64,000 nucleotides of DNA, taken from assembly GCF_040954835.1 (NCBI RefSeq), contig NC_090711.1, positions 9,369,501 through 9,433,500 on the forward strand, read 5' to 3'. This document shows positions 1 through 64,000 of the stretch, piece after piece. Positions within the stretch are counted from its first letter, which is position 1. The number at the start of each line of letters is the position of its first letter. Below the pieces are notes generated by a model that was not told the origin of the DNA, ran no database searches, and was given only the letters and a program-made list of their open reading frames with translations. This DNA is from Lepisosteus oculatus. Taxonomy: Eukaryota; Chordata; Actinopteri; Semionotiformes; Lepisosteidae. A program made the position numbers and the translations under genes.

Positions 1-290
1 TTCCCCTCAGGATTTTGCATTCTTGGATCAAATCTCCTCTCAATCTCCACTGTTCCAGACTGAAGGGATTTAGTTACTTTAACCTGTCTGTGAGGGACAA
101 TCCCCTAAGACCAGTACTTATTCCTGTTGCTCTTGTTTGAGCTCTTTCTAACTTATCTGTATTCTTACTGGGTATGGTGACCGAAGCTGCACACAATACA
201 GTATTACATCCCTTGATTTAAATTCCAGTTGTTTTGTTATACACCCTAGTATTCTAGTATTTGGTTTGCTTTTTTATTGTTTCCCCATAT
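1..290. repeat. dispersed repeat copy (CR1/LINE-derived family A)
   Basis: The text from about 40 to 270 has the pattern 'upstream tract - ctgttccagactgaa - tgaccgaagctgcacacaa - cccttgatttaaattcca'. The same order recurs, more diverged, near 4985-5050 and at 31900-32000. The family resembles a widespread fish LINE-derived repeat. The left end is cut by the window. Confidence 0.5.
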
Positions 291-1024
291 TGTATTTATG
301 AGGACAAAGAAGAACAACCATAAGCATCCAAATCAGAATTGCCCATGCAATATTTTCTATTATTGTCTCAGTAACACCTTTGTTACTGCGCCAGTTATCA
401 AAAAGGTTTCTGATATATGCATTGTTTCCTTCAAATCCATTAGGAAATGAATTTCACTTTGCCATGTGTAGGACTCATATTATTACTAGTAGTAACAGCA
501 GCTGAAAAGCTTAGGTATTTTAATTTAATGGATATTAATTGTTTTTACCCATCCAAAATAGATTTTCTTTTATTCCAAAGTGTTTGCATTTTTAATTTTC
601 TGACAATAAAACACATCCACTTTTGATTATAAGAATAATCTAACCAAAACATTTGCCACAAATATTTTACACAAATAGCTCAGTTAGAAACAGAGATGGA
701 ATATTATAAATGAGTGGTAATTATGGTAAGACATAAATTAATATGTACTTTTTGTAATGATCTGTATTGATTGTTTTTTTGTACAACAGTGTTACTTAAC
801 TAAAAATGTTACATGGATTTTAGCAGTAATTTCTGACTAGTTAGCTTTTATGAGGAATTGGTTGGTATTTTTGAGCACGGCTGAGAACATAGAGTCAGGG
901 AATTTATCCTAATCTGCTTCCAGAATAGGCACTCCTTTCTACATCTCGTACAGATCCAGACAATGGCAGTGTAAGTGGACTTGAAAGAGAATCGGCAATT
1001 GATTGTTGTGAGCATTGTATTTCA

Positions 1025-1195
1025 CAAGGGTGGGACAGTGGCGCAGTGCTTGGCACTGGGGAACGTGTGTGTGTTTGAGTCTGTGGGTGCCCTGATGTAT
1101 CCTGCCTTGCGCCCATTGCTTGCCAGGATAGGCTCCAGCTTCCCCGCGACCCCGTATTGGATAAAGCAGTAAGAACATGGATGAATGTACTTCAC
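1025..1195 (+). repeat. SINE-like repeat family B, copy 1
   Basis: Begins with a 'gtgggacagtggcgcagtgc' head and ends with the typical tail 'ttgccaggataggctccagc', then a 'cccgcgacccc..attggataaagcag' ending. Further copies lie near 61765-61985 (same strand) and, inverted, at 22930-23095, 25975-26320 and 43190-43480. Confidence 0.6.
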
Positions 1196-4100
1196 AAGTG
1201 ACTAGAGTGACACAGTTATGAGGGATTCCTTAAGCTTTAAGCTCTCCCAGCATGTGATAGGGTTTTGGCCAGTACTGGCTAAAGTTACAATCCATGTCTC
1301 CTAAAGGTGAGGAGGTGAAAATGACCTGGGCTTTTACAGACACTTGAGAAGGAGTATCGCTTTGATGACATTTGATTTTATATCTGTCTGGAGATTAATA
1401 ATAGTTCAAATGTAGAATTCCCCACTGGGGTTTCACAAAAGAAACAGAGATGAGCATTTTAACAAGAAATTACAAATGAGAGGGAGCCACCCACCATATC
1501 CTCGCTGTGTGATAGCCTGCTTCTTGTTGATCCCAGCTATTTTTGAACATCTTGTTCCATAAATTTCTTATGTAGATCATTGGACACTGTTTGGAAACTC
1601 AGAACTATTTCTGAAGACTGACAAAAAAGTTTAAAAAAATATCCATTGAAATCCATTTAATATCCCCTGTGTTCCTTGACCTACTTATTTCTGAGTTCAA
1701 AAAGCTTGTAAATGTCGTCAGTGTGAGGATTTTGAATTAATTAAATCTCTGATTCCAACAAATGACTCACTATTTCAGCTAAAGCACCTATTTCAGGCTA
1801 GGCAGAAATTCAAACGGGAATTAGATAACTTTTATGACCACTAACAAGGATTATGGAATGGATATCTCTTTGGTTTACATCTAAAAGCACTGTTTAGATA
1901 AACAGTATTACAAATGCTTAAACAAGGGTCAATTAAAGTAAACTGTGGAAGTTTGTATGCTTTGTATTTTCTTCTTCGTTGTTGTTATTTAGTTTAGTTA
2001 CTTTTTCTATTTGTATTGCCCCAGTAGGCACAGCATGTCTTTAAAATGCCAGGATTAATTACAGCTAATGAATGTTGATCGGTTGCAGAGAATAATCCAA
2101 TGTCTAAATGAATGGGCCGAGTGGCTTTTCTTTGACCTTGCTTTGAACTGCAGTATTTCTGTCTACAGAAAGAACAACACACCTGTACTGGCAGACCTCT
2201 GACTGGAGACACATAAGCATCTTTTTAGGAATGTCTGATTAGCCCCCATTTTGAATGTTTAAATCGTCATATATATGAAGTAAAACCAGGAGCAATTTCT
2301 GCCTTTGCTTTACTTCTATGGATTGCTGTTAGTTTTTATGCTGCTGAGAACCTGCGGGCTCATTGTCCAGTGCTCAATGCATCTCAGCTATTAATTCCAG
2401 GCTTTCAATTAAAAAAAAAACATTTAGGAGATTACAAAAAATGCATTTAATTTCTTTTCATTTAAACATAGGGAGAAACATTTTGCTGGGATTTCAGATT
2501 TACCAATATAATAGTAAGTTTATTTTCATTCTTGAACAGGTGGCTGTCTTCTTGTTGACACAGAGGAAGAGACAAATAAATCAATTAAAATATCTCTTAA
2601 GGCAATTGCTCAGCTTTGATGGGGTACATGTGTGATGCTGTATTCAAAAGTGATTTACGCACAGTGTCTTATATACAGGATATGAATATATAACCTACAA
2701 ACAGATTGATATTTCCATTTCCATCCATTTGAAATATTATCAGTCGTATTTTTTAAAAAACCATTTTATTCAGGGCATAGCCACTGAGAACTTCAACACT
2801 GCCATAAAATACCAGCCTATTTGCAAAAGACAAAACTAAATAACTGTGAAAAATGTATGTAAAATAATATAAGGACTGAAAAAAGAGTGTACTGTACACG
2901 TCTGTATCAAATACTCAAATCGCAATTTTATAAAATGCCAAAACATGCTCATCCCATGCCCGCACGCAGCTTCACCAAGGGAGTGATCTCTCTCAACATC
3001 GCAAACCAGATGGGTTATTTAGTGTGTCACAGCAGTGCGTGAGCTACAAAGAACAGTAGTTTGCCATTCTTATCATCATATGAATCTTTCAATAAAAGGC
3101 TGCTACAGTATCAAGTAATGTAAATATATTTCTTAATTTTAAAATAATGCTTATGCAGTACATGTGCAGGAAGGTGTTTTCCTATATGCGTCTCGGACTA
3201 GTAGTTTGCCAGAGGATCCCTCAGGAATGAAATGGTAAACATGTGAAGATTTGCAACCTCTTTGGAGGAACATATGCCATTAACACTCTGAAGTTCCCTG
3301 GCTATGGCAGGTATCATGCTTTGACAATGGGAATAACACAGAAAATCCTAAATCTTTCTTTGGAACACAAAATGTCTTGATCTCCATTCCTTAAGGATAT
3401 TCCCATTGTCGGGGCTATCCCGGCGTACAATTTTCTCCATTCACTCTGTCGCTCACAAATGAAAGCATAATGAGCATTTTATGACCAAGCTTGGTTGTCA
3501 TGGGGACCATCTTTTGTGCTGAACGGGGTCTGAAAAAAGGTCTCAAACCTCATTTGTCATTCAGCATAGAGGAATTCAATGAACATGTCTTGGCCACAGT
3601 GCTGAAAAGGTTAGGACGAAGCTTTATAGAAAAGGGACTCAAAGCACTGCACGTATCTTTGCCTTTCATGTGCTTCAATCCATGTGCACAAATTCCACAT
3701 AGCTGGGATATGCAGGCACACAGGGGAAAATAATAACGACTCTGGGAATGTAATCATAGTTTAGATTCACACAGAATATCAAGTAAAGTAAACCTGACTA
3801 AATATGAATCTATACTGAGTTATTACTGGATGTCCAAGTAAAACAGCTATCATCCTATACTAGATAATAATTTTATTTTGTTTCATTTGGAAACTGTTTT
3901 CCTCCCTCAACACTCATGGATTTATCTGTACTCTGTGTACTCTGTACACTTGTACTCACATAAAAGTTATGTATTCTAAGATTGCTTTAAGAGTTTAAAT
4001 ACCAGAATGAATATCTAGGCATGATGAAGTGTTTTGGGCAGTCAAGTTTTAATTTTTTTTTATACAGTCTCATCATGGATTTTTGTTTTAAAATTTTTTG

Positions 4101-4899
4101 AACTGGAACTTTCATTTGAGTTTGGTATAATTTACCGGTCCCCACGTTTGTAGATCTCAGACATACAGTATTTCCACTGAGCTCTTGAGTGGCTCCAATG
4201 GGAAAGACTTGGCACCAGAATGCAGGTTGATCTCCCCTGTCTTGGAGATTCTTGGTGCAAACCAGGCCTGTCATCTACAGACTGTCCCAGTGCTCTAATG
4301 AGGAAAGTAACTGAGGTTTGCTGTGTTCTAAGCTTGCAAGGTTTCTTTGACTCAGCTTGCACCAGAAGGCTCTTGAATATTCAGTTTCAGTTGGATGAGT
4401 ATTGATTTTACTCAATACTGATGGCTTCAACTCTAACCAAAACCTTATCTTATGGGTGGGCTTCTCAGAATTTACAATATCCTTTACAAAGTGCTGGTGA
4501 TTCACTCCTCAGCTGGAGGTGTATCCTCCCACTGTCTAAGATATGAGGAAAATAAGGGTGACAGAATAAACATAGCTCACATGGGGGTTTTACAATAATA
4601 TGATCCAGTCCTGTATATCATGTGCTGATTTCTGCTGTTAGCCATTAGAGGAACCTGTCATTATAGTTGCTGCAGCTTAAAAAAGTTAAATTTATGAATA
4701 TCCAAATGATTTTTTTTAATCAATCACTTAATTTGTCTATTAATTATAGCCTTTCCTTCAAAGCATGTGCTGTACGAGCCATCTCCCATCATTGTGTTCA
4801 GTGCCTGCAGCTGAATTGACACAAAATTGTGGTCCTAATACAGTGCAAGGATACCCAGTCTGACCCAGCCCCACTCCCTTCAACGTCACACTTGATCTT

Positions 4900-5245
4900 G
4901 AAGAACTCCCACGGCTGGAGCTTCTACTTCTATGGTTTTACAGAACGACTCCTCTGGGGATTCTGAATGCCACATGAAAACTGCTTAATCTCACCTGTTC
5001 AAGACTAAACAGATTAAGCTCCTTTAAGCTCTTTCTGTATGATAAATATTTCAGATCAGGAGGATTTAATCAGGTCACTGTATTTAGGGCTTCTTGTAAA
5101 GGAGTGTATGGGAACATGTGGAAGTTAGTTTGTGGTCATCTGGAATGGCTGGATGAGATCTTTGGGTCTTCTAACTACTCCCTTATGGGTTAAGTGGGCT
5201 GAGTGGCCTCCTGTTGTTTGTAACCTCTCTTACGTTCTAAAACAA
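4900..5245 (+). repeat. dispersed repeat copy, family A (3' part)
   Basis: Contains 'ctgttcaagactaaacagat' and ends with 'ggctggatgagatctttggg' followed by 'tgggctgagtggcctcctg'. This 3' tail is typical of a common non-teleost and teleost fish retroelement. Confidence 0.5.
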
Positions 5246-5384
5246 CAATAATTTCTGTCATGAAAACTTGACAGTATTTTAAATGAAGACTCACTCATGT
5301 GTCAGACATTTTTTTTTACATTCATTGCTAAATTTATATTCTACACAATACATTCTTTGGACAATTTCTGTCACTTCTCTAGAT

Positions 5385-5420
5385 GGCACAGTGGCACAGC
5401 AGTTAGTGTTGCAGCCTTAC
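5385..5420 (+). repeat. SINE-like repeat family B, head fragment
   Basis: A short 'ggcacagtggcacagcagtt' segment followed by 'agtgttgcagccttacagct' matches the tRNA-like head of family B. No body follows, so it is a truncated copy. Confidence 0.4.
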
Positions 5421-6144
5421 AGCTCACATCCAATCACTCCTTATATAGCTTAACTGCTATGCTGTATTCTATGACGTGAAAATAAATCTGGGAATGTGGT
5501 ATATAGTGCAAGTAAACAGGATGGTTATTTTTTGTGAATCAAATGGAACCCTGTGCTGAAAGTGTGTTGTTAATAATATTCAACACTCTCATTGAAAAAG
5601 GTGCAAATTACATGTGGTATAAAATCCTTGGTTAGTTAGGACCCATGTGGATATGTATTTGTCTACAGATTGAATTAATAAAATTGAATCCATTGACCTT
5701 CTTGCATTAAATGTCAGTTTTACTGCCCTGCCAGCTTAGCATTAGCTTTCTCAGTTATACTAAGAAGGAGGAAGCTTCTGTAGTCTGATAAGAAGGTCAT
5801 GAATTAATAATAATTTCCATCCACTCATCTTGCATCACAACAGACACTAGGAACTATTTTTACTTCAAGTCATTGACAGCATTTTCAGCTGGGAATAATT
5901 ATAGGGGCGAAGTCGAGAGCTGCTTTCTAACTGATTTACCCGTTTTTCACCAAAACTATGAAAAGAGAAGAAATGGCTGGAAAAGCAGTGGAATGAAATT
6001 CACATTAATGTGAGCCCATTCTTCATCCTCTTCCCACATAACCGTGGATTATACTGAAGAATAAATATCTTTGAAAGAAAAAAAAACATTTGCACATCTG
6101 TTACAAAAAAACTAACATTGCTTCTTTGCTTTTGTGTTTCGCAG

Positions 6145-8187
6145 ATTCTGGCCATCATATCAATCCTCTTCATTGTATTATCAACGATTGCCTTGTCACT
6201 CAACACACTCCCTGAGCTCCAAGACATGGATGAGTTTGGCCAGGTGACAGACAACCCTCAGCTGGCCCACGTGGAGGCCGTCTGCATTGCTTGGTTCACA
6301 ATGGAGTACCTTCTTCGCTTCCTATCCTCTCCAAACAAGTGGAAGTTCTTCAAAGGGCCCCTGAATGTCATAGACCTCCTTGCCATTCTTCCCTACTATG
6401 TAACCATTTTTCTGACGGAGTCCAACAAGAGCGTTCTGCAGTTCCAGAACGTCCGAAGGGTGGTGCAGATCTTCCGCATCATGAGGATCTTGAGGATTCT
6501 CAAGCTGGCTCGACACTCCACCGGGCTACAATCCTTGGGCTTCACCTTGAGGCGCAGTTACAATGAGCTGGGGCTCCTCATTTTGTTCCTGGCCATGGGG
6601 ATCATGATATTCTCTAGCTTGGTCTTCTTTGCCGAGAAAGATGAGGATGACACCAAGTTCAAGAGTATCCCGGCCTCTTTCTGGTGGGCTACAATTACCA
6701 TGACAACCGTAGGCTATGGGGATATTTATCCCAAGACTTTGTTGGGAAAAATTGTAGGGGGGCTGTGCTGTATTGCTGGAGTACTGGTGATTGCCCTGCC
6801 TATACCCATCATTGTAAATAATTTCTCTGAGTTCTATAAGGAGCAAAAGAGGCAAGAAAAGGCCATTAAGCGAAGAGAAGCCCTAGAAAGGGCAAAGAGG
6901 AATGGCAGCATTGTGTCCATGAATATGAAGGATGCATTTGCTCGCAGCATAGAACTAATGGATGTGGTGGTGGAGAAAAATGGAGAGGGCATGGGAAAGA
7001 AAGAAAAGGTACAAGACAACCATCTTTCCCCCAACAGGTGGAAATGGGCCAAACGAACGGCTTCAGAGACCAGCTCAAACAAATCCTTTGATGTTAAAGA
7101 GCAAGGATCTCCAAACAAGGCAAGACCTTGCTCTAGCCCTCAGCACCTTAACGTGCAAAAGCTGGAGGAAATGTACAATATGATGGCTAAGACTCAATCC
7201 CAGCCCAACCTCAATACCAAAGAAGGAGGTCCGTCCTCAAAAGTGGGCAGACAAAGGGACGAAATTGAGATGGGGAGCATACCAGGTCCGGCAGATCCCT
7301 TACTGGCCACGCCTGAGGGCATAATAGACATGAGGAGCATGTCCAGCATTGACAGCTTCATCAGCTGTGCCACTGACTTTCCCGAAAGTGGGCGATTTCC
7401 TCATAGCCCCATTGTTAGCCTGCCTGGCAAAGTCAGCGCCAACCCTTGTCTGGAGACAACCCATGAGCATGAGGCCATGCTGTCCCCACAGGGTATTACC
7501 AAACTTCCTGCCAGGGGTAGCTCCATCCTTGAGATTAATTCCAACCCTGATTCTCAGCGACGCTCCTTTTTCATCGACAGTCCCAGGAGCTCACTTACAT
7601 TCACAAACCCCTTGAAATCAAGGTCTTTGAAAGTCAACTTCCGAGAAGGCGAAGCTTATAAAATGACACCAGCCCCGTTTTCCTCTGTCGGTGACTCCCT
7701 AAAAAATGTAAGCAATGCTCCTCTTTCAGACAGCTCCTTATTCTCAGACCGGTCACTTCTTAGCCCTGAAGTGTCGATCTATACCACAGCCAGCAGCAAG
7801 ACTCCTCCAAAATCTCCAGAGAGCATTATGCCAACTGTGTTTACCTTCCATGACGCATCTATTAACAAATACATTGACGCTGACACAGATGAGGAGGAAC
7901 ATCTGCAAGATGGCTCAGATTCTAGCCCGTCCAAGCGACTGTTGGGGAAGGCCAGCCCGAAATACAATGTGAATAGTGGGTACCAGAGAGGCATCAACCA
8001 CTTAGAAGTCTCTGCCATGGGAGCACCACAGAGACTGATAGGTCAGAACTGCATTTATCCCATCGAGAGCAGGGCTGTTCCGGGCAGCAGTCAAGATGGC
8101 AGCAAGGTAGAGAACCATATGGCACAGGAAATCCGCGTGTCAGCCGGAGAGAGGAGCCGCTCCAACACGTACGATGAAACCATCTGA
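6145..8187 (+). CDS. kcnb1: Voltage-gated K+ channel Kv2.1 (KCNB1), last coding exon
   Basis: The exon encodes about 680 residues: the channel from S1 to the C-terminus. The exon starts after the acceptor AG at 6143-6144 with [13 protein letters not shown] (S1); the upstream in-frame ATG at 6118 is intronic. In order there follow S2, S3, the Arg-rich S4 (about 6448-6516, [19 protein letters not shown]), S5, the selectivity filter TVGYGD (6706-6723) and S6 with PIPIIV. A long cytoplasmic tail then carries the clustering motif [14 protein letters not shown] (about 7339-7380). That motif is the PRC/FFAT-like signal through which Kv2 channels bind VAP proteins at ER-plasma membrane junctions. Tail segments such as SSPQHLNVQ and SIYTTAS are closer to Kv2.1 than Kv2.2, and the stau1/cse1l neighbourhood agrees. 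The stop is TGA at 8185-8187. No break is seen. The T1 domain exon is outside the window. Confidence 0.95.
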
Positions 8188-9130
8188 CTGCTTCGAGGCC
8201 GGTGACAAGAAGAGTGGACTTTCCCAAATTGAAAGGAATGTTTGAATCTTGAAGGAGCTTTACTGCATGGCATAACAAACCTTTGACCAAGCCACAGGCA
8301 TGGAAGAGGGCTCTTAAGTGAGCCAAGAATATTTGCTGTTTGGTTCCCAGACAACGGTGTTGCTGAAGACTCCTTTTGGATTGCTGTGAGCTTACCAAGA
8401 CACTAATTCTCCCCTCTATCTGCATTTCCATCTACCATTCCCATTCTGTAGACCCTTGAACGAGGTACTCCATAGTACCGATGGGCAGTTCTGTGCAATC
8501 CTGCAGTGTTAAACCAGGCCTACAATGAGGGGAAATCTTTGTTAGTGGGGCAGTGGTTCTGAGTACTTGGGGAACAGGAAAGATGAAGGGGGGAGAAAGA
8601 GAACCTCAGCATTATTCTTTGATTTGCTGCTTGTCCCAAGGATGATCTTCCAGGCTTTCATTCTCCTGCTGTTTTGTTGATAAAGATAAATTACTGCAAA
8701 AACAGATTACATCTAAAAAAGTAACATGCATTTTACTTCCTTGGAGTTTAATATATTCCCTTCCCCGAATCTGGACTTAGACAAATGCATGTGTCACAAT
8801 TGTGCATATATATACACATATGTTTATGTATGCATATGTTTATATATATATATTTTCCCTTCAGTTTGTATTTGATTCGTGACTGCTTAGTATCTACAGT
8901 TATCAAATACGTACAAGACCCGATTCAGGAGAAAAGAAATTGCCTAAGAGAGGGAAATTTAAGGGGAAAGCAAATTCACTATAACCTGCTGTTCAAAAAC
9001 TTTTATGTCCACTACTGCATACCAGAGCACCTCAAGTATTTACATTTTTAATTAAAGTATTCAAATGTAATTTCTCTGGATTCCTCCCCCATCTATTTAT
9101 TTGTTCAATTAATAAAGCAGTAGATAGATG
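8188..9130 (+). other. kcnb1: kcnb1 3' UTR (minimal, to first AATAAA)
   Basis: Non-coding sequence follows the kcnb1 stop. The first canonical poly(A) signal AATAAA is at 9111-9116. Minus-strand ORFs here and across the CDS (for example 7994-8431) are antisense shadows. Mammalian KCNB1 has a 3' UTR of several kilobases, so this may be only a proximal site. Confidence 0.55.
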
Positions 9131-12100
9131 TTAAATATGCATTAAAAACAGAAAGGAATCATTAGTTTTCAATACTATACAGTATGTCTCAGTTATGTGT
9201 TGTCTCTTTCATTTCCTTTCATTTCATTGCTTTAAACTGGTTTATGTTCAAATCTTCACTCATATTCCACAAATGTGAAAAACACTACAGTATGGAAAGT
9301 CATGTGAAACTAACGCATTCATCTGAGAAAAAAAAATACTGTAAAAATTCAATTTCTATAAAGCACTTAAAACTGGTTTTGAGAAGTTTCTAATTTGTAA
9401 AATATATGTAAAGTTGGGTGTTGAGGAAATATTGCTGGGTATAAAAAAAGAACTGAAATGTATATTTTTTAAATATTTTCTAATAATCATACAGGTCATT
9501 TTTTTAACTTCTTTAATTGGGTTTTGTTTGAAAGGCAAAACGTAAATGTAGAGCAATGTGAGTAATTATTCTGATCTCATAGTTTAAGTTGCATTTAAGG
9601 GGGTCATCTTTAGATAGGTATTAAAGGTTGTGTTATTTAATTTTAGATTTTTTCCTGTTGTGTGCTTACAGTAAATGTTGTGCACATTTGCTTCCACCAT
9701 ACTTTTTATAAATTAAGGAGCCAAAGAAATTTCCTTTCATCCAGGCGACAGCACGAGACTGAGCACTGAGCCCTGGCCCCATTCATCTGACATTCATGTC
9801 TGATCAAGAAAAATCCCTTTCTCTTGATATCGCGCAGTGATTCGGAAAGGAAGTAGCAGACAGCCACTCCAGCTGGTAAAGCACATCAGCAAAAAAACAT
9901 ATGGAGTGAAAAAGCACTTTGAAAGTGTGGGAGGGCAGGTAAGAATGAGAATGTGTGACCTGTCACAATCTGAAAACGAATACAGATCTGCACCTCATGT
10001 TACAGTAACCGACTAGGCATCTGGATGAGACACCCTTCTGCACCCATTTGCAGCCCGGCAGTGAAGGTGCTCTTATTTGCAGATCACAAGCAGCAGGACA
10101 TTCTCAGCTGCCTCCTACTTCTAAAGCCATCAAGGTGAAATGTATAAATGGAATAAGGGATGTGGCTTAGACTTCACCATTGACATATTTAATCCCTGCC
10201 TCATAATGTAGAAATGTATTTTCATAATAACCACAGGCTGACATTATGTTTCAGACTGTTCTTAGGTCAGCTTATTTTTCTTAAAAAGAAGCCCATATCC
10301 TCAAGCACTTTATAAGATTTTTGTCGTCTTGTTATTATATATATTTCTAGACATATTCTAGACACAAAAGCCTCTAACCGTAGCAGAAAAAAAAAACTTT
10401 AGAAACAATGAACTGTGTTTTGTTTTTCCCCAGTTTCTTTATACTCTTTATCAGCTGACTGTTTATGAAGAGGTTTCTGAACAAACAGTAGATGTTTTGT
10501 GCCTTTCCTTTTGAGCAAGTTAGAAATCGGATCACTCTTTCGCTCTGTAAAAAGCCTGCCTTTAGCCTGAGATCAAGAGAAGAAGCTGTGTGAGAAAAAA
10601 GAAAACAAATGAACAGAATAAAGCAGCATAATGTGATCTGCCGTAAGCATGAGGAGCACTATACACACAACCATGGGTTTTAGGACTGGAAGGAGCCTTC
10701 ATGGTCGCCATGGGGACCACCACTATGGTGGAGAGGCCTACTGAAACCAGCCAAAGCATAAGAAGGGAAAAGGAAAACATGGTGTTCTCTGCTGTAATAT
10801 TTGTATCTAATGTACATTTTTGTCGTGAATGAAATTTACCTAGTGAACTGATAGTGAAAACAGAGGTGAGAAATAAATGGAAAAAAATCCAGGGTAGTTC
10901 AGACATTAAAGCCACACAGGAGTAAATTCTGTTATTGAAAACATGTTTTTAAAAATGAAAAGTATTCGGAAGATGTAGAAATAACCAATGAACTGCCACC
11001 TGAGAGCATGTCGCCGAGAAGGAGGCTTATCCTAGCTTCCTTTGTTTGTAATCAAAGCAAGTCAAATTGACTTCAGCTTTAAGGTTGAAACAGGTTGTTT
11101 TGTTCTGAGAGACGGCTGGATTTTTAAAGTGCAGAATTTCGTTACCTCTGTTGGTTCCCGTTTGCCATTCAGTCAGTATTTTGTTTGACTTTATTGAACA
11201 CTGGCGTGGTGTGCACGCACCTCAGAGTAGTCTATTTTTATGTTCAGATGTATAAAAATAATAATCAGTATTTTCAGCAGATTTTTATTAGGAGCAAATA
11301 TGTAAAAATAAGTTTACCTTATTCTCTTTTTGTATTATGAATAATGGATTAGTTAGATAACTAAATAACAGTCGTACATATCACATAGAGCACTTGCTGA
11401 ACATCACAGTTTTTCTTTGTTATTGTTTCCTTTTCCTTCCTTCCATGATAATTCTCTGCAAGGGTCTTTGTGCTGTGATGTCACTTATAGTCTTGTGTGC
11501 TTTTGTACATATGAGGATGAGTGACAGCTCCATCTAACTGGGGACTCATTTCACATTATTATGAGCTGTAGGCATGGAAGGGAACAAAATTATATCATTC
11601 TATATAGAAATGAAAGAAATGCCATTCTTGAGTGATAAAATACAGGGTCACATTTTCATGATGAGTTTCCGGTAAAAACAAAAGAGGATGTAACCTTGCA
11701 TCTTTTTATACAACTGGGAATTTAAAATTATAGTCCCAGTGAGTATAAAAATAAGGATCACTTTTGAAACTAAATCATAGTCTATTCCTCTGCAGCAAAT
11801 GTTTAACCCTTACTGGTACTACACGTTAGATCGTTAGAATGTGAATGTCTTTGAGGAGGTTTTTAAAATGAATTTTGTATCTTTTTATTTAATTAAGTTA
11901 TACCTTTGAGAAGCCACCATTTATGGTTAAAGATGGCTAACCTGTATCTTTTTCTCTCTTTTAAAAAAGTAAAAATCACATTTTCTGTGTTTCCCAGTTG
12001 TACATGGAAGCTGGATCCCAGTTGTCTGAATACTTTCTGGTGTAACCTAACTTTTAAAAGTGCTGCTTAATTATTTCAGCACATGGACAGCAACATTTTG

Positions 12101-15100
12101 ATATTTGTTTTTGTAGTGAGAATAAGGTTCAAATAGGGAGAAAGACAATTCCATTAAATAATGACAGATGCAGATGTTGTCACCTTTGTTGAAATAACAT
12201 TTGCTTTACATCTTTAATGTTTTCTTTTTTATAATACTCACATTTTGTACTGCAAGAACAGTCTCTCTTTTTATACCAAGCCCCAGCATTCACTAATAGG
12301 AAACAAAGGCCTTCAAAGCTAAGGTAACCCGTGTTGGAAAAGATACAAAACAGGGACTGCTTTTGTTGTAGGTACCTCATGTTAAAGATAAAACTATTTA
12401 CAGCTCAAAAAGAGCCCACTGTGGTTTCTGCTCAGAACAGGAACAGGCTGAAAGCAAATTGATAGAAGTATAATTATCTAGATTCTCAACTCAAGCCATC
12501 AAAGTCCACAACCCAGCAGTTTCTCTACTGTACAGTATATCTCCTTAAGCTATAAGCTGTTCTTTACATGGGGGAAATGTTAAATGAATCCAATTAAGGT
12601 TTAATGCGACCAGTTTATCCTTTCTCCAAAGCCTTGACAATTTAAAAACACATAGAAAACCTACAGTATTCAGACAACAAGGTCAAGGGTTAGAAAACAT
12701 CAGGCAAAACTCCAAAGAGCCCATTCCCCTGACCTTAGCCCCACAATATGCTGAGGGATGAGTGCAGCCAGGATAAATGTTCTATATGGAGAAGATGATG
12801 CCTGTCTTGACACAAAGAGATAGCAGTACACTGCCAACATGCAGCAATGAATGGGGTGCTGTTGAGAGAGGTTTGCAAGACATCCAGGATAACAACCCTT
12901 TGCTTTTTCTTTTAAATCCCCCAGAGGTGAAAAAGCAAAGGAGTAAAACAAACATGTTTTGACTTTGCGGTCTTTCTCTGTCTTTGCCGAAAGGTGTGTA
13001 GCAAACTGTGTTCTCTGTTGTATTTTCCTTTGAACCGATTAATACATTCATATATGAGTCAATAGGTTATGTTGAGGTTTTTTTCTGTCTTGAAGGCTTG
13101 AATTCTACCAGAATGTAGGCCCTGCCTACAAAACTCCAAGCTTGCAAACTAAGAATTGTAATAACTGGTTCAATCGAGTTGAAAAAATAAATTTTTAGTA
13201 CAAAGAACTCAGTCATTTTTCATGCATTCACTCCCTTCACTTACCTCCCTCTTGTAGCAAATACTCACCTTGTTCTTTTTAGGTGAGCAGAATGTGCCAA
13301 TGGCAGAAAGGTCAAAGCAGGTTTTAAATGGGTTTTCTGATCTAATAATACATCCAACAAGCTATAAATAGGTGTCTTAGCCTGCCAGAGAGGAAGTGCA
13401 GATAGACTCATGAGGTTTGGTTTCAGAAATGTCATTGCCCATTTGTGGGACAGCCGGTTTGACACAGAGGTCTTGAAACCAAACTTCATTAGGATGTCCA
13501 AGTCTCAAGTTTTTGTTGATTTTGACTTGCTGAGGCCAGTTTCTTTCCTGATCTTGTAAATCCTGTCAGAGTACTGGAAATTCCTACTGGGTTTTTGGAG
13601 TTATTTTGAACTGTGTAAGCTACGGAAAATAATTATGATTCATCTTTTAAATATTTCCAGTGTGCAATAAATTTCACACCTAAAAATGTATGTAGGATTC
13701 AAGGATTATTTATTCATTATTTATCGCTTCTTGTTTTTCCCATGCAAATCCTGCATGGTCCGTGAAATGAAACTGGAGTCAGATGGATGTTTCAGTTATA
13801 CTGTAGGATTCCTCCTCTTCCCTCTGAAATAAAGCTTTCTCACAAGATTCCTAAAGGAGCTCTAAAGGTTATGCACTGTATGAGGATCTGTGTTCTGTCC
13901 CAACAATGCAAGAGAATTATATGTGGGAATCCTGCAGGAACTGCTGTGTGATGTATCACAGGCACTTTAATTTCCACTCAGTTTTATTATAAAAGGGTTT
14001 GCTGCTCCTAAGAATAAAGCACTACCATTAACTATTATTATTTACTACTCATGTGCAGTCTTTGATTAGGTTTGTCCCTGGAAAACAAAGCCCACAGAAA
14101 GTGCATTTCTTTGTATTTAATGGTGTATATACGTGTTATATACAGTTGTACTATTGCAAAAAGAGTCATATATTCCTGATTACTGACAAAGAGTCACTGT
14201 GTGTTCAGAAGGTCTCATATGTAGGACAATCTTTTATCATGGTATCCACGTAGGGTCACAACTTCGGACACAGTCAACACAGCCCTTAGTTAATCCAATA
14301 GCAGGTTATTGATTTGTGAAGGAAGGAAGCAGTTTATTTAAGAAGGAAGGTGATTCTATGATTCAGTACCAGCTACAAGGTAAAGAAAACTTTACTTTGT
14401 GGTAGAGGTCTGTGAAATACTGAACACTTTAACACCTCTTTATGAATAAAGCATATCTTGATGCTCAAGGTACCTTTTATCTATAAAAATAATATTGTTA
14501 CTGAATAAGAGATTTGAATTAAACTACTGAACTCTCAGACCCCAGTGATGTAAAATCCCTAAAACAATTTTCACAAATGTTTCAGGAGGTTTGTGTTTAT
14601 CTTTTGTCAAGGGTCTGACTAGAATATGTCACCATGCCTTCCATTACCAAAGTTAAAAAACAAACGGTATTTAAGTGTGTTGTCAAAATGTTGGATATAA
14701 ACTAGCTTTTGTGGTTTTGGTGCTAGTTTAGTGTTTTTCCCTGTTTTCTGTAAAAAATCATAATGCCCAATATTTCACCATTACTTCTGCTTTATTCACA
14801 AGGCAATGGTTTTTGTGGGGATTTTGTTTGTCCCTCTTTTTCTACCTCTTTGTCTCTATTTTTATATATATATCCTGGGAGGCATTAAAATGCAACAGAT
14901 GAGTATTGAAACCAATAGCAATTATTGGTTTTCAATGTCAAACATTGTATAAAGTATAGTATATATAATATATACTATATGTCCAGACATTTCTTGATCT
15001 TCATATCACTGATATTCAAAGATATAACTACTGCAAGCAAATGCAGTAGCTTTTTTTCTTGTGATTTCATACAGTCAGCAACTTTGCTAGCCTTACATGT

Positions 15101-16214
15101 TGACTAAGATGCTCTAGACATCTTCAAAAACAGGTCTCAAATGTCTTTTGCGGCCCATAATATGTCCGACTGGTTTGGGTCTGCTTTTCTGTTTTTTGGG
15201 CGGAGTGGGGAATGGACTATGTATTAACAGTGTATTCATCTGCATTGTCTGACTAGTTGTTTGTGTTTGTGGATGCTAAAGGTCAGACACCAGAAATTCC
15301 TATGCTATCCTTTTCAATCAGAAAATCAAACTCCCTTTCTCTGCAAATGCCACTTGATACTTTGAATCTGTGGTCTCCCCAGAATGTTGCATTACCTATT
15401 ACTTGAAGTGACATTTTTTGTCTGTTGCACTGCTGGTTTTGAGAAGCTTGGTGACTGCCGAGTTTCAACAAGCGCTCTTTCAGAGTAATGAGCTTGGGGA
15501 GAGGTGAATATTAATTCTAGACAATTAACCCAGCAGGGGTAAAAGAATATAAAATACAATCATGAAGGTCATAAACAACAGTCCATTCCTTATTCTATCC
15601 TGAGAAACAGGAAGAGAATCTGAATTTGTAGCACATTCATACACCCCAGGACAACATTTGAGACTTGTCCATTAAGTTGACTAGACATTTTATTCAGATG
15701 TCAGGCAAAGCAAAACCCTTTGCTTGCCAGAATTATATCTTTGTGCATAATATGCCATTCTTGTCACATCAGATCATATTGCATACTTTGGTATAGGAAG
15801 CCTCTGACCGAAAGAGAACTTATGAATTCAATATAGGGCAAATGGTTGAATGGTGCAATTTTGGTAAAAATGACCAGGAATTCCCCCAAGCAGTAAAGTT
15901 GCAGCAACCTTCAATTAATATACAAAGCAGACTAAGTAAGTTAATAAATACCCACAATTAGAAAAATACTAATTTGAATTAATATTTTAAAGATTTGTGA
16001 GTCAAAATAGACTCAGAATTTGGAACCATTTTTAGTAAATGTATATTGGCACACTGTTGTTAATGGATTTATATGAGAACCCAAAGTTGTTTGCTGCCAA
16101 AAATGTCCTCGTGGATTTTTGTGCAATAACTTTGTCATTAGTCAAAACAGTTACAAGCGATGACCAGATTTGGTATCTAACTTTACTTTTCACAAAAGGT
16201 AAAGTTTTAAACCT

Positions 16215-16345
16215 GTTCAAGCAGGGAGCTGCGTCAGCATGCATTGGCTGCAAGGGAACAAGAAAAGAATAATACCACACTGAAAAGTAAAAAAGAAAGA
16301 AAAACATTTCGGCTGTTTTAACAGTCAAAGGTTTTTCATTCTTCT
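16215..16345 (+). repeat. dispersed repeat family C, copy 1
   Basis: Shares 'aactgc/agctgcgtcagcatgc', 'ggctgcaa.ggaacaag' and the 'ccacactgaaaa..aaagaaa..acattt/gttt' order with a second copy at 33595-33730. The 3' part is decayed here. Confidence 0.55.
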
Positions 16346-18770
16346 TTCTACTTTTCAGCATGAAGTTTTAAACTTGGCATGAACAATCAGGAAGTTAGAT
16401 CCACTGTCAGATAGTTAATGTGCATCTTTATGTAAATTAAGTTTATTTTAATATTGAACAGATTTTCTCACATAAGGTTTTATGAATGAACTTGTTCCAG
16501 TCAACAAAGAATGACGTTCTACCAATATGATAATAGATTACAGAGAAGTTTATTTTTTTAGTGTATTGTAAGGAGAATTTGACTCAAGTTTAGGAACAGA
16601 AGAGAGTGATGGGAATGCTTTTTGACTGATTTGCTCAGATGCAAATGAATTGAATTACTGAATGAACAATAAAATCACATCTATTCCAAAAATGGTTTGC
16701 TGGCTTCTTGATGCTGCCTGTATGACTGTTTTTGCTGGATCCATTGTGTTGTTTTTTATTTCATTTGTTCCACCATATCATTTTCAGAAAGGTCAGCATT
16801 ACAGAATACCTAACGAAATGTCATTAAACAACTTAAAACACAAAAACAAAGGACAGCGTTGAATTAGGATTACCTGAATACACCTTTGTGAAACAATAGC
16901 ATCATCTATTTCCTCTAACTCCATATTTTTATTCTAAATAATTGCAGTAGTTCAACCATAATACAAGAAAACCTAATTCTTAAAGCAGAGAGCATGAGCC
17001 CAAATCTAAAATAAATCAAAAGAGTTTGACTCACACTTGTGTCTCTATAGGTTTGCAGTAGCAGCCACATCACCTTTTGAATTAGTCTCAATACAGATAT
17101 ATTATTTTGATAATATTATTATTATCAGATTTTCACTACCAAGTACAGCATTACATTTAAAAAATGGCTACAAACATTTTTTTGGAAGGGGAATAATTGG
17201 TTCACTTAGCTCATGCTTGTTGGTCTTGCTTTGGACCCAAATGCAGAGACAATTTAATCATCTCATGATGATTGTGTTGGCCTTCAACAACTGTGAATGA
17301 GAAAGCAATAGACAAGCTGAGTCAAGTGGGACCAGTGTCCAGTCCATCCACCTAAGAACTCTGTTCTTAAAAACAGACCCATACAAACATTTGGAGACAA
17401 TGTATTACTTAAATTATTTGAGGGTGATTTAACAGTTTAGAAATGAGTTCATTAAACAAATCAATAAATTATCCAACAGCATTAGGAAACAATGGAGAGA
17501 AGATTACTGAGAATGACTGGCATCAGTGTGTTAATGCAGTATAGCTCAACAGTCTGGAATTGTACAAATGTCCAGTAAAAGTGGGTAGTTTTTTTTCATT
17601 TGGATACATTACAAATATTTTTACCACAAAATACTTGGCTCCTTTTGCAAACTTGTGATGAATTAACAAAAAAAGTATTCTCACACCACACAGAAGACTT
17701 TTTCCCCTTCATTAAAGCTATGAATCAAAATGTCCACGCTCAAAAACTTTCTGCTCTACCTGTGTGGCACTAGGCAGTTGTAGGTTGGCCAGCTGTGGTT
17801 CACTCCATCGGCAAGCTGGTGGCAGAGATGTCCTATTGGACTTTATCCTTGGTCAGGAGAAACAGATTCCTTTTATCCACTAGTCTTGAGCAATGCAGCT
17901 GTCAGGATAATGCGCTCCATGGCATCTCCACAAAGAGTGTCTTCTTTCAGGTCTCTCGGCAGTCTTTAGTGGATAAAACACTGTTCACTGGCACCTCAGG
18001 CGTTCTTCTGTTTCCAGACCATAGTTATTTCATCTATGTCTGTCAACTTCACCCCAGACTGACATCCAAGTAGACACCTAGTTTTTAAATCTAGAATTGC
18101 CAGTTGTTGTTGTTACACCCACTCCAATTTGGAGTAGGAAAATATGTTGTTCTGTCTCTGCTAAGAACCCCGCAGTTGCACACGGGAGAATGAGGCAACA
18201 TTGGGTGACACCTCTGACCCTCCCGTCTTTGAGCCACTCCTCGTCTTACACATCGCAGGCAGCAGAGGTCCGGTTTTGGAGGTTTGGCCAATTGGAGGAG
18301 AGGTGTGTCCCTCGCCACCACCACGTCAGACAAGTTGTGGGCCACCACTTGGAGAATTCCGCTCACGGTGGCATGACCCAGCTCGAGCCCGGGATCAGAG
18401 GGCTCAGCCTACGCTCAGGCAACCATTTGCTACTGATTCAGTCACTCAGGGGGGCCAACATATTGTATAAAACACTTCCCCGCTGATGCCGAGCTACAGT
18501 ACAACCATTCTTGATCAGATGGATGTGGTGGTTCTGGGCACGTACAGTGATTCTCTACCTGAATCCTTGCAGGATGTGGCCGGTCCCTCAGTGAGATGGT
18601 TTACTGGGTTGTCAGAGCTGGTCTGCTGAATGTTCATGCAGAATATCTTGTTCCCTAGTCAATTTCTGTCACAGACAGATCACCTTCTATCACAATGATA
18701 GAAACCAGGTGATCTTCAATACTCAAGTAGAGCACGGTCCTGTCATTCTCTGTTCTAATTATGATTAGCA

Positions 18771-18782
18771 GTATTTAATAAT

Positions 18783-18813
<31 letters not shown>
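18771..18813. repeat. (TAA)n microsatellite
   Basis: Tandem TAA/AAT triplets run for about 40 bases, with imperfect units at both edges. Confidence 0.9.
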
Positions 18814-21236
18814 GTAACAGCAACTGATTATATTCATAGTCAACTGATGTTGGCAATTTTAAATAAAATCAAATCTCAAAGACCTAGCACCTTTTGTTTG
18901 TATGAAATAACATGGCTTGAGCTTAGTACTTTAATTTAAGAAACTATTTAAACAATTTACAAATATATTTGCTTACCTTAAAATGTTTATAATATTATAT
19001 GCCTACTGAACTACTGATTGCATTTTCATTGTGCGTCACAATATTTATTTCATTTTGTTTCAGAATTTTCTTTTATGTCGCTAAAAGTCACATTAAAGAA
19101 TTGGCTGTGTAGACGTGTTTACTCCTGTCTTTAGAAAACTTTTAGAAAAAGTTTTTAGAAAAAGATTTAGAAAACTGTTTTTTACAGTCCTGACACAGCC
19201 ACGGTTGTATCTGTGGTAAGATGAAAAATTTCAGCACTTTCCAGTTTTCCCTCAGGAGCCTCGTGATACAGATATTAAAATTATTTTTCCTCACATGTCC
19301 TTCAGTCGCTTGTATCGACACAAGAGAAACAAGCTTTGCTGTCTCCTTCATAGTATTCATACCGGAGTAGAGAACTGTCTGTTTGTGTAGAAATCACTTC
19401 AGCTACTGGAATACTTTTAGGATTATTACCAGACTAGTTGCCAGTGTAGTTTGCCAAGCAGAAGTTAAAAAACTCAACCCAGAATTCATCACAGCAGCAT
19501 CCCAGCTACATCATTCTACACGGGAATTTTGCATTTTTCAAGTTGAACATTTCAATACATGTAACTAACAGAACTGTCCCCATCCTTTAGTCCATTTTCA
19601 ATGAAAGCTGCAGAATAGTCTGCAGAGAATATGAGTTCTGTCTCCACTCTTGTACCCTGTTCAGAACTGCTAGCTCTCGTTTCTCTTGCTTCACTGCTAC
19701 TGCAGTGATATTTACATAGGTCGGTTCAAAGATCAGCTGGAATTTGTCTATGGTAAAGGCTGTTTTGGCTGTTAGCCTCTCTAAATATACAACCTCTGGA
19801 CATTTTTATAGTTCCTGAAAAATCAGTTGGGAAGCCCAGCTATTTAATTCTTTTTGGCTTACCTTTCAGGGTTTTGATTGAGTGTGTACTCTACTTGATT
19901 AACCAGATAGGAAGCACAGTGAATTGTATCACTGGCATTTCTTTTTGCTGGTGAAACTGTGAGTACCCTGCAGATTTCCTGGCTGTACAGAAGTAAATCG
20001 TACTTTTGGCCTGCGGAGATTCAGCAAAGCTCAGTGCAGATTTGAAGAGAGAATGTCCAAATCTATTTCTGATAATGCAAACAGAACAATCAGGATTTTT
20101 CAAATGTAGGTTTAAAATGTTGGATAAGACAAAGTCCCGCTTGGATTTTGTTAACAAGTTATTGACCTTGCAAAACGCCTCCAAGTATGATTGTCGCCTC
20201 TCTATAACAATCACATCTGGGAGTCTTTAATCCAAATGCAAATCACAATGAAATTTAACATGAGCTATCAAGCACATCCTAACCCATGCATTGAAATAAC
20301 TTTCGACAGGATACATATCTATTTCATACTTTACTGAACATATACTCTGTTTATTAATACACCTACATTATGTATGACAAAGAACTAAGAAGCAGAAAAA
20401 AGTCAATCTGAATTATACATTCGATATTTAAATTATTTTAGGCCACAGTGATTGTAATGACTGATTTTACATTTTGCTGATCACAGTTGTACATGAGGCA
20501 TCATCAAAAAATGAAATAATATATTGACCAATTTTATGATATCAAAGTAGTTTTCAAAAAACTTTGCAGTTTTTCACAGGGAAAAAACTAATATTTCTAT
20601 TTATTAACTATGACTAATGTGTCACTGCAGTGAATTAATCATAATATATTTTTGGTCATTGTTTGTTTTTAAGGGGGTTTGTAATGGGCTGAAATATTGT
20701 ACTTTCCTCTGTTGACCTTTTACTACTTAGCACAATTTCTATACAGTAAGTCTGTATCCAAAAATGTGTTGTGCTTCGTTTGAATAAAGAGGTACTCAAG
20801 CAGAATTAGTTTTTTTTTTCAGAAAATGGGTTTCTAAATTTCACGTTTCTAACAGAAAGCACAATAAAAAACTATGTGTTTTTTTTTCTTTTAGTAAAAT
20901 CAGGGGTTCAATTCAATGTACATTATTTTGAAATTCATCAGATTCATCACACTCATCCTGATATTCCAGGGAATTTTAAACAAAGGAAAATCACATTCCC
21001 ATCCTTCTATGACGTTGTTTGTTTGTCTTGAGGTTCTTTGTTTTGTAAATTTTATTACTTAGTTTTTACTTGTTGACTTTTTATCCGATCGTTTCTGTAC
21101 AAAGTACTGTCGTACTCTGCATGTGGTGGTTATGAACTGTGAATATGTGTGACATTCAAACCCTGTATTTGTCTTGTTAAAATGTCACAAGTCACATTTT
21201 TTAAAGCAATGTTTCCCCATGTCAGACTGAAAATTA

Positions 21237-21242
21237 AATAAA
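21237..21242 (+). terminator. candidate distal poly(A) signal
   Basis: AATAAA in an A/T-rich context, followed by T-rich and GT-rich sequence. It is the last good plus-strand signal before the convergent SBSPON-like gene, so it may end the long kcnb1 transcript. No transcript evidence is available. Confidence 0.3.
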
Positions 21243-21260
21243 GTATATCGATTATAAATG

Positions 21261-23237
21261 TACTTTTGGTCTCTACACTGCCTGTTTTGCTAAAATTACA
21301 CTGTATTTATCAAAAGTGCATTCAAGTACAAATTTGTAAGTACAAAACAGGCTTAAAAATAAGAGTTAATCTCTTGCAATAAATAAACGAATTCAATTTC
21401 CTAAGCAACTAAGAAGGCAACTAGGTAAGAAGAACTCACATGGTGCAAAGATTAGTTTATCTGTAAATAAGAATGAAAACCTACAGTACTTAACAACATA
21501 CCATAAATCCATACAAAATCCGTAACTTATCAGAGAAAGAAATACAATGTCAGCAAAAACTGCAAAGAAAAATCAAAAGCTAAAATATGTTGATTGTTAT
21601 TGTACTCCCTATGCCATGACAATAATAGGTGAAACCTAGTTCAGGTGTAGAAAATAACTTTGATAGTCACACAATTATTTGAATGGCCTCTGTCTTTCTG
21701 CATCATACTGGTTCACCTGATTTCAGAATAAATATAGCTGTCTCTGAAAGGTATTTCAGTCAGGTAATGAATTCCAAGCACAGATTTAACCATGAAGACC
21801 AAAGAACATTCAAAGCAACTCAGGGGTAAAATTGTAGGAAGTGTGAGCATTCAGGTTTCATCACAATCTTAAAATGCAAAAAGACTGTTTAGCACTTAAG
21901 AACCAGGTTGCAGAGCATGGATACTCACCTACTGTCCAAGTGAACAATAACTGTACAGTTTTTAAATCTACCACAAAGCACACGAAAACATCATAGGCCT
22001 AAGTAAAGGCCTAAAGGTTCTTCAAGATCGGGAATAATCTACAAGCGCAGGTCCAGTGGCGGTCTCTAGTGGCAAAAATCGAGAAGTGCATATTTTCTCA
22101 GTGCTGTAGTACATTACTTTGACCACGAGATGAAGCAAACTACCTGACTGGTTAATGAACGTTTTTTCACTATTGTGTAGTGCTGTGCGCCTCAACTGCC
22201 CAAGTCATTAACAGCCACATTCTTTCCTAGTTTTTATTCCACCCCGTGCTCTCATTTTCCTTTTACATCTGATCAAGCCAATCTCCTTTCCCCAAGTGTA
22301 ATAACACATTTGAATCATTTAAACACACCTATAAAAAACCTGCCAGGCTATAGACTTCAAGGAATATAGTTCTAGTTAAAGTAATTCTACCTTTCAGGCT
22401 TTATTTAATCATCATTTTATATCATTATAACAATTACATTACACCCAGACTAATCCTAATATAATTTGCATATGGATCTCTGCAAAAGCATGCTTAAAAA
22501 ATCAATAAAATCACACAGAAGATTAACTTAAATGAGAGTAGTGATTAAACTATCTTGCTCAATCCCTAGGCATGCACTAAGGTTTGATATGCAAGCTGGT
22601 GCTTTTGAATGATTTCAGACTGTTGACAGTGATGGGGCTCTGTTGAATTCGATCTTGGACTATACATCAAGAAACTTTGTAACCATGCAATTTCTACGCA
22701 ATTTACTACTCCAGTTTTGACATAATTGCACATTGTTTAACGAGATGAAGCAATCCGAGTGGAGTTTAAATTGACCTCCTAATTATTCACATTTTGTTCT
22801 GTGATTTCTGAGCCCAAAATTACTCTTCATACTCTAATCAGTCTTCTTGAGAGAGTGGCAGCATCACAAAATCTGTATAAAAGCAAGGCTGCTGCATGTC
22901 TTATTCATCTGTTCATATTCTAAACACAAAACAGGCACAAGGCAGGATACACCGTGGATAGGACGCCAATACATCACAGTACACACTCTCTCACACCAGG
23001 GTCAACTTCACCAGAAGTCAATTAACCTACCAGTATGTCTTTGAACAGCAGGAGAAAACCCATGCAAAGACAGGGAGAACATACTAATTCCACACACATT
23101 TTTGGACAAAAATGTGATCAATGATTGTAAAATACAACATTGAAATACTACGTATTACACATGGATTTTGTTGTAGGAATGTTTAAGAATGGTACACTAA
23201 GTTGAAAACCAAGTGATATGAAAGAGACCCTTAAGGT
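21261..23237. other. intergenic, no gene seen
   Basis: Lies between the kcnb1 and SBSPON-like transcription units, which converge here. Contents are AT-rich unique-looking sequence and an inverted SINE-like family B copy at 22930-23095. I see no coding exon. Confidence 0.5.
22930..23095 (-). repeat. SINE-like repeat family B, copy 2
   Basis: Carries 'acaaggcaggatacaccgtg', 'gaagtcaattaacctaccag', 'agtatgtctttgaacagcag' and 'acagggagaacatactaatt' in the same order as the copies at 25975-26320 and 43190-43480. It is the reverse complement of the 1025 and 61765 copies. Confidence 0.65.
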
Positions 23238-23849
23238 TTTATTAAAGGTACTTCACTAGGGACAAAACCCGCAAGGTTTTGTGCATGCTTGGAATACGAG
23301 TTGAGATCATTTTGGCTTAGCCTGCTTGGTTAATGGGCAACCTCCTGGCCACAGGATGAGGAGGGTTGAACCTCAAGCAGGGGCAGCCGCAAGGTTGAGA
23401 TGGGGTGGAGGAGGGAGGCTGGAGACAAATGTCGAATGGGAGGCATTTGAGTTCGATATATAGAGCGAATTCCGTAAAGATAGTGATTAGGAACAGCTGT
23501 GTGTGATTAACTTGTCATTGCTATCCCTCCCTGACTTAATAACACTTAATAACCTCCATTTAACATGAATGCAGCTCATGTTGGAATGATATCATAGACA
23601 GGCTTGGATGTGTTTTTTAACTCACAAACTTTGTAAAACCTGCATAATGTTCAATTTTCTCAGTTTACCAAAAGAATGGTTTAATCAGGTCTTTGAGTGC
23701 ACTGGTGGAACGAACGTCTGCCTTATACTGCACCAGGAGCCTTGGGAATTAACTCACAAAGCTAACCTGTGGAAGAACAGGCACCTCTTGGCTTTTACAA
23801 AAAAAGGAGCTGGTGGGCAGTCTTAGCGCCGTGGCGGTGGAGCGCAGGC
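23238..23849 (-). other. sbspon-like: 3' UTR of SBSPON-like gene (candidate)
   Basis: Follows the TGA stop of the SBSPON-like gene in its transcription direction. The first minus-strand AATAAA is at 23238-23243, which would give a 3' UTR of about 0.6 kb. Confidence 0.4.
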
Positions 23850-23967
23850 TCAGATGAACAGGAAGCTGTGCACAGTGGGACAGGAACAGGACTCCAGCCG
23901 GCGCAGCCTCCTCCACGAGCCGCGGCAGCGCGCGTTCCCCACGCTCTGCCAGCGGAGGAGCTGGCCC
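23850..23967 (-). CDS. sbspon-like: SBSPON-like exon 5 (C-terminal)
   Basis: Acceptor AG is at 23968-23969. The first G completes an Arg codon begun in exon 4. It encodes GQLLRWQSVGNARC through CSCPTVHSFLFI and stops at TGA (23850-23852). The frame is not that of the longer overlapping ORFs, which are shadows in this GC-rich exon. Confidence 0.9.
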
Positions 23968-26900
23968 CTGGGGAAACAGCGACACGGCGTTTCAGCTCTC
24001 CCTCTCCCTCACGAGAGCACGGTGACCCGCGCACACCACGTTCCACGGGGGTAGAGTCTGACAGTCACTTCATCCCCGTCGCGTCCTCGCCTCGCAAAAG
24101 AGAACCTCCGTCACACGAGCACCATGCGGCCCTCACGAAGACACTGCATCCATTCTGCTGCGGGAATGCTGTTCCTCCCCTCCAGAGGGCTGGCAGGTGA
24201 GGTGCCAAGTTTCCATCAGTTACTACAAGCAGTGTATAGCAAATAAACACTCCTGCCCAGTCTGTCACTCCCAGACCTCCCCCTGACTTGGTCTCTTGTA
24301 CACAGTAATCAGTGTATCAGCAAGCCCGCGTCACGCTTACTGACAATCACCACGCTCGATACTTCACCTTAATTTATTGCTAACAAGGACTTGACTACGC
24401 TGCCTGGGGGTTCTGTCTGAGGTGGCCTAGTCCAGCCTTCAACAAACCGATGGTAAAAAAAAATCTCTCCTCTCTCACTTAGGAGGTGATCTAGTGCCGA
24501 GGCAACAGTGCGCTGTCAAGTGAGTGAACCGTGGTCAGTGGTCAGTCATGAAGGGTCAAATAATCAAAACGACGCCACAAAACGTTCCGTCAATTTCCAA
24601 ATGATATATTCTTAGATTGTTCTTAGTTTTCCTAAAAACATGCTGTACATGGACAGGTAAGTTTCTCTTGCTGCTCAGCGTGTTCAGTGACCAGCCAGCT
24701 GCAATGGATGTGTTTCAGGCCTGCACGCTCACCTTTCTGCCTCTTCCCCATCGCCATGGCAGCGCCGATGCTGGTTGCCAAGGGCAGGAGGCTGGCACTC
24801 CACACAGACAATGTGGCCCTCACGGAGGTACCGCATCCAGTATGTGTGGGGCCCAGTGGTGTACTGACAGCCAGCAGTGAGGGACATCAGCTGGAACTCC
24901 ACACAGTACCTTCGGTGGAAGAGAGTTAATGATACCTTTAGTGAGGCACTCTCAGTGTCCTGTTTACCCCTTACACAAAGGGTTGTGAGAGTGTGGAACA
25001 AGCTACAGTTTCTTAAATTAACTTGATTTGTAGTGTATTAAAGTCTTCAAAAGTATTAGTATCAATCAACCCCTATATTGACATTCCTATTTTTAAATGT
25101 TTTCAAAATGCTCAGTTGCGTTGCTTTGATTTCAGATATATTGAATGTACAAAATCATGTGCATTAGACATTCAGCATTAAAAGATAAGAAAAATTACAT
25201 TGGGAAAAGGCATCTGAGGTCCATTTTGCTCAGCTATATTACATTTCACATAATTCTTTATTTAACCATTTACATCAATTCAGGACAAAGTCTTATTTTC
25301 AATGTCTTGCTATTGGTGAGTCCTATAAATGGTTTGGCACTGTTAGTAGGCAAGGAAAGAGACAATTGTAAGTATCCAGCTTTCATGTCGTGAGTCTGTG
25401 TAATTTAGGAATGAATTATCTCATTGTCTTGGGTGGAAGCTTTTTTCTGAGGTCAGTAGTTGAAGAAACCCACCCAGTGATGTCCTTGCTGCTAGCCAAG
25501 TCTCTCTTCTTCCTGGCTTTCCCAAAACCACCCGTGGTGATTAATGCAGGAACTGGGGATGATCAATAAAACAGGTAATTAAAATCTTACTTGCGGGTTT
25601 CTGGTGGCACGGGAGGTTAATTACAAGAGATGGGTTGCCAGATCTGACTAAAGGCAGAAGTACATGAAATAATGGAGAGGAGAATATTATTCTCTTGATC
25701 CAGTTACAATTGTAAACAGTTGTGTGTGTTGGGGGATGCAGGCTTGACTGCAAACATATTTTTTTCTCAGACCAATGACCAATGAGTGGAAGGGAAAATA
25801 ACAGATTTTGAAAAATACAGTACAAGAAATATAATGTATTGTTGAAACGTTTGGTATTTTTACACATTAAACTACAACTGCCACATCCTTAAATGTTAAG
25901 ATACCGTATTTTTGCAGCAAGAATTTCTGACTTTATGGTGTTGCAGTCTGAATGACATCACTTACATCCATTAGATTTTCTAACTGCTTTATGCAATACA
26001 GGGTCGCAGGGCAGCCAAAACCTATCCCAGCAAGCACTGGGCAAGAGGCTGGATAGACCCTGGATGGGATGCCAGTCCATCACAGGGCACACGCAGACAC
26101 ACACAGATACAAACAAACACAGACACGCACAAACTCATACCAAGACCTGTTTCCCCGCAAGCCAATTAACCCACTAGTATGTCTTTGGACTGTGGGAGGG
26201 AACCGGAGTACCTGAAGGAAACCCACGTGGACACAGGAAGAACATACAGACTCCACACATACAGACAGTTCTGGAATTGAACCCAAGGTCCCAGCACTGC
26301 GAGACCACAATGCTAACCAACAGTTTCTGGAAAAACGCAAGCCAGAGACACTTCTACCCTGACCACGGAGGTGGATGAATGTGCCATCAGAGCGACAACA
26401 GTGCCAAAGACACAGCTCTGCTGCAGGAATGTAATCAGTCATCTTCATAGCTTAATAGTTCGATGGCTAAAAAGAGTGTATAATCCCTGCTCCCCTAGTC
26501 ATGTACTTAACTTTTGACTTTTAACTTTCTTTTAAACCTATAGCAAGTGTTGACGGAAGCCTCACTCAAGGACGGGAGACACTCTCTGTGGGGAGGCCAG
26601 TAGTCCACACAGCCGGCGCGCTCCTGGAGAGGAGGACACGGCACCCCGCCGTTCCGCGGCTCCCGGACCACGCGCCTCATCCGCACGCGGTAGGTGACCT
26701 GGCAGGCCTCGGCGCAGCCTGACCACACACTCCACTCGCCGACCGCGCAGGAAGCAGCTAAAACAGGGGGAGGACGAAGGAAATCAGTGCCGTCGCTGGC
26801 CACACCGCCACCTTCCAGGCTGATGTCAGAAGATCAACAAGTCCGTGGTCTAGGCTTTCTCCCTCTGGGCCAGAATTCCCAAAACAAGGCCCCGGAAACC

Positions 26901-27636
26901 ACATAATAGGGGGTGCCATCTTTCAGATGAGACATTAGCCACAAAGTCCTACTGTAGCTACTTGATCACTGAAGATGTCATGGCACTGATTATTCTTTAC
27001 TTATTCTGGGAACATATCCCTAAGGATATTTGGTGTATTTGCGGCAAGAATATTGAATGTGTATTTTGATATACTATTGGGAGACACAATGTGGGCCAGA
27101 TTCCAAACAATTGGTAATAGGTACAGTATGTCTAGTTAGGTGGCTAAGTTATGGTATAATACTCCAGAAGAAAATAACTCTTTAACTATAGTTTTGGAGT
27201 AATGAAAACAAAGATATGAGTACCCACTTATGAAGCAGGGTGTTTCTTTCCAGGTGCTCTCTGAGTGCAGCACCTCACCCAAGGGTACAACATCACTGTC
27301 CTACTCATAAACTCTCACTTACTGCCAAGTCCAGAGCCCTGACCACTAGTCCACAGTGCTGTCTTCCAGTATCTCCAGTCATGTTATGGGAATTAAAGTT
27401 TTTATGGCATCACCTGACAGCATTAGGGGTCTAACCTCTGTGTTCTGGCTAAAGTCCAGCTCTGAATCTGGCTTAATTCAATTTCCCAAATAGTTTAATT
27501 ACAGAATTGCTCACATCTCTGTCTTCAATAATATGTCACTAAATATGCTTGTAGGTGGATTGCTAATTGATGGTGAATGCAATCAGCACACCTGCAAAGT
27601 ACCAGAGTACTGTGTGAAGAAAATACAAGTAAATAC

Positions 27637-27691
<55 letters not shown>

Positions 27692-28433
27692 GTGTTGTTG
27701 TTCACTCGTTTTGGTTTTTCAGTCTTCCAACTCTGCACCATCTGTGTGGAGTTTGCGTGGTATCTTTGTGGCTGCTTGGCTTTTCCACTCACAGAGAAAT
27801 TGATGTCTCTATATTGCCTCTAATACCCGCCTTGTGCCAATTATCTGCAGGGTTAGGCTGTACTGGACCACTGCAGTCCTGTACTGTACCAAGCAGTTCT
27901 TGAAAATGAGTAGATGGACTCGAGTTGTGACAATGAGTAAATAGGCACACGCTTATTGTGTTTACTGCAACACTGTATTTAGTTCTTCTCCGACTCAACA
28001 CTGCCTGCAAGGACTGTTCAAACATTGATGCAAAGCGGAGAGTGCAGAGCAAAGAGAAGCGAAATGAATATGAAACACCCCCCAAAGAAAATAGCCTCTT
28101 TAGTAGCGAAAACACTTGCTTCCATACTTTTGAACTATAGCCTTCATTTTATAGATACATATATGTCTACTTTTTCTTTCCGTGCCTCTCCCGGCACATT
28201 ACATTACCTGGGCAGGCTTGCTGGTAGTCGTGGCAGCAGTCCAGGGCTGATGTACACGCCTGGTCACAGTAGCAGCTCCCGTACGACCTGTCGGGTCTCC
28301 ATCCCATACTGACGCAGGAGGGGTCCCTGCCGGTACAGCACAAGCCGGAGTCCACACACCCTCCTTCGCAGCTGGGGCTCTGTAGCCACAGCTCAGCGGC
28401 GCAAAGCATGAACGCTAACTCTCGGAATGCCAT
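23850..28433 (-). CDS. sbspon-like: SBSPON-family secreted protein (somatomedin B + TSP1 domains), complete five-exon gene
   Basis: Coding exons in transcript order are 28433-28208, 26757-26566, 25552-25474, 24909-24733 and 23967-23850. All junctions are GT-AG and phases agree, giving 792 nt and 263 aa, against 264 aa for human SBSPON as I remember it. Domains: signal peptide (about residues 1-24), somatomedin B domain (Cys-rich, ending CDQACTSALDCCHDYQQACP), one thrombospondin type-1 repeat (GEWSVWSGCAEAC.. to ERAGC), a basic linker (PALITTGGF), then the conserved C-terminus with YCVEF, YLREGHIVCVECQPPA and CSCPTVHSFLFI before TGA. The product is probably an extracellular-matrix protein; its exact role is not established. 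The start used is ATG at 28431-28433; an in-frame TTG lies three codons upstream. Human SBSPON lies beside KCNB2/STAU2, whereas this gene lies between kcnb1 and stau1, so I infer an ohnolog rather than the direct orthologue. It converges with kcnb1 and diverges from zfas1. Confidence 0.9.
24733..24909 (-). CDS. sbspon-like: SBSPON-like exon 4
   Basis: Acceptor CGAAG, then G completing a Gly codon. It encodes YCVEFQLMSLTAGC and YLREGHIVCVECQPPA to CHGDGEEAE. Donor GTGAGC is at 24732-24727. Length 177 nt. Confidence 0.9.
25474..25552 (-). CDS. sbspon-like: SBSPON-like exon 3 (short linker exon)
   Basis: A 79-nt exon with acceptor CCCCAG and donor GTGGGT. It encodes (I)PALITTGGFGKARKKRD to DITG, matching the position of the PAFITT segment in human SBSPON. 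Its length (1 modulo 3) is what the flanking exon phases need. Confidence 0.8.
25975..26320 (-). repeat. SINE-like repeat family B, copy 3 (fullest)
   Basis: Lies in intron 2 of the SBSPON-like gene. The order is 'actgctttatgcaatacagg', 'cctatcccagcaagcactgg', 'gatgccagtccatcacaggg', a CA-rich stretch, 'gtatgtctttggactgtggg', 'ggaagaacatacagactcca' and 'ccagcactgcgagaccac'. It is oriented opposite to the copies at 1025 and 61765. Confidence 0.7.
26566..26757 (-). CDS. sbspon-like: SBSPON-like exon 2 (thrombospondin type-1 repeat)
   Basis: 192 nt with acceptor TTTTAG and donor GTGAGG at 26565-26560. It encodes ASCAVGEWSVWSGCAEAC to GGVPCPPLQERAGCVDYW, i.e. the WxxW and Cys pattern of a TSP1 repeat. 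Confidence 0.92.
26905..27000 (+). repeat. dispersed repeat family D, 5' fragment
   Basis: 'gtgccatctttcagatgaga' begins this fragment in intron 1 of the SBSPON-like gene, and 'aaagtcctac' and 'atcactgaagatgtcatggc' follow. The same start precedes the fuller copy at 57940-58290. Confidence 0.5.
27640..27690. repeat. (ATT)n microsatellite
   Basis: About 17 perfect ATT units in intron 1 of the SBSPON-like gene. The poly-Leu, poly-Ile and poly-Asn ORFs across it are artefacts of the repeat. Confidence 0.95.
28208..28433 (-). CDS. sbspon-like: SBSPON-like exon 1 (signal peptide + somatomedin B)
   Basis: The ATG at 28431-28433 opens MAFRELAFMLCAAELWL, a plausible signal peptide. The somatomedin B domain follows with GLCCTGRDPSC and GSCYCDQAC. 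The exon ends ..ACP plus one base at donor GTAATG (28207-28202). Confidence 0.92.
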
Positions 28434-31400
28434 TTCTGTCAACGAATCTAAATGACAAAAATAAACCTTAAACCCAAAAAAAAAAATGAAGAAACAAAGT
28501 CAAGTTACACTTGAGACAGTGTAGCCAGGGCTACCTCTTAGTTTACTTGCGCTCTTAGTACCTGAAGCACCTGTGTTACTTTGTTTTGACCACTATTTCC
28601 TTTGAACATACTGTAAGTATTCATTTTGCTCTCTGTTAACGCTGACATTTTTTGTGCATCGCTTATTTTACCGAAACACAGAGATCAGTTTTATTCCGAT
28701 GGCTCCTCTGAAACGCAACATAATATCTCTGTTAAAACAAGTGTCCGGACAGCACTGTCCACCTGTGTCTGAAAATCAGAACAGCTAGAGCAAATCCGAC
28801 TCCCTCATTAAAATTGGAAAAGTGGACGTCAGCAAATATGTTACCTTCTGTCTTAGAGCGCTGACAAAGAATTGTACTGTAACTGGTGAGTAATATGGTG
28901 AGTTAACCTTTCGCACTCGAACTGTAAATTACAACCCCAACACGTTTAAAGAGACAGCACCTCTTCCAGTTTCGCTGTGTAAGTAACGTTTGCTTGGCGT
29001 TTATAAGGAGAAAGGTTGTCCGCTTCTTTGCCACACTAATAATATAATATTACCACGCTGCATCTTAGGCGTTGCTCCGGACAGTAAAAATAAGGCTGGT
29101 GATGTGATTATTGTGGTATACATTACATTATATACAATATACATTAGGGGTGAGATGTCTGATTGTCTTAAAAAATACAGAGCCGTTTTTGTTCAATTGT
29201 AACAATCCTGCTAGGATGTCACAGCGTTTTCAGAACCGGTTAAAAAAACAACAGATAATATTGTTACAAATGGATGGAGAAAACCAGAAAATGACAGAGC
29301 AGATAAATCCATTAAAAAATTAATCATCATCATAATTTCCAACTTGTAAATGACTTTTCCCAAGAATACATCTGAGAGATTTGTATAGTTAGAGGCACAC
29401 AGTTCTCTGACACAGCTTTGGTGAAAAGAATAGTAATTCAGACCCTCTGGGTTAAACAAACATTAACAGTGACAATACACACACTAAGCTACAGTACATA
29501 CAACATAAACATACAACACAACAAGTTACCCTGTGTACAAACTTTCAAATGAGATGTGACAGAGGCCTAACATCCGAATCACCCAGGAGAACCCCAGACT
29601 GTTAACAGCTACTCAAACTCTTATATAACGCCTTCAGGGGCCAAAAGAAGAGCAAGCTGCCTTCTAAACCAAACAGAATGCAACCTGCAGTTAAATCTGT
29701 CTCTCTTCAAACCTGGATGCCACAAAATGAACGGACCCACAACCAGGAGAGGCCGTTTTTTAACCAAGGGATTCTGTAGGTGGGAAATCAGTTCTGTAAT
29801 ATAACAGGCTCATTTAACAAGGGTCAAAGATTGAGCTCCAATCCGGTCTTCCTGGGTGATCACAAGGAGCTCTCTTTCTCACCCATCTCTCTCTTGCCTC
29901 GTGTCTTCCTCCCATCTTCTTCTGTACCTGCCTCTTTCACAGTGTCTTTCTGGACTGTTAATTGACACTTCATTTTCTACCCTGAACTTAATTAGCTATG
30001 GAAAACCAAGGTATATTTCACAGTTGCTTTGATCACCGAATCTGAGACCATTACATCTCAGCAAACTTCCCCATTGCGTTGAACGCTGGACATGCTGACA
30101 CTATCCAGGTCTCCCCATTGTATCGCTTCATAACAAGACCTCATTAAGCAATGTAATAGTTTAAGAGCAAGCAATTGAAATCTCATGCAGGCCTAAAATC
30201 AGCAGGCACCAAGACTGGAGCTCTGCATTGTCAGAGTTGGAAAACCTTGAGATTCTCTTACAAGAAAGGATTTGCAGACTATCACATTAAACCAAACCCA
30301 CAGACTGGCACCAGACATGCTAATCTTCCTACACATTACCGATAAAGAGTTTAACCTTGACATCCCTGTTTACAAGACTGATGTTGATGTAAGTTTCAGA
30401 CATAACATTTGAAGTTTGATTGGATTTCTTCCTGGTTCTTAAACGTGTTTCCATGCAGTCAGAGACTGGAGGTCCCTTGTGAATCAATTTTAAAAAAAAA
30501 ATTAAAAACTTACTGCAAACCTGTGACAGAATGCTGGTTTTATTCCTAAAAGAATAAATTTAACAACATTTCTATACTGAGCTGATTGCAGTGATATGGT
30601 CACCTGTATACTGCATATCCTCATGTATAAAGGTTTTGACTTTAAGGTTTTAAACCAACTGTATTAAACAGCAATTGGAGGATTTTTTTCTTTCCAGTGT
30701 GTAGAAATATAATATTCTTCTCCTTTAATTGTCTGAAAGTGGGAGATTGTTTCAGGACTCCATTACTGGAGATGTGAGTCTATGTTTTTATGGATCAGCC
30801 CGGTTTTTAAGTTTTGTTGTTTTATGCTGGCAGTCTGATTTGCAGTTTCTGAGCAAGCATGTGAAAAGAGTGGATTAATTTAATTCCAGAAATCGGCATT
30901 CATGCAGCAATAATGATAGTGGGAGAGAGTGATAAAATACCAGTTATAACACTTGATTTCTCCAAATCAAGCATTTTGCATGATATTTCCATACCTCAAC
31001 CTATTCATATATAATATTCATATAATCACTGCCTGTTCTTAAGAAGGACCATAACACAGAGCCCTTTCAGTATAAACTTGTATTATTGCTGAAGCATAAA
31101 TGTATGTCCTTATTGTTGCATACGATAATCACTATTAACAGCCTCCACAAAATATGTGGGAAATGATGAAACAAATGTGAATTAAATGTGTTAATTCATG
31201 GCTGGTATTAGGAATATTGATCTTAATAATGATCAGTCCAATCCATCATTAAAAAATTAAACAGTGTTACTGGAAATGAAAATTATATGATCAAAACACC
31301 ATTCTTTTAAGGAGTGCATTGAATGGATCACAGCCTGAGAATACATAAAAAACATTAAATATAATAGATATGCATCATGCTGATAAAGCCTTCTGGGTTT

Positions 31401-33327
31401 CAAGGCAGATAAGGTATAGCAATGTGTCTAATTTCACAGCACATAAAAATATTTCTAAGAACATGAAAAAGGTTGCAAACAAGAGGAGCCTATTGGTTAT
31501 TCAAACTGCAGTAGTAGACCATCAATTAAAAGACGCCACAGAGTCAGCTTTAGAGCACTAATAAGGTGATTGGTTCCATTCTCCTACAATCCTCTGTGTA
31601 AAGAAGCATCGCCTGTTTTCTCTCTCCAGTCTTCATAGGTTTGATTTCTGCTTGTGTCCCTGGGTTCTTGTGTTGCTACTGATTTTTAGAAAGCCTCCTC
31701 AGCTTAACATGGTCTTAGCTCACCCTGAGGCGTGCTGTCAGTGTTTTTCTTGGTAAACACCTGAGTGAAATACTTACTCATTAAGGGCTAGGAATCTGCT
31801 GTCCCCTTCCCCTGTGTCTAAGTTAGTTATTCCTTTCACACCAAAGGAATTTACGCTGGTTGCCTTTTTTCAGATAACCCCTGGAAAAACAAAATCTTTC
31901 TCATAACAAGGTGACCAAAACCATGTAAGACTCAAAGTGAGGTCTAGCTAATGGATTAAACTGCATCATGTAATTTTATCTTTACTTCCCCTGATGTAAA
32001 TTCTATGTTTTTAACTATATCACCAATGGTTATCACCAACCCATGGTTGACCTTGTTTCACCATTCTACACACATTTCCGATTTTGTATCTGTTTATTTG
32101 CACCTCATAACAGCAAGGCTGTTAGTTACTTGGCCTTACAAAGAGCACATTGAGAATACAAATTCCTGAAAAGACACCAAAATATTTCGACCAGTTAGTG
32201 CAGTGATCAGCGTATGTTGCCATGGGAACACTCTGGACTTCTGGCAGAAGGAGAGGACTTCCAAATAAGGGAGGAATGTGATTTGATGCTGAGAAGCCTT
32301 TCTGATTGGCAAGCATTCTTTGTAAGACCATACAAGGGTATCTATCTTGTGTACAACCGCTTATGTCAGTAGATTTTGTTTAAATGGTCTATTATCTGAC
32401 AATGCTAATGTCAATATGTATTGTATATGTATATGTATGGCAATAGACTCCTCTACTCTGATTTCCTGTCATATTACAAATGGGTGGATTTTCTGTGGTG
32501 CCAGGCTCAATTAATTTACTGAAGTTGACTTCTTGTAGGCTGATCTTCATACCAACTTTTCTTGAGTTTGCTTTCCTTCAAGCCTTGGAGTGCAGTAATT
32601 GTGTCGTGGTGAATTTCTAATACCCTGAGGAAACAACAAATACAATTTTACTTCAAAGGGTAAACTGTGCGTGTAGCGCCCTCTGTAGTTCCATCCCTGA
32701 ACAGTCTCCAAAAACCAGGTCAGCGATTGTCAGTCTATGGAACCTCATCACAGTCAACCATCCATGAAAAGAATGACTTAACTTACTTAAGGTACAGATA
32801 TTTAAAAGAAACATACTGAGCACACAGACAAGGGATACTTCTGTTGAACATAACATTTATGTTCAATTCAAAATCACAGGTAGAAATAATTTCAGAATTA
32901 AAAAAGACATATACATATACTGTATATCCATAATCCCTGAAAAAATATATACTAATGCATGACAAAAACACAATAAATTGAACATAAGCAGCTCATTGGC
33001 CACATGGACAATATTATTTACATTTTACATACAAAGCCGATATATTTGATTACCGTTTTAAACAGTCTGTTTCTTGGGGTAATTAAAATAATGAGCTTAG
33101 TCATTTGATTAAAAAAATTAAAACAATTAGGCATTCAGAATGATGTATTTGAGTTAATAAATTGAACAAAATTAGCTGATTAAAAATCCATATAAGTAAC
33201 GTAAATGACAACATAGTATTTAACACAAGAACAGCAGTGGGTTTGATGTACCTGGGTGTTGAAGACCACCTAGCTGCTTGTTGATAGTGAGAGTGGCCTG
33301 TCTGTGAGAAGATGAAATGTTCTGGTT
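28434..33327. other. intergenic, upstream of SBSPON-like gene; no gene seen
   Basis: The first few hundred bases should contain the SBSPON-like promoter and 5' UTR, but I cannot point to a TATA or other clear element. No ORF in the rest resembles a known protein. A family A repeat lies near 31640-32110. Notably, no znfx1 exon is visible here, although znfx1 is the divergent neighbour of ZFAS1 in mammals. Confidence 0.5.
31640..32110 (+). repeat. dispersed repeat family A, diverged copy
   Basis: Contains 'aaggtgaccaaaaccatgta', 'gtgaggtctagctaatggat' and 'acttcccctgatgtaaattc', in the order found in the copy at the left window edge. Confidence 0.4.
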
Positions 33328-34430
33328 TAGATAGATAGATACTTTATTGATCCCGGGAGGGAAATTGCACTGCAACAGCAGCTTTACACAGACAACACAG
33401 CCACAATGTAACGAATTATACAATAATAATAATAGTACAATACAATCAGTACAGTGAGGGGTGCACTAAAAGAGCTACTCACAGTCCGGACACACAAGGA
33501 ACAAACTAGAACAGAACAGTACGCAGAAAAATCGTATCACACATATGAATATAAATATAGATGTAAATATAGATAAAGATATAAATATAAATGTAGTAGT
33601 TCAGGTGGGGAACTGCATCAGCATGCGTAGGCTGCAAAGGAACAAGTAATAGGTTTATTCCATGCTGAAAAAAAGAAGAAAGAGAACACAACGTTTTGGC
33701 CGTGGAGCCTTCTTCAGGTGTGAATAAATAAATATAAATGACTAAATGACAAATGACTAAATATAAATATAAATGTATTGCTTATACATAAATGTATTGC
33801 ACGGGTCCCTGGCATATATTGCACAAAAAGCGGTTGTAAACAGGAAAAGAAAGAGAACAGATGTAGCAGTAGATGTGTAGATGTGTTCAGTCCAGAAACA
33901 GGTCACTGTCAATGTTGCCTCTGCCCAGACACAAGGTGGATGCACAGAATCTTCTTCTTATGGCAGAAGGCAAGAATGACCTCCTGTAGCGCTCCCTGTC
34001 GCACCGTGGATGAATCAGTCTATTGCTGAACGTGCTCTTCATTTCTACAAGCCTGTCATAGAGGGGATGGGAGATGTTGTCCATGATGGCCTCTAGTTTG
34101 GACACCATTCTCCTCTCAGCCACTACCTCCAAGGGGTCCAGGTCAGACCCAATGACAGAGCTTGCTCTCCTGATGAGCTTGTTCAGCCTTTTAGAATCCA
34201 CTGCTCTAATCCCAGGGCCCCAGCATACCACTGCGTAGAAAATGGCGCTCGCTACCACCGACTCATAGAACATATGTAGCATCTTACTACGCTCAGCAGA
34301 CTGGGCTGGAGAAACCAAGAAACCAGCTCTGTGAGGGGCAGGTTCCTGGGAGTAACCCCAGGGGCTTTTATCGCCATGGACTCTCTAAAAACTCATTTTC
34401 AGACGGAAGAGGCTGCGCCTTAAGAAATTC
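33328..34430 (-). pseudogene. L2/CR1-type LINE, 3' fragment of reverse transcriptase ORF
   Basis: The minus-strand reading 34318-33887 encodes MFYESVVASAIFYAVVCWGP, then RLNKLIRRASSVIG and DPLEVVAERRM, the C-terminal region typical of fish L2-like ORF2 proteins. The element continues to the characteristic 3' tail, seen on the plus strand as 'tagatagatactttattgat' near 33333 followed by 'cccgggagggaaattgcac'. The 5' end is truncated, with decayed coding traces up to about 34430. A family C repeat (33595-33730) interrupts it. It is not an active element. Confidence 0.75.
33595..33730 (+). repeat. dispersed repeat family C, copy 2, nested in LINE
   Basis: Contains 'gtggggaactgcatcagcat', 'ggctgcaaaggaacaag' and 'gaacacaacgttttggccgt', then 'ggagccttcttcaggtgtga'. 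It interrupts the LINE remnant on both sides, so it inserted later. Confidence 0.65.
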
Positions 34431-34889
34431 AAGAAATATATTACCCCCATCAGCAGAACAGACTGTGTCCTCATCTAGCATGAACATAATCTAAATGCCC
34501 AAAGGCTGTTCAGAGATAACTGTTCAGAGAGAGACAGAAATTTCTGGGGTGTCTGGCAGAGAGAATTGCTAAAGTGGTGATGTGGGGGTGGAATCTCTTT
34601 CAACACAGTAACGCCTCTGAGGCAGCTTAAGGGCAACCTTACAGCTATCAATACATGGGAAAAATCCATGGGCTCAGTTTCAGTTTCTGCTAACCTATAT
34701 TGTAGTAGGATAATGTAAGAATATACAGTTCGTAGGAGTAACATGGCACAACTTTACTAAAACAAAGCCAAGGTCGTGCCTTGGACAATGTTTTCTTCTA
34801 AGTCTTGTCCATAAGAACATCTGTGGGACCAACTCACCAGTACAGGATACAGTTGTTATTGGCGTACCTTCGCCAGCAGGCTGCACCGT

Positions 34890-34963
34890 ACTACATTTCC
34901 CGTCCATCAGTGCGAATCCCGCTGTGCGATTGCGTCAAATGCGAGCGCCGTCTTCTTTAAAAA
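34890..34963 (+). promoter_or_regulatory. zfas1: zfas1 promoter: ZNF143-like motif and TATA-like box
   Basis: ACTACATTTCCCG at 34890-34902 matches the ACTACAATTCCC-type element bound by ZNF143/Staf, common in housekeeping and bidirectional promoters. TTTAAAAA at 34956-34963 lies about 27 bases before a C followed by a pyrimidine tract (34983), a typical 5'TOP start. The region is locally CpG-richer than its surroundings. Confidence 0.55.
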
Positions 34964-36334
34964 CCTCTTGGCGATCATAGATCTTTCTTTCGTTCGTGGT
35001 CTTCGGTGAGAGAAGGTAGTGTGGCCTGCTTTATCCATTTGCCATCATTCTTTAACACGTCATGTGATTTTACTCGATGGGTTGTGCGGGAAAGCGAAGT
35101 CTTGCAAGATATGCTTAAAGTTACTTTTTTACATTTTGAGGCATTCTGCACGTGGTGTTGTACTTCTGGGAAGCATCTATTAATGACTTGTATGAATGTA
35201 TCGTTTTTTGTGCGGTAATGGCGTTGCATGTTTTATTTGCTTACAGCAGCAGGGTTAATAATAACGAGTTTGTTGAAAATGTAAAATCTGAACACGTGCG
35301 CAGTTCGGGTGTTGTAAACTGGCTTTAGTTTTGGGTCGTCTTTAGCATGAAAATTGACTTCTTATAAAACAATTGTTTGACACCACCCGGATCTCCTGTT
35401 TGTGTTGGTTTTAATAGTTGTGCTCCCCATTTGTCTTTTCTTCTAGCGCTTCTTGGTGGTGTGACATGGTCACACTTCAGACATCAACCAGCGAGGGTAA
35501 GATTAATTAAACGTTTTAACTGGAATTTGAAATTGTGCCTCTCTTGTCTAGGGGGGGATTTGTCAGTTTCCTACTTCTACGGTTCGGTACCACGTGGAAT
35601 TTAAGCGCCTAGTGCGTTTGAAATGTCTGCTTACATTTCTGGCCGATCGCCTCGGGTCAGGACTGTTTTCTTACCGTATCATCACTGAAAAAGGACAACC
35701 CCCCGAGTGAATATACTTGCAACGTAGGAATGTTAATTGTAAACGTATAAATAACGTTATAGTAGCATCAGGGGGATACAATTGACATGTTTCTTTCAAG
35801 AGCCCCTTCATCGCATGTACACAGTTTAACAAGTAGAAAAATTGGCTGTTTCTCAATTAAATGTTCTTTAACTAAATTAAATGCATCAGACGTGCGCAAA
35901 TAAAAAAAATACCCCGCTAATCCGCAAGAGCAATTTCTGATAATTGTATAGGCTCCCAGACCATCGAAAGTTTATTTCCTTGAAGAGGTCATATAAATGA
36001 ACGTCAGTCTAAGGCCTCGTTTTTGTGTCGGTAGTACTGGGCAGTTGTCTATGAACGTTGCGAAACGCAGCTCATAGCATGTTTTTGGAAGATGTAAATG
36101 CCGGTTGAAGAACTGCAGCGCTGTTTTTAAATTTCCTGGTTAGAAAACAAGGGCATTTAAAACCATAGTGAAAGTAAAATGCACACACTGTGTAAAATCT
36201 CCAATTTATATAACAAAATAGACTAAAGTGACCTATTACTATGCTGTACTGTGAATGGGCAGCCTTTGTCCTTCATATCTTTTTAGTGTATAATATGATT
36301 AAAATCCAAGGTTCATGTTATATAAATATTGCAA

Positions 36335-36580
36335 TGATTGGTTCTGTGGCTAAAGATCTGCATCTGTAGCTGGGAGGTTGCTGGTTTGTATCCTGAAGAA
36401 TTCTACTCTGTTGGGCTCAGGCAAGGCCCCTAACCCCAACTGCTCCAGGGGTGCCGTGTAAATGGCTGACCCTGCGCTCTGACCCCAAGCTTCTCTCCCT
36501 GTCTTTGGAGTATGTAAATAAAGACACATTTGGAATACAAGACATTGTATATGGCCAGTAAAGTGATCTTATCTAAAATG
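36335..36580 (+). repeat. tRNA-derived SINE
   Basis: The head has degenerate A-box and B-box-like segments (near 36350 and 36386, 'ggttgctggtttgtatcc'). The body contains 'caaggcccctaaccccaact', 'gctccaggggtgccgtg' and 'ggctgaccctgcgctctgac'. The tail is 'ttgtatatggccagtaaagt'. This is a common fish SINE layout. It lies in intron 2 of the zfas1-like gene. Confidence 0.75.
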
Positions 36581-37203
36581 GCAGATATGGTCTGTAACTA
36601 GATTCTGGTGGTAAACTTCAAACGTGGGTACTATTGGAAGTCGTATAAGAATGTGCTTACTTAAGGAGGTTACCTGGAGTAGCAATGACTGGGGATTTCT
36701 TACTTTCAGCCTTGTTACTCTTGTTGCATTATCCTCATCATTCTCATACTTCAACAAAAGCATGTACAAATAGTTGTGATCTACACATGTATATGTCCCT
36801 TACTCAGTATTTCCAATGAATTTAAGGTATCCAGAGTAAAGATTTAGTACTATAGTATTATTACTCTGACTTTCTTAGTCAGTCAGATAGTTGTAGTGGT
36901 AAGCTTTTCTCTGTAAAATAGCCCCTGTTCCACCTCGTCAGACTTGTTTTATTTTTTTTAAAGTACTTTTTGTGTAATACGGTTTGATGTTGCCCTGCAG
37001 GGTTCCCTTTAGCCTTGAGGTGTGTAAGAGATCTGAGTGCAACATGACTGCGAACAGAAGTGGCAGTGGCTTTGGTCATATTCTAAGTAAGTGGTTTTTT
37101 TTTCTCCAAAATTACTTGTCTTCACAAATGCGAGATCATCCTATACAGACTACTTTAGACACCCACGAGTTGGTACAGTCCTTTCCATTTGTGTGCTTGC
37201 TGG

Positions 37204-37288
37204 TTCAAGTATGATGACTAAGCTTTTTTCCCCAGCAGATCGATAGTGTTGACTCTTTTGCACTGTAAGCCAAATGTTCTGATTGACC
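37204..37288 (+). ncRNA. snord12: C/D-box snoRNA, SNORD12 family, copy 1
   Basis: C box ATGATGA 37211-37217, D box CTGA 37279-37282. The guide CTTTTTTCCCC comes just before a D'-like CAGA at 37236-37239. Flanks TCAA and TTGA can form the terminal stem. It lies in intron 3. The second half differs most from the other copies. Confidence 0.85.
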
Positions 37289-38095
37289 AGCAAAAAAACA
37301 CATCTGCGGAATTCTGGTGAGTGATTCCTCCCAGTCTGATCTGTCTTTTCTGGTTTCCCGCAGTGACGTGAGGAGTTCTGCTACCAGCACGCGTGTCTCA
37401 AGGTATGTATAAAGAAGGGAGAATAATTTGATTGTTCTTAAAAACCAAGATGGTTTAGCTTCTTTTCACATGAGGAGGGGTAGCAGGGTAGCTAGCCTTG
37501 GTGTGATGGAGTAACTTGATGTGAATCGGGTCTAGCTTAATGTTCCTTTAACTTCCCTGTACTTTTTTGTCTGGCTTTGCCTCAGTGCTTTATATTATAG
37601 TCTGATTCACAACTTAAAAAAAAAACTGCAAAAAAGTGGTGGGACAAACATGCAGTCTTAAATTTAACATGTCCCCATTCTGTGTTCCATTGTAAATTGA
37701 TAAAAGTGTCACCTTTGTTTTAGGTGTCACTCATTACTAAAATACAGCTTGAGCACCAGTTACTGACTGTCAGCTGCTTCAAGTGTTTTAGATGCCTTGA
37801 GTAAATTTGTAAAGGCACGCCAATAGATCTGTTGACTAGTTCTTGAACCATTTTCACAATAGACTTCAGCTTCTAAAACTAAATGGATCAAGTCATTATT
37901 GCAAAGGTTGTTTCCTCAGAATACTATCTGTACTATTGGCAAGACTTACAGATGATGTACAGTGAGAAATTGGATCTAGTGTACTTACTGTTAACTTGCA
38001 CATTTTATCAGTTATTCAGATCTTCATTCCTGATAGCTGCCTTGGCACTTGAGGGGAATTTTCTTAGATTTACTGGCTGTCTGATGATTTTGGGT

Positions 38096-38184
38096 CTGGT
38101 GAATATGATGACTATCTTTTTTCCCCAGCAGATCGACTTTGTTGACTGTCTGCTATTTTAAGCCAAATTTGTCTGATTCACCAG
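38096..38184 (+). ncRNA. snord12: C/D-box snoRNA, SNORD12 family, copy 2
   Basis: C box ATGATGA 38105-38111, D box CTGA 38173-38176, and a perfect 8-bp terminal stem CTGGTGAA / TTCACCAG. It carries the same CTTTTTTCCCC guide and AGCAGATCGAC block as the other copies. It lies in intron 4. Confidence 0.9.
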
Positions 38185-38406
38185 CTTAAACAATGAACAC
38201 TTTGCAAAGTGCTTTTTCCCATTTCTGAAGAAACTGCTTCTTTCTTTGCAGGTCTGTGTGCTGGAGATATGGTGGTACCATGGAGATACCAGGGGTTGTA
38301 TGCAGATACACAATCACTGTTGGCACTGGTGGAATCGTAATTTTCTGCACAGTTGGTGTAAGTATTTTAGATTGTTGCTAAAATTTGTTTGTGCAGAAGT
38401 AGAAGG

Positions 38407-38496
38407 CTGGTGTCTGTGATGACTGATCTTTTTTCCCCAGCAGATCGACAGTGATGACTGCTTGCTATTTTAAAGCCAACTTAACTGATGCACCAG
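38407..38496 (+). ncRNA. snord12: C/D-box snoRNA, SNORD12 family, copy 3
   Basis: C box GTGATGA 38416-38422, a perfect internal C' box GTGATGA 38451-38457, D box CTGA 38485-38488. Terminal stem CTGGTG / CACCAG. Guide CTTTTTTCCCC as in the other copies. It lies in intron 5. Confidence 0.9.
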
Positions 38497-38713
38497 TACA
38501 TTTTAGAAAGACCTGTACATGAAGTGCTGTTTTAAATGGCTAAAGAGGATGCTCTTTTTGCAGGGGACGAGTGATGGTGTCAATCTCAAGGGTGAGACTG
38601 CTGCAGAATTTGGAATGGTATCAGTGAAGCGTGTGGTGCTAATGTAAGTAAACTAATGTTCTTGTTTAAAATGCTCATTGGGGAGTAGAGTCGAGCTGGT
38701 TTGGGAGACTGCA

Positions 38714-38809
38714 GCTGCTGTGAATGATGACTGATCTTTTTTCCCCAGCAGATCGACTGTGTTGACTGCTGAATGCATTAAAGCCAAACATGTCTGACAC
38801 ATTAGCAGC
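38714..38809 (+). ncRNA. snord12: C/D-box snoRNA, SNORD12 family, copy 4
   Basis: C box ATGATGA 38724-38730, D box CTGA 38794-38797. Terminal stem GCTGCT / AGCAGC. Guide CTTTTTTCCCC followed by AGCAGATCGACTG. It lies in intron 6. Confidence 0.9.
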
Positions 38810-39578
38810 AGAATAATGCATTGTGTAACTTGTGTAGTTCATTAAATTTTGTTGCTGGTAATGGTTAACATTTCCAACTTTGAGAGGTCTGTGTCGCAGG
38901 AACCAAGTGCCTTAACACTGCAGGATTTGTTGGATATTTTACGTGAGGTTCAAGCCTCATGTATAGTTAAATTATGGAAGTTAGTCTTTGGAAGCAAGGA
39001 GCACTTAACTGCAGTTTTTTTACAATGTAATCTTTTGTCTTGTTTCAGGATCAAGAGGGGGAGTGAAGTGCCAAGATGAGTGGTTATTGAGGACTTGCTT
39101 CCTTTTGGACCTTGTTTTTGTTAATGCGAGCCAGTGATCAATGTAATTTTAAATTGTTGTAACATCTCTGAAAGTAGAGGAGCAAAATGAAGTACTTAAA
39201 TACTACAATGTAACCTGCCTATAATCCATGTCAGAGAATATTTTCACCTACGACTATGAATACTATTCCATCAATTGTTCCACACTGGTATATTACATTT
39301 TGATGTTTCATAGATGCTATGTGAGCATAAATTCTCAGTTAATAGATTCTATACTCCTTTGATATGCAGTACTTTCTACTATGCCATATTGCCTCTTCTG
39401 AGTGAAGTATATTCTTAATTAAAAAGGGTAGCTTTTACAGAACTGTTCTAGTATTTTCTTTTCTACATTTATTTCCATTGTCTAGGAATCCTCATTTCCC
39501 AATATGCGAATAAACAATTGTTTAAAGTTTTTTTTTTTCTGTTATTACTTACAGACAATCCAAGCACACATTAATATA

Positions 39579-39791
39579 CAGTGCCTTGCGAAAGTATTCG
39601 GCCCCCTTGAACTTTTCAACCTTTTGCCACATTTCAGGCTTCAAACATAAAGATATAAATTTTTTATTTTATGTGAAGAATCACCAACAAGTGGGACACA
39701 ATTGTGAAGTGGAACGACATCTATTGGATTTTTGAAACTTTTTTAACTAATAAAAAAATGAAAAGTGGGGCGTGCAAAATTATTCGGCCCC
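39579..39791 (+). repeat. left terminal inverted repeat of Tc1-like element
   Basis: 213 bp, beginning CAGTGCCTTGCGAAAGTATT and ending at ATTCGGCCCC. It is mirrored by the right repeat. Long TIRs of about 200 bp fit the IR/DR class of vertebrate Tc1 elements. Confidence 0.95.
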
Positions 39792-39969
39792 TTTACTTTC
39801 AGTGCAGCAAACTCACTCCAGAAGTTCAGCGAGGATCTCTGAATGATCCAATGTTGTCCTAAATGACTGATGGTGATAAATAGAATCCACCTGTGTGTAA
39901 TCAAGTCTCTGTATAAATGCACCTGCTCTGTGATAGTCTCAAGGTTCTGTTGAAAGCGCAGAGAGCATC

Positions 39970-40989
39970 ATGAAGACCAAGGAACACACCAGGCAGGTCC
40001 GTAATACTGTTGTGGAGAAGTTTAAAGCCGGATTTGGATACAAAAAGATTTCCCAAGCTTCAAACATCCCAAGGAGCACTGTGCAAGCGATCATCTTGAA
40101 ATGGAAGGAGTATCAGACCACTGCAAATCTACCAAGACCTGGCCGTCCCTCTAAACTTTCAGCTCAGACAAGGAGAAGACTGATCAGAGATGCAGCCAAG
40201 AGGCCCATGATCACTCTGGATGAACTGCAGAGAACTACAGCTGAGGTGGGAGAGTCTGTCCATAGGACAACAATCAGTCTTACACTGCACAAATCTGGCC
40301 TTTATGGAAGAGTGGCAAGAAGAAAGCCATTTCTCAAAGATGTCCATAAAAAGTCTCGTCTAAAGTTTGCCACAAGCCACCTGGGAGACACCCCAAACAT
40401 GTGGAAGAAGGTGCTCTGGTCAGATGAAACCAAAATCGAACTTTTTGGCCACAATGCAAAATGATATGTTTTGCGTAAAAGCAACACAGCTCATCACCCT
40501 CAACACACCATCCCCACTGTCAAACATGGTGGTGGCAGCATCATGGTTTGGGCCTGCTTTTCTTCAGCAGGGACAGGGAAGATGGTTAAAATTGAGGGGA
40601 AGATGGATGCAGCCACATACAGGACCATTCTGGATGAAAACCTGTTGGAGTCTGCAAAAGACCTGAAACTGGGACGGAGATTTATCTTCCAACAAGACAA
40701 TGATCCCAAACATACAGCAAAATCTACAAAGGAATGGTTCACAAATAAACGTATCCAGGTGTTTGAATGGCCAAGTCAAAGTCCAGACCTGAATCCAATC
40801 GAGAATCTGTGGAAAGAGCTGAAAACTGCTGTTCACAAACGCTCTCCATCCAACCTCACTGAGCTCGAGCTGTTTTGCAAGGAAGAATGGGCAAGAATTT
40901 CAGTCTCTCGATGTGCAAAACTGATAGAGACATACCCCAAGCGACTTGCAGCTGTAATCGCAGCAAAAGGTGGCTCTACAAAGTATTAA
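39970..40989 (+). pseudogene. Tc1-like transposase (DD34E) with one internal stop
   Basis: The frame from ATG 39970 to TAA at 40987-40989 spans 340 codons, the usual length for Tc1-like transposases. The N-terminus has the paired-type helix-turn-helix DNA-binding region (KISQASNIPRSTVQAI) and a GRPSK hook. The catalytic residues lie in VLWSDETK, QQDNDPKHTA and SPDLNPIENLW (DD34E). An in-frame TGA at 40462-40464, directly after GHNAK, separates two open halves in the same frame. Relatives have Arg at this place, so CGA to TGA at a CpG is the likely change. No frameshift is seen. The copy should not make full-length protein. Confidence 0.95.
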
Positions 40990-40995
40990 CGCAAG

Positions 40996-41208
40996 GGGGC
41001 CGAATAATTTTGCACGCCCCACTTTTCATTTTTTTATTAGTTAAAAAAGTTTCAAAAATCCAATGGATTTCGTTCCACTTCACAATTGTGTCCCACTTGT
41101 TGGTGATTCTTCACATAAAATAAAAAAATTATATCTTTATGTTTGAAGCCTGAAATGTGGCAAAAGGTTGAAAAGTTCAAGGGGGCCGAATACTTTCGCA
41201 AGGCACTG
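40996..41208 (-). repeat. right terminal inverted repeat of Tc1-like element
   Basis: Reverse complement of the left repeat over its full 213 bp. The visible mismatches are one in the A/T run and two in the ACGACATCTATTGG block. Confidence 0.95.
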
Positions 41209-41210
41209 TA

Positions 41211-42310
41211 GCAGCCTACTCAAGCAGTAAAAATAGTTGAGAAATGATGCATAGTTCCTAACTCAAATTAGGTTTGAGCCAGGCTTCACACCTATTGATA
41301 CCACATGGCCATTTCATGGCTGATCACCTACTTACCTGGGCAGGGAGTCACTGTCCAGTAGGTGCTACATATTACCCGTGACACCACAATTTCCCTCACT
41401 TGGAACAGTTCCATTTTGACCACTGCAGCCATCTGGTCAATTACACAGTGTAGAGATCATTTGCAATGAAAATGCCAATGTTCTGAAACAGGACCACTGT
41501 TGGCTGTTTACAGCTTACTGAATTTATCAAAACTAAATTCCATGCTTTCCTAAACTGATGATAAAACGGTGACCTGCTGGATTATATCTTTAAACCATTA
41601 TCTTTAAAACACTGCTACTGTTGCAGAACAAGGAAAAAAAACGGAATCATTCTTTTAGCTCTCGAGCCATAGAGTTGAGTATGACTTTCATACATCAACC
41701 GCAATAGTCCGGCATAAGTTCAGAAAATGTAAAACAAGGTTTGAGCTATGCTCATGTACAGAAGCAACTGGTTGATAACCAAGTCCAAAACCTGTCCTGT
41801 ACCAGACATTTATACAAGCCAAAAGAAACATTAGCCTTTTAATATTAGTCTGCTATAATCTTTAATAGTATCAGGAATACCAAGTCCACATTCTTCTGTA
41901 TTCACATTCTATCACTTGCAAACATGAAAAAAAACATTATGGGGTCTGGATTCCCATTCAAGCCAAGGAATTCCCAGAATTGTCAGAAATCAAACCATTA
42001 TGGCAATGATGTGAGTATTTTTCAATGCCCTGCAGTCCAGGAAAAGTATACCAAAAATGTAGCTGTACCCAATTTCCCAAGGTAAGCCCTATTTCTATAC
42101 CCAAGGAAAGTACAAAACTTAACAAAGCTGCTCTTTGATGGTTTTGAACCCAAGCAGGAGGATTGAAAGGTATTGCAAGAAAGCAAAACCAAACACTTTT
42201 TTTGTGCGTAAAAGCACACGTTTTACTTACATTCCATGGGGAGAAAAAAGTTCATGGTTAACAATGACAAGTTTGAAGCATTACAAGAACTCTGCAGGGG
42301 GGTATCGTGC
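41211..42310. other. intergenic between Tc1 element and stau1 3' end
   Basis: About 1.1 kb without coding signal or recognised repeat. It lies between the convergent zfas1-like and stau1 transcripts. Confidence 0.5.
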
Positions 42311-42903
42311 TTGGACCATATGCAATAGAAACTTTTTATTGCCCACATTGCTGCAGGCAACAAACACATGACAACACAAACATTACATTAAATCACAAAA
42401 ACCTTTTCAGCCCTACATGGAAATGTAGATAAACACTTTTTTCAAAGCACTCAAGGAAAATCAACTGCATTTTGTTAGCTTTATCATATCCATCCATGAA
42501 GTTCTCCAACTGTTCTCAATATTCACAAACAGAACGCCCCCTTTTAAGTTAACAATGGGGTTAAAATTGATTTAGAGGGGAAAAACAAAAAAAAAGAAAA
42601 CTAAACATTCAAAATGGTTCTCTCTTCCACCAAAACAGAAAAACCACATACTTGGATATGATCCAGCACTTTTTTTAAAAAAAACTACATTCCTACAAAA
42701 CAAAATGTATACAATTAAACATTAAGGAAAATGAACCTTTTAATCAGTCTTGTTTAACTGTGAACATTTCAAAAGTATTAGCAACTTGATGATTTAGACA
42801 CTACAGTGGCTAAACTATAACTGTAGCCCTCTAAAACAGTTGAGTTACGCTACAAAGCATCTGATTTTCTCTGGTGCTTTTTTCCCCTTTATTTAAAGGC
42901 CAT
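42311..42903 (-). other. stau1: stau1 3' UTR
   Basis: Follows the stau1 TAG in transcript direction. A minus-strand AATAAA lies at 42335-42340, and a second at 42888-42893 is too close to the stop to be used. Confidence 0.55.
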
Positions 42904-42991
42904 CTATGCTGTGCCATCCAGAGTTTGTCCCATGGTGTTTGAGTTAGCCTGTTTCAGAAGAGCATCACCTTCCATTTCTTGTTTTCCACAT
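42904..42991 (-). CDS. stau1: stau1 exon 14 (last)
   Basis: Acceptor CCCCCTAG, then A completing a Val codon split with exon 13. It encodes [18 protein letters not shown] to TAG at 42904-42906. Human STAU1, as I remember it, ends shortly after VCG; this tail is about 25 residues longer. Confidence 0.75.
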
Positions 42992-45900
42992 CTAGGGGGA
43001 AAAATGTAGACATTAGACGGGCGGAAAGCAACTTTTATCCATCAATATGAACTCAAAGCGTTGAAGAAAAAAATGCATTATTTCTTGTAGGAAATCTCAG
43101 CCTTTTCAAATGAAGCTTAATTAAAAATTGATATATCTTTTTTCTTTGAAACAATCCAAGCCTTTTTTGGGGGGGATTACAAGATCATCAACCACCCGGC
43201 CATTTTCTAACTGCTTTATTAATACGGGGTTGCAGGAGAGCCAGACAAGCGACAGACACAAGGCAGGGTACACCCTGGACAGGACACGAGTCTATCACAG
43301 GTCACACACATCAGGTAAAATTTTCCTAGAAGCCAATTAACCTACCAGTCTTTGGACAGTGGGAGGAAACCCATGCAAATACAGGAAGAACATACAAACT
43401 CCACATAGACAGTTCCCCAGGAATTGAATCCAGGGCCCCAGAACTGCACAGCAGCAATACTAAACATTGTGCCACCATGCTTCCCATTAATCCACCTTAG
43501 CTTTTCAATACTACCCTCATCCAGGTAAAGGAAAGGAGTAGACCACATTCTTGTCCTCTGGAAGATGTCATTGTCCTATCCTTTCACATCTTAAGTAGCT
43601 GCATCCAACTGTTAACGTCCTAGGCCAGGGCAACTCAATAGGTGGAGTTTTCAGTTTGCTCCGACGCAGTACTTTATTGTGAAATAGTTAAAGCACGGGA
43701 TGCAGCAGCACTGCTCACTGGAGTGTACTGGGGGGGCCACAGGTTGAGTAGCTCTGCCCTGGGCTCGCAGCTTTAAGGCACAACTCGAGGGCTAAAAGTG
43801 AAGAGTGGTGTCTCTACTAATCCCAGTGTTGCCATGTACTGCTGCTGGGTGAACCCTTGGCACTAGAAATGTGGTTTCTAGTTTCAACTTTCTAAAGATT
43901 CTTTCCCACAAGTGCACATTAATAAATGAAGGGAATTCCTGAAACGGAGGTTGACATTTGTGAAACTGGTATGAATGAACCCATTGTTAATGTGTTGGGC
44001 AGGATGGTTCTTTTATATTTATTCATGCACATTCCAGGCTTTAAAATACAGCACAAAGGTCAAACTCAACTCACACTGAAATTGGTCCATTTCCAGTTCT
44101 GTCATTAGATTGTTGGTCCAGCTCTGACAGTAACTTCAATATATTCAGGGCAGCCTGGGAATAATAAGGATGAATTATTATTCAATAGAAGGAGCTTATT
44201 AAGTCTATTTAGAAATGTTCGGACTTTTAACACATTTCTGCAGTGCCCTTTTATAATAAGGGTTTGCAATCTGTCTCTTCCTCTTCTGCATCCTGCAAAA
44301 GCATTTATCTGCTCTCCAACACTCTCCAATACCAAAGTGGGATTACAGAATGTACCCCAAAAAATTCTGAAAAATGTCCTATTATTTCAGAATTATGATT
44401 TATGACTACATTATGATTTCTTTAATACATCAAATACTCTGCTCAAATAGCACCTCTAACTCCAGACTCTCCCAGAGTACAAAATGAGAGACTTAAGTAA
44501 TAGTTGCAAAAAAGGTTTTTCTAAACGTTTTACTGTGGAAAGGAGCAGTCAAGAAAGAGCTCACATAACCTGAGAAGATACTGGAGGAAGTACAGACTGG
44601 ACAGAAGAGATCACAACGTCCACAACAGCCATCACTGATGGACATACATTGCCAAGACTCAAGGTCAAACAAATTGTGTGATAAGTCGCTCTTTTGAGAT
44701 GACCCTTTCTATATTGCTAATGAAGACAGAGACTCACCATGTCATGACAAGATTCCACATCTTTTCCTATTCCATGGCTGATAAGGGGGGGCTGAGAGGA
44801 GCAGTTTATCAGAGAGACAAACTCGTTCTTATTGTTTTTGGGAAAGTCTTTATATTCCACCTGTAAAACGAGGCAAATATTTTAGGATTTCACAAACTCC
44901 GTGACTCGGATGGCACTATACATCAAAGCAAGCAAAGAATCGAGCACGTCCAACAACACACCTTGCTAATTCAGAGATCCCCTAGATAATCAATAAGCAA
45001 GTCCCTTTAGAAACCAAATTGACCAACGATGGACTAGAGAAATAAAATAAAGTTGCTTTCGATTCTAACACATGAAGATCCGGGGGTTGCTGCCCTCAGT
45101 GGCGCCCCATCAATACCTGGAGTCCCTGCACGGTGGACAAGTAGTCCAGCTGCTCGGAGGGCCGGGTGAGGGGGCCATGAGGAAGGTGTCCCAGGCTGCT
45201 GCTGCCTTTTAGAATGGTCTCGGCTGTCGGGGAGGTGCCACCATACAGCAGCTCCCTGGCGATCATAGCTGTGACGGTGGCCTTGGCAGGGTTGATAGGG
45301 GAACGGTTGTAGTCTTTGGCGTGATGTCCTTGGCTGGCACCCACAGCCTGGGCCACCTCTGGTACCATGGGCAGGATCCCGGCTGGCAGCTGCTGGTGGC
45401 TCAGGAAGGGCATCCGGAACTCGTCCTCCCTGCTCCCTAGAGAGAAAATGCCAAAAGGTTTAAGAGTTAGTGCATAAAAACGAAGTGAGGAGGCCAGACG
45501 CCTTCAAGAACAAAGCTGGGTAGGCGACATGGGTGACTTTCAGGCAGCCAAGAATCTTCCTGCATTACAGTGTCTCCTAGTTTCACTCTTGAATGCAATT
45601 CCTCGTTACTGCCACTTCAAACTTCAGATCCTTCATTTCATCAGTTGTTGGTCTAGGCAAACAACTGGTGTCCGAATCCACAAAAGTCTCACTAAGCAGA
45701 ATGGGCAATCAGAGCACCTCCTGTTTGCAACCCTTCGTATGTTATTAGAACAAGGAGAGCAAACTATATATAAACATCTACATGGAAATTTCATTTGAAA
45801 TAACTCATTTAAAAATCACTCACCTATTCCTGCATCTTCCACTACACTGGGTTCAAAGAAGGTCACTTTTCTTCCTTCTCCAGCCTTCTTCGCCTGCACC

Positions 45901-48900
45901 TACAAAAAGCAGACACCTTGCATAGGAGAGGGCAGCTTCAGCAGCAACCAAGCCAACAGCTCACCACCAACTCATCTCAGATACATTAAAGACTCTTTGA
46001 GACATCTGACAACAAAACTACCTTGGAAAAAAAGCAGTCTATAACATTTTGTGTGGATAACTGAACAATTTGGCAGAAAAAGCATATATTGAGGACTGCA
46101 ATAAAATCATAACTTGTGGCAAAAATAAGATTAATGACTGCACTGGCTTAGTCATTTCATTTCATGTGGAAGACCAAATTGATCTAAAACATCCTAGCAC
46201 TCAATTTACCTGGCTCCTCAAAAACTCACACATCTTCCTTCTTAAATATCTTTGCAATTGTGCTAAGCTAATGTTGTGAATCAGCTTAGTCTGTGATCTA
46301 CACCTCAGCTTCAGTTATTCTTCTTTGACCTGCGATCTGTGCAGCGTTACTTCATAACTGCTGATGAGCCCGCATGGTCCACAAAAGACTATACCAATAC
46401 TAGGCTTCAGAGAATCTGAGAAGTGACAGAAGACATTAGTGTAACAATGCATCTGTCACTTAACGCCACATTGGACAGCTGCGGCCCCCCTCTAAAGATT
46501 CACCTTTTCATCAGATTTCAGAGCAGGCTTGGGGGGCTGTGGCTGAGGCACTTTAAATCCCATTAGCTCCAGCATCTTCTCCGCTGCATTGCGTTTAGCT
46601 ACCTTCTTACTGGGACCCATGCCTTCCGAACACTGGTTGCCAACTTTGACCTGGAAGAAAAAACAAAACTGTCATGTTTTAACTAATAAATCAACGACAA
46701 AAAGCCAACGGTCCCAGCTTAGATTTGTCGGGACCTTCTGATATCTGTCACTGAGGGGGAAAAAAAAACCTAATTTGTTCTTTCCTTTACACTTTAAGTT
46801 TGAAATGCCAGCAGGCCAGGTAATGGTGAAATCACAAGGCTTTACTAAAGTGAAGAAGTGAAGCAGGTGGGAACACACCTGCATGACGAACTCCCTGCGA
46901 CGTGGGAGGCCCCTCTCTGTCACCAGGCTGTACTCCGGCTCCTTCTCTTTCTTGGCCTGCTGGATCTGAGCTAGTCTGCTGATCGGGTTCATTCCCTGGC
47001 CATACTCTGGGCTCGTTTGAAGCTGTGAATGCAGGGAAGAAGAGCAATGAACCTTGAGCACCAAGTCCCAGCTTATACTCAGTCAAGCACCATGGTTGTG
47101 TAAACATCTACAATAACGGATGTTGCCTTTGAGCTAAACAGCAAACAGTGCAGTTTCAATCCAAACTGAATTACCCATCCCAACCGCTGAGACATAATAA
47201 ACTGGTGCTCAGAGAACTCTGCTACAAACACGTTGGTCACAGAGGTCTTAAATAAGTGAGGCAAAACAAATGAGTGTAATTGGTGCAAAAGGCTACGTTT
47301 TTTCACACAACTACTGCTGTTTAAATGTACTGTTCACAGGCTGGATCCAAACGCACACAAAAAAAGACTATCTGACCACACAACACTTCTGAGAGGTTAC
47401 ATCAAGATGTCTTCGATTCTCTTAGGCCCGTGAAAGACCAGTGGTGACTCACGCTAAAACTACTGTCCAAAGCTGCATTGGGAAAAGGAATGCAATCAAT
47501 TCTAACCCTAAACTTCTACAACGGTACAGTATATAACAGCTGCGCAAAGCCTCCTCACTTTGACTATAGACTTTGTTTTCTTTTTGATGCGCGGCTGCAC
47601 TTTCTCCACTGTCGGCAGCGGGGGCAGTTTCTTCAGCTCCTCCAGCACAGCAGTGGCAGCGTTCTTCTTGGCTATCTTTTTGCTCTTGCCATCTCCCTCC
47701 CCCGAGAATTCACCCACGGTAACTTTGATGACGAAGCTCTTCATGTGTGGGGGCCCCGTCTCCTTAACCACCTGAGTGTGGGAGGGAGAAAGGGAAAGGA
47801 AGAATCGAGCTCTGCGTTTAACTTTATTTCTACTGGAACTGACCTTTACAAACATTCCTAAGATGAGTGACAAGCAACAATCCAGGCTGACAGGCTTGTT
47901 GCAGCCGTCAAATTATGTGCAGGCCTTGCAAAACTGCTGCTGTGCAATACATTGCAAAAGCAACAAGATTTAAAAACACATGGACACAGATAAGCTGTTT
48001 AACCATAAAAAACGAAGGAAGGCTCCAAGCTGCCGTGTTACAAAAGATGACATTTAAAACATTTCCAACATGCTTGAGATAACTGCGATGCAGTCCTACA
48101 GCTCATTACATAGCACACGTAGAATGGTAGAGATTAAAATCAAGAATGATTCGTTTGATCATGCTCCATACCTCAAAGTTCACAGGCATGTTCCTCTTCA
48201 GTGCAATTTCAAATACTTGGCTGATTTCGGATTTGTTAAGATTTTCTTCGGATTGTTCTCCATTTACCTGCAAGGCACAACACTCCACTGTTTGTGTTTA
48301 AAGACTAAATTCAATATTAATCATATTAATGATTAATATTGACATTTAGGTTTATTGGTGATCGATAAACATGCAATTAACACACACGGAAATAACTATA
48401 GCAGCTCAAAAGGAAATCCTGTGCAAAAACTTTACATTTTAATACTTGTATGTCTTCAAATGAGTGTTGTGAGAATGACGAGTTAGCATCAAAACCATCA
48501 TAAAATTAAAAAAAGATATGATAACTATAGGCATCAAATCAAAAGATAGCATTTAAGATGTGTGCTGCCTCAGAGAGAGGGTTTTGCGGTGGACAGACTC
48601 ACCTCCAGCCTCTTCTCCAGAAGGGGCTCTTTCTGCAGGACCTTGAGTGCTTTGGCAGCAGCGTCGTGTTTAGCAGCTTGCCTGGTCCTGCCTTTGCCAT
48701 GGAACTGCTGGCCCCCAATAGACAGCTCCATGTGATACATCACCGGCCCCACAGGAGGGAATGGATAATAGTACCTGCAACATCAGGACGTCCCAGAATC
48801 CAGAGCCCAGCACAATCTTTAACGTGTACACTAGAGCACAGATCTTCAACACTGTCAGCTCCTCTTAAGGCTATTTATAGAAAAATCAGTTTCAATCTTT

Positions 48901-51900
48901 TAACCAATCAAGCCTTCTAAGCCATAAAAAGTTACTTAGACTGACATTTCAAATTTTAATACTCATAAAATTGGTCCTTCTAAGAAAACCATTCCGGTAA
49001 TCGGATTGATCTTTTCTTGCCTCCTTACTGTTAACTCTGTGCAAGAAAAGGTGAAAGCTAAGGGCTACTTTTAAGCAATCTTTTTAAAGAATACATGTTG
49101 TTTATTTCACGTATGCATGGTTTAGAGACAAGTCTATGCTTCAGAGTCATGTTTGTGTTCACTATTTCAATTTAATATGACTGTGCTGCCTAATTTTCAC
49201 TTCTTCAAGCATGAATTGGTGTAAATATTACTCCAAACCTTTAGGAGTTTTCTGACAAAAGAAAATTTCAGGTACAAGCAGGACACAGGAATAGATATTT
49301 GGGGAGACAAAATTGTATAACTTGGCTAAAACCCAAAAATCAGGACCCTTGTGTTCCCCTGCAACATGTCATTTTCAATTATGAATCGCAGCATTTCGTG
49401 AGCTAGCCCATCTGGTCAGCACTGACAGACTGGTTTAGGATACCTTCTTCTCTGGCCACAGGATTATGATTAATAACTGTTAGATGAGTCACTTCTAAAG
49501 ATGTTCAAGTTTTCAGGAATGCCCCATGAAGCCAAACGTACATTCAGCCCTCACTGATAGAAAGCCTTGAGTTGAAAAATTATGATTTGATTGTTTTTTT
49601 CTGATGATGCACCCTTGTACAACACATCAGATAAAGATGACAAGCTTTGTAGGGGGTCACATTGATTCTATTAAGAGAGATTTTAAGTTTCACTCACCCA
49701 ACAACTTTAATGAAATATAATTTTATTTCACTTTATATTTTAATTCTTAATTACATCTATTTTTGCCCTAAAATTCAAATATGGTAAGACGGTTTCAGAA
49801 ATCCAGAATGTTTTAAGATACTATTACAGTATTTTAAATTATGTAAACTATCCACATAATAAATGTGGGCAACATTATCCTTTTGTAATATGATTATCCA
49901 GCTCTAGCTTTGATATGGGTAATAACATTTTACATGGTTCCAAAACAGATTATTTTACAAAGGACTCATGTCTTAAAGCACTCTGGAATACTGTAGTCTG
50001 CACCTGTTTCTGGTTAGCTTTTTTGTACACTCAACCAGAATTCAAGTGCATGTTCATAAGTGTCCATTACACTGTATGGGGCTGATTACAGAAAACAATG
50101 CTATTTGGCTAGCACAACTGGCAGAAAAGTGCCTCAAGTTCAGAGGAACTTCACTTGCAATATTTTCTCTCACTGGAAAGATTTCTGGACTTATTCAGAA
50201 AAAAGATGTTGAATGATATGACTTTTACATTCACAACAGTGCCTCTTTAAAACCATTGTGATAAGACCTTTTTGGTTTTCTAAGAGCATATTATGAAACT
50301 CGACATGTTTGATAACGCAGTGTAGCAGGTGGTTCATTACACAAATACTAAAGAACAGTGTACTGGTGAAAAGAATACAGGCAAAACATTTTTTGATTTT
50401 GACACTGGTTTAACTTGCGGCATCAGGCAGCTGTTCTATACTTTACTGTAAAACCTTCTCAGTAAACAAGCATACAGCCCAACGTTAAGCCAAAAAGGGT
50501 AAGTGTGCTTGTATTCACCACTTTAACAAAGAGTCACGAATGGACAGTAAAAGGGAGTTCTCCAAGGAACACACAACAAGAAAGATCTTTGCACAAGAAG
50601 TTGTAGGTGTCTGCCGGTGGTTAAGACCCAAGCTCTGGACAACTTCAGGAAGTGTCAGGAAATGTTAGATTCACTTACATAATCAACTACCAAATGGATA
50701 AAACGGGTGAAATATCTCTCTTTTGCAGGCTCTCTTAGTTCTGTCCAGGACACTGAATCTATTTTGAGTGGGACCTTAGCAACCAGAGAGCTATGTAAAC
50801 CCCGCTTTCTCATATGTACATACCTTTATGTAACACAGAACACGTTTGAGAACAGATAGAAGGATTTCACTAAGATTTACAGGAATCCCCTTAATTGTGA
50901 CAACTACTATATATAAGTTACACTTTACAAGCAAAAGTCTACTTACAGTAAGGGACTTAAATGTTTGTAAATGCACCTACCTTGGATAGGGGCCAGGAGG
51001 TCTGACATTGTAGTTGAAGTTGGGCCTCATTCCAGGATAGGGATCAATAGGTTTATAAATTGGTTTCTTTCCCAGTTTCATACAAAGTGCATTTAGCTCC
51101 ACAGTGTGGGTTATACTGTCTGTAAAAAATACATTGAAAAGAATTGACAAAATGCTATGAAAACAAGCGTTAAAATTCATTTGGGTGGCACTCATTTGAA
51201 CGTGCTTTATTCCCTCACCAGCTCGGCAACACATGAAATTCAACCTGTAACTCAGACATCTCACCAGGCTTTTTCCTGCTCTACAAATCCATCAGATTTC
51301 AATGCTATTTTTGTATTCACAAAGTCCTGACAAAACTGAAGGAATGCCTTCAGAGTGAATTCTACTCTATCATAACGGTAATGACAGTAGTGATGTAAGC
51401 CCACACAGGTGAGTGCACTGCACTTGGTTCTGGAAAAACAAGAAAGGACAATTTTGACTCCTGTATTTACCATCTGAAAAAATAATAATAAAATATTATT
51501 TTTCTCATATGCACATATAACAGGAAAGTAAGGGGATTTTTTTTTTAAATAAAAATCTACGCCCAGACTTCAGGAATGAGACACAAACCTAGATTGGCAC
51601 TGGACATCCATTATTACACAGACTCAAGAAACACATAGGTGAGTAAATTCTACTTAACAACATGCCTTTAACTGGCTGCACTTCATTAATATCTGCATCT
51701 TGATAATATCCAACACTACCAGCAACATCCTAGGTAGGGAGAAACTTAATATGGACATGAGTATACAGACTGGATTATTACTTGTCAATGCATGAAGAAA
51801 GAAGAGTTATTAATTCAGCTTTGGATACACATTTTTCCAAAGATGGATTTTGGCTTCTGTAGAAATAAATTTGGAAGATTTAAGTATTTGGCAAGTTATT

Positions 51901-54900
51901 TTTTTTATTAAACCACAGGGATTTAGAAAAGAACTGCATGGGTGTATAAAAAAAACATATATACCCTCATAGCTTAACCACATTTTGATCACTTTAACTG
52001 TTAAATAAAAATGAATCCAAATCTAATGCATGCATCCAGGACTTTTGTTGTTATATGTAATTAAAAGAAGGAGTTAGTTCCATTTTCAATGGTATCACAT
52101 AACATGATCAGACATTCATATTATAATTCAACTTAAAGAGTAGAATAGTTTTTCACAAATTTACCTTTTTTGTACCTCACAGCAAGGGCAGTACTTTGAC
52201 ATCTTTACAATTTTTTTGTAAAAAAAAAAATTCTTGGAGCATTTGGCAACAATTCCAGGGGGATGTCATCAATAAAACCAGAGTGAGATCATTTCCCTTT
52301 GTTTCACTGCATTTCACTGAATCACTGAAATACACCTCTGTCCAGTTGCTGGGCAGAACAATTCAATAGGTTTGCTAAATGAAGTGATTCAGGGATTGGT
52401 CACATCAGAGATTCATCAGCCCCTCAGGACTCAGATTTGTCTCCACTGGTCAATAAATTATAAGCCCTGCCCGCAATTGAAAACCAGGCGGTTGTAGGCC
52501 GCCGTCACTGGGGGGCGGTGTTACCTGGGTTCTTGCCTGTGCTGCGAGGTGGACGTATGGTGGGCTTAGGCAGCGTAGTCTGAGAGAGGGCACTGGCTGC
52601 CGCTGCGTGCTGGGCCTTCTTGATGCTTGTCCCCTCAGCTTCCCAGTGCTGCTCCCCCAGAGTCAGTCGCACTGAAAACAGCTGCAGGGAAGATGCCCGG
52701 CAAGAGGACACAGGGGTAAGAAAGTTTACATGGCTTGGCACCTCAATACCTGTCTGAACGTTTATCGCCCTACTCCCCACCTCGCAACCTCCGCTCTTCA
52801 AATTCTGCCCTCCTTACTGTCCCCCAAGCCCGTCTACATTGCATGGGCGACAGGGCCTTCTCCTGCTATGCCCCCAAGCTCTGGAACTCTTTGCCCAAGG
52901 ATATTAGAGAGTCACCTTCTCTAAACTCCTTCAAATCTAGACTCAAAACCTTCTTCTTCAGAAAAGCCTTTACTTAACTGGTTCCATTCTTCACCCCTCT
53001 GCTCTTCTTAATACCACCTTCCACGGTCTCCTCTATTGTTATTGTTGTAATTATAATTGTGTCCTATCTTGTGAAATCTTCTTATTTATTGTTGTAGTCT
53101 TCTTATTTATTGTTATTGTCATCCTGTAAAGCGCTTTGAGAAGCCACCTTTAAAGGTGCTATATAAAATAAAGTTTATTATTATTATTATTATTATTATT
53201 AAAGTTGAGCCTTCTGTTCAGAATCTGAAAGCTCACAATTCCTTTCTAGCTACAAAAAGCCATGCGATTGCAGGGAAATTTTACTTTAAAGATCTTCTTA
53301 TGACCTTTTTGGGGACATAAATTAACCTGGCAAAATGTCGTTTTTGGGACATAGTATGGAATAATGGATAGGAGATAAGCAAGTTTAGGCTGATCAATGA
53401 AATTTTATCAATATTTTCCTCAGTTTTGTGAAGAAATACGACATTACAATAAAAACAAATAAATAAATTACTGTTTGGTACAGACACTTATTTCTAAAGC
53501 ATTTGTTACTTTTCCACTAAAGTAACTTCTTTAAACACTGTATATCATTAATGTTTGCCTTTACAGTTAACATTTTAGCTATCTTTAACACGTGGTACTT
53601 GCCCCAGTTGTAATATCTGCACTGTAATCTCTGGGTATGTCAAATTGTACCCCTAAGACTGCATTGTAGTCCTCCAATTCTTTACATCAATATCAGCTAC
53701 TAAAAAAGTCTTACTGTCCTCTTTGAAGCTTTCAAAGTAAAAATCAATTTAATATGTCTTCGAAAATTTCATCTTTAAAGCAAAAGGTTCTGCTTAGAAA
53801 AAAACCCTCTGGTCCAACATGGCTCCAACAGATTTATCGGTCAGTATCCCTTCCTCTTGAGCTGTGTGTGAAACACAGCCTCCCAGCCCGAAAGGGATTG
53901 TGTTGGACTGTATCGTCTCACCTCAATCTGTACTGGCTCCATGTCCATCCTCCCCCCCCCACAATACCTAGTAACACCAATCTGTACCCCTTCTCTGACT
54001 GGTGGCAGGAATGGTGAGCAGCCAGTCAGTATTACCTGTATGTTGCTGTGGTATTCCATTTGCATTTTCATTTGTGTCAGTTTCAGGGCAAATTGAGAAT
54101 CCCACGCTGTGTGGAAGTGCTTGGTGGACTGATGGCAATTTGGTTGCCCTACTACCATTCAAGCACTATGCAATACTCAGGCTCTTATACAACATAAAAG
54201 ACAAACGTGTTTGAATTACCTTAGAATGAGCTGGTCCTTGCTCACTCAAAAGCTTGTATTCGGGCTGAATTTTGTTGAAACGGGCTAACTCATTCACAAG
54301 ACACATTGGGGTCTTCTCTTTGGGGTTTGCCATGTTAGAAACTGGAAAACAGAAAATGGGGGAAACTTGACTGCTGGGAAAGATGAATGGCTTGAAATGC
54401 CAATCAGAAGTATCTGGCAGAAAAAAAATGAATATACAAGTAGAACAGATTGATTCATCACACCCTATCCACAAGACGTAAGTTACCAGTTCAGAGATGT
54501 AAAGATATGAGTTAATCTAGAAACCAAAGTGCAAAGGAACAGCACTCTGAACAAATCACAGTGGCAGAGATTTGTCTTTTTGTGTTTTGGGGGAAAAAAA
54601 AAGTTATTTTTGCTTGATGGCTCTGACTTTCTGAAACTGGTATCCCTTTAATGCAATGTAGCTCTTATTCGTTTTAAAAGGTGGAGAACTTATTATAAAT
54701 TGTAAAGAACTAAGCCTTTGGGCAGTTAACATTAAAATTAGCAAAAAAATCTTACCCTTTTAGGCTACAATTTAGTTTTTCTTTTAGCACGGCAATTTCT
54801 GCATCAAAATCAAAATTCTAAATGCCAAAATGGAGCTGGCGTAATTATAGCATAATTTGTGAAAACATGACCAGGAAACCTGAAGGCATATGTTCATATT

Positions 54901-57523
54901 AAGTGCAATTACAGGTGGCCTTCTTGTATTAAGATGTATTAATTACACTGTGTAAAATCCAGGTTTAAACATTCTGTGTGAAACACAGAACAGATTCTTC
55001 TATGAGTAAGTACAAAGACTAGAGCACAGCTACCCAGCTTATGGTCCTCATAGTTCCATTCACTAATTTCTGCACAGCCATACCCTACACTGATCCTTAA
55101 TTAAGTAGCAGCTTGTTGCAGAACTGTGGAATTAGGTGGAGTGGTAGGGCTGCAAGCTGGGTAGTCTCGGTCTAGAAAGTACTGTCTAAATGGAGTAATG
55201 AAGGAAAATTAAAAAGAACAGGATCCAATGAAAGAAAAAAAGCACAATGAACGGCAAACACAGGATGGCCATGAGGAAAAAAAAAAACAGCAGAGGCTAA
55301 AAGAATAAAAAGCATTTTCAGAATTACAATCGCAATAGAACAAAACAGGGTGATGTAAAGCATCTAAAAAATAATGGAAAACATTTAGATATTAAAAGGG
55401 ACATTACATGAACATTGTCAATATGATTTATGTATACACTGTCAGTATACAGTGTCATATGTTTGAGCAGTTCAGGAAGATATGGCTCAGAGAATGTCCA
55501 TTACTTAATTCTACAGAATTTCCAACTTGCAAAAGGTCTCCAATTTTCTTAACAAGCTTTTAAAGAGGTTTTCTGGACCTCGGGCTCCAGTGCTCCCCAG
55601 TGGTCTGATGTCAAACTGATTCCCTGTGGATGAAGACAGGGCAGCCCACTGTCACATCTCCTTATTGCACTCATAGGAGCAGCGCTTGCTGAGGTCACTA
55701 GGGAAAACATCAGAACCTTGGGCATTCTAGTGGGGTCAAGAAACAACCCCAAGGGAAGCTTTTGATATTGTGAGGAAGGTGTGATACATTAAAAAAAGAT
55801 CTCCTCCTACTGTGTCTCCATTCCAGCAGACTAAGAATTCAGGTGTTTGAGCATCTTTGATACCCGAAATGTAAATAACTTGTTTAATATGAATGATAAA
55901 ACCTGTGATTAAACGAACATGGAAGGTAAGCTGATATAAAGTATCTCAATCGGTCGCTCTTTAAGTTGTCTCTAACATAACTCCTTCTTTACAAAATGTC
56001 TTAAAATAATTCACCGATGTGCTGTCAATGCCATGAACTTTCCAACAAACATTTTACGGTAAACAGAAATGGTCAAATGTTGTTCTAGAGGTGATTTCAC
56101 TCTGCCACTCGATTGTAAGCCTGAGATCTAAAACATTACTATCCTGACTCTGAAACAACTGGATATTCTTACATATTTTCTCAAGAAATGTGCATTTTAA
56201 TCAGCTTCACTGAAGTGCCTCCTTTAGAAATATGACTCCTGTTATTGTTCCCTTGTAAAAAAATCTGAATTTGACTAACTGACCTTTGATGCAATTTGGC
56301 AGATACGGTCTCTGCAGACTTGCACTGACAGTTGGTCAGGAACACACCCTCATACAAACCAACTCCATGCCCCTGCCCTGCTGTCTCTGCGTGCCAAGTC
56401 CATGTTCTGTGAAATGTTATTCTATATATAGATAGGATCCGACTTACTCAAGTTGTATGATCTCTTCTCAAGGCAGTTCATCTTTACACTGGTCTTTAAA
56501 CCAAAAAAGACTCCTTAAAAAGTTGGCTGTATATTACACTCATTAAGAAATGTAATTAGGGGGGGAAAAATCACTCAGCTACTGTTATTCTAACAGATGA
56601 AGAATGGAATAGATCAGCAGTACACAAAGTTAATGTCACAAAAGGAGAGAATATATTTTTCTACAAGGAACAGGAATGCTTTGTCTAAATTGACGATATT
56701 TTTCTCACATTCAGGTACAGCTACTTTGTATACACTTGGAACTACCACGATCAGGAAAACAATTACTTTTAATCCTGAAGGAATTTCATTAAAATAAGTG
56801 TGGAGAAACAGAAATCCTTCTTTCAAACCAATCGTCTGAGAGCTTTCGGCTCCTTTTTCATCATCAACCTCAAACACCGTCCAATGTCAGCTTGCAGACA
56901 CGTGGCTCTCCATGCCGGTCCTCGGGGACCCCTGTGACTTTTGGGGTTTGCTCCAGATGAGATCTTAATCACAGGCTAATTAATTTCAGTCTTCTATTTA
57001 AGGCTCATTTGCACTCTCGCGTTCAGCCCTTCAAAAAGCTGTGTGGGATTTGTAATTGAATCGCCAAGCTTAACAAAAGAAGTGGAAAAAGGAGAAAAGA
57101 AATATACGAGAGAGCTGGTGATCAACTAAAAAACACTACAAGGAACAGGTCTTTCCCAGAGCTAAGTGGTTTGCACAGTTTCTCATGTTTAACAAAGCGT
57201 ACTCCTGAATTTGTAACTAAAATACACTTGATCCTAGCGAACCTCAGCCCTGATTTTCACAGATCTCAGCGAGCGAGTCTCAGGCCGAGTTAAGGAGCAG
57301 CCTCTCCAGCTCGTGTGCCGGCCTTACCTGCAGGTGCACTGATGGGAGTGGCCGAAGCAGAAGGAAGAGCAGAGTTCTTGAGCGGGTGGCTGGCGTTTTC
57401 GGAAGGCAGCGGGCCGGAGGCATTGGGGATGCTGAGGTTAGGCTGGGGAGCACTGGGCTTCAGGTGCTGTGTAGTGTTGGACAGGGGGCTCCCAGCAGGG
57501 CTCTGGACCTGAACTTGGGCCAT
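42904..57523 (-). CDS. stau1: Staufen homolog 1, dsRNA-binding protein, all 14 coding exons
   Basis: Coding exons: 57523-57328, 54341-54220, 52681-52525, 51119-50981, 48774-48603, 48267-48172, 47771-47559, 47022-46879, 46650-46504, 45899-45824, 45436-45117, 44860-44738, 44154-44075, 42991-42904. All have GT-AG sites and matching phases; the sum is 2073 nt, 690 aa. Approximate domains: N-terminal MAQVQVQ segment (1-68), dsRBD1 (77-145), dsRBD2 (163-250), dsRBD3 (273-345), dsRBD4 (376-445), tubulin-binding region (450-530), Staufen-swapping motif [16 protein letters not shown] (530-555) and dsRBD5 (583-650). [26 protein letters not shown] and [19 protein letters not shown] identify Staufen1, not Staufen2. 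It binds double-stranded RNA and acts in mRNA localisation, translation and Staufen-mediated decay. It is in tandem with cse1l and convergent with zfas1. The 5' UTR exon is not located with certainty. Confidence 0.96.
43190..43480 (-). repeat. SINE-like repeat family B, copy 4
   Basis: In stau1 intron 13. It reads 'ctgctttattaatacggggt', 'aaggcagggtacaccctgga', 'gaagccaattaacctaccag', 'ggaagaacatacaaactcca' and 'attgaatccagggcccca'. Same orientation as the copies at 22930 and 25975. Confidence 0.7.
44075..44154 (-). CDS. stau1: stau1 exon 13
   Basis: Encodes [15 protein letters not shown] (last helix of dsRBD5) to GPIS plus GT. Donor GTGAGT 44074-44069. If the donor is not used, the frame stops three bases later at TGA (44071-44073). 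Confidence 0.88.
44738..44860 (-). CDS. stau1: stau1 exon 12 (dsRBD5)
   Basis: 41 codons, [17 protein letters not shown] to [10 protein letters not shown]. Donor GTGAGT. Identical or nearly so to the known Staufen1 dsRBD5. Confidence 0.95.
45117..45436 (-). CDS. stau1: stau1 exon 11 (swapping motif)
   Basis: 320 nt. Encodes [15 protein letters not shown], the swapping motif [14 protein letters not shown], and [16 protein letters not shown]. Confidence 0.95.
45824..45899 (-). CDS. stau1: stau1 exon 10
   Basis: 76 nt. Encodes [19 protein letters not shown] within the tubulin-binding region. Donor GTGAGT. Confidence 0.9.
46504..46650 (-). CDS. stau1: stau1 exon 9 (end of dsRBD4)
   Basis: 49 codons. 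Encodes [20 protein letters not shown] and ends KPALKSDEK. The [10 protein letters not shown] helix completes dsRBD4. Confidence 0.93.
46879..47022 (-). CDS. stau1: stau1 exon 8 (start of dsRBD4)
   Basis: 48 codons. Encodes [20 protein letters not shown] to [11 protein letters not shown]. Confidence 0.95.
47559..47771 (-). CDS. stau1: stau1 exon 7 (dsRBD3)
   Basis: 71 codons. Encodes [19 protein letters not shown] and [19 protein letters not shown], the main RNA-contacting half of dsRBD3. Ends KKKTKSIVK. Confidence 0.95.
48172..48267 (-). CDS. stau1: stau1 exon 6 (start of dsRBD3)
   Basis: 32 codons. Encodes [20 protein letters not shown] to [10 protein letters not shown]. Confidence 0.95.
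48603..48774 (-). CDS. stau1: stau1 exon 5 (dsRBD2)
   Basis: 172 nt. Encodes [20 protein letters not shown] and [18 protein letters not shown]. Donor GTGAGT. Confidence 0.95.
48775..50980 (-). other. stau1: stau1 intron 4
   Basis: About 2.2 kb of AT-rich unique-looking sequence, with no exon, repeat or RNA gene that I can support. Confidence 0.6.
50981..51119 (-). CDS. stau1: stau1 exon 4 (start of dsRBD2)
   Basis: 139 nt. Acceptor TTTTTTACAG. Encodes [19 protein letters not shown] to GPYP. Joins exon 3 through a split Asp codon. Confidence 0.93.
52525..52681 (-). CDS. stau1: stau1 exon 3 (second half of dsRBD1)
   Basis: 157 nt. Acceptor CCCTGCAG. Encodes [20 protein letters not shown] and [12 protein letters not shown], the beta-strand and C-terminal helix of a dsRBD. 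Donor GTAACA. Confidence 0.92.
52725..53205 (+). pseudogene. L2/CR1-type LINE, 3' end fragment
   Basis: Plus-strand reading encodes [19 protein letters not shown] then [12 protein letters not shown], the conserved C-terminal end of L2-like ORF2. It is followed by 'aaagcgctttgagaagccac', 'gtgctatataaaataaagtt' and a (TTA)n tail at about 53178-53203. It is inserted in stau1 intron 2, antisense to the gene. Confidence 0.85.
53206..54219 (-). other. stau1: stau1 intron 2, remainder
   Basis: About 1 kb without recognisable exon or repeat. A poly-C run lies at 53951-53960. Confidence 0.5.
54220..54341 (-). CDS. stau1: stau1 exon 2 (first half of dsRBD1)
   Basis: 122 nt. Acceptor TTTTCCAG. Encodes [20 protein letters not shown] to EQGPAHSK. 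It joins the MAQVQVQ exon in frame through a split Val codon. An internal ATG at the MANPKEK position could also serve as a start in another isoform. Confidence 0.93.
54342..57327 (-). other. stau1: stau1 intron 1 of the coding region
   Basis: About 3 kb with no exon. A decayed L1-type reverse-transcriptase fragment lies near 55600-55770 on the plus strand. The rest is AT-rich without recognised features. Confidence 0.5.
55600..55770 (+). pseudogene. decayed L1-type LINE fragment
   Basis: The plus-strand reading contains [20 protein letters not shown], which resembles the RQGCPLSPLLFALxIEPLAE block of L1 reverse transcriptases. Surrounding sequence is out of frame or decayed. Confidence 0.5.
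57328..57523 (-). CDS. stau1: stau1 exon 1 of the coding region (N-terminus)
   Basis: Starts at ATG 57521-57523 with [11 protein letters not shown], close to human MSQVQVQVQNPSA. It continues with [19 protein letters not shown] and ends at donor GTAAGG. The acceptor is uncertain: AG two bases before the ATG, or an AG about 23 bases further upstream. Confidence 0.9.
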
Positions 57524-57939
57524 ACTGACGTCCGGTTCCAAGACTTTCACAGCACGCAGCACAGGGGTTCAGCGCAAGTTTGGAGTAATCCAGCAAAGCT
57601 CTTCCTGGGAAAAATAATTCAAAAGCTTGTGTACTGTGGGATGCTTACTCAGATAAGATTATATCCAAAAACGATAGCCATATGGTACGGGGGACATCTT
57701 GCTCTTTTTTGAGGTTAGGTAATGTTTGGGTTTTAAAAATGAATCCAGTCTAATTCTTTTTAAAGAAATGTAGTTAGCAGAACTAGAAACTAAACTGGTC
57801 GACAGCACAGAGTAAACACATCATACATACAAACAGGGTTTAATTACATCTAAAGTCGCCTTTACATATCACACATGCAAGTGACTAATTTGTAAGCTTT
57901 TTAGACTATACTGCAAAACAAAACAGCAAAGTCCTTCTT

Positions 57940-58290
57940 TGTGAGCTGAGATGTAAAACAGAGGTCTTGACTACCTACCCATGGTCATTAAAAATCCCTG
58001 GGGAGTTTCTCAAAAAGAGTAGGGGGTTTTACCCTGGTGTCCTGGACAAATTTCCCCTTGGCCTTTACCAGTCATGGCCTAATAACCCCCATCTAAGAAC
58101 TGGCTTCATCACTCTGTTCTCCTCCCCACTGATAGCTGGTGTGTGGGGAGTGTACTGGCGCACTATGGCTGACATCACATCATCTAGGTGGGGGCTGCAC
58201 ATTAGTGGTGGTGGAGGGGAGTCCCCATTACCTGTGAAACGCTTTCAGTGGAGAGTCCAGAAAAGTGCTATATACATTTGAAGATTATTT
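57940..58290 (+). repeat. dispersed repeat family D, near-complete copy
   Basis: Order: 'gagatgtaaaacagaggtct', 'tggtcattaaaaatccctgg', 'ccctggtgtcctggacaaat', 'ctcctccccactgatagctg', 'ggcgcactatggctgacatc', 'gtggtggaggggagtcccca', 'gtgaaacgctttcagtggag', 'agaaaagtgctatataca'. The end is of the L2/CR1-tail type, so it may be a LINE-mobilised SINE. It lies in the stau1 5' region. Confidence 0.7.
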
Positions 58291-60539
58291 ATCTTTTTAT
58301 CTTAAAACTATCTTAAATGTTAACTAATGAGCAGCATCATCTTGCTTTGCAATTCCATTTTATGTCTGAATGTTACAGTATGAATTCTAAAACATTAACA
58401 TGCTTTTCTGGTAAGTTTTAATAACCTGTCAGGCACAAAGCCAAAAGTATTGAGCATACTTCAATAAGAACTACCTCTTGATTGAGAATCATATGCTTGA
58501 AATAAAAAGGTAAGGCAAGTTAGAGGCAAAAACTATTTTAAAGAGATCAAAATCACATCACAGCCCCACTTATTTATATATTTAAGTCACAACTCTAGTC
58601 TATCAAAAGTGCGTTTGACTTCTTGAAGCTCTGAGGTGTCTTAACATGAAAGGCACTATATAAAATAAAATTGTTCCTGTTATTAAAAAGATTGTTACTG
58701 TGGACTACCAAAACAATTTTTTGGCCAAAGCCTTAATGAATGGCAGGAACATCAAGACAGACCCAGTGCACTGCACAAGCGATTTCTGTGTATTCCTGGA
58801 TGTGTCACATACATAACTTTAGCAGATCTCAATTAAACCAGGACACACAACCCCTGTGGCTGAAATGGTAGGTCTTTCTCTCTGCAAGTGTCTCCCTTGT
58901 ATGAACAGTGTTTCCTCTTAAACAGCTAAATTACTGTGTTTATAATGCCAAGAATCATTATAAGCTGATATTTATCTTTGGGATTTCCCACAATCGTGAC
59001 CACTAATAATTACAGCTCCGATGAACATACAGTGTTGTTTTGAGGTGTTTTCAAAAACAAAAACTGCGAAAACTAAATACCAGCCCTATTCAATCTGTGT
59101 TAAGACTAATCCATCCATCACGTCAAATTTTAATGAATGCGGGGATGGTAAACCTAGAGACTTTGCTCAATACCAAAAGACTTAAAATTATCCAGATGTA
59201 AAATGTTCATTTTAACTTTAAAATTAGGAGGGAGGCGCGTACAAACGAACTCCAAATAAGATTTCTCCAAGTAGACAGACGACCCCCTGCACTCTCCAAA
59301 CATATTATTTTCGACGACTACGCATACCAGAAGATGCACGCTAACCTGTTTGCTTTCACGGTGGACAACAGCTTAATTCACGACACGGAAGGCGTCTAAA
59401 ATTGACCAGACCAATTTAAAACCGTAAGTGTTCTCTCCCAAATCGTAAGGGTCTGGTCTGAGGCCTACTATCCTTCACCTAAGCCTGGACACACCGAAAG
59501 TGCTGAACAATGGACATTTAAAAATAAAGACAGACAATCGTCCGATTCTCTTGAAGTGCAATCACGGCATGTTCAAGAAAATCGTGACCTGCTCGTTAGC
59601 ATTCGTAACCTCTCCCGACACTACTGTAGCTACCAGCAAACATACCGTGCACTGCGAAAACAAGAGTTGTGGTGGCCTTTAATTTGTTATTTTGTTGAAA
59701 TCACGTCGCCAAAATATTTCGAAAGCTCAAGTACTCCAAAGCAAAGAAAACATGGTTTGAGAGAACTGCAACATTAGCATTTTTTTTTCCAAAGCGGCAA
59801 ATGCAAATGACGTTACTTCTGGGTGAGATTTAACGACACCTTAATACCCCCGAAATATTATCTGGCTACTTCAGTGCCAGCAAAGTGACACGACAGGGGG
59901 ACGAGTATAGCATATTCTTATAAAGAAATATACCTGTTTCTAAGAAAAAACTTCATTCATGGTGTATTGTTACAAAACGGAACCTAACAATGCTGTAAAA
60001 ATGCACATAAACATAAAAACCCACTAATAAAGTATATTTAACCGCATCGACCACGTTTCTGGATACCACATTTAAATGCGCAACTATTTCTCTGTAGTAC
60101 TCAATGCGATTGTAAAACAAAACAAGAATAACAACACCGTCCAGATCGTTGAATGTTATTGTTTGGTTTACAAAGCTACTGACCTCTACCAGAAACGAGC
60201 ATATTAATCCCCACCTGGATTTTAAAAATAATGTGTTGATTTGGGAAAGAATGTTTCGTCGAATAAAACTTTACGCTTTCCGTGCGTTTCAATTGAAGGT
60301 AAAAGGTAGCACAAGACAGTGGAGCAGAGCACACAATGTGATTGCAAATCAAAAATTTAAAAAAGCTTGCAAGATCTCACCTCTTTTTATGTTTCAGTCC
60401 AGCAGTTAAGGATTTCTTTACTCCATGAGCTACGGTATGTGAGATTTATATTTGATCTGTTCCACTTTTATGGATTTTTCTTCTATTTTTTTATTAAAAT
60501 GTTAGTGTTATGGTGAGAAAAAGGCAAACAGGGCAAACA
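58291..60539 (-). other. stau1: stau1 5' region, untranslated exon(s) not resolved
   Basis: Lies between the first coding exon and the GC-richer promoter candidate. It must contain the 5' UTR intron and perhaps an exon, but no splice donor can be chosen with confidence. A short repeat tail (about 58635-58690, 'aggcactatataaaataaaa') is present. Confidence 0.4.
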
Positions 60540-60640
60540 CTAAAGAGAATGGCCCAGCCTCGGTTTCCCATTCCGGAAGTGACCTCAGCCGGCTCGCAGG
60601 AAGTGCCCCGGTCTGGAGAGATCGAGAAGGAATAACGAGC
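60540..60640 (-). promoter_or_regulatory. stau1: candidate stau1 promoter with two ETS-type motifs
   Basis: A small GC-richer stretch upstream of stau1 contains CCGGAAGTG (60573-60581) and CAGGAAGTG (60597-60605), cores bound by ETS/GABP factors at housekeeping promoters. No TATA box is seen. Its position fits the stau1 start, but the start site itself is not visible. Confidence 0.45.
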
Positions 60641-63074
60641 TGCAAAAAATGCGAGCCATATCATGAATAACTTGTGTACGTTACTGTAAGACTGCAAAAC
60701 ACAGGCTGTTCATAATTTTAATAAACGATGTTATACATCATTTAACGCCGGTTCTCTTCCTTACTTATTAACATGCTACATTTTTATTGGACGATAGGGG
60801 GCGTGAAAACACCCTCTTGACTGGAATACCTCAAGACCGAAAACAACTTGTGACTTCATGAATTGCAGCTTCGATACTGTGAAATATTGATAATGGTATC
60901 ACAAAGCACCGTAAACTATCGAAGAGACCTGGGTTGGAGGGTTAATTGGAACTAACTGCTGGAGATGTTCAATTAGTATTTTCAAGGGTATGGTGCTATC
61001 ATTCCCAGCCCCGTCCAGAGCTTTCATCAGCATGGTACTCAGGCATGTATTATTCCAGCATTAGAGTATTATAATATAATGAGGAAACATCTAAAATGCT
61101 GGGGCCTTCATCTTTTAGTTTATATATGGTGTCCCTTAGATCATTTGTCATAATGGTCATAGGTTTCATTGCAATGGTAATTGAAGATATATTCCAGATC
61201 AAATTGGATGCTACTGCTGCTGTTATTGTGCTTTATAGGTGTTTGATGGTAACATATGGAAGCAGCTGAACTTTCTTTAGCAAAACTGCGACTAGGCTGA
61301 AATTCTAGGCTCCCAACATCAACAGCATAGAACAGACGACTTCCATGTTATTGTGAATGGTGCTGAAATCCAAACTCTGATGGAAGACAGAAAACTTGCT
61401 TCCGAATCCGTGTTGTCATTAGAAGTGCATGTTAGGAACATCACAAGTCACTTCCTTCTGCCTGCAGAACACCGCTCACTCTAGAACCAGTGCTTGGCCT
61501 GTCTGATACTATATAAACATGATGCATACCAATATTAGACCAATAGAATCTTATATGATAGTAAATGGGCTAAAATGTCAGGAATTCTAAGACTTGTGCT
61601 AACTAAATGTATTCTGCATCAGCACTTACCTTCGGTCTTGTATAATTTTTAATAGGCTCCCAGTGATATATAGGGTGGACTACTCTAGCAGGTACTACTG
61701 GTCATGTGTGAGGCCTGGAAATGTCTAGGTCCAAATGATGTTAGATATATTGGTTAAGTAGAGGGTTGGTACGGTAGTCAGAATTGCTACCTTGCAGCTC
61801 TGGGGCTCTGGGTTCATATTCAGACTTTCAGTGCCATCAGCATGGAGTTTTTATCATCTCCTCACTTTCATCTAGGTTTTTGGCCTTGCACTACAGCTTT
61901 GCATTGGTTTAATTGACCCTGCTGCGGGAGTCCATCTTGTGTGTGCCCTGTGATGGACTGGTGTCCAGTCCAACTCATAACCTGAGATCTTTCGATCACA
62001 GAATCTCACAACGGATGGCAAAGCCTTCTTGTATGCTCCCCATCTACACTGGAACGCGCTGCCAAAATTCATTACATTCAATTACATTGTACAGTGCTTC
62101 AGAATTTCTTAAAGTTCATAAAAGTATACACAGATTTTCTGAACTGTATTTGTAGTAAAAGGAATGATCAGCATTGATTTCCTTAAAGAAGCAAGTTAGC
62201 AATGGATTGATGTACTGTTGGATACAATCTTGCTCAATCCTTCTTATGGAGCTCGATGATACCACGCTCATTTACAGCCATGGACTGAAAAATTATGGGT
62301 AGAAAACTGTGCCAACGGCCCTCAAATAGAATGGGACAAGCATTGTGGGAAGGGTGTGGTTACCAGTTCCACCTCTGTCACTCAGAACTGGACAGGGGCT
62401 GTGGATCCAATTTATCCTGGTATTTCCTAGACATAAAGAACCTTAAATCTAACAATGTTAGAGATAACAGCAGTGCATCATTTTGATGCTGTAGTTGCAC
62501 AAGCCCATTCTCAAAAAGCCACAATCCAACAGGTGTTAAAGGGCACTCTTAAACTCTCATTTCTGAAGGCTAGAAAAATGGAACCAAGCCAATTCACTGG
62601 TACACTTCAGAAAACCCCAAATCACTTGAGTGATAGTTACTTGAGATTTTCATAAGTGAATGTTCCAAGTGTTTTAATCCAACATGTTTTTAATCATCCT
62701 GTTTTTCATTACACTTTGTTAAATGTTGGTAGGAATAACTTAGTTCAGTCTTTCAAAATATGCAATGTCATACTTCAAAATTTGCATTAATGTTGGCATC
62801 CATTTGAGAAGACAAATCCATAAGTCAACAATCTATATCCTTGTAATTTTTAGGTGATCAATCCTTTAACTACACCAACTGTTTAAAGAACTCTGCATGT
62901 AGATTACACATTTTTGTATCAAGGCAATATAGTCATTTTGAAGAAATCTTAAATGTAACCAAATGATTATAAACTTAGCATTTCATCCACCTTTGATTAC
63001 CTTCAAGGTCCTGGACTGTAGTACATGTACTGTAGGTTCACAAGTACACAAAAACTGAATATACACAAGTGCTT
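60641..63074. other. intergenic stau1-cse1l, no gene seen
   Basis: Contains a family B SINE-like copy at about 61765-61985. No coding exon is supported on either strand. Confidence 0.5.
61765..61985 (+). repeat. SINE-like repeat family B, copy 5
   Basis: Starts 'ggttggtacggtagtcagaa' and 'gctaccttgcagctctgggg', continues 'ctctgggttcatattcag', 'gtttaattgaccctgctg' and ends 'gtgccctgtgatggactggt'. It lacks the final part. Confidence 0.6.
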
Positions 63075-63845
63075 TTTATTTATTCACATTTGGAACATGA
63101 GAAACTAAAGAGACAAGACATAAATAAAGACATACAAGATACAAATGGTTTAGAAGAATGGTGGAAGCATAAAAAAAATGCTGCTGTCAAAGAGCTCTCA
63201 GAAAACTCTGATCTACAGTAAAACTGCAAAAGAAGATTTGAAATGAACACAGTCCTCTCGTGGATTTGCAGGATGGGAACAAGGGTGTTGCACGGCCAGA
63301 AGACAACTGCGATCTGTTTGAACTCATAGCTCATACACAGGATTAACATGTTTCTCTATTCCTTTGCAAACTGATAAGATTTCATGTAGTTATACATGAA
63401 AAGGTATTCTGACTAGCATTTGAAGAAATCCCCCTTGAAAAAAGTTCCTACAAAGCTTTTCTAGCATGTAACAGAAGGTTAGTGAAAACTCAACTGCCTA
63501 CCTTCTTTTACACAAAGAAAATGATACTAGTAACAGAAAATGCTTTTACAACAGTCCAAAGAAACTTATATGCGAGAGCTGTCCCAATGAGGTCTGTAAA
63601 ACTTCACTGTATGAGTTTCTAGATCACAACATTTGCAACTTTTACCTTAAAGACAATTCATGATATTTTTGGAAATACCAAATTAAAATCCTTAAAAGTT
63701 TCTGTCAAAGATCAATATCTGGTGAGAGAATAAAGGAGTTTGGTTCACAAAGTTTGCTGATGATTCCTGCGACCTTCTGTAATTCTCATCCTGGCCTTAT
63801 TGTCCTCAGCAGGTTTTCAATGATTTGATTTCAGGGTCCTAAGTC
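63075..63845 (-). other. cse1l: cse1l 3' UTR
   Basis: Follows the cse1l TAA in transcript direction and ends at two overlapping minus-strand AATAAA signals (63075-63084). Confidence 0.65.
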
Positions 63846-63935
63846 TTACACGAGCTGGACACTTGCTGCTTGGAGATAGCCTTGCAAGAACTGTAGTGCT
63901 TCAGCATTCAGGCTTGTGCTCAGCATAGAGGGAAC
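63846..63935 (-). CDS. cse1l: Exportin-2 (CSE1L/CAS), last coding exon, partial gene
   Basis: 90 nt. Acceptor CTAG is at 63936-63939. It encodes VPSMLSTSLNAEALQFLQGY then LQAASVQLV and TAA (63846-63848). This matches the remembered end of human CSE1L (GRVPSMVSTSLNAEALQYLQ..). Exportin-2 returns importin-alpha from the nucleus to the cytoplasm with RanGTP. The rest of the gene lies right of the window. It is too short for long-ORF searches but is recognised by sequence. Same strand as stau1, about 2.4 kb upstream of the stau1 promoter candidate. Confidence 0.9.
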   Translation of the reverse strand, partial: VPSMLSTSLNAEALQFLQGYLQAASVQLV

Positions 63936-64000
63936 CTAGAAAAACATTAATAATCACATTCTTCTTTCAAAGAGAACGAAAAAATAAAACGTGTAAGTTT
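63936..64000 (-). other. cse1l: cse1l last intron (partial)
   Basis: Intronic sequence upstream of the last cse1l exon, cut by the window end. Confidence 0.6.

Follow-up and report, generated by a model that had tools for sequence, protein, structure and literature searches.

We sought to determine whether four box C/D snoRNA-like segments, which a sequence-only reading of this locus had placed in successive introns of one gene and compared with SNORD12, belong to that family, which gene carries them, and what their number and guide would imply. All Rfam families were scanned at gathering score against the whole 64-kb stretch of DNA analysed here (the window), the threshold for SNORD12 (the SNORD12/SNORD106 family, RF00581) being 43 bits. 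Five matches were obtained in total, four of them to SNORD12, all on the plus strand and scoring 61.4-71.5 bits, so that the family assignment suggested earlier passes the Rfam check in each of the four intervals (Table 1). On neither strand of the window did any SNORD12 beyond these four attain the gathering score, and in a permissive Rfam scan of 35500-40500 each of the 12 other matches fell under its own gathering score. Membership is also apparent from anatomy, the C, D′, C′ and D boxes and a terminal stem being found in all four copies. The four-copy observation is real, and it is an ordinary one, as both the snoRNA family and this type of arrangement are already known.

Table 1. Coordinates of the SNORD12 copies, the predicted host exons and frames of the neighboring genes, as positions in the 64-kb window
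Feature	Position	Strand	Remarks
SBSPON-like gene frame	24732-25037	-	SBSPON_C
SBSPON-like gene frame	26510-26833	-	TSP1_spondin
SBSPON-like gene frame	28170-28499	-	Somatomedin_B
Host exon 1, predicted	37002-37086	+	splice motif, ends ...TCTAA/gtaagt
SNORD12 copy 1, intron 1	37199-37291	+	RF00581, 61.4 bits, E 1e-10
SNORD12 copy 1, boxes	C box 37212; guide 37223-37233; D′ CAGA 37236; D box 37279	+	
Host exon 2, predicted	37364-37402	+	72 nt past copy 1
SNORD12 copy 2, intron 2	38095-38185	+	RF00581, 71.5 bits, E 1.6e-13
SNORD12 copy 2, boxes	C box 38106; guide 38116-38126; D′ 38129; D box 38173	+	
Host exon 3, predicted	38252-38357	+	66 nt past copy 2
SNORD12 copy 3, intron 3	38406-38497	+	RF00581, 63.2 bits, E 3.3e-11
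SNORD12 copy 3, boxes	C box 38417; guide 38428-38438; D′ 38441; D box 38485	+	
Host exon 4, predicted	38564-38643	+	66 nt past copy 3
SNORD12 copy 4, intron 4	38714-38806	+	RF00581, 70.8 bits, E 2.6e-13
SNORD12 copy 4, boxes	C box 38725; guide 38736-38746; D′ 38749; D box 38794	+	
Host exon 5 (last), predicted	39049-39540	+	242 nt past copy 4
Staufen gene frame	45099-45503	-	Staufen_C, E 1.3e-20
Staufen gene frame	47511-47912	-	dsrm
Staufen gene frame	52508-52813	-	dsrm
Staufen gene frame	54169-54516	-	dsrm

When aligned, the four copies show a mean column identity of 85%, and the core CTTTTTTCCCCAGCAGATCGA, earlier described as common to them, is indeed invariant in 4/4. The guide CUUUUUUCCCC, the C box, the D′ box and the CTGA D box are likewise identical throughout, the C′ box is UGAUGA in copy 3 but UGUUGA in the remaining three, and the motif AAGCCAA precedes the D box in every copy, the stretch between the two varying from copy to copy. 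The 40-base flanks are dissimilar, with only 6-15 of 40 positions identical in 12 ungapped comparisons, and therefore it is the snoRNA that is conserved and not the surrounding intron. In the terminal stem, 88.9% of 36 cells are paired, as compared with 21-50% in slid controls, and two of the nine pairs have changed on both sides; with n=4 sequences these stem statistics are weak, as shuffles reach the covariation score in 33 of 500 cases and the count of both-side changes in 197 of 500.

The exons of the host gene were predicted from splice motifs alone, and the 3′ end of the last one (39540) was set arbitrarily, with an AATAAA located near 39509. They delimit introns of 277, 849, 206 and 405 nt, each containing one SNORD12, in agreement with the proposed layout of one snoRNA per successive intron. 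The accompanying proposal that each snoRNA lies shortly before an exon applies to copies 1-3 (72, 66 and 66 nt), a distance of 66-72 nt being the usual spacing of intronic C/D snoRNAs, but not to copy 4, which is 242 nt away from the acceptor at 39049; an alternative, weaker acceptor opening an exon at 38900 would leave it at 93 nt. The host had further been regarded as a 5′TOP gene: exon 1, as predicted, does contain a CCCTTT tract, a possible 5′TOP, and this tract is the sole sequence sign of such a start. A 101-codon open frame spans all five spliced exons (37002-39098), with 62 codons from the first ATG. Since 22 of 2000 shuffles reach the former length and 77 of 2000 the latter, we do not take this frame as a gene, though it may be one.

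To one side of the host lies KCNB1, recognized by a 709-codon frame at 6058-8184 (plus strand) which aligns to residues 185-858 of Kv2.1, up to its last residue, KCNB2 not being part of the comparison; besides KCNB1, no open frame in the window exceeds 175 codons. Inside this coding exon, at 6709-6822 (plus strand), there is an 85.4-bit match to K_chan_RES (RF00485), an RNA-editing hairpin described in Kv1.1, which may represent here either a conserved hairpin or just conserved coding sequence. To the other side, a staufen gene (45099-57568, minus strand) has three dsrm matches and a Staufen_C domain, and may be STAU1 as opposed to STAU2. Two further frames of this region, 50980-51291 and 57293-57568 (minus strand), gave no Pfam match; they read like STAU1, and the gene includes an N-terminal exon resembling the first dsRNA-binding domain. 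A Tc1/mariner-type element is found directly downstream of the host, at about 39578-40989 (plus strand), with a Sleeping Beauty-type HTH and a DDE_3 domain on two neighboring frames that a single stop divides.

Human 20q13.13 contains STAU1, DDX27, ZNFX1, ZFAS1 and KCNB1. Because KCNB1 and a staufen gene flank the snoRNA host, and both are near ZFAS1 on this human map, the host is most likely the ZFAS1 orthologue, and the analogy with ZFAS1 drawn from sequence gains from the KCNB1 neighbor as well as from the presence of one SNORD12 in each consecutive predicted intron. An SBSPON-like gene (24732-28499, minus strand) sits between KCNB1 and the host. Since human SBSPON is a chromosome 8 gene located close to KCNB2 and STAU2, the gene seen here may be a second copy kept from the early vertebrate genome duplications. 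ZNFX1, after which ZFAS1 is named, left no assignable Pfam domain in the 73 window ORFs of at least 90 codons, and neither did DDX27, although shorter exons would escape such a search. In human, ZFAS1 is reported to overlap with the promoter of ZNFX1 (PMC4215690); this is a feature of the human locus and is not required for orthology. The ZFAS1-ZNFX1 promoter pairing appears to be absent at the present locus, a hint that the locus can do without such antisense pairing.

The guide had been predicted to pair over 11 bases, with one G-U, to domain V of the large-subunit rRNA, and the computed pairing agrees: CUUUUUUCCCC and GGGGAAAGAAG form 11 pairs including one G-U at -17.5 kcal/mol, a value also reached when the 364-nt LSU fragment used was shuffled with its dinucleotides preserved, though in only 3 of 1000 cases. 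This fragment comes from a viral-collection contig (L001), an end of which is named LSU_rRNA_eukarya by Rfam, and is thus not the 28S of the host species itself; the Rfam LSU_rRNA_eukarya consensus reads GcGGGGAAAGAAGACCCUgUUGAGCUUGACUCU, which contains GGGGAAAGAAG. L001 was the one contig of the viral collection matched by a 32-base exact form of the 28S pattern; a 44-base exact form found no match in that collection, and neither a domain I pattern nor the SNORD12 core was found in it. In a scan of public genome contigs, a single Prevotella contig accounted for three of the four stretches obtained and a Planomonospora contig (L003) for the fourth. Two of the three Prevotella stretches were examined (L002 and L005) and carry bacterial rRNA. 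The L003 contig, filed under an actinomycete (Planomonospora), contains rRNA genes of eukaryotic type, namely SSU, 5.8S and part of the LSU, suggesting contamination of that public assembly. Its LSU match spans model positions 24-358 only and was used for domain I alone; it does not contain GGGGAAAGAAG, and the best guide duplex on it is -11.2 kcal/mol, as opposed to -17.5 on L001.

The base five upstream of D′ (CAGA) is a C, which faces the third G of GGGGAAAGAAG, and the D′+5 rule would therefore select this G, corresponding by our own alignment to human 28S G3878. By our own numbering from landmarks, the same G would be yeast G2395 and human G3878. The latter is given as the target of human SNORD12/B/C in two reports (PMC11971394; PMC7243338), the first of which describes SNORD12/B/C as orthologous to snR107 and snR190, and a chicken survey groups HBII-99 with snR190 as counterparts (PMC2653536).

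Taken together, these data make us highly confident in the reading that a ZFAS1-like host would release four intronic SNORD12 snoRNPs predicted to guide 2′-O-methylation at the 28S G3878 site. The host pre-mRNA would be spliced and each of its four introns debranched by the general pathway, after which exonuclease trimming would free one box C/D SNORD12 snoRNP per intron, held by its terminal stem. The guide CUUUUUUCCCC, upstream of D′, would then engage GGGGAAAGAAG at the root of 28S domain V, as the computed duplex indicates, and fibrillarin would be expected to 2′-O-methylate the G facing the fifth base upstream of D′, i.e. the human G3878 site. Four copies sharing one identical guide would most likely serve dosage. 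The departure of copy 4 from the 66-72 nt spacing, the lack of a recognized ZNFX1 in the window and a gene order unlike that of the human map speak against this scheme. In its favor, the equivalent site of S. pombe, Gm2483, is reported to be guided by snR107 (PMC11971394). The snR190 of budding yeast has its guide in the same position and pairs there, but is reported to leave G2395 unmethylated (PMC8536666), so that pairing alone is no proof of methylation.

Some copies might instead be decayed or differently aimed paralogues, leaving only one or two functional. Copies 1 and 3 do score lower (61.4 and 63.2 bits), and both the variable segment that separates AAGCCAA from the D box and the deviant C′ box of copy 3, UGAUGA where the others have UGUUGA, could be regarded as signs of decay; nevertheless, the identity of the guide and of the C, D′ and D boxes in 4/4, the scores of all copies above the gathering threshold, and the four copies likewise reported in chicken (PMC2653536) make this very improbable. 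It is also improbable that the host is a gene other than ZFAS1 which acquired SNORD12 independently, as it shares with ZFAS1 the design of one snoRNA per intron and has KCNB1 and a staufen gene on its flanks, even though no ZNFX1 or DDX27 domain was recognized in the 73 frames of at least 90 codons, the SBSPON-like gene intervenes between KCNB1 and the host, the order and orientation of genes are unlike those of the human map, and the chicken host is given just as an EST in the same source.

A different role, to which we would assign a modest chance, well short of even, is that these snoRNAs act, alone or in addition to methylation, as rRNA-folding placeholders in early pre-60S particles, with the guide shielding domain V and AAGCCAA contacting another rRNA segment, either in domain I or elsewhere in domain V. 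Its precedents come from yeasts: two reports describe snR190 of budding yeast as a placeholder in early 60S assembly (PMC8536666) and S. pombe snR107 as a methylation guide in which another element, ASE2, is required as well to produce 60S, the human ASE2 being called relatively small and its role open (PMC11971394). The Rfam SNORD12 consensus, however, has UuGCCAG at the corresponding place and not AAGCCAA. Pairing of AAGCCAA to a fungal-type domain I (L003) is short, -7.1 to -8.3 kcal/mol and best in copy 2; copies 3 and 4 make just five pairs there, and for copies 1, 3 and 4 another site in the scanned stretch outcompeted the domain I site. On the L001 fragment, the duplexes of the element lie around GAGUUUGGCU and range from -10.7 to -14.5 kcal/mol, values equalled by 32, 16, 176 and 36 of 1000 shuffles for copies 1-4, respectively. 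Vertebrate rRNA differs at both of these pairing places, which also weighs against the placeholder role. A chaperone function for these copies is thus possible, but not strongly supported, and we consider it unlikely that fish-type SNORD12 keeps both jobs of snR190/snR107, i.e. D′-guided methylation of domain V and folding placeholder through AAGCCAA. If it did, the purpose of four copies would be to supply enough RNA for a chaperone acting stoichiometrically, not for catalysis.

As for copy number, human ZFAS1 has three SNORD12 genes (SNORD12/B/C) in consecutive introns, according to three reports (PMC4215690; PMC7243338; PMC11971394), and chicken GGgCD57 is described in a survey as having four copies, in introns 1-4 of one host represented by EST BU281079 (PMC2653536). 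No SNORD12 count for a fish was found in the passages of literature on SNORD12/ZFAS1 with zebrafish or teleosts. Because chicken is also reported with four, four copies are probably the ancestral state of bony vertebrates and the human three a loss; with so few species compared, independent gains are a possible alternative. The lineage-specific gain or loss suggested by the sequence-only reading is therefore likelier to be a loss toward human than a gain in this fish. The locus adds a further vertebrate to those carrying four SNORD12 copies, here with KCNB1 next to the host, and is otherwise a matter of routine annotation.

Comparison with known systems shows that the present locus shares with human ZFAS1 the Rfam family, the target, the layout of one snoRNA per successive intron, the short host and, on the human map, the proximity of KCNB1 and of a staufen gene, here possibly STAU1. 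It differs in having four copies instead of three, in lacking a recognized ZNFX1 next to the host, in the SBSPON-like gene placed between KCNB1 and the host, and in a gene order and orientation that depart from that map. Chicken GGgCD57, likened here by description and not by sequence, and with its host named by EST only, likewise has four copies, spread over as many consecutive introns of one host, and the same D′-side guide, and is filed with human HBII-99 and yeast snR190 counterparts; its antisense element is reported as 12 nt long, as opposed to the 11 pairs counted here (PMC2653536). S. cerevisiae snR190 and S. pombe snR107 have in common with the present copies a guide to the equivalent G of domain V and a further element preceding the D box, but they are encoded beside U14, and, furthermore, snR190 is reported not to methylate, while snR107 has further meiotic roles.
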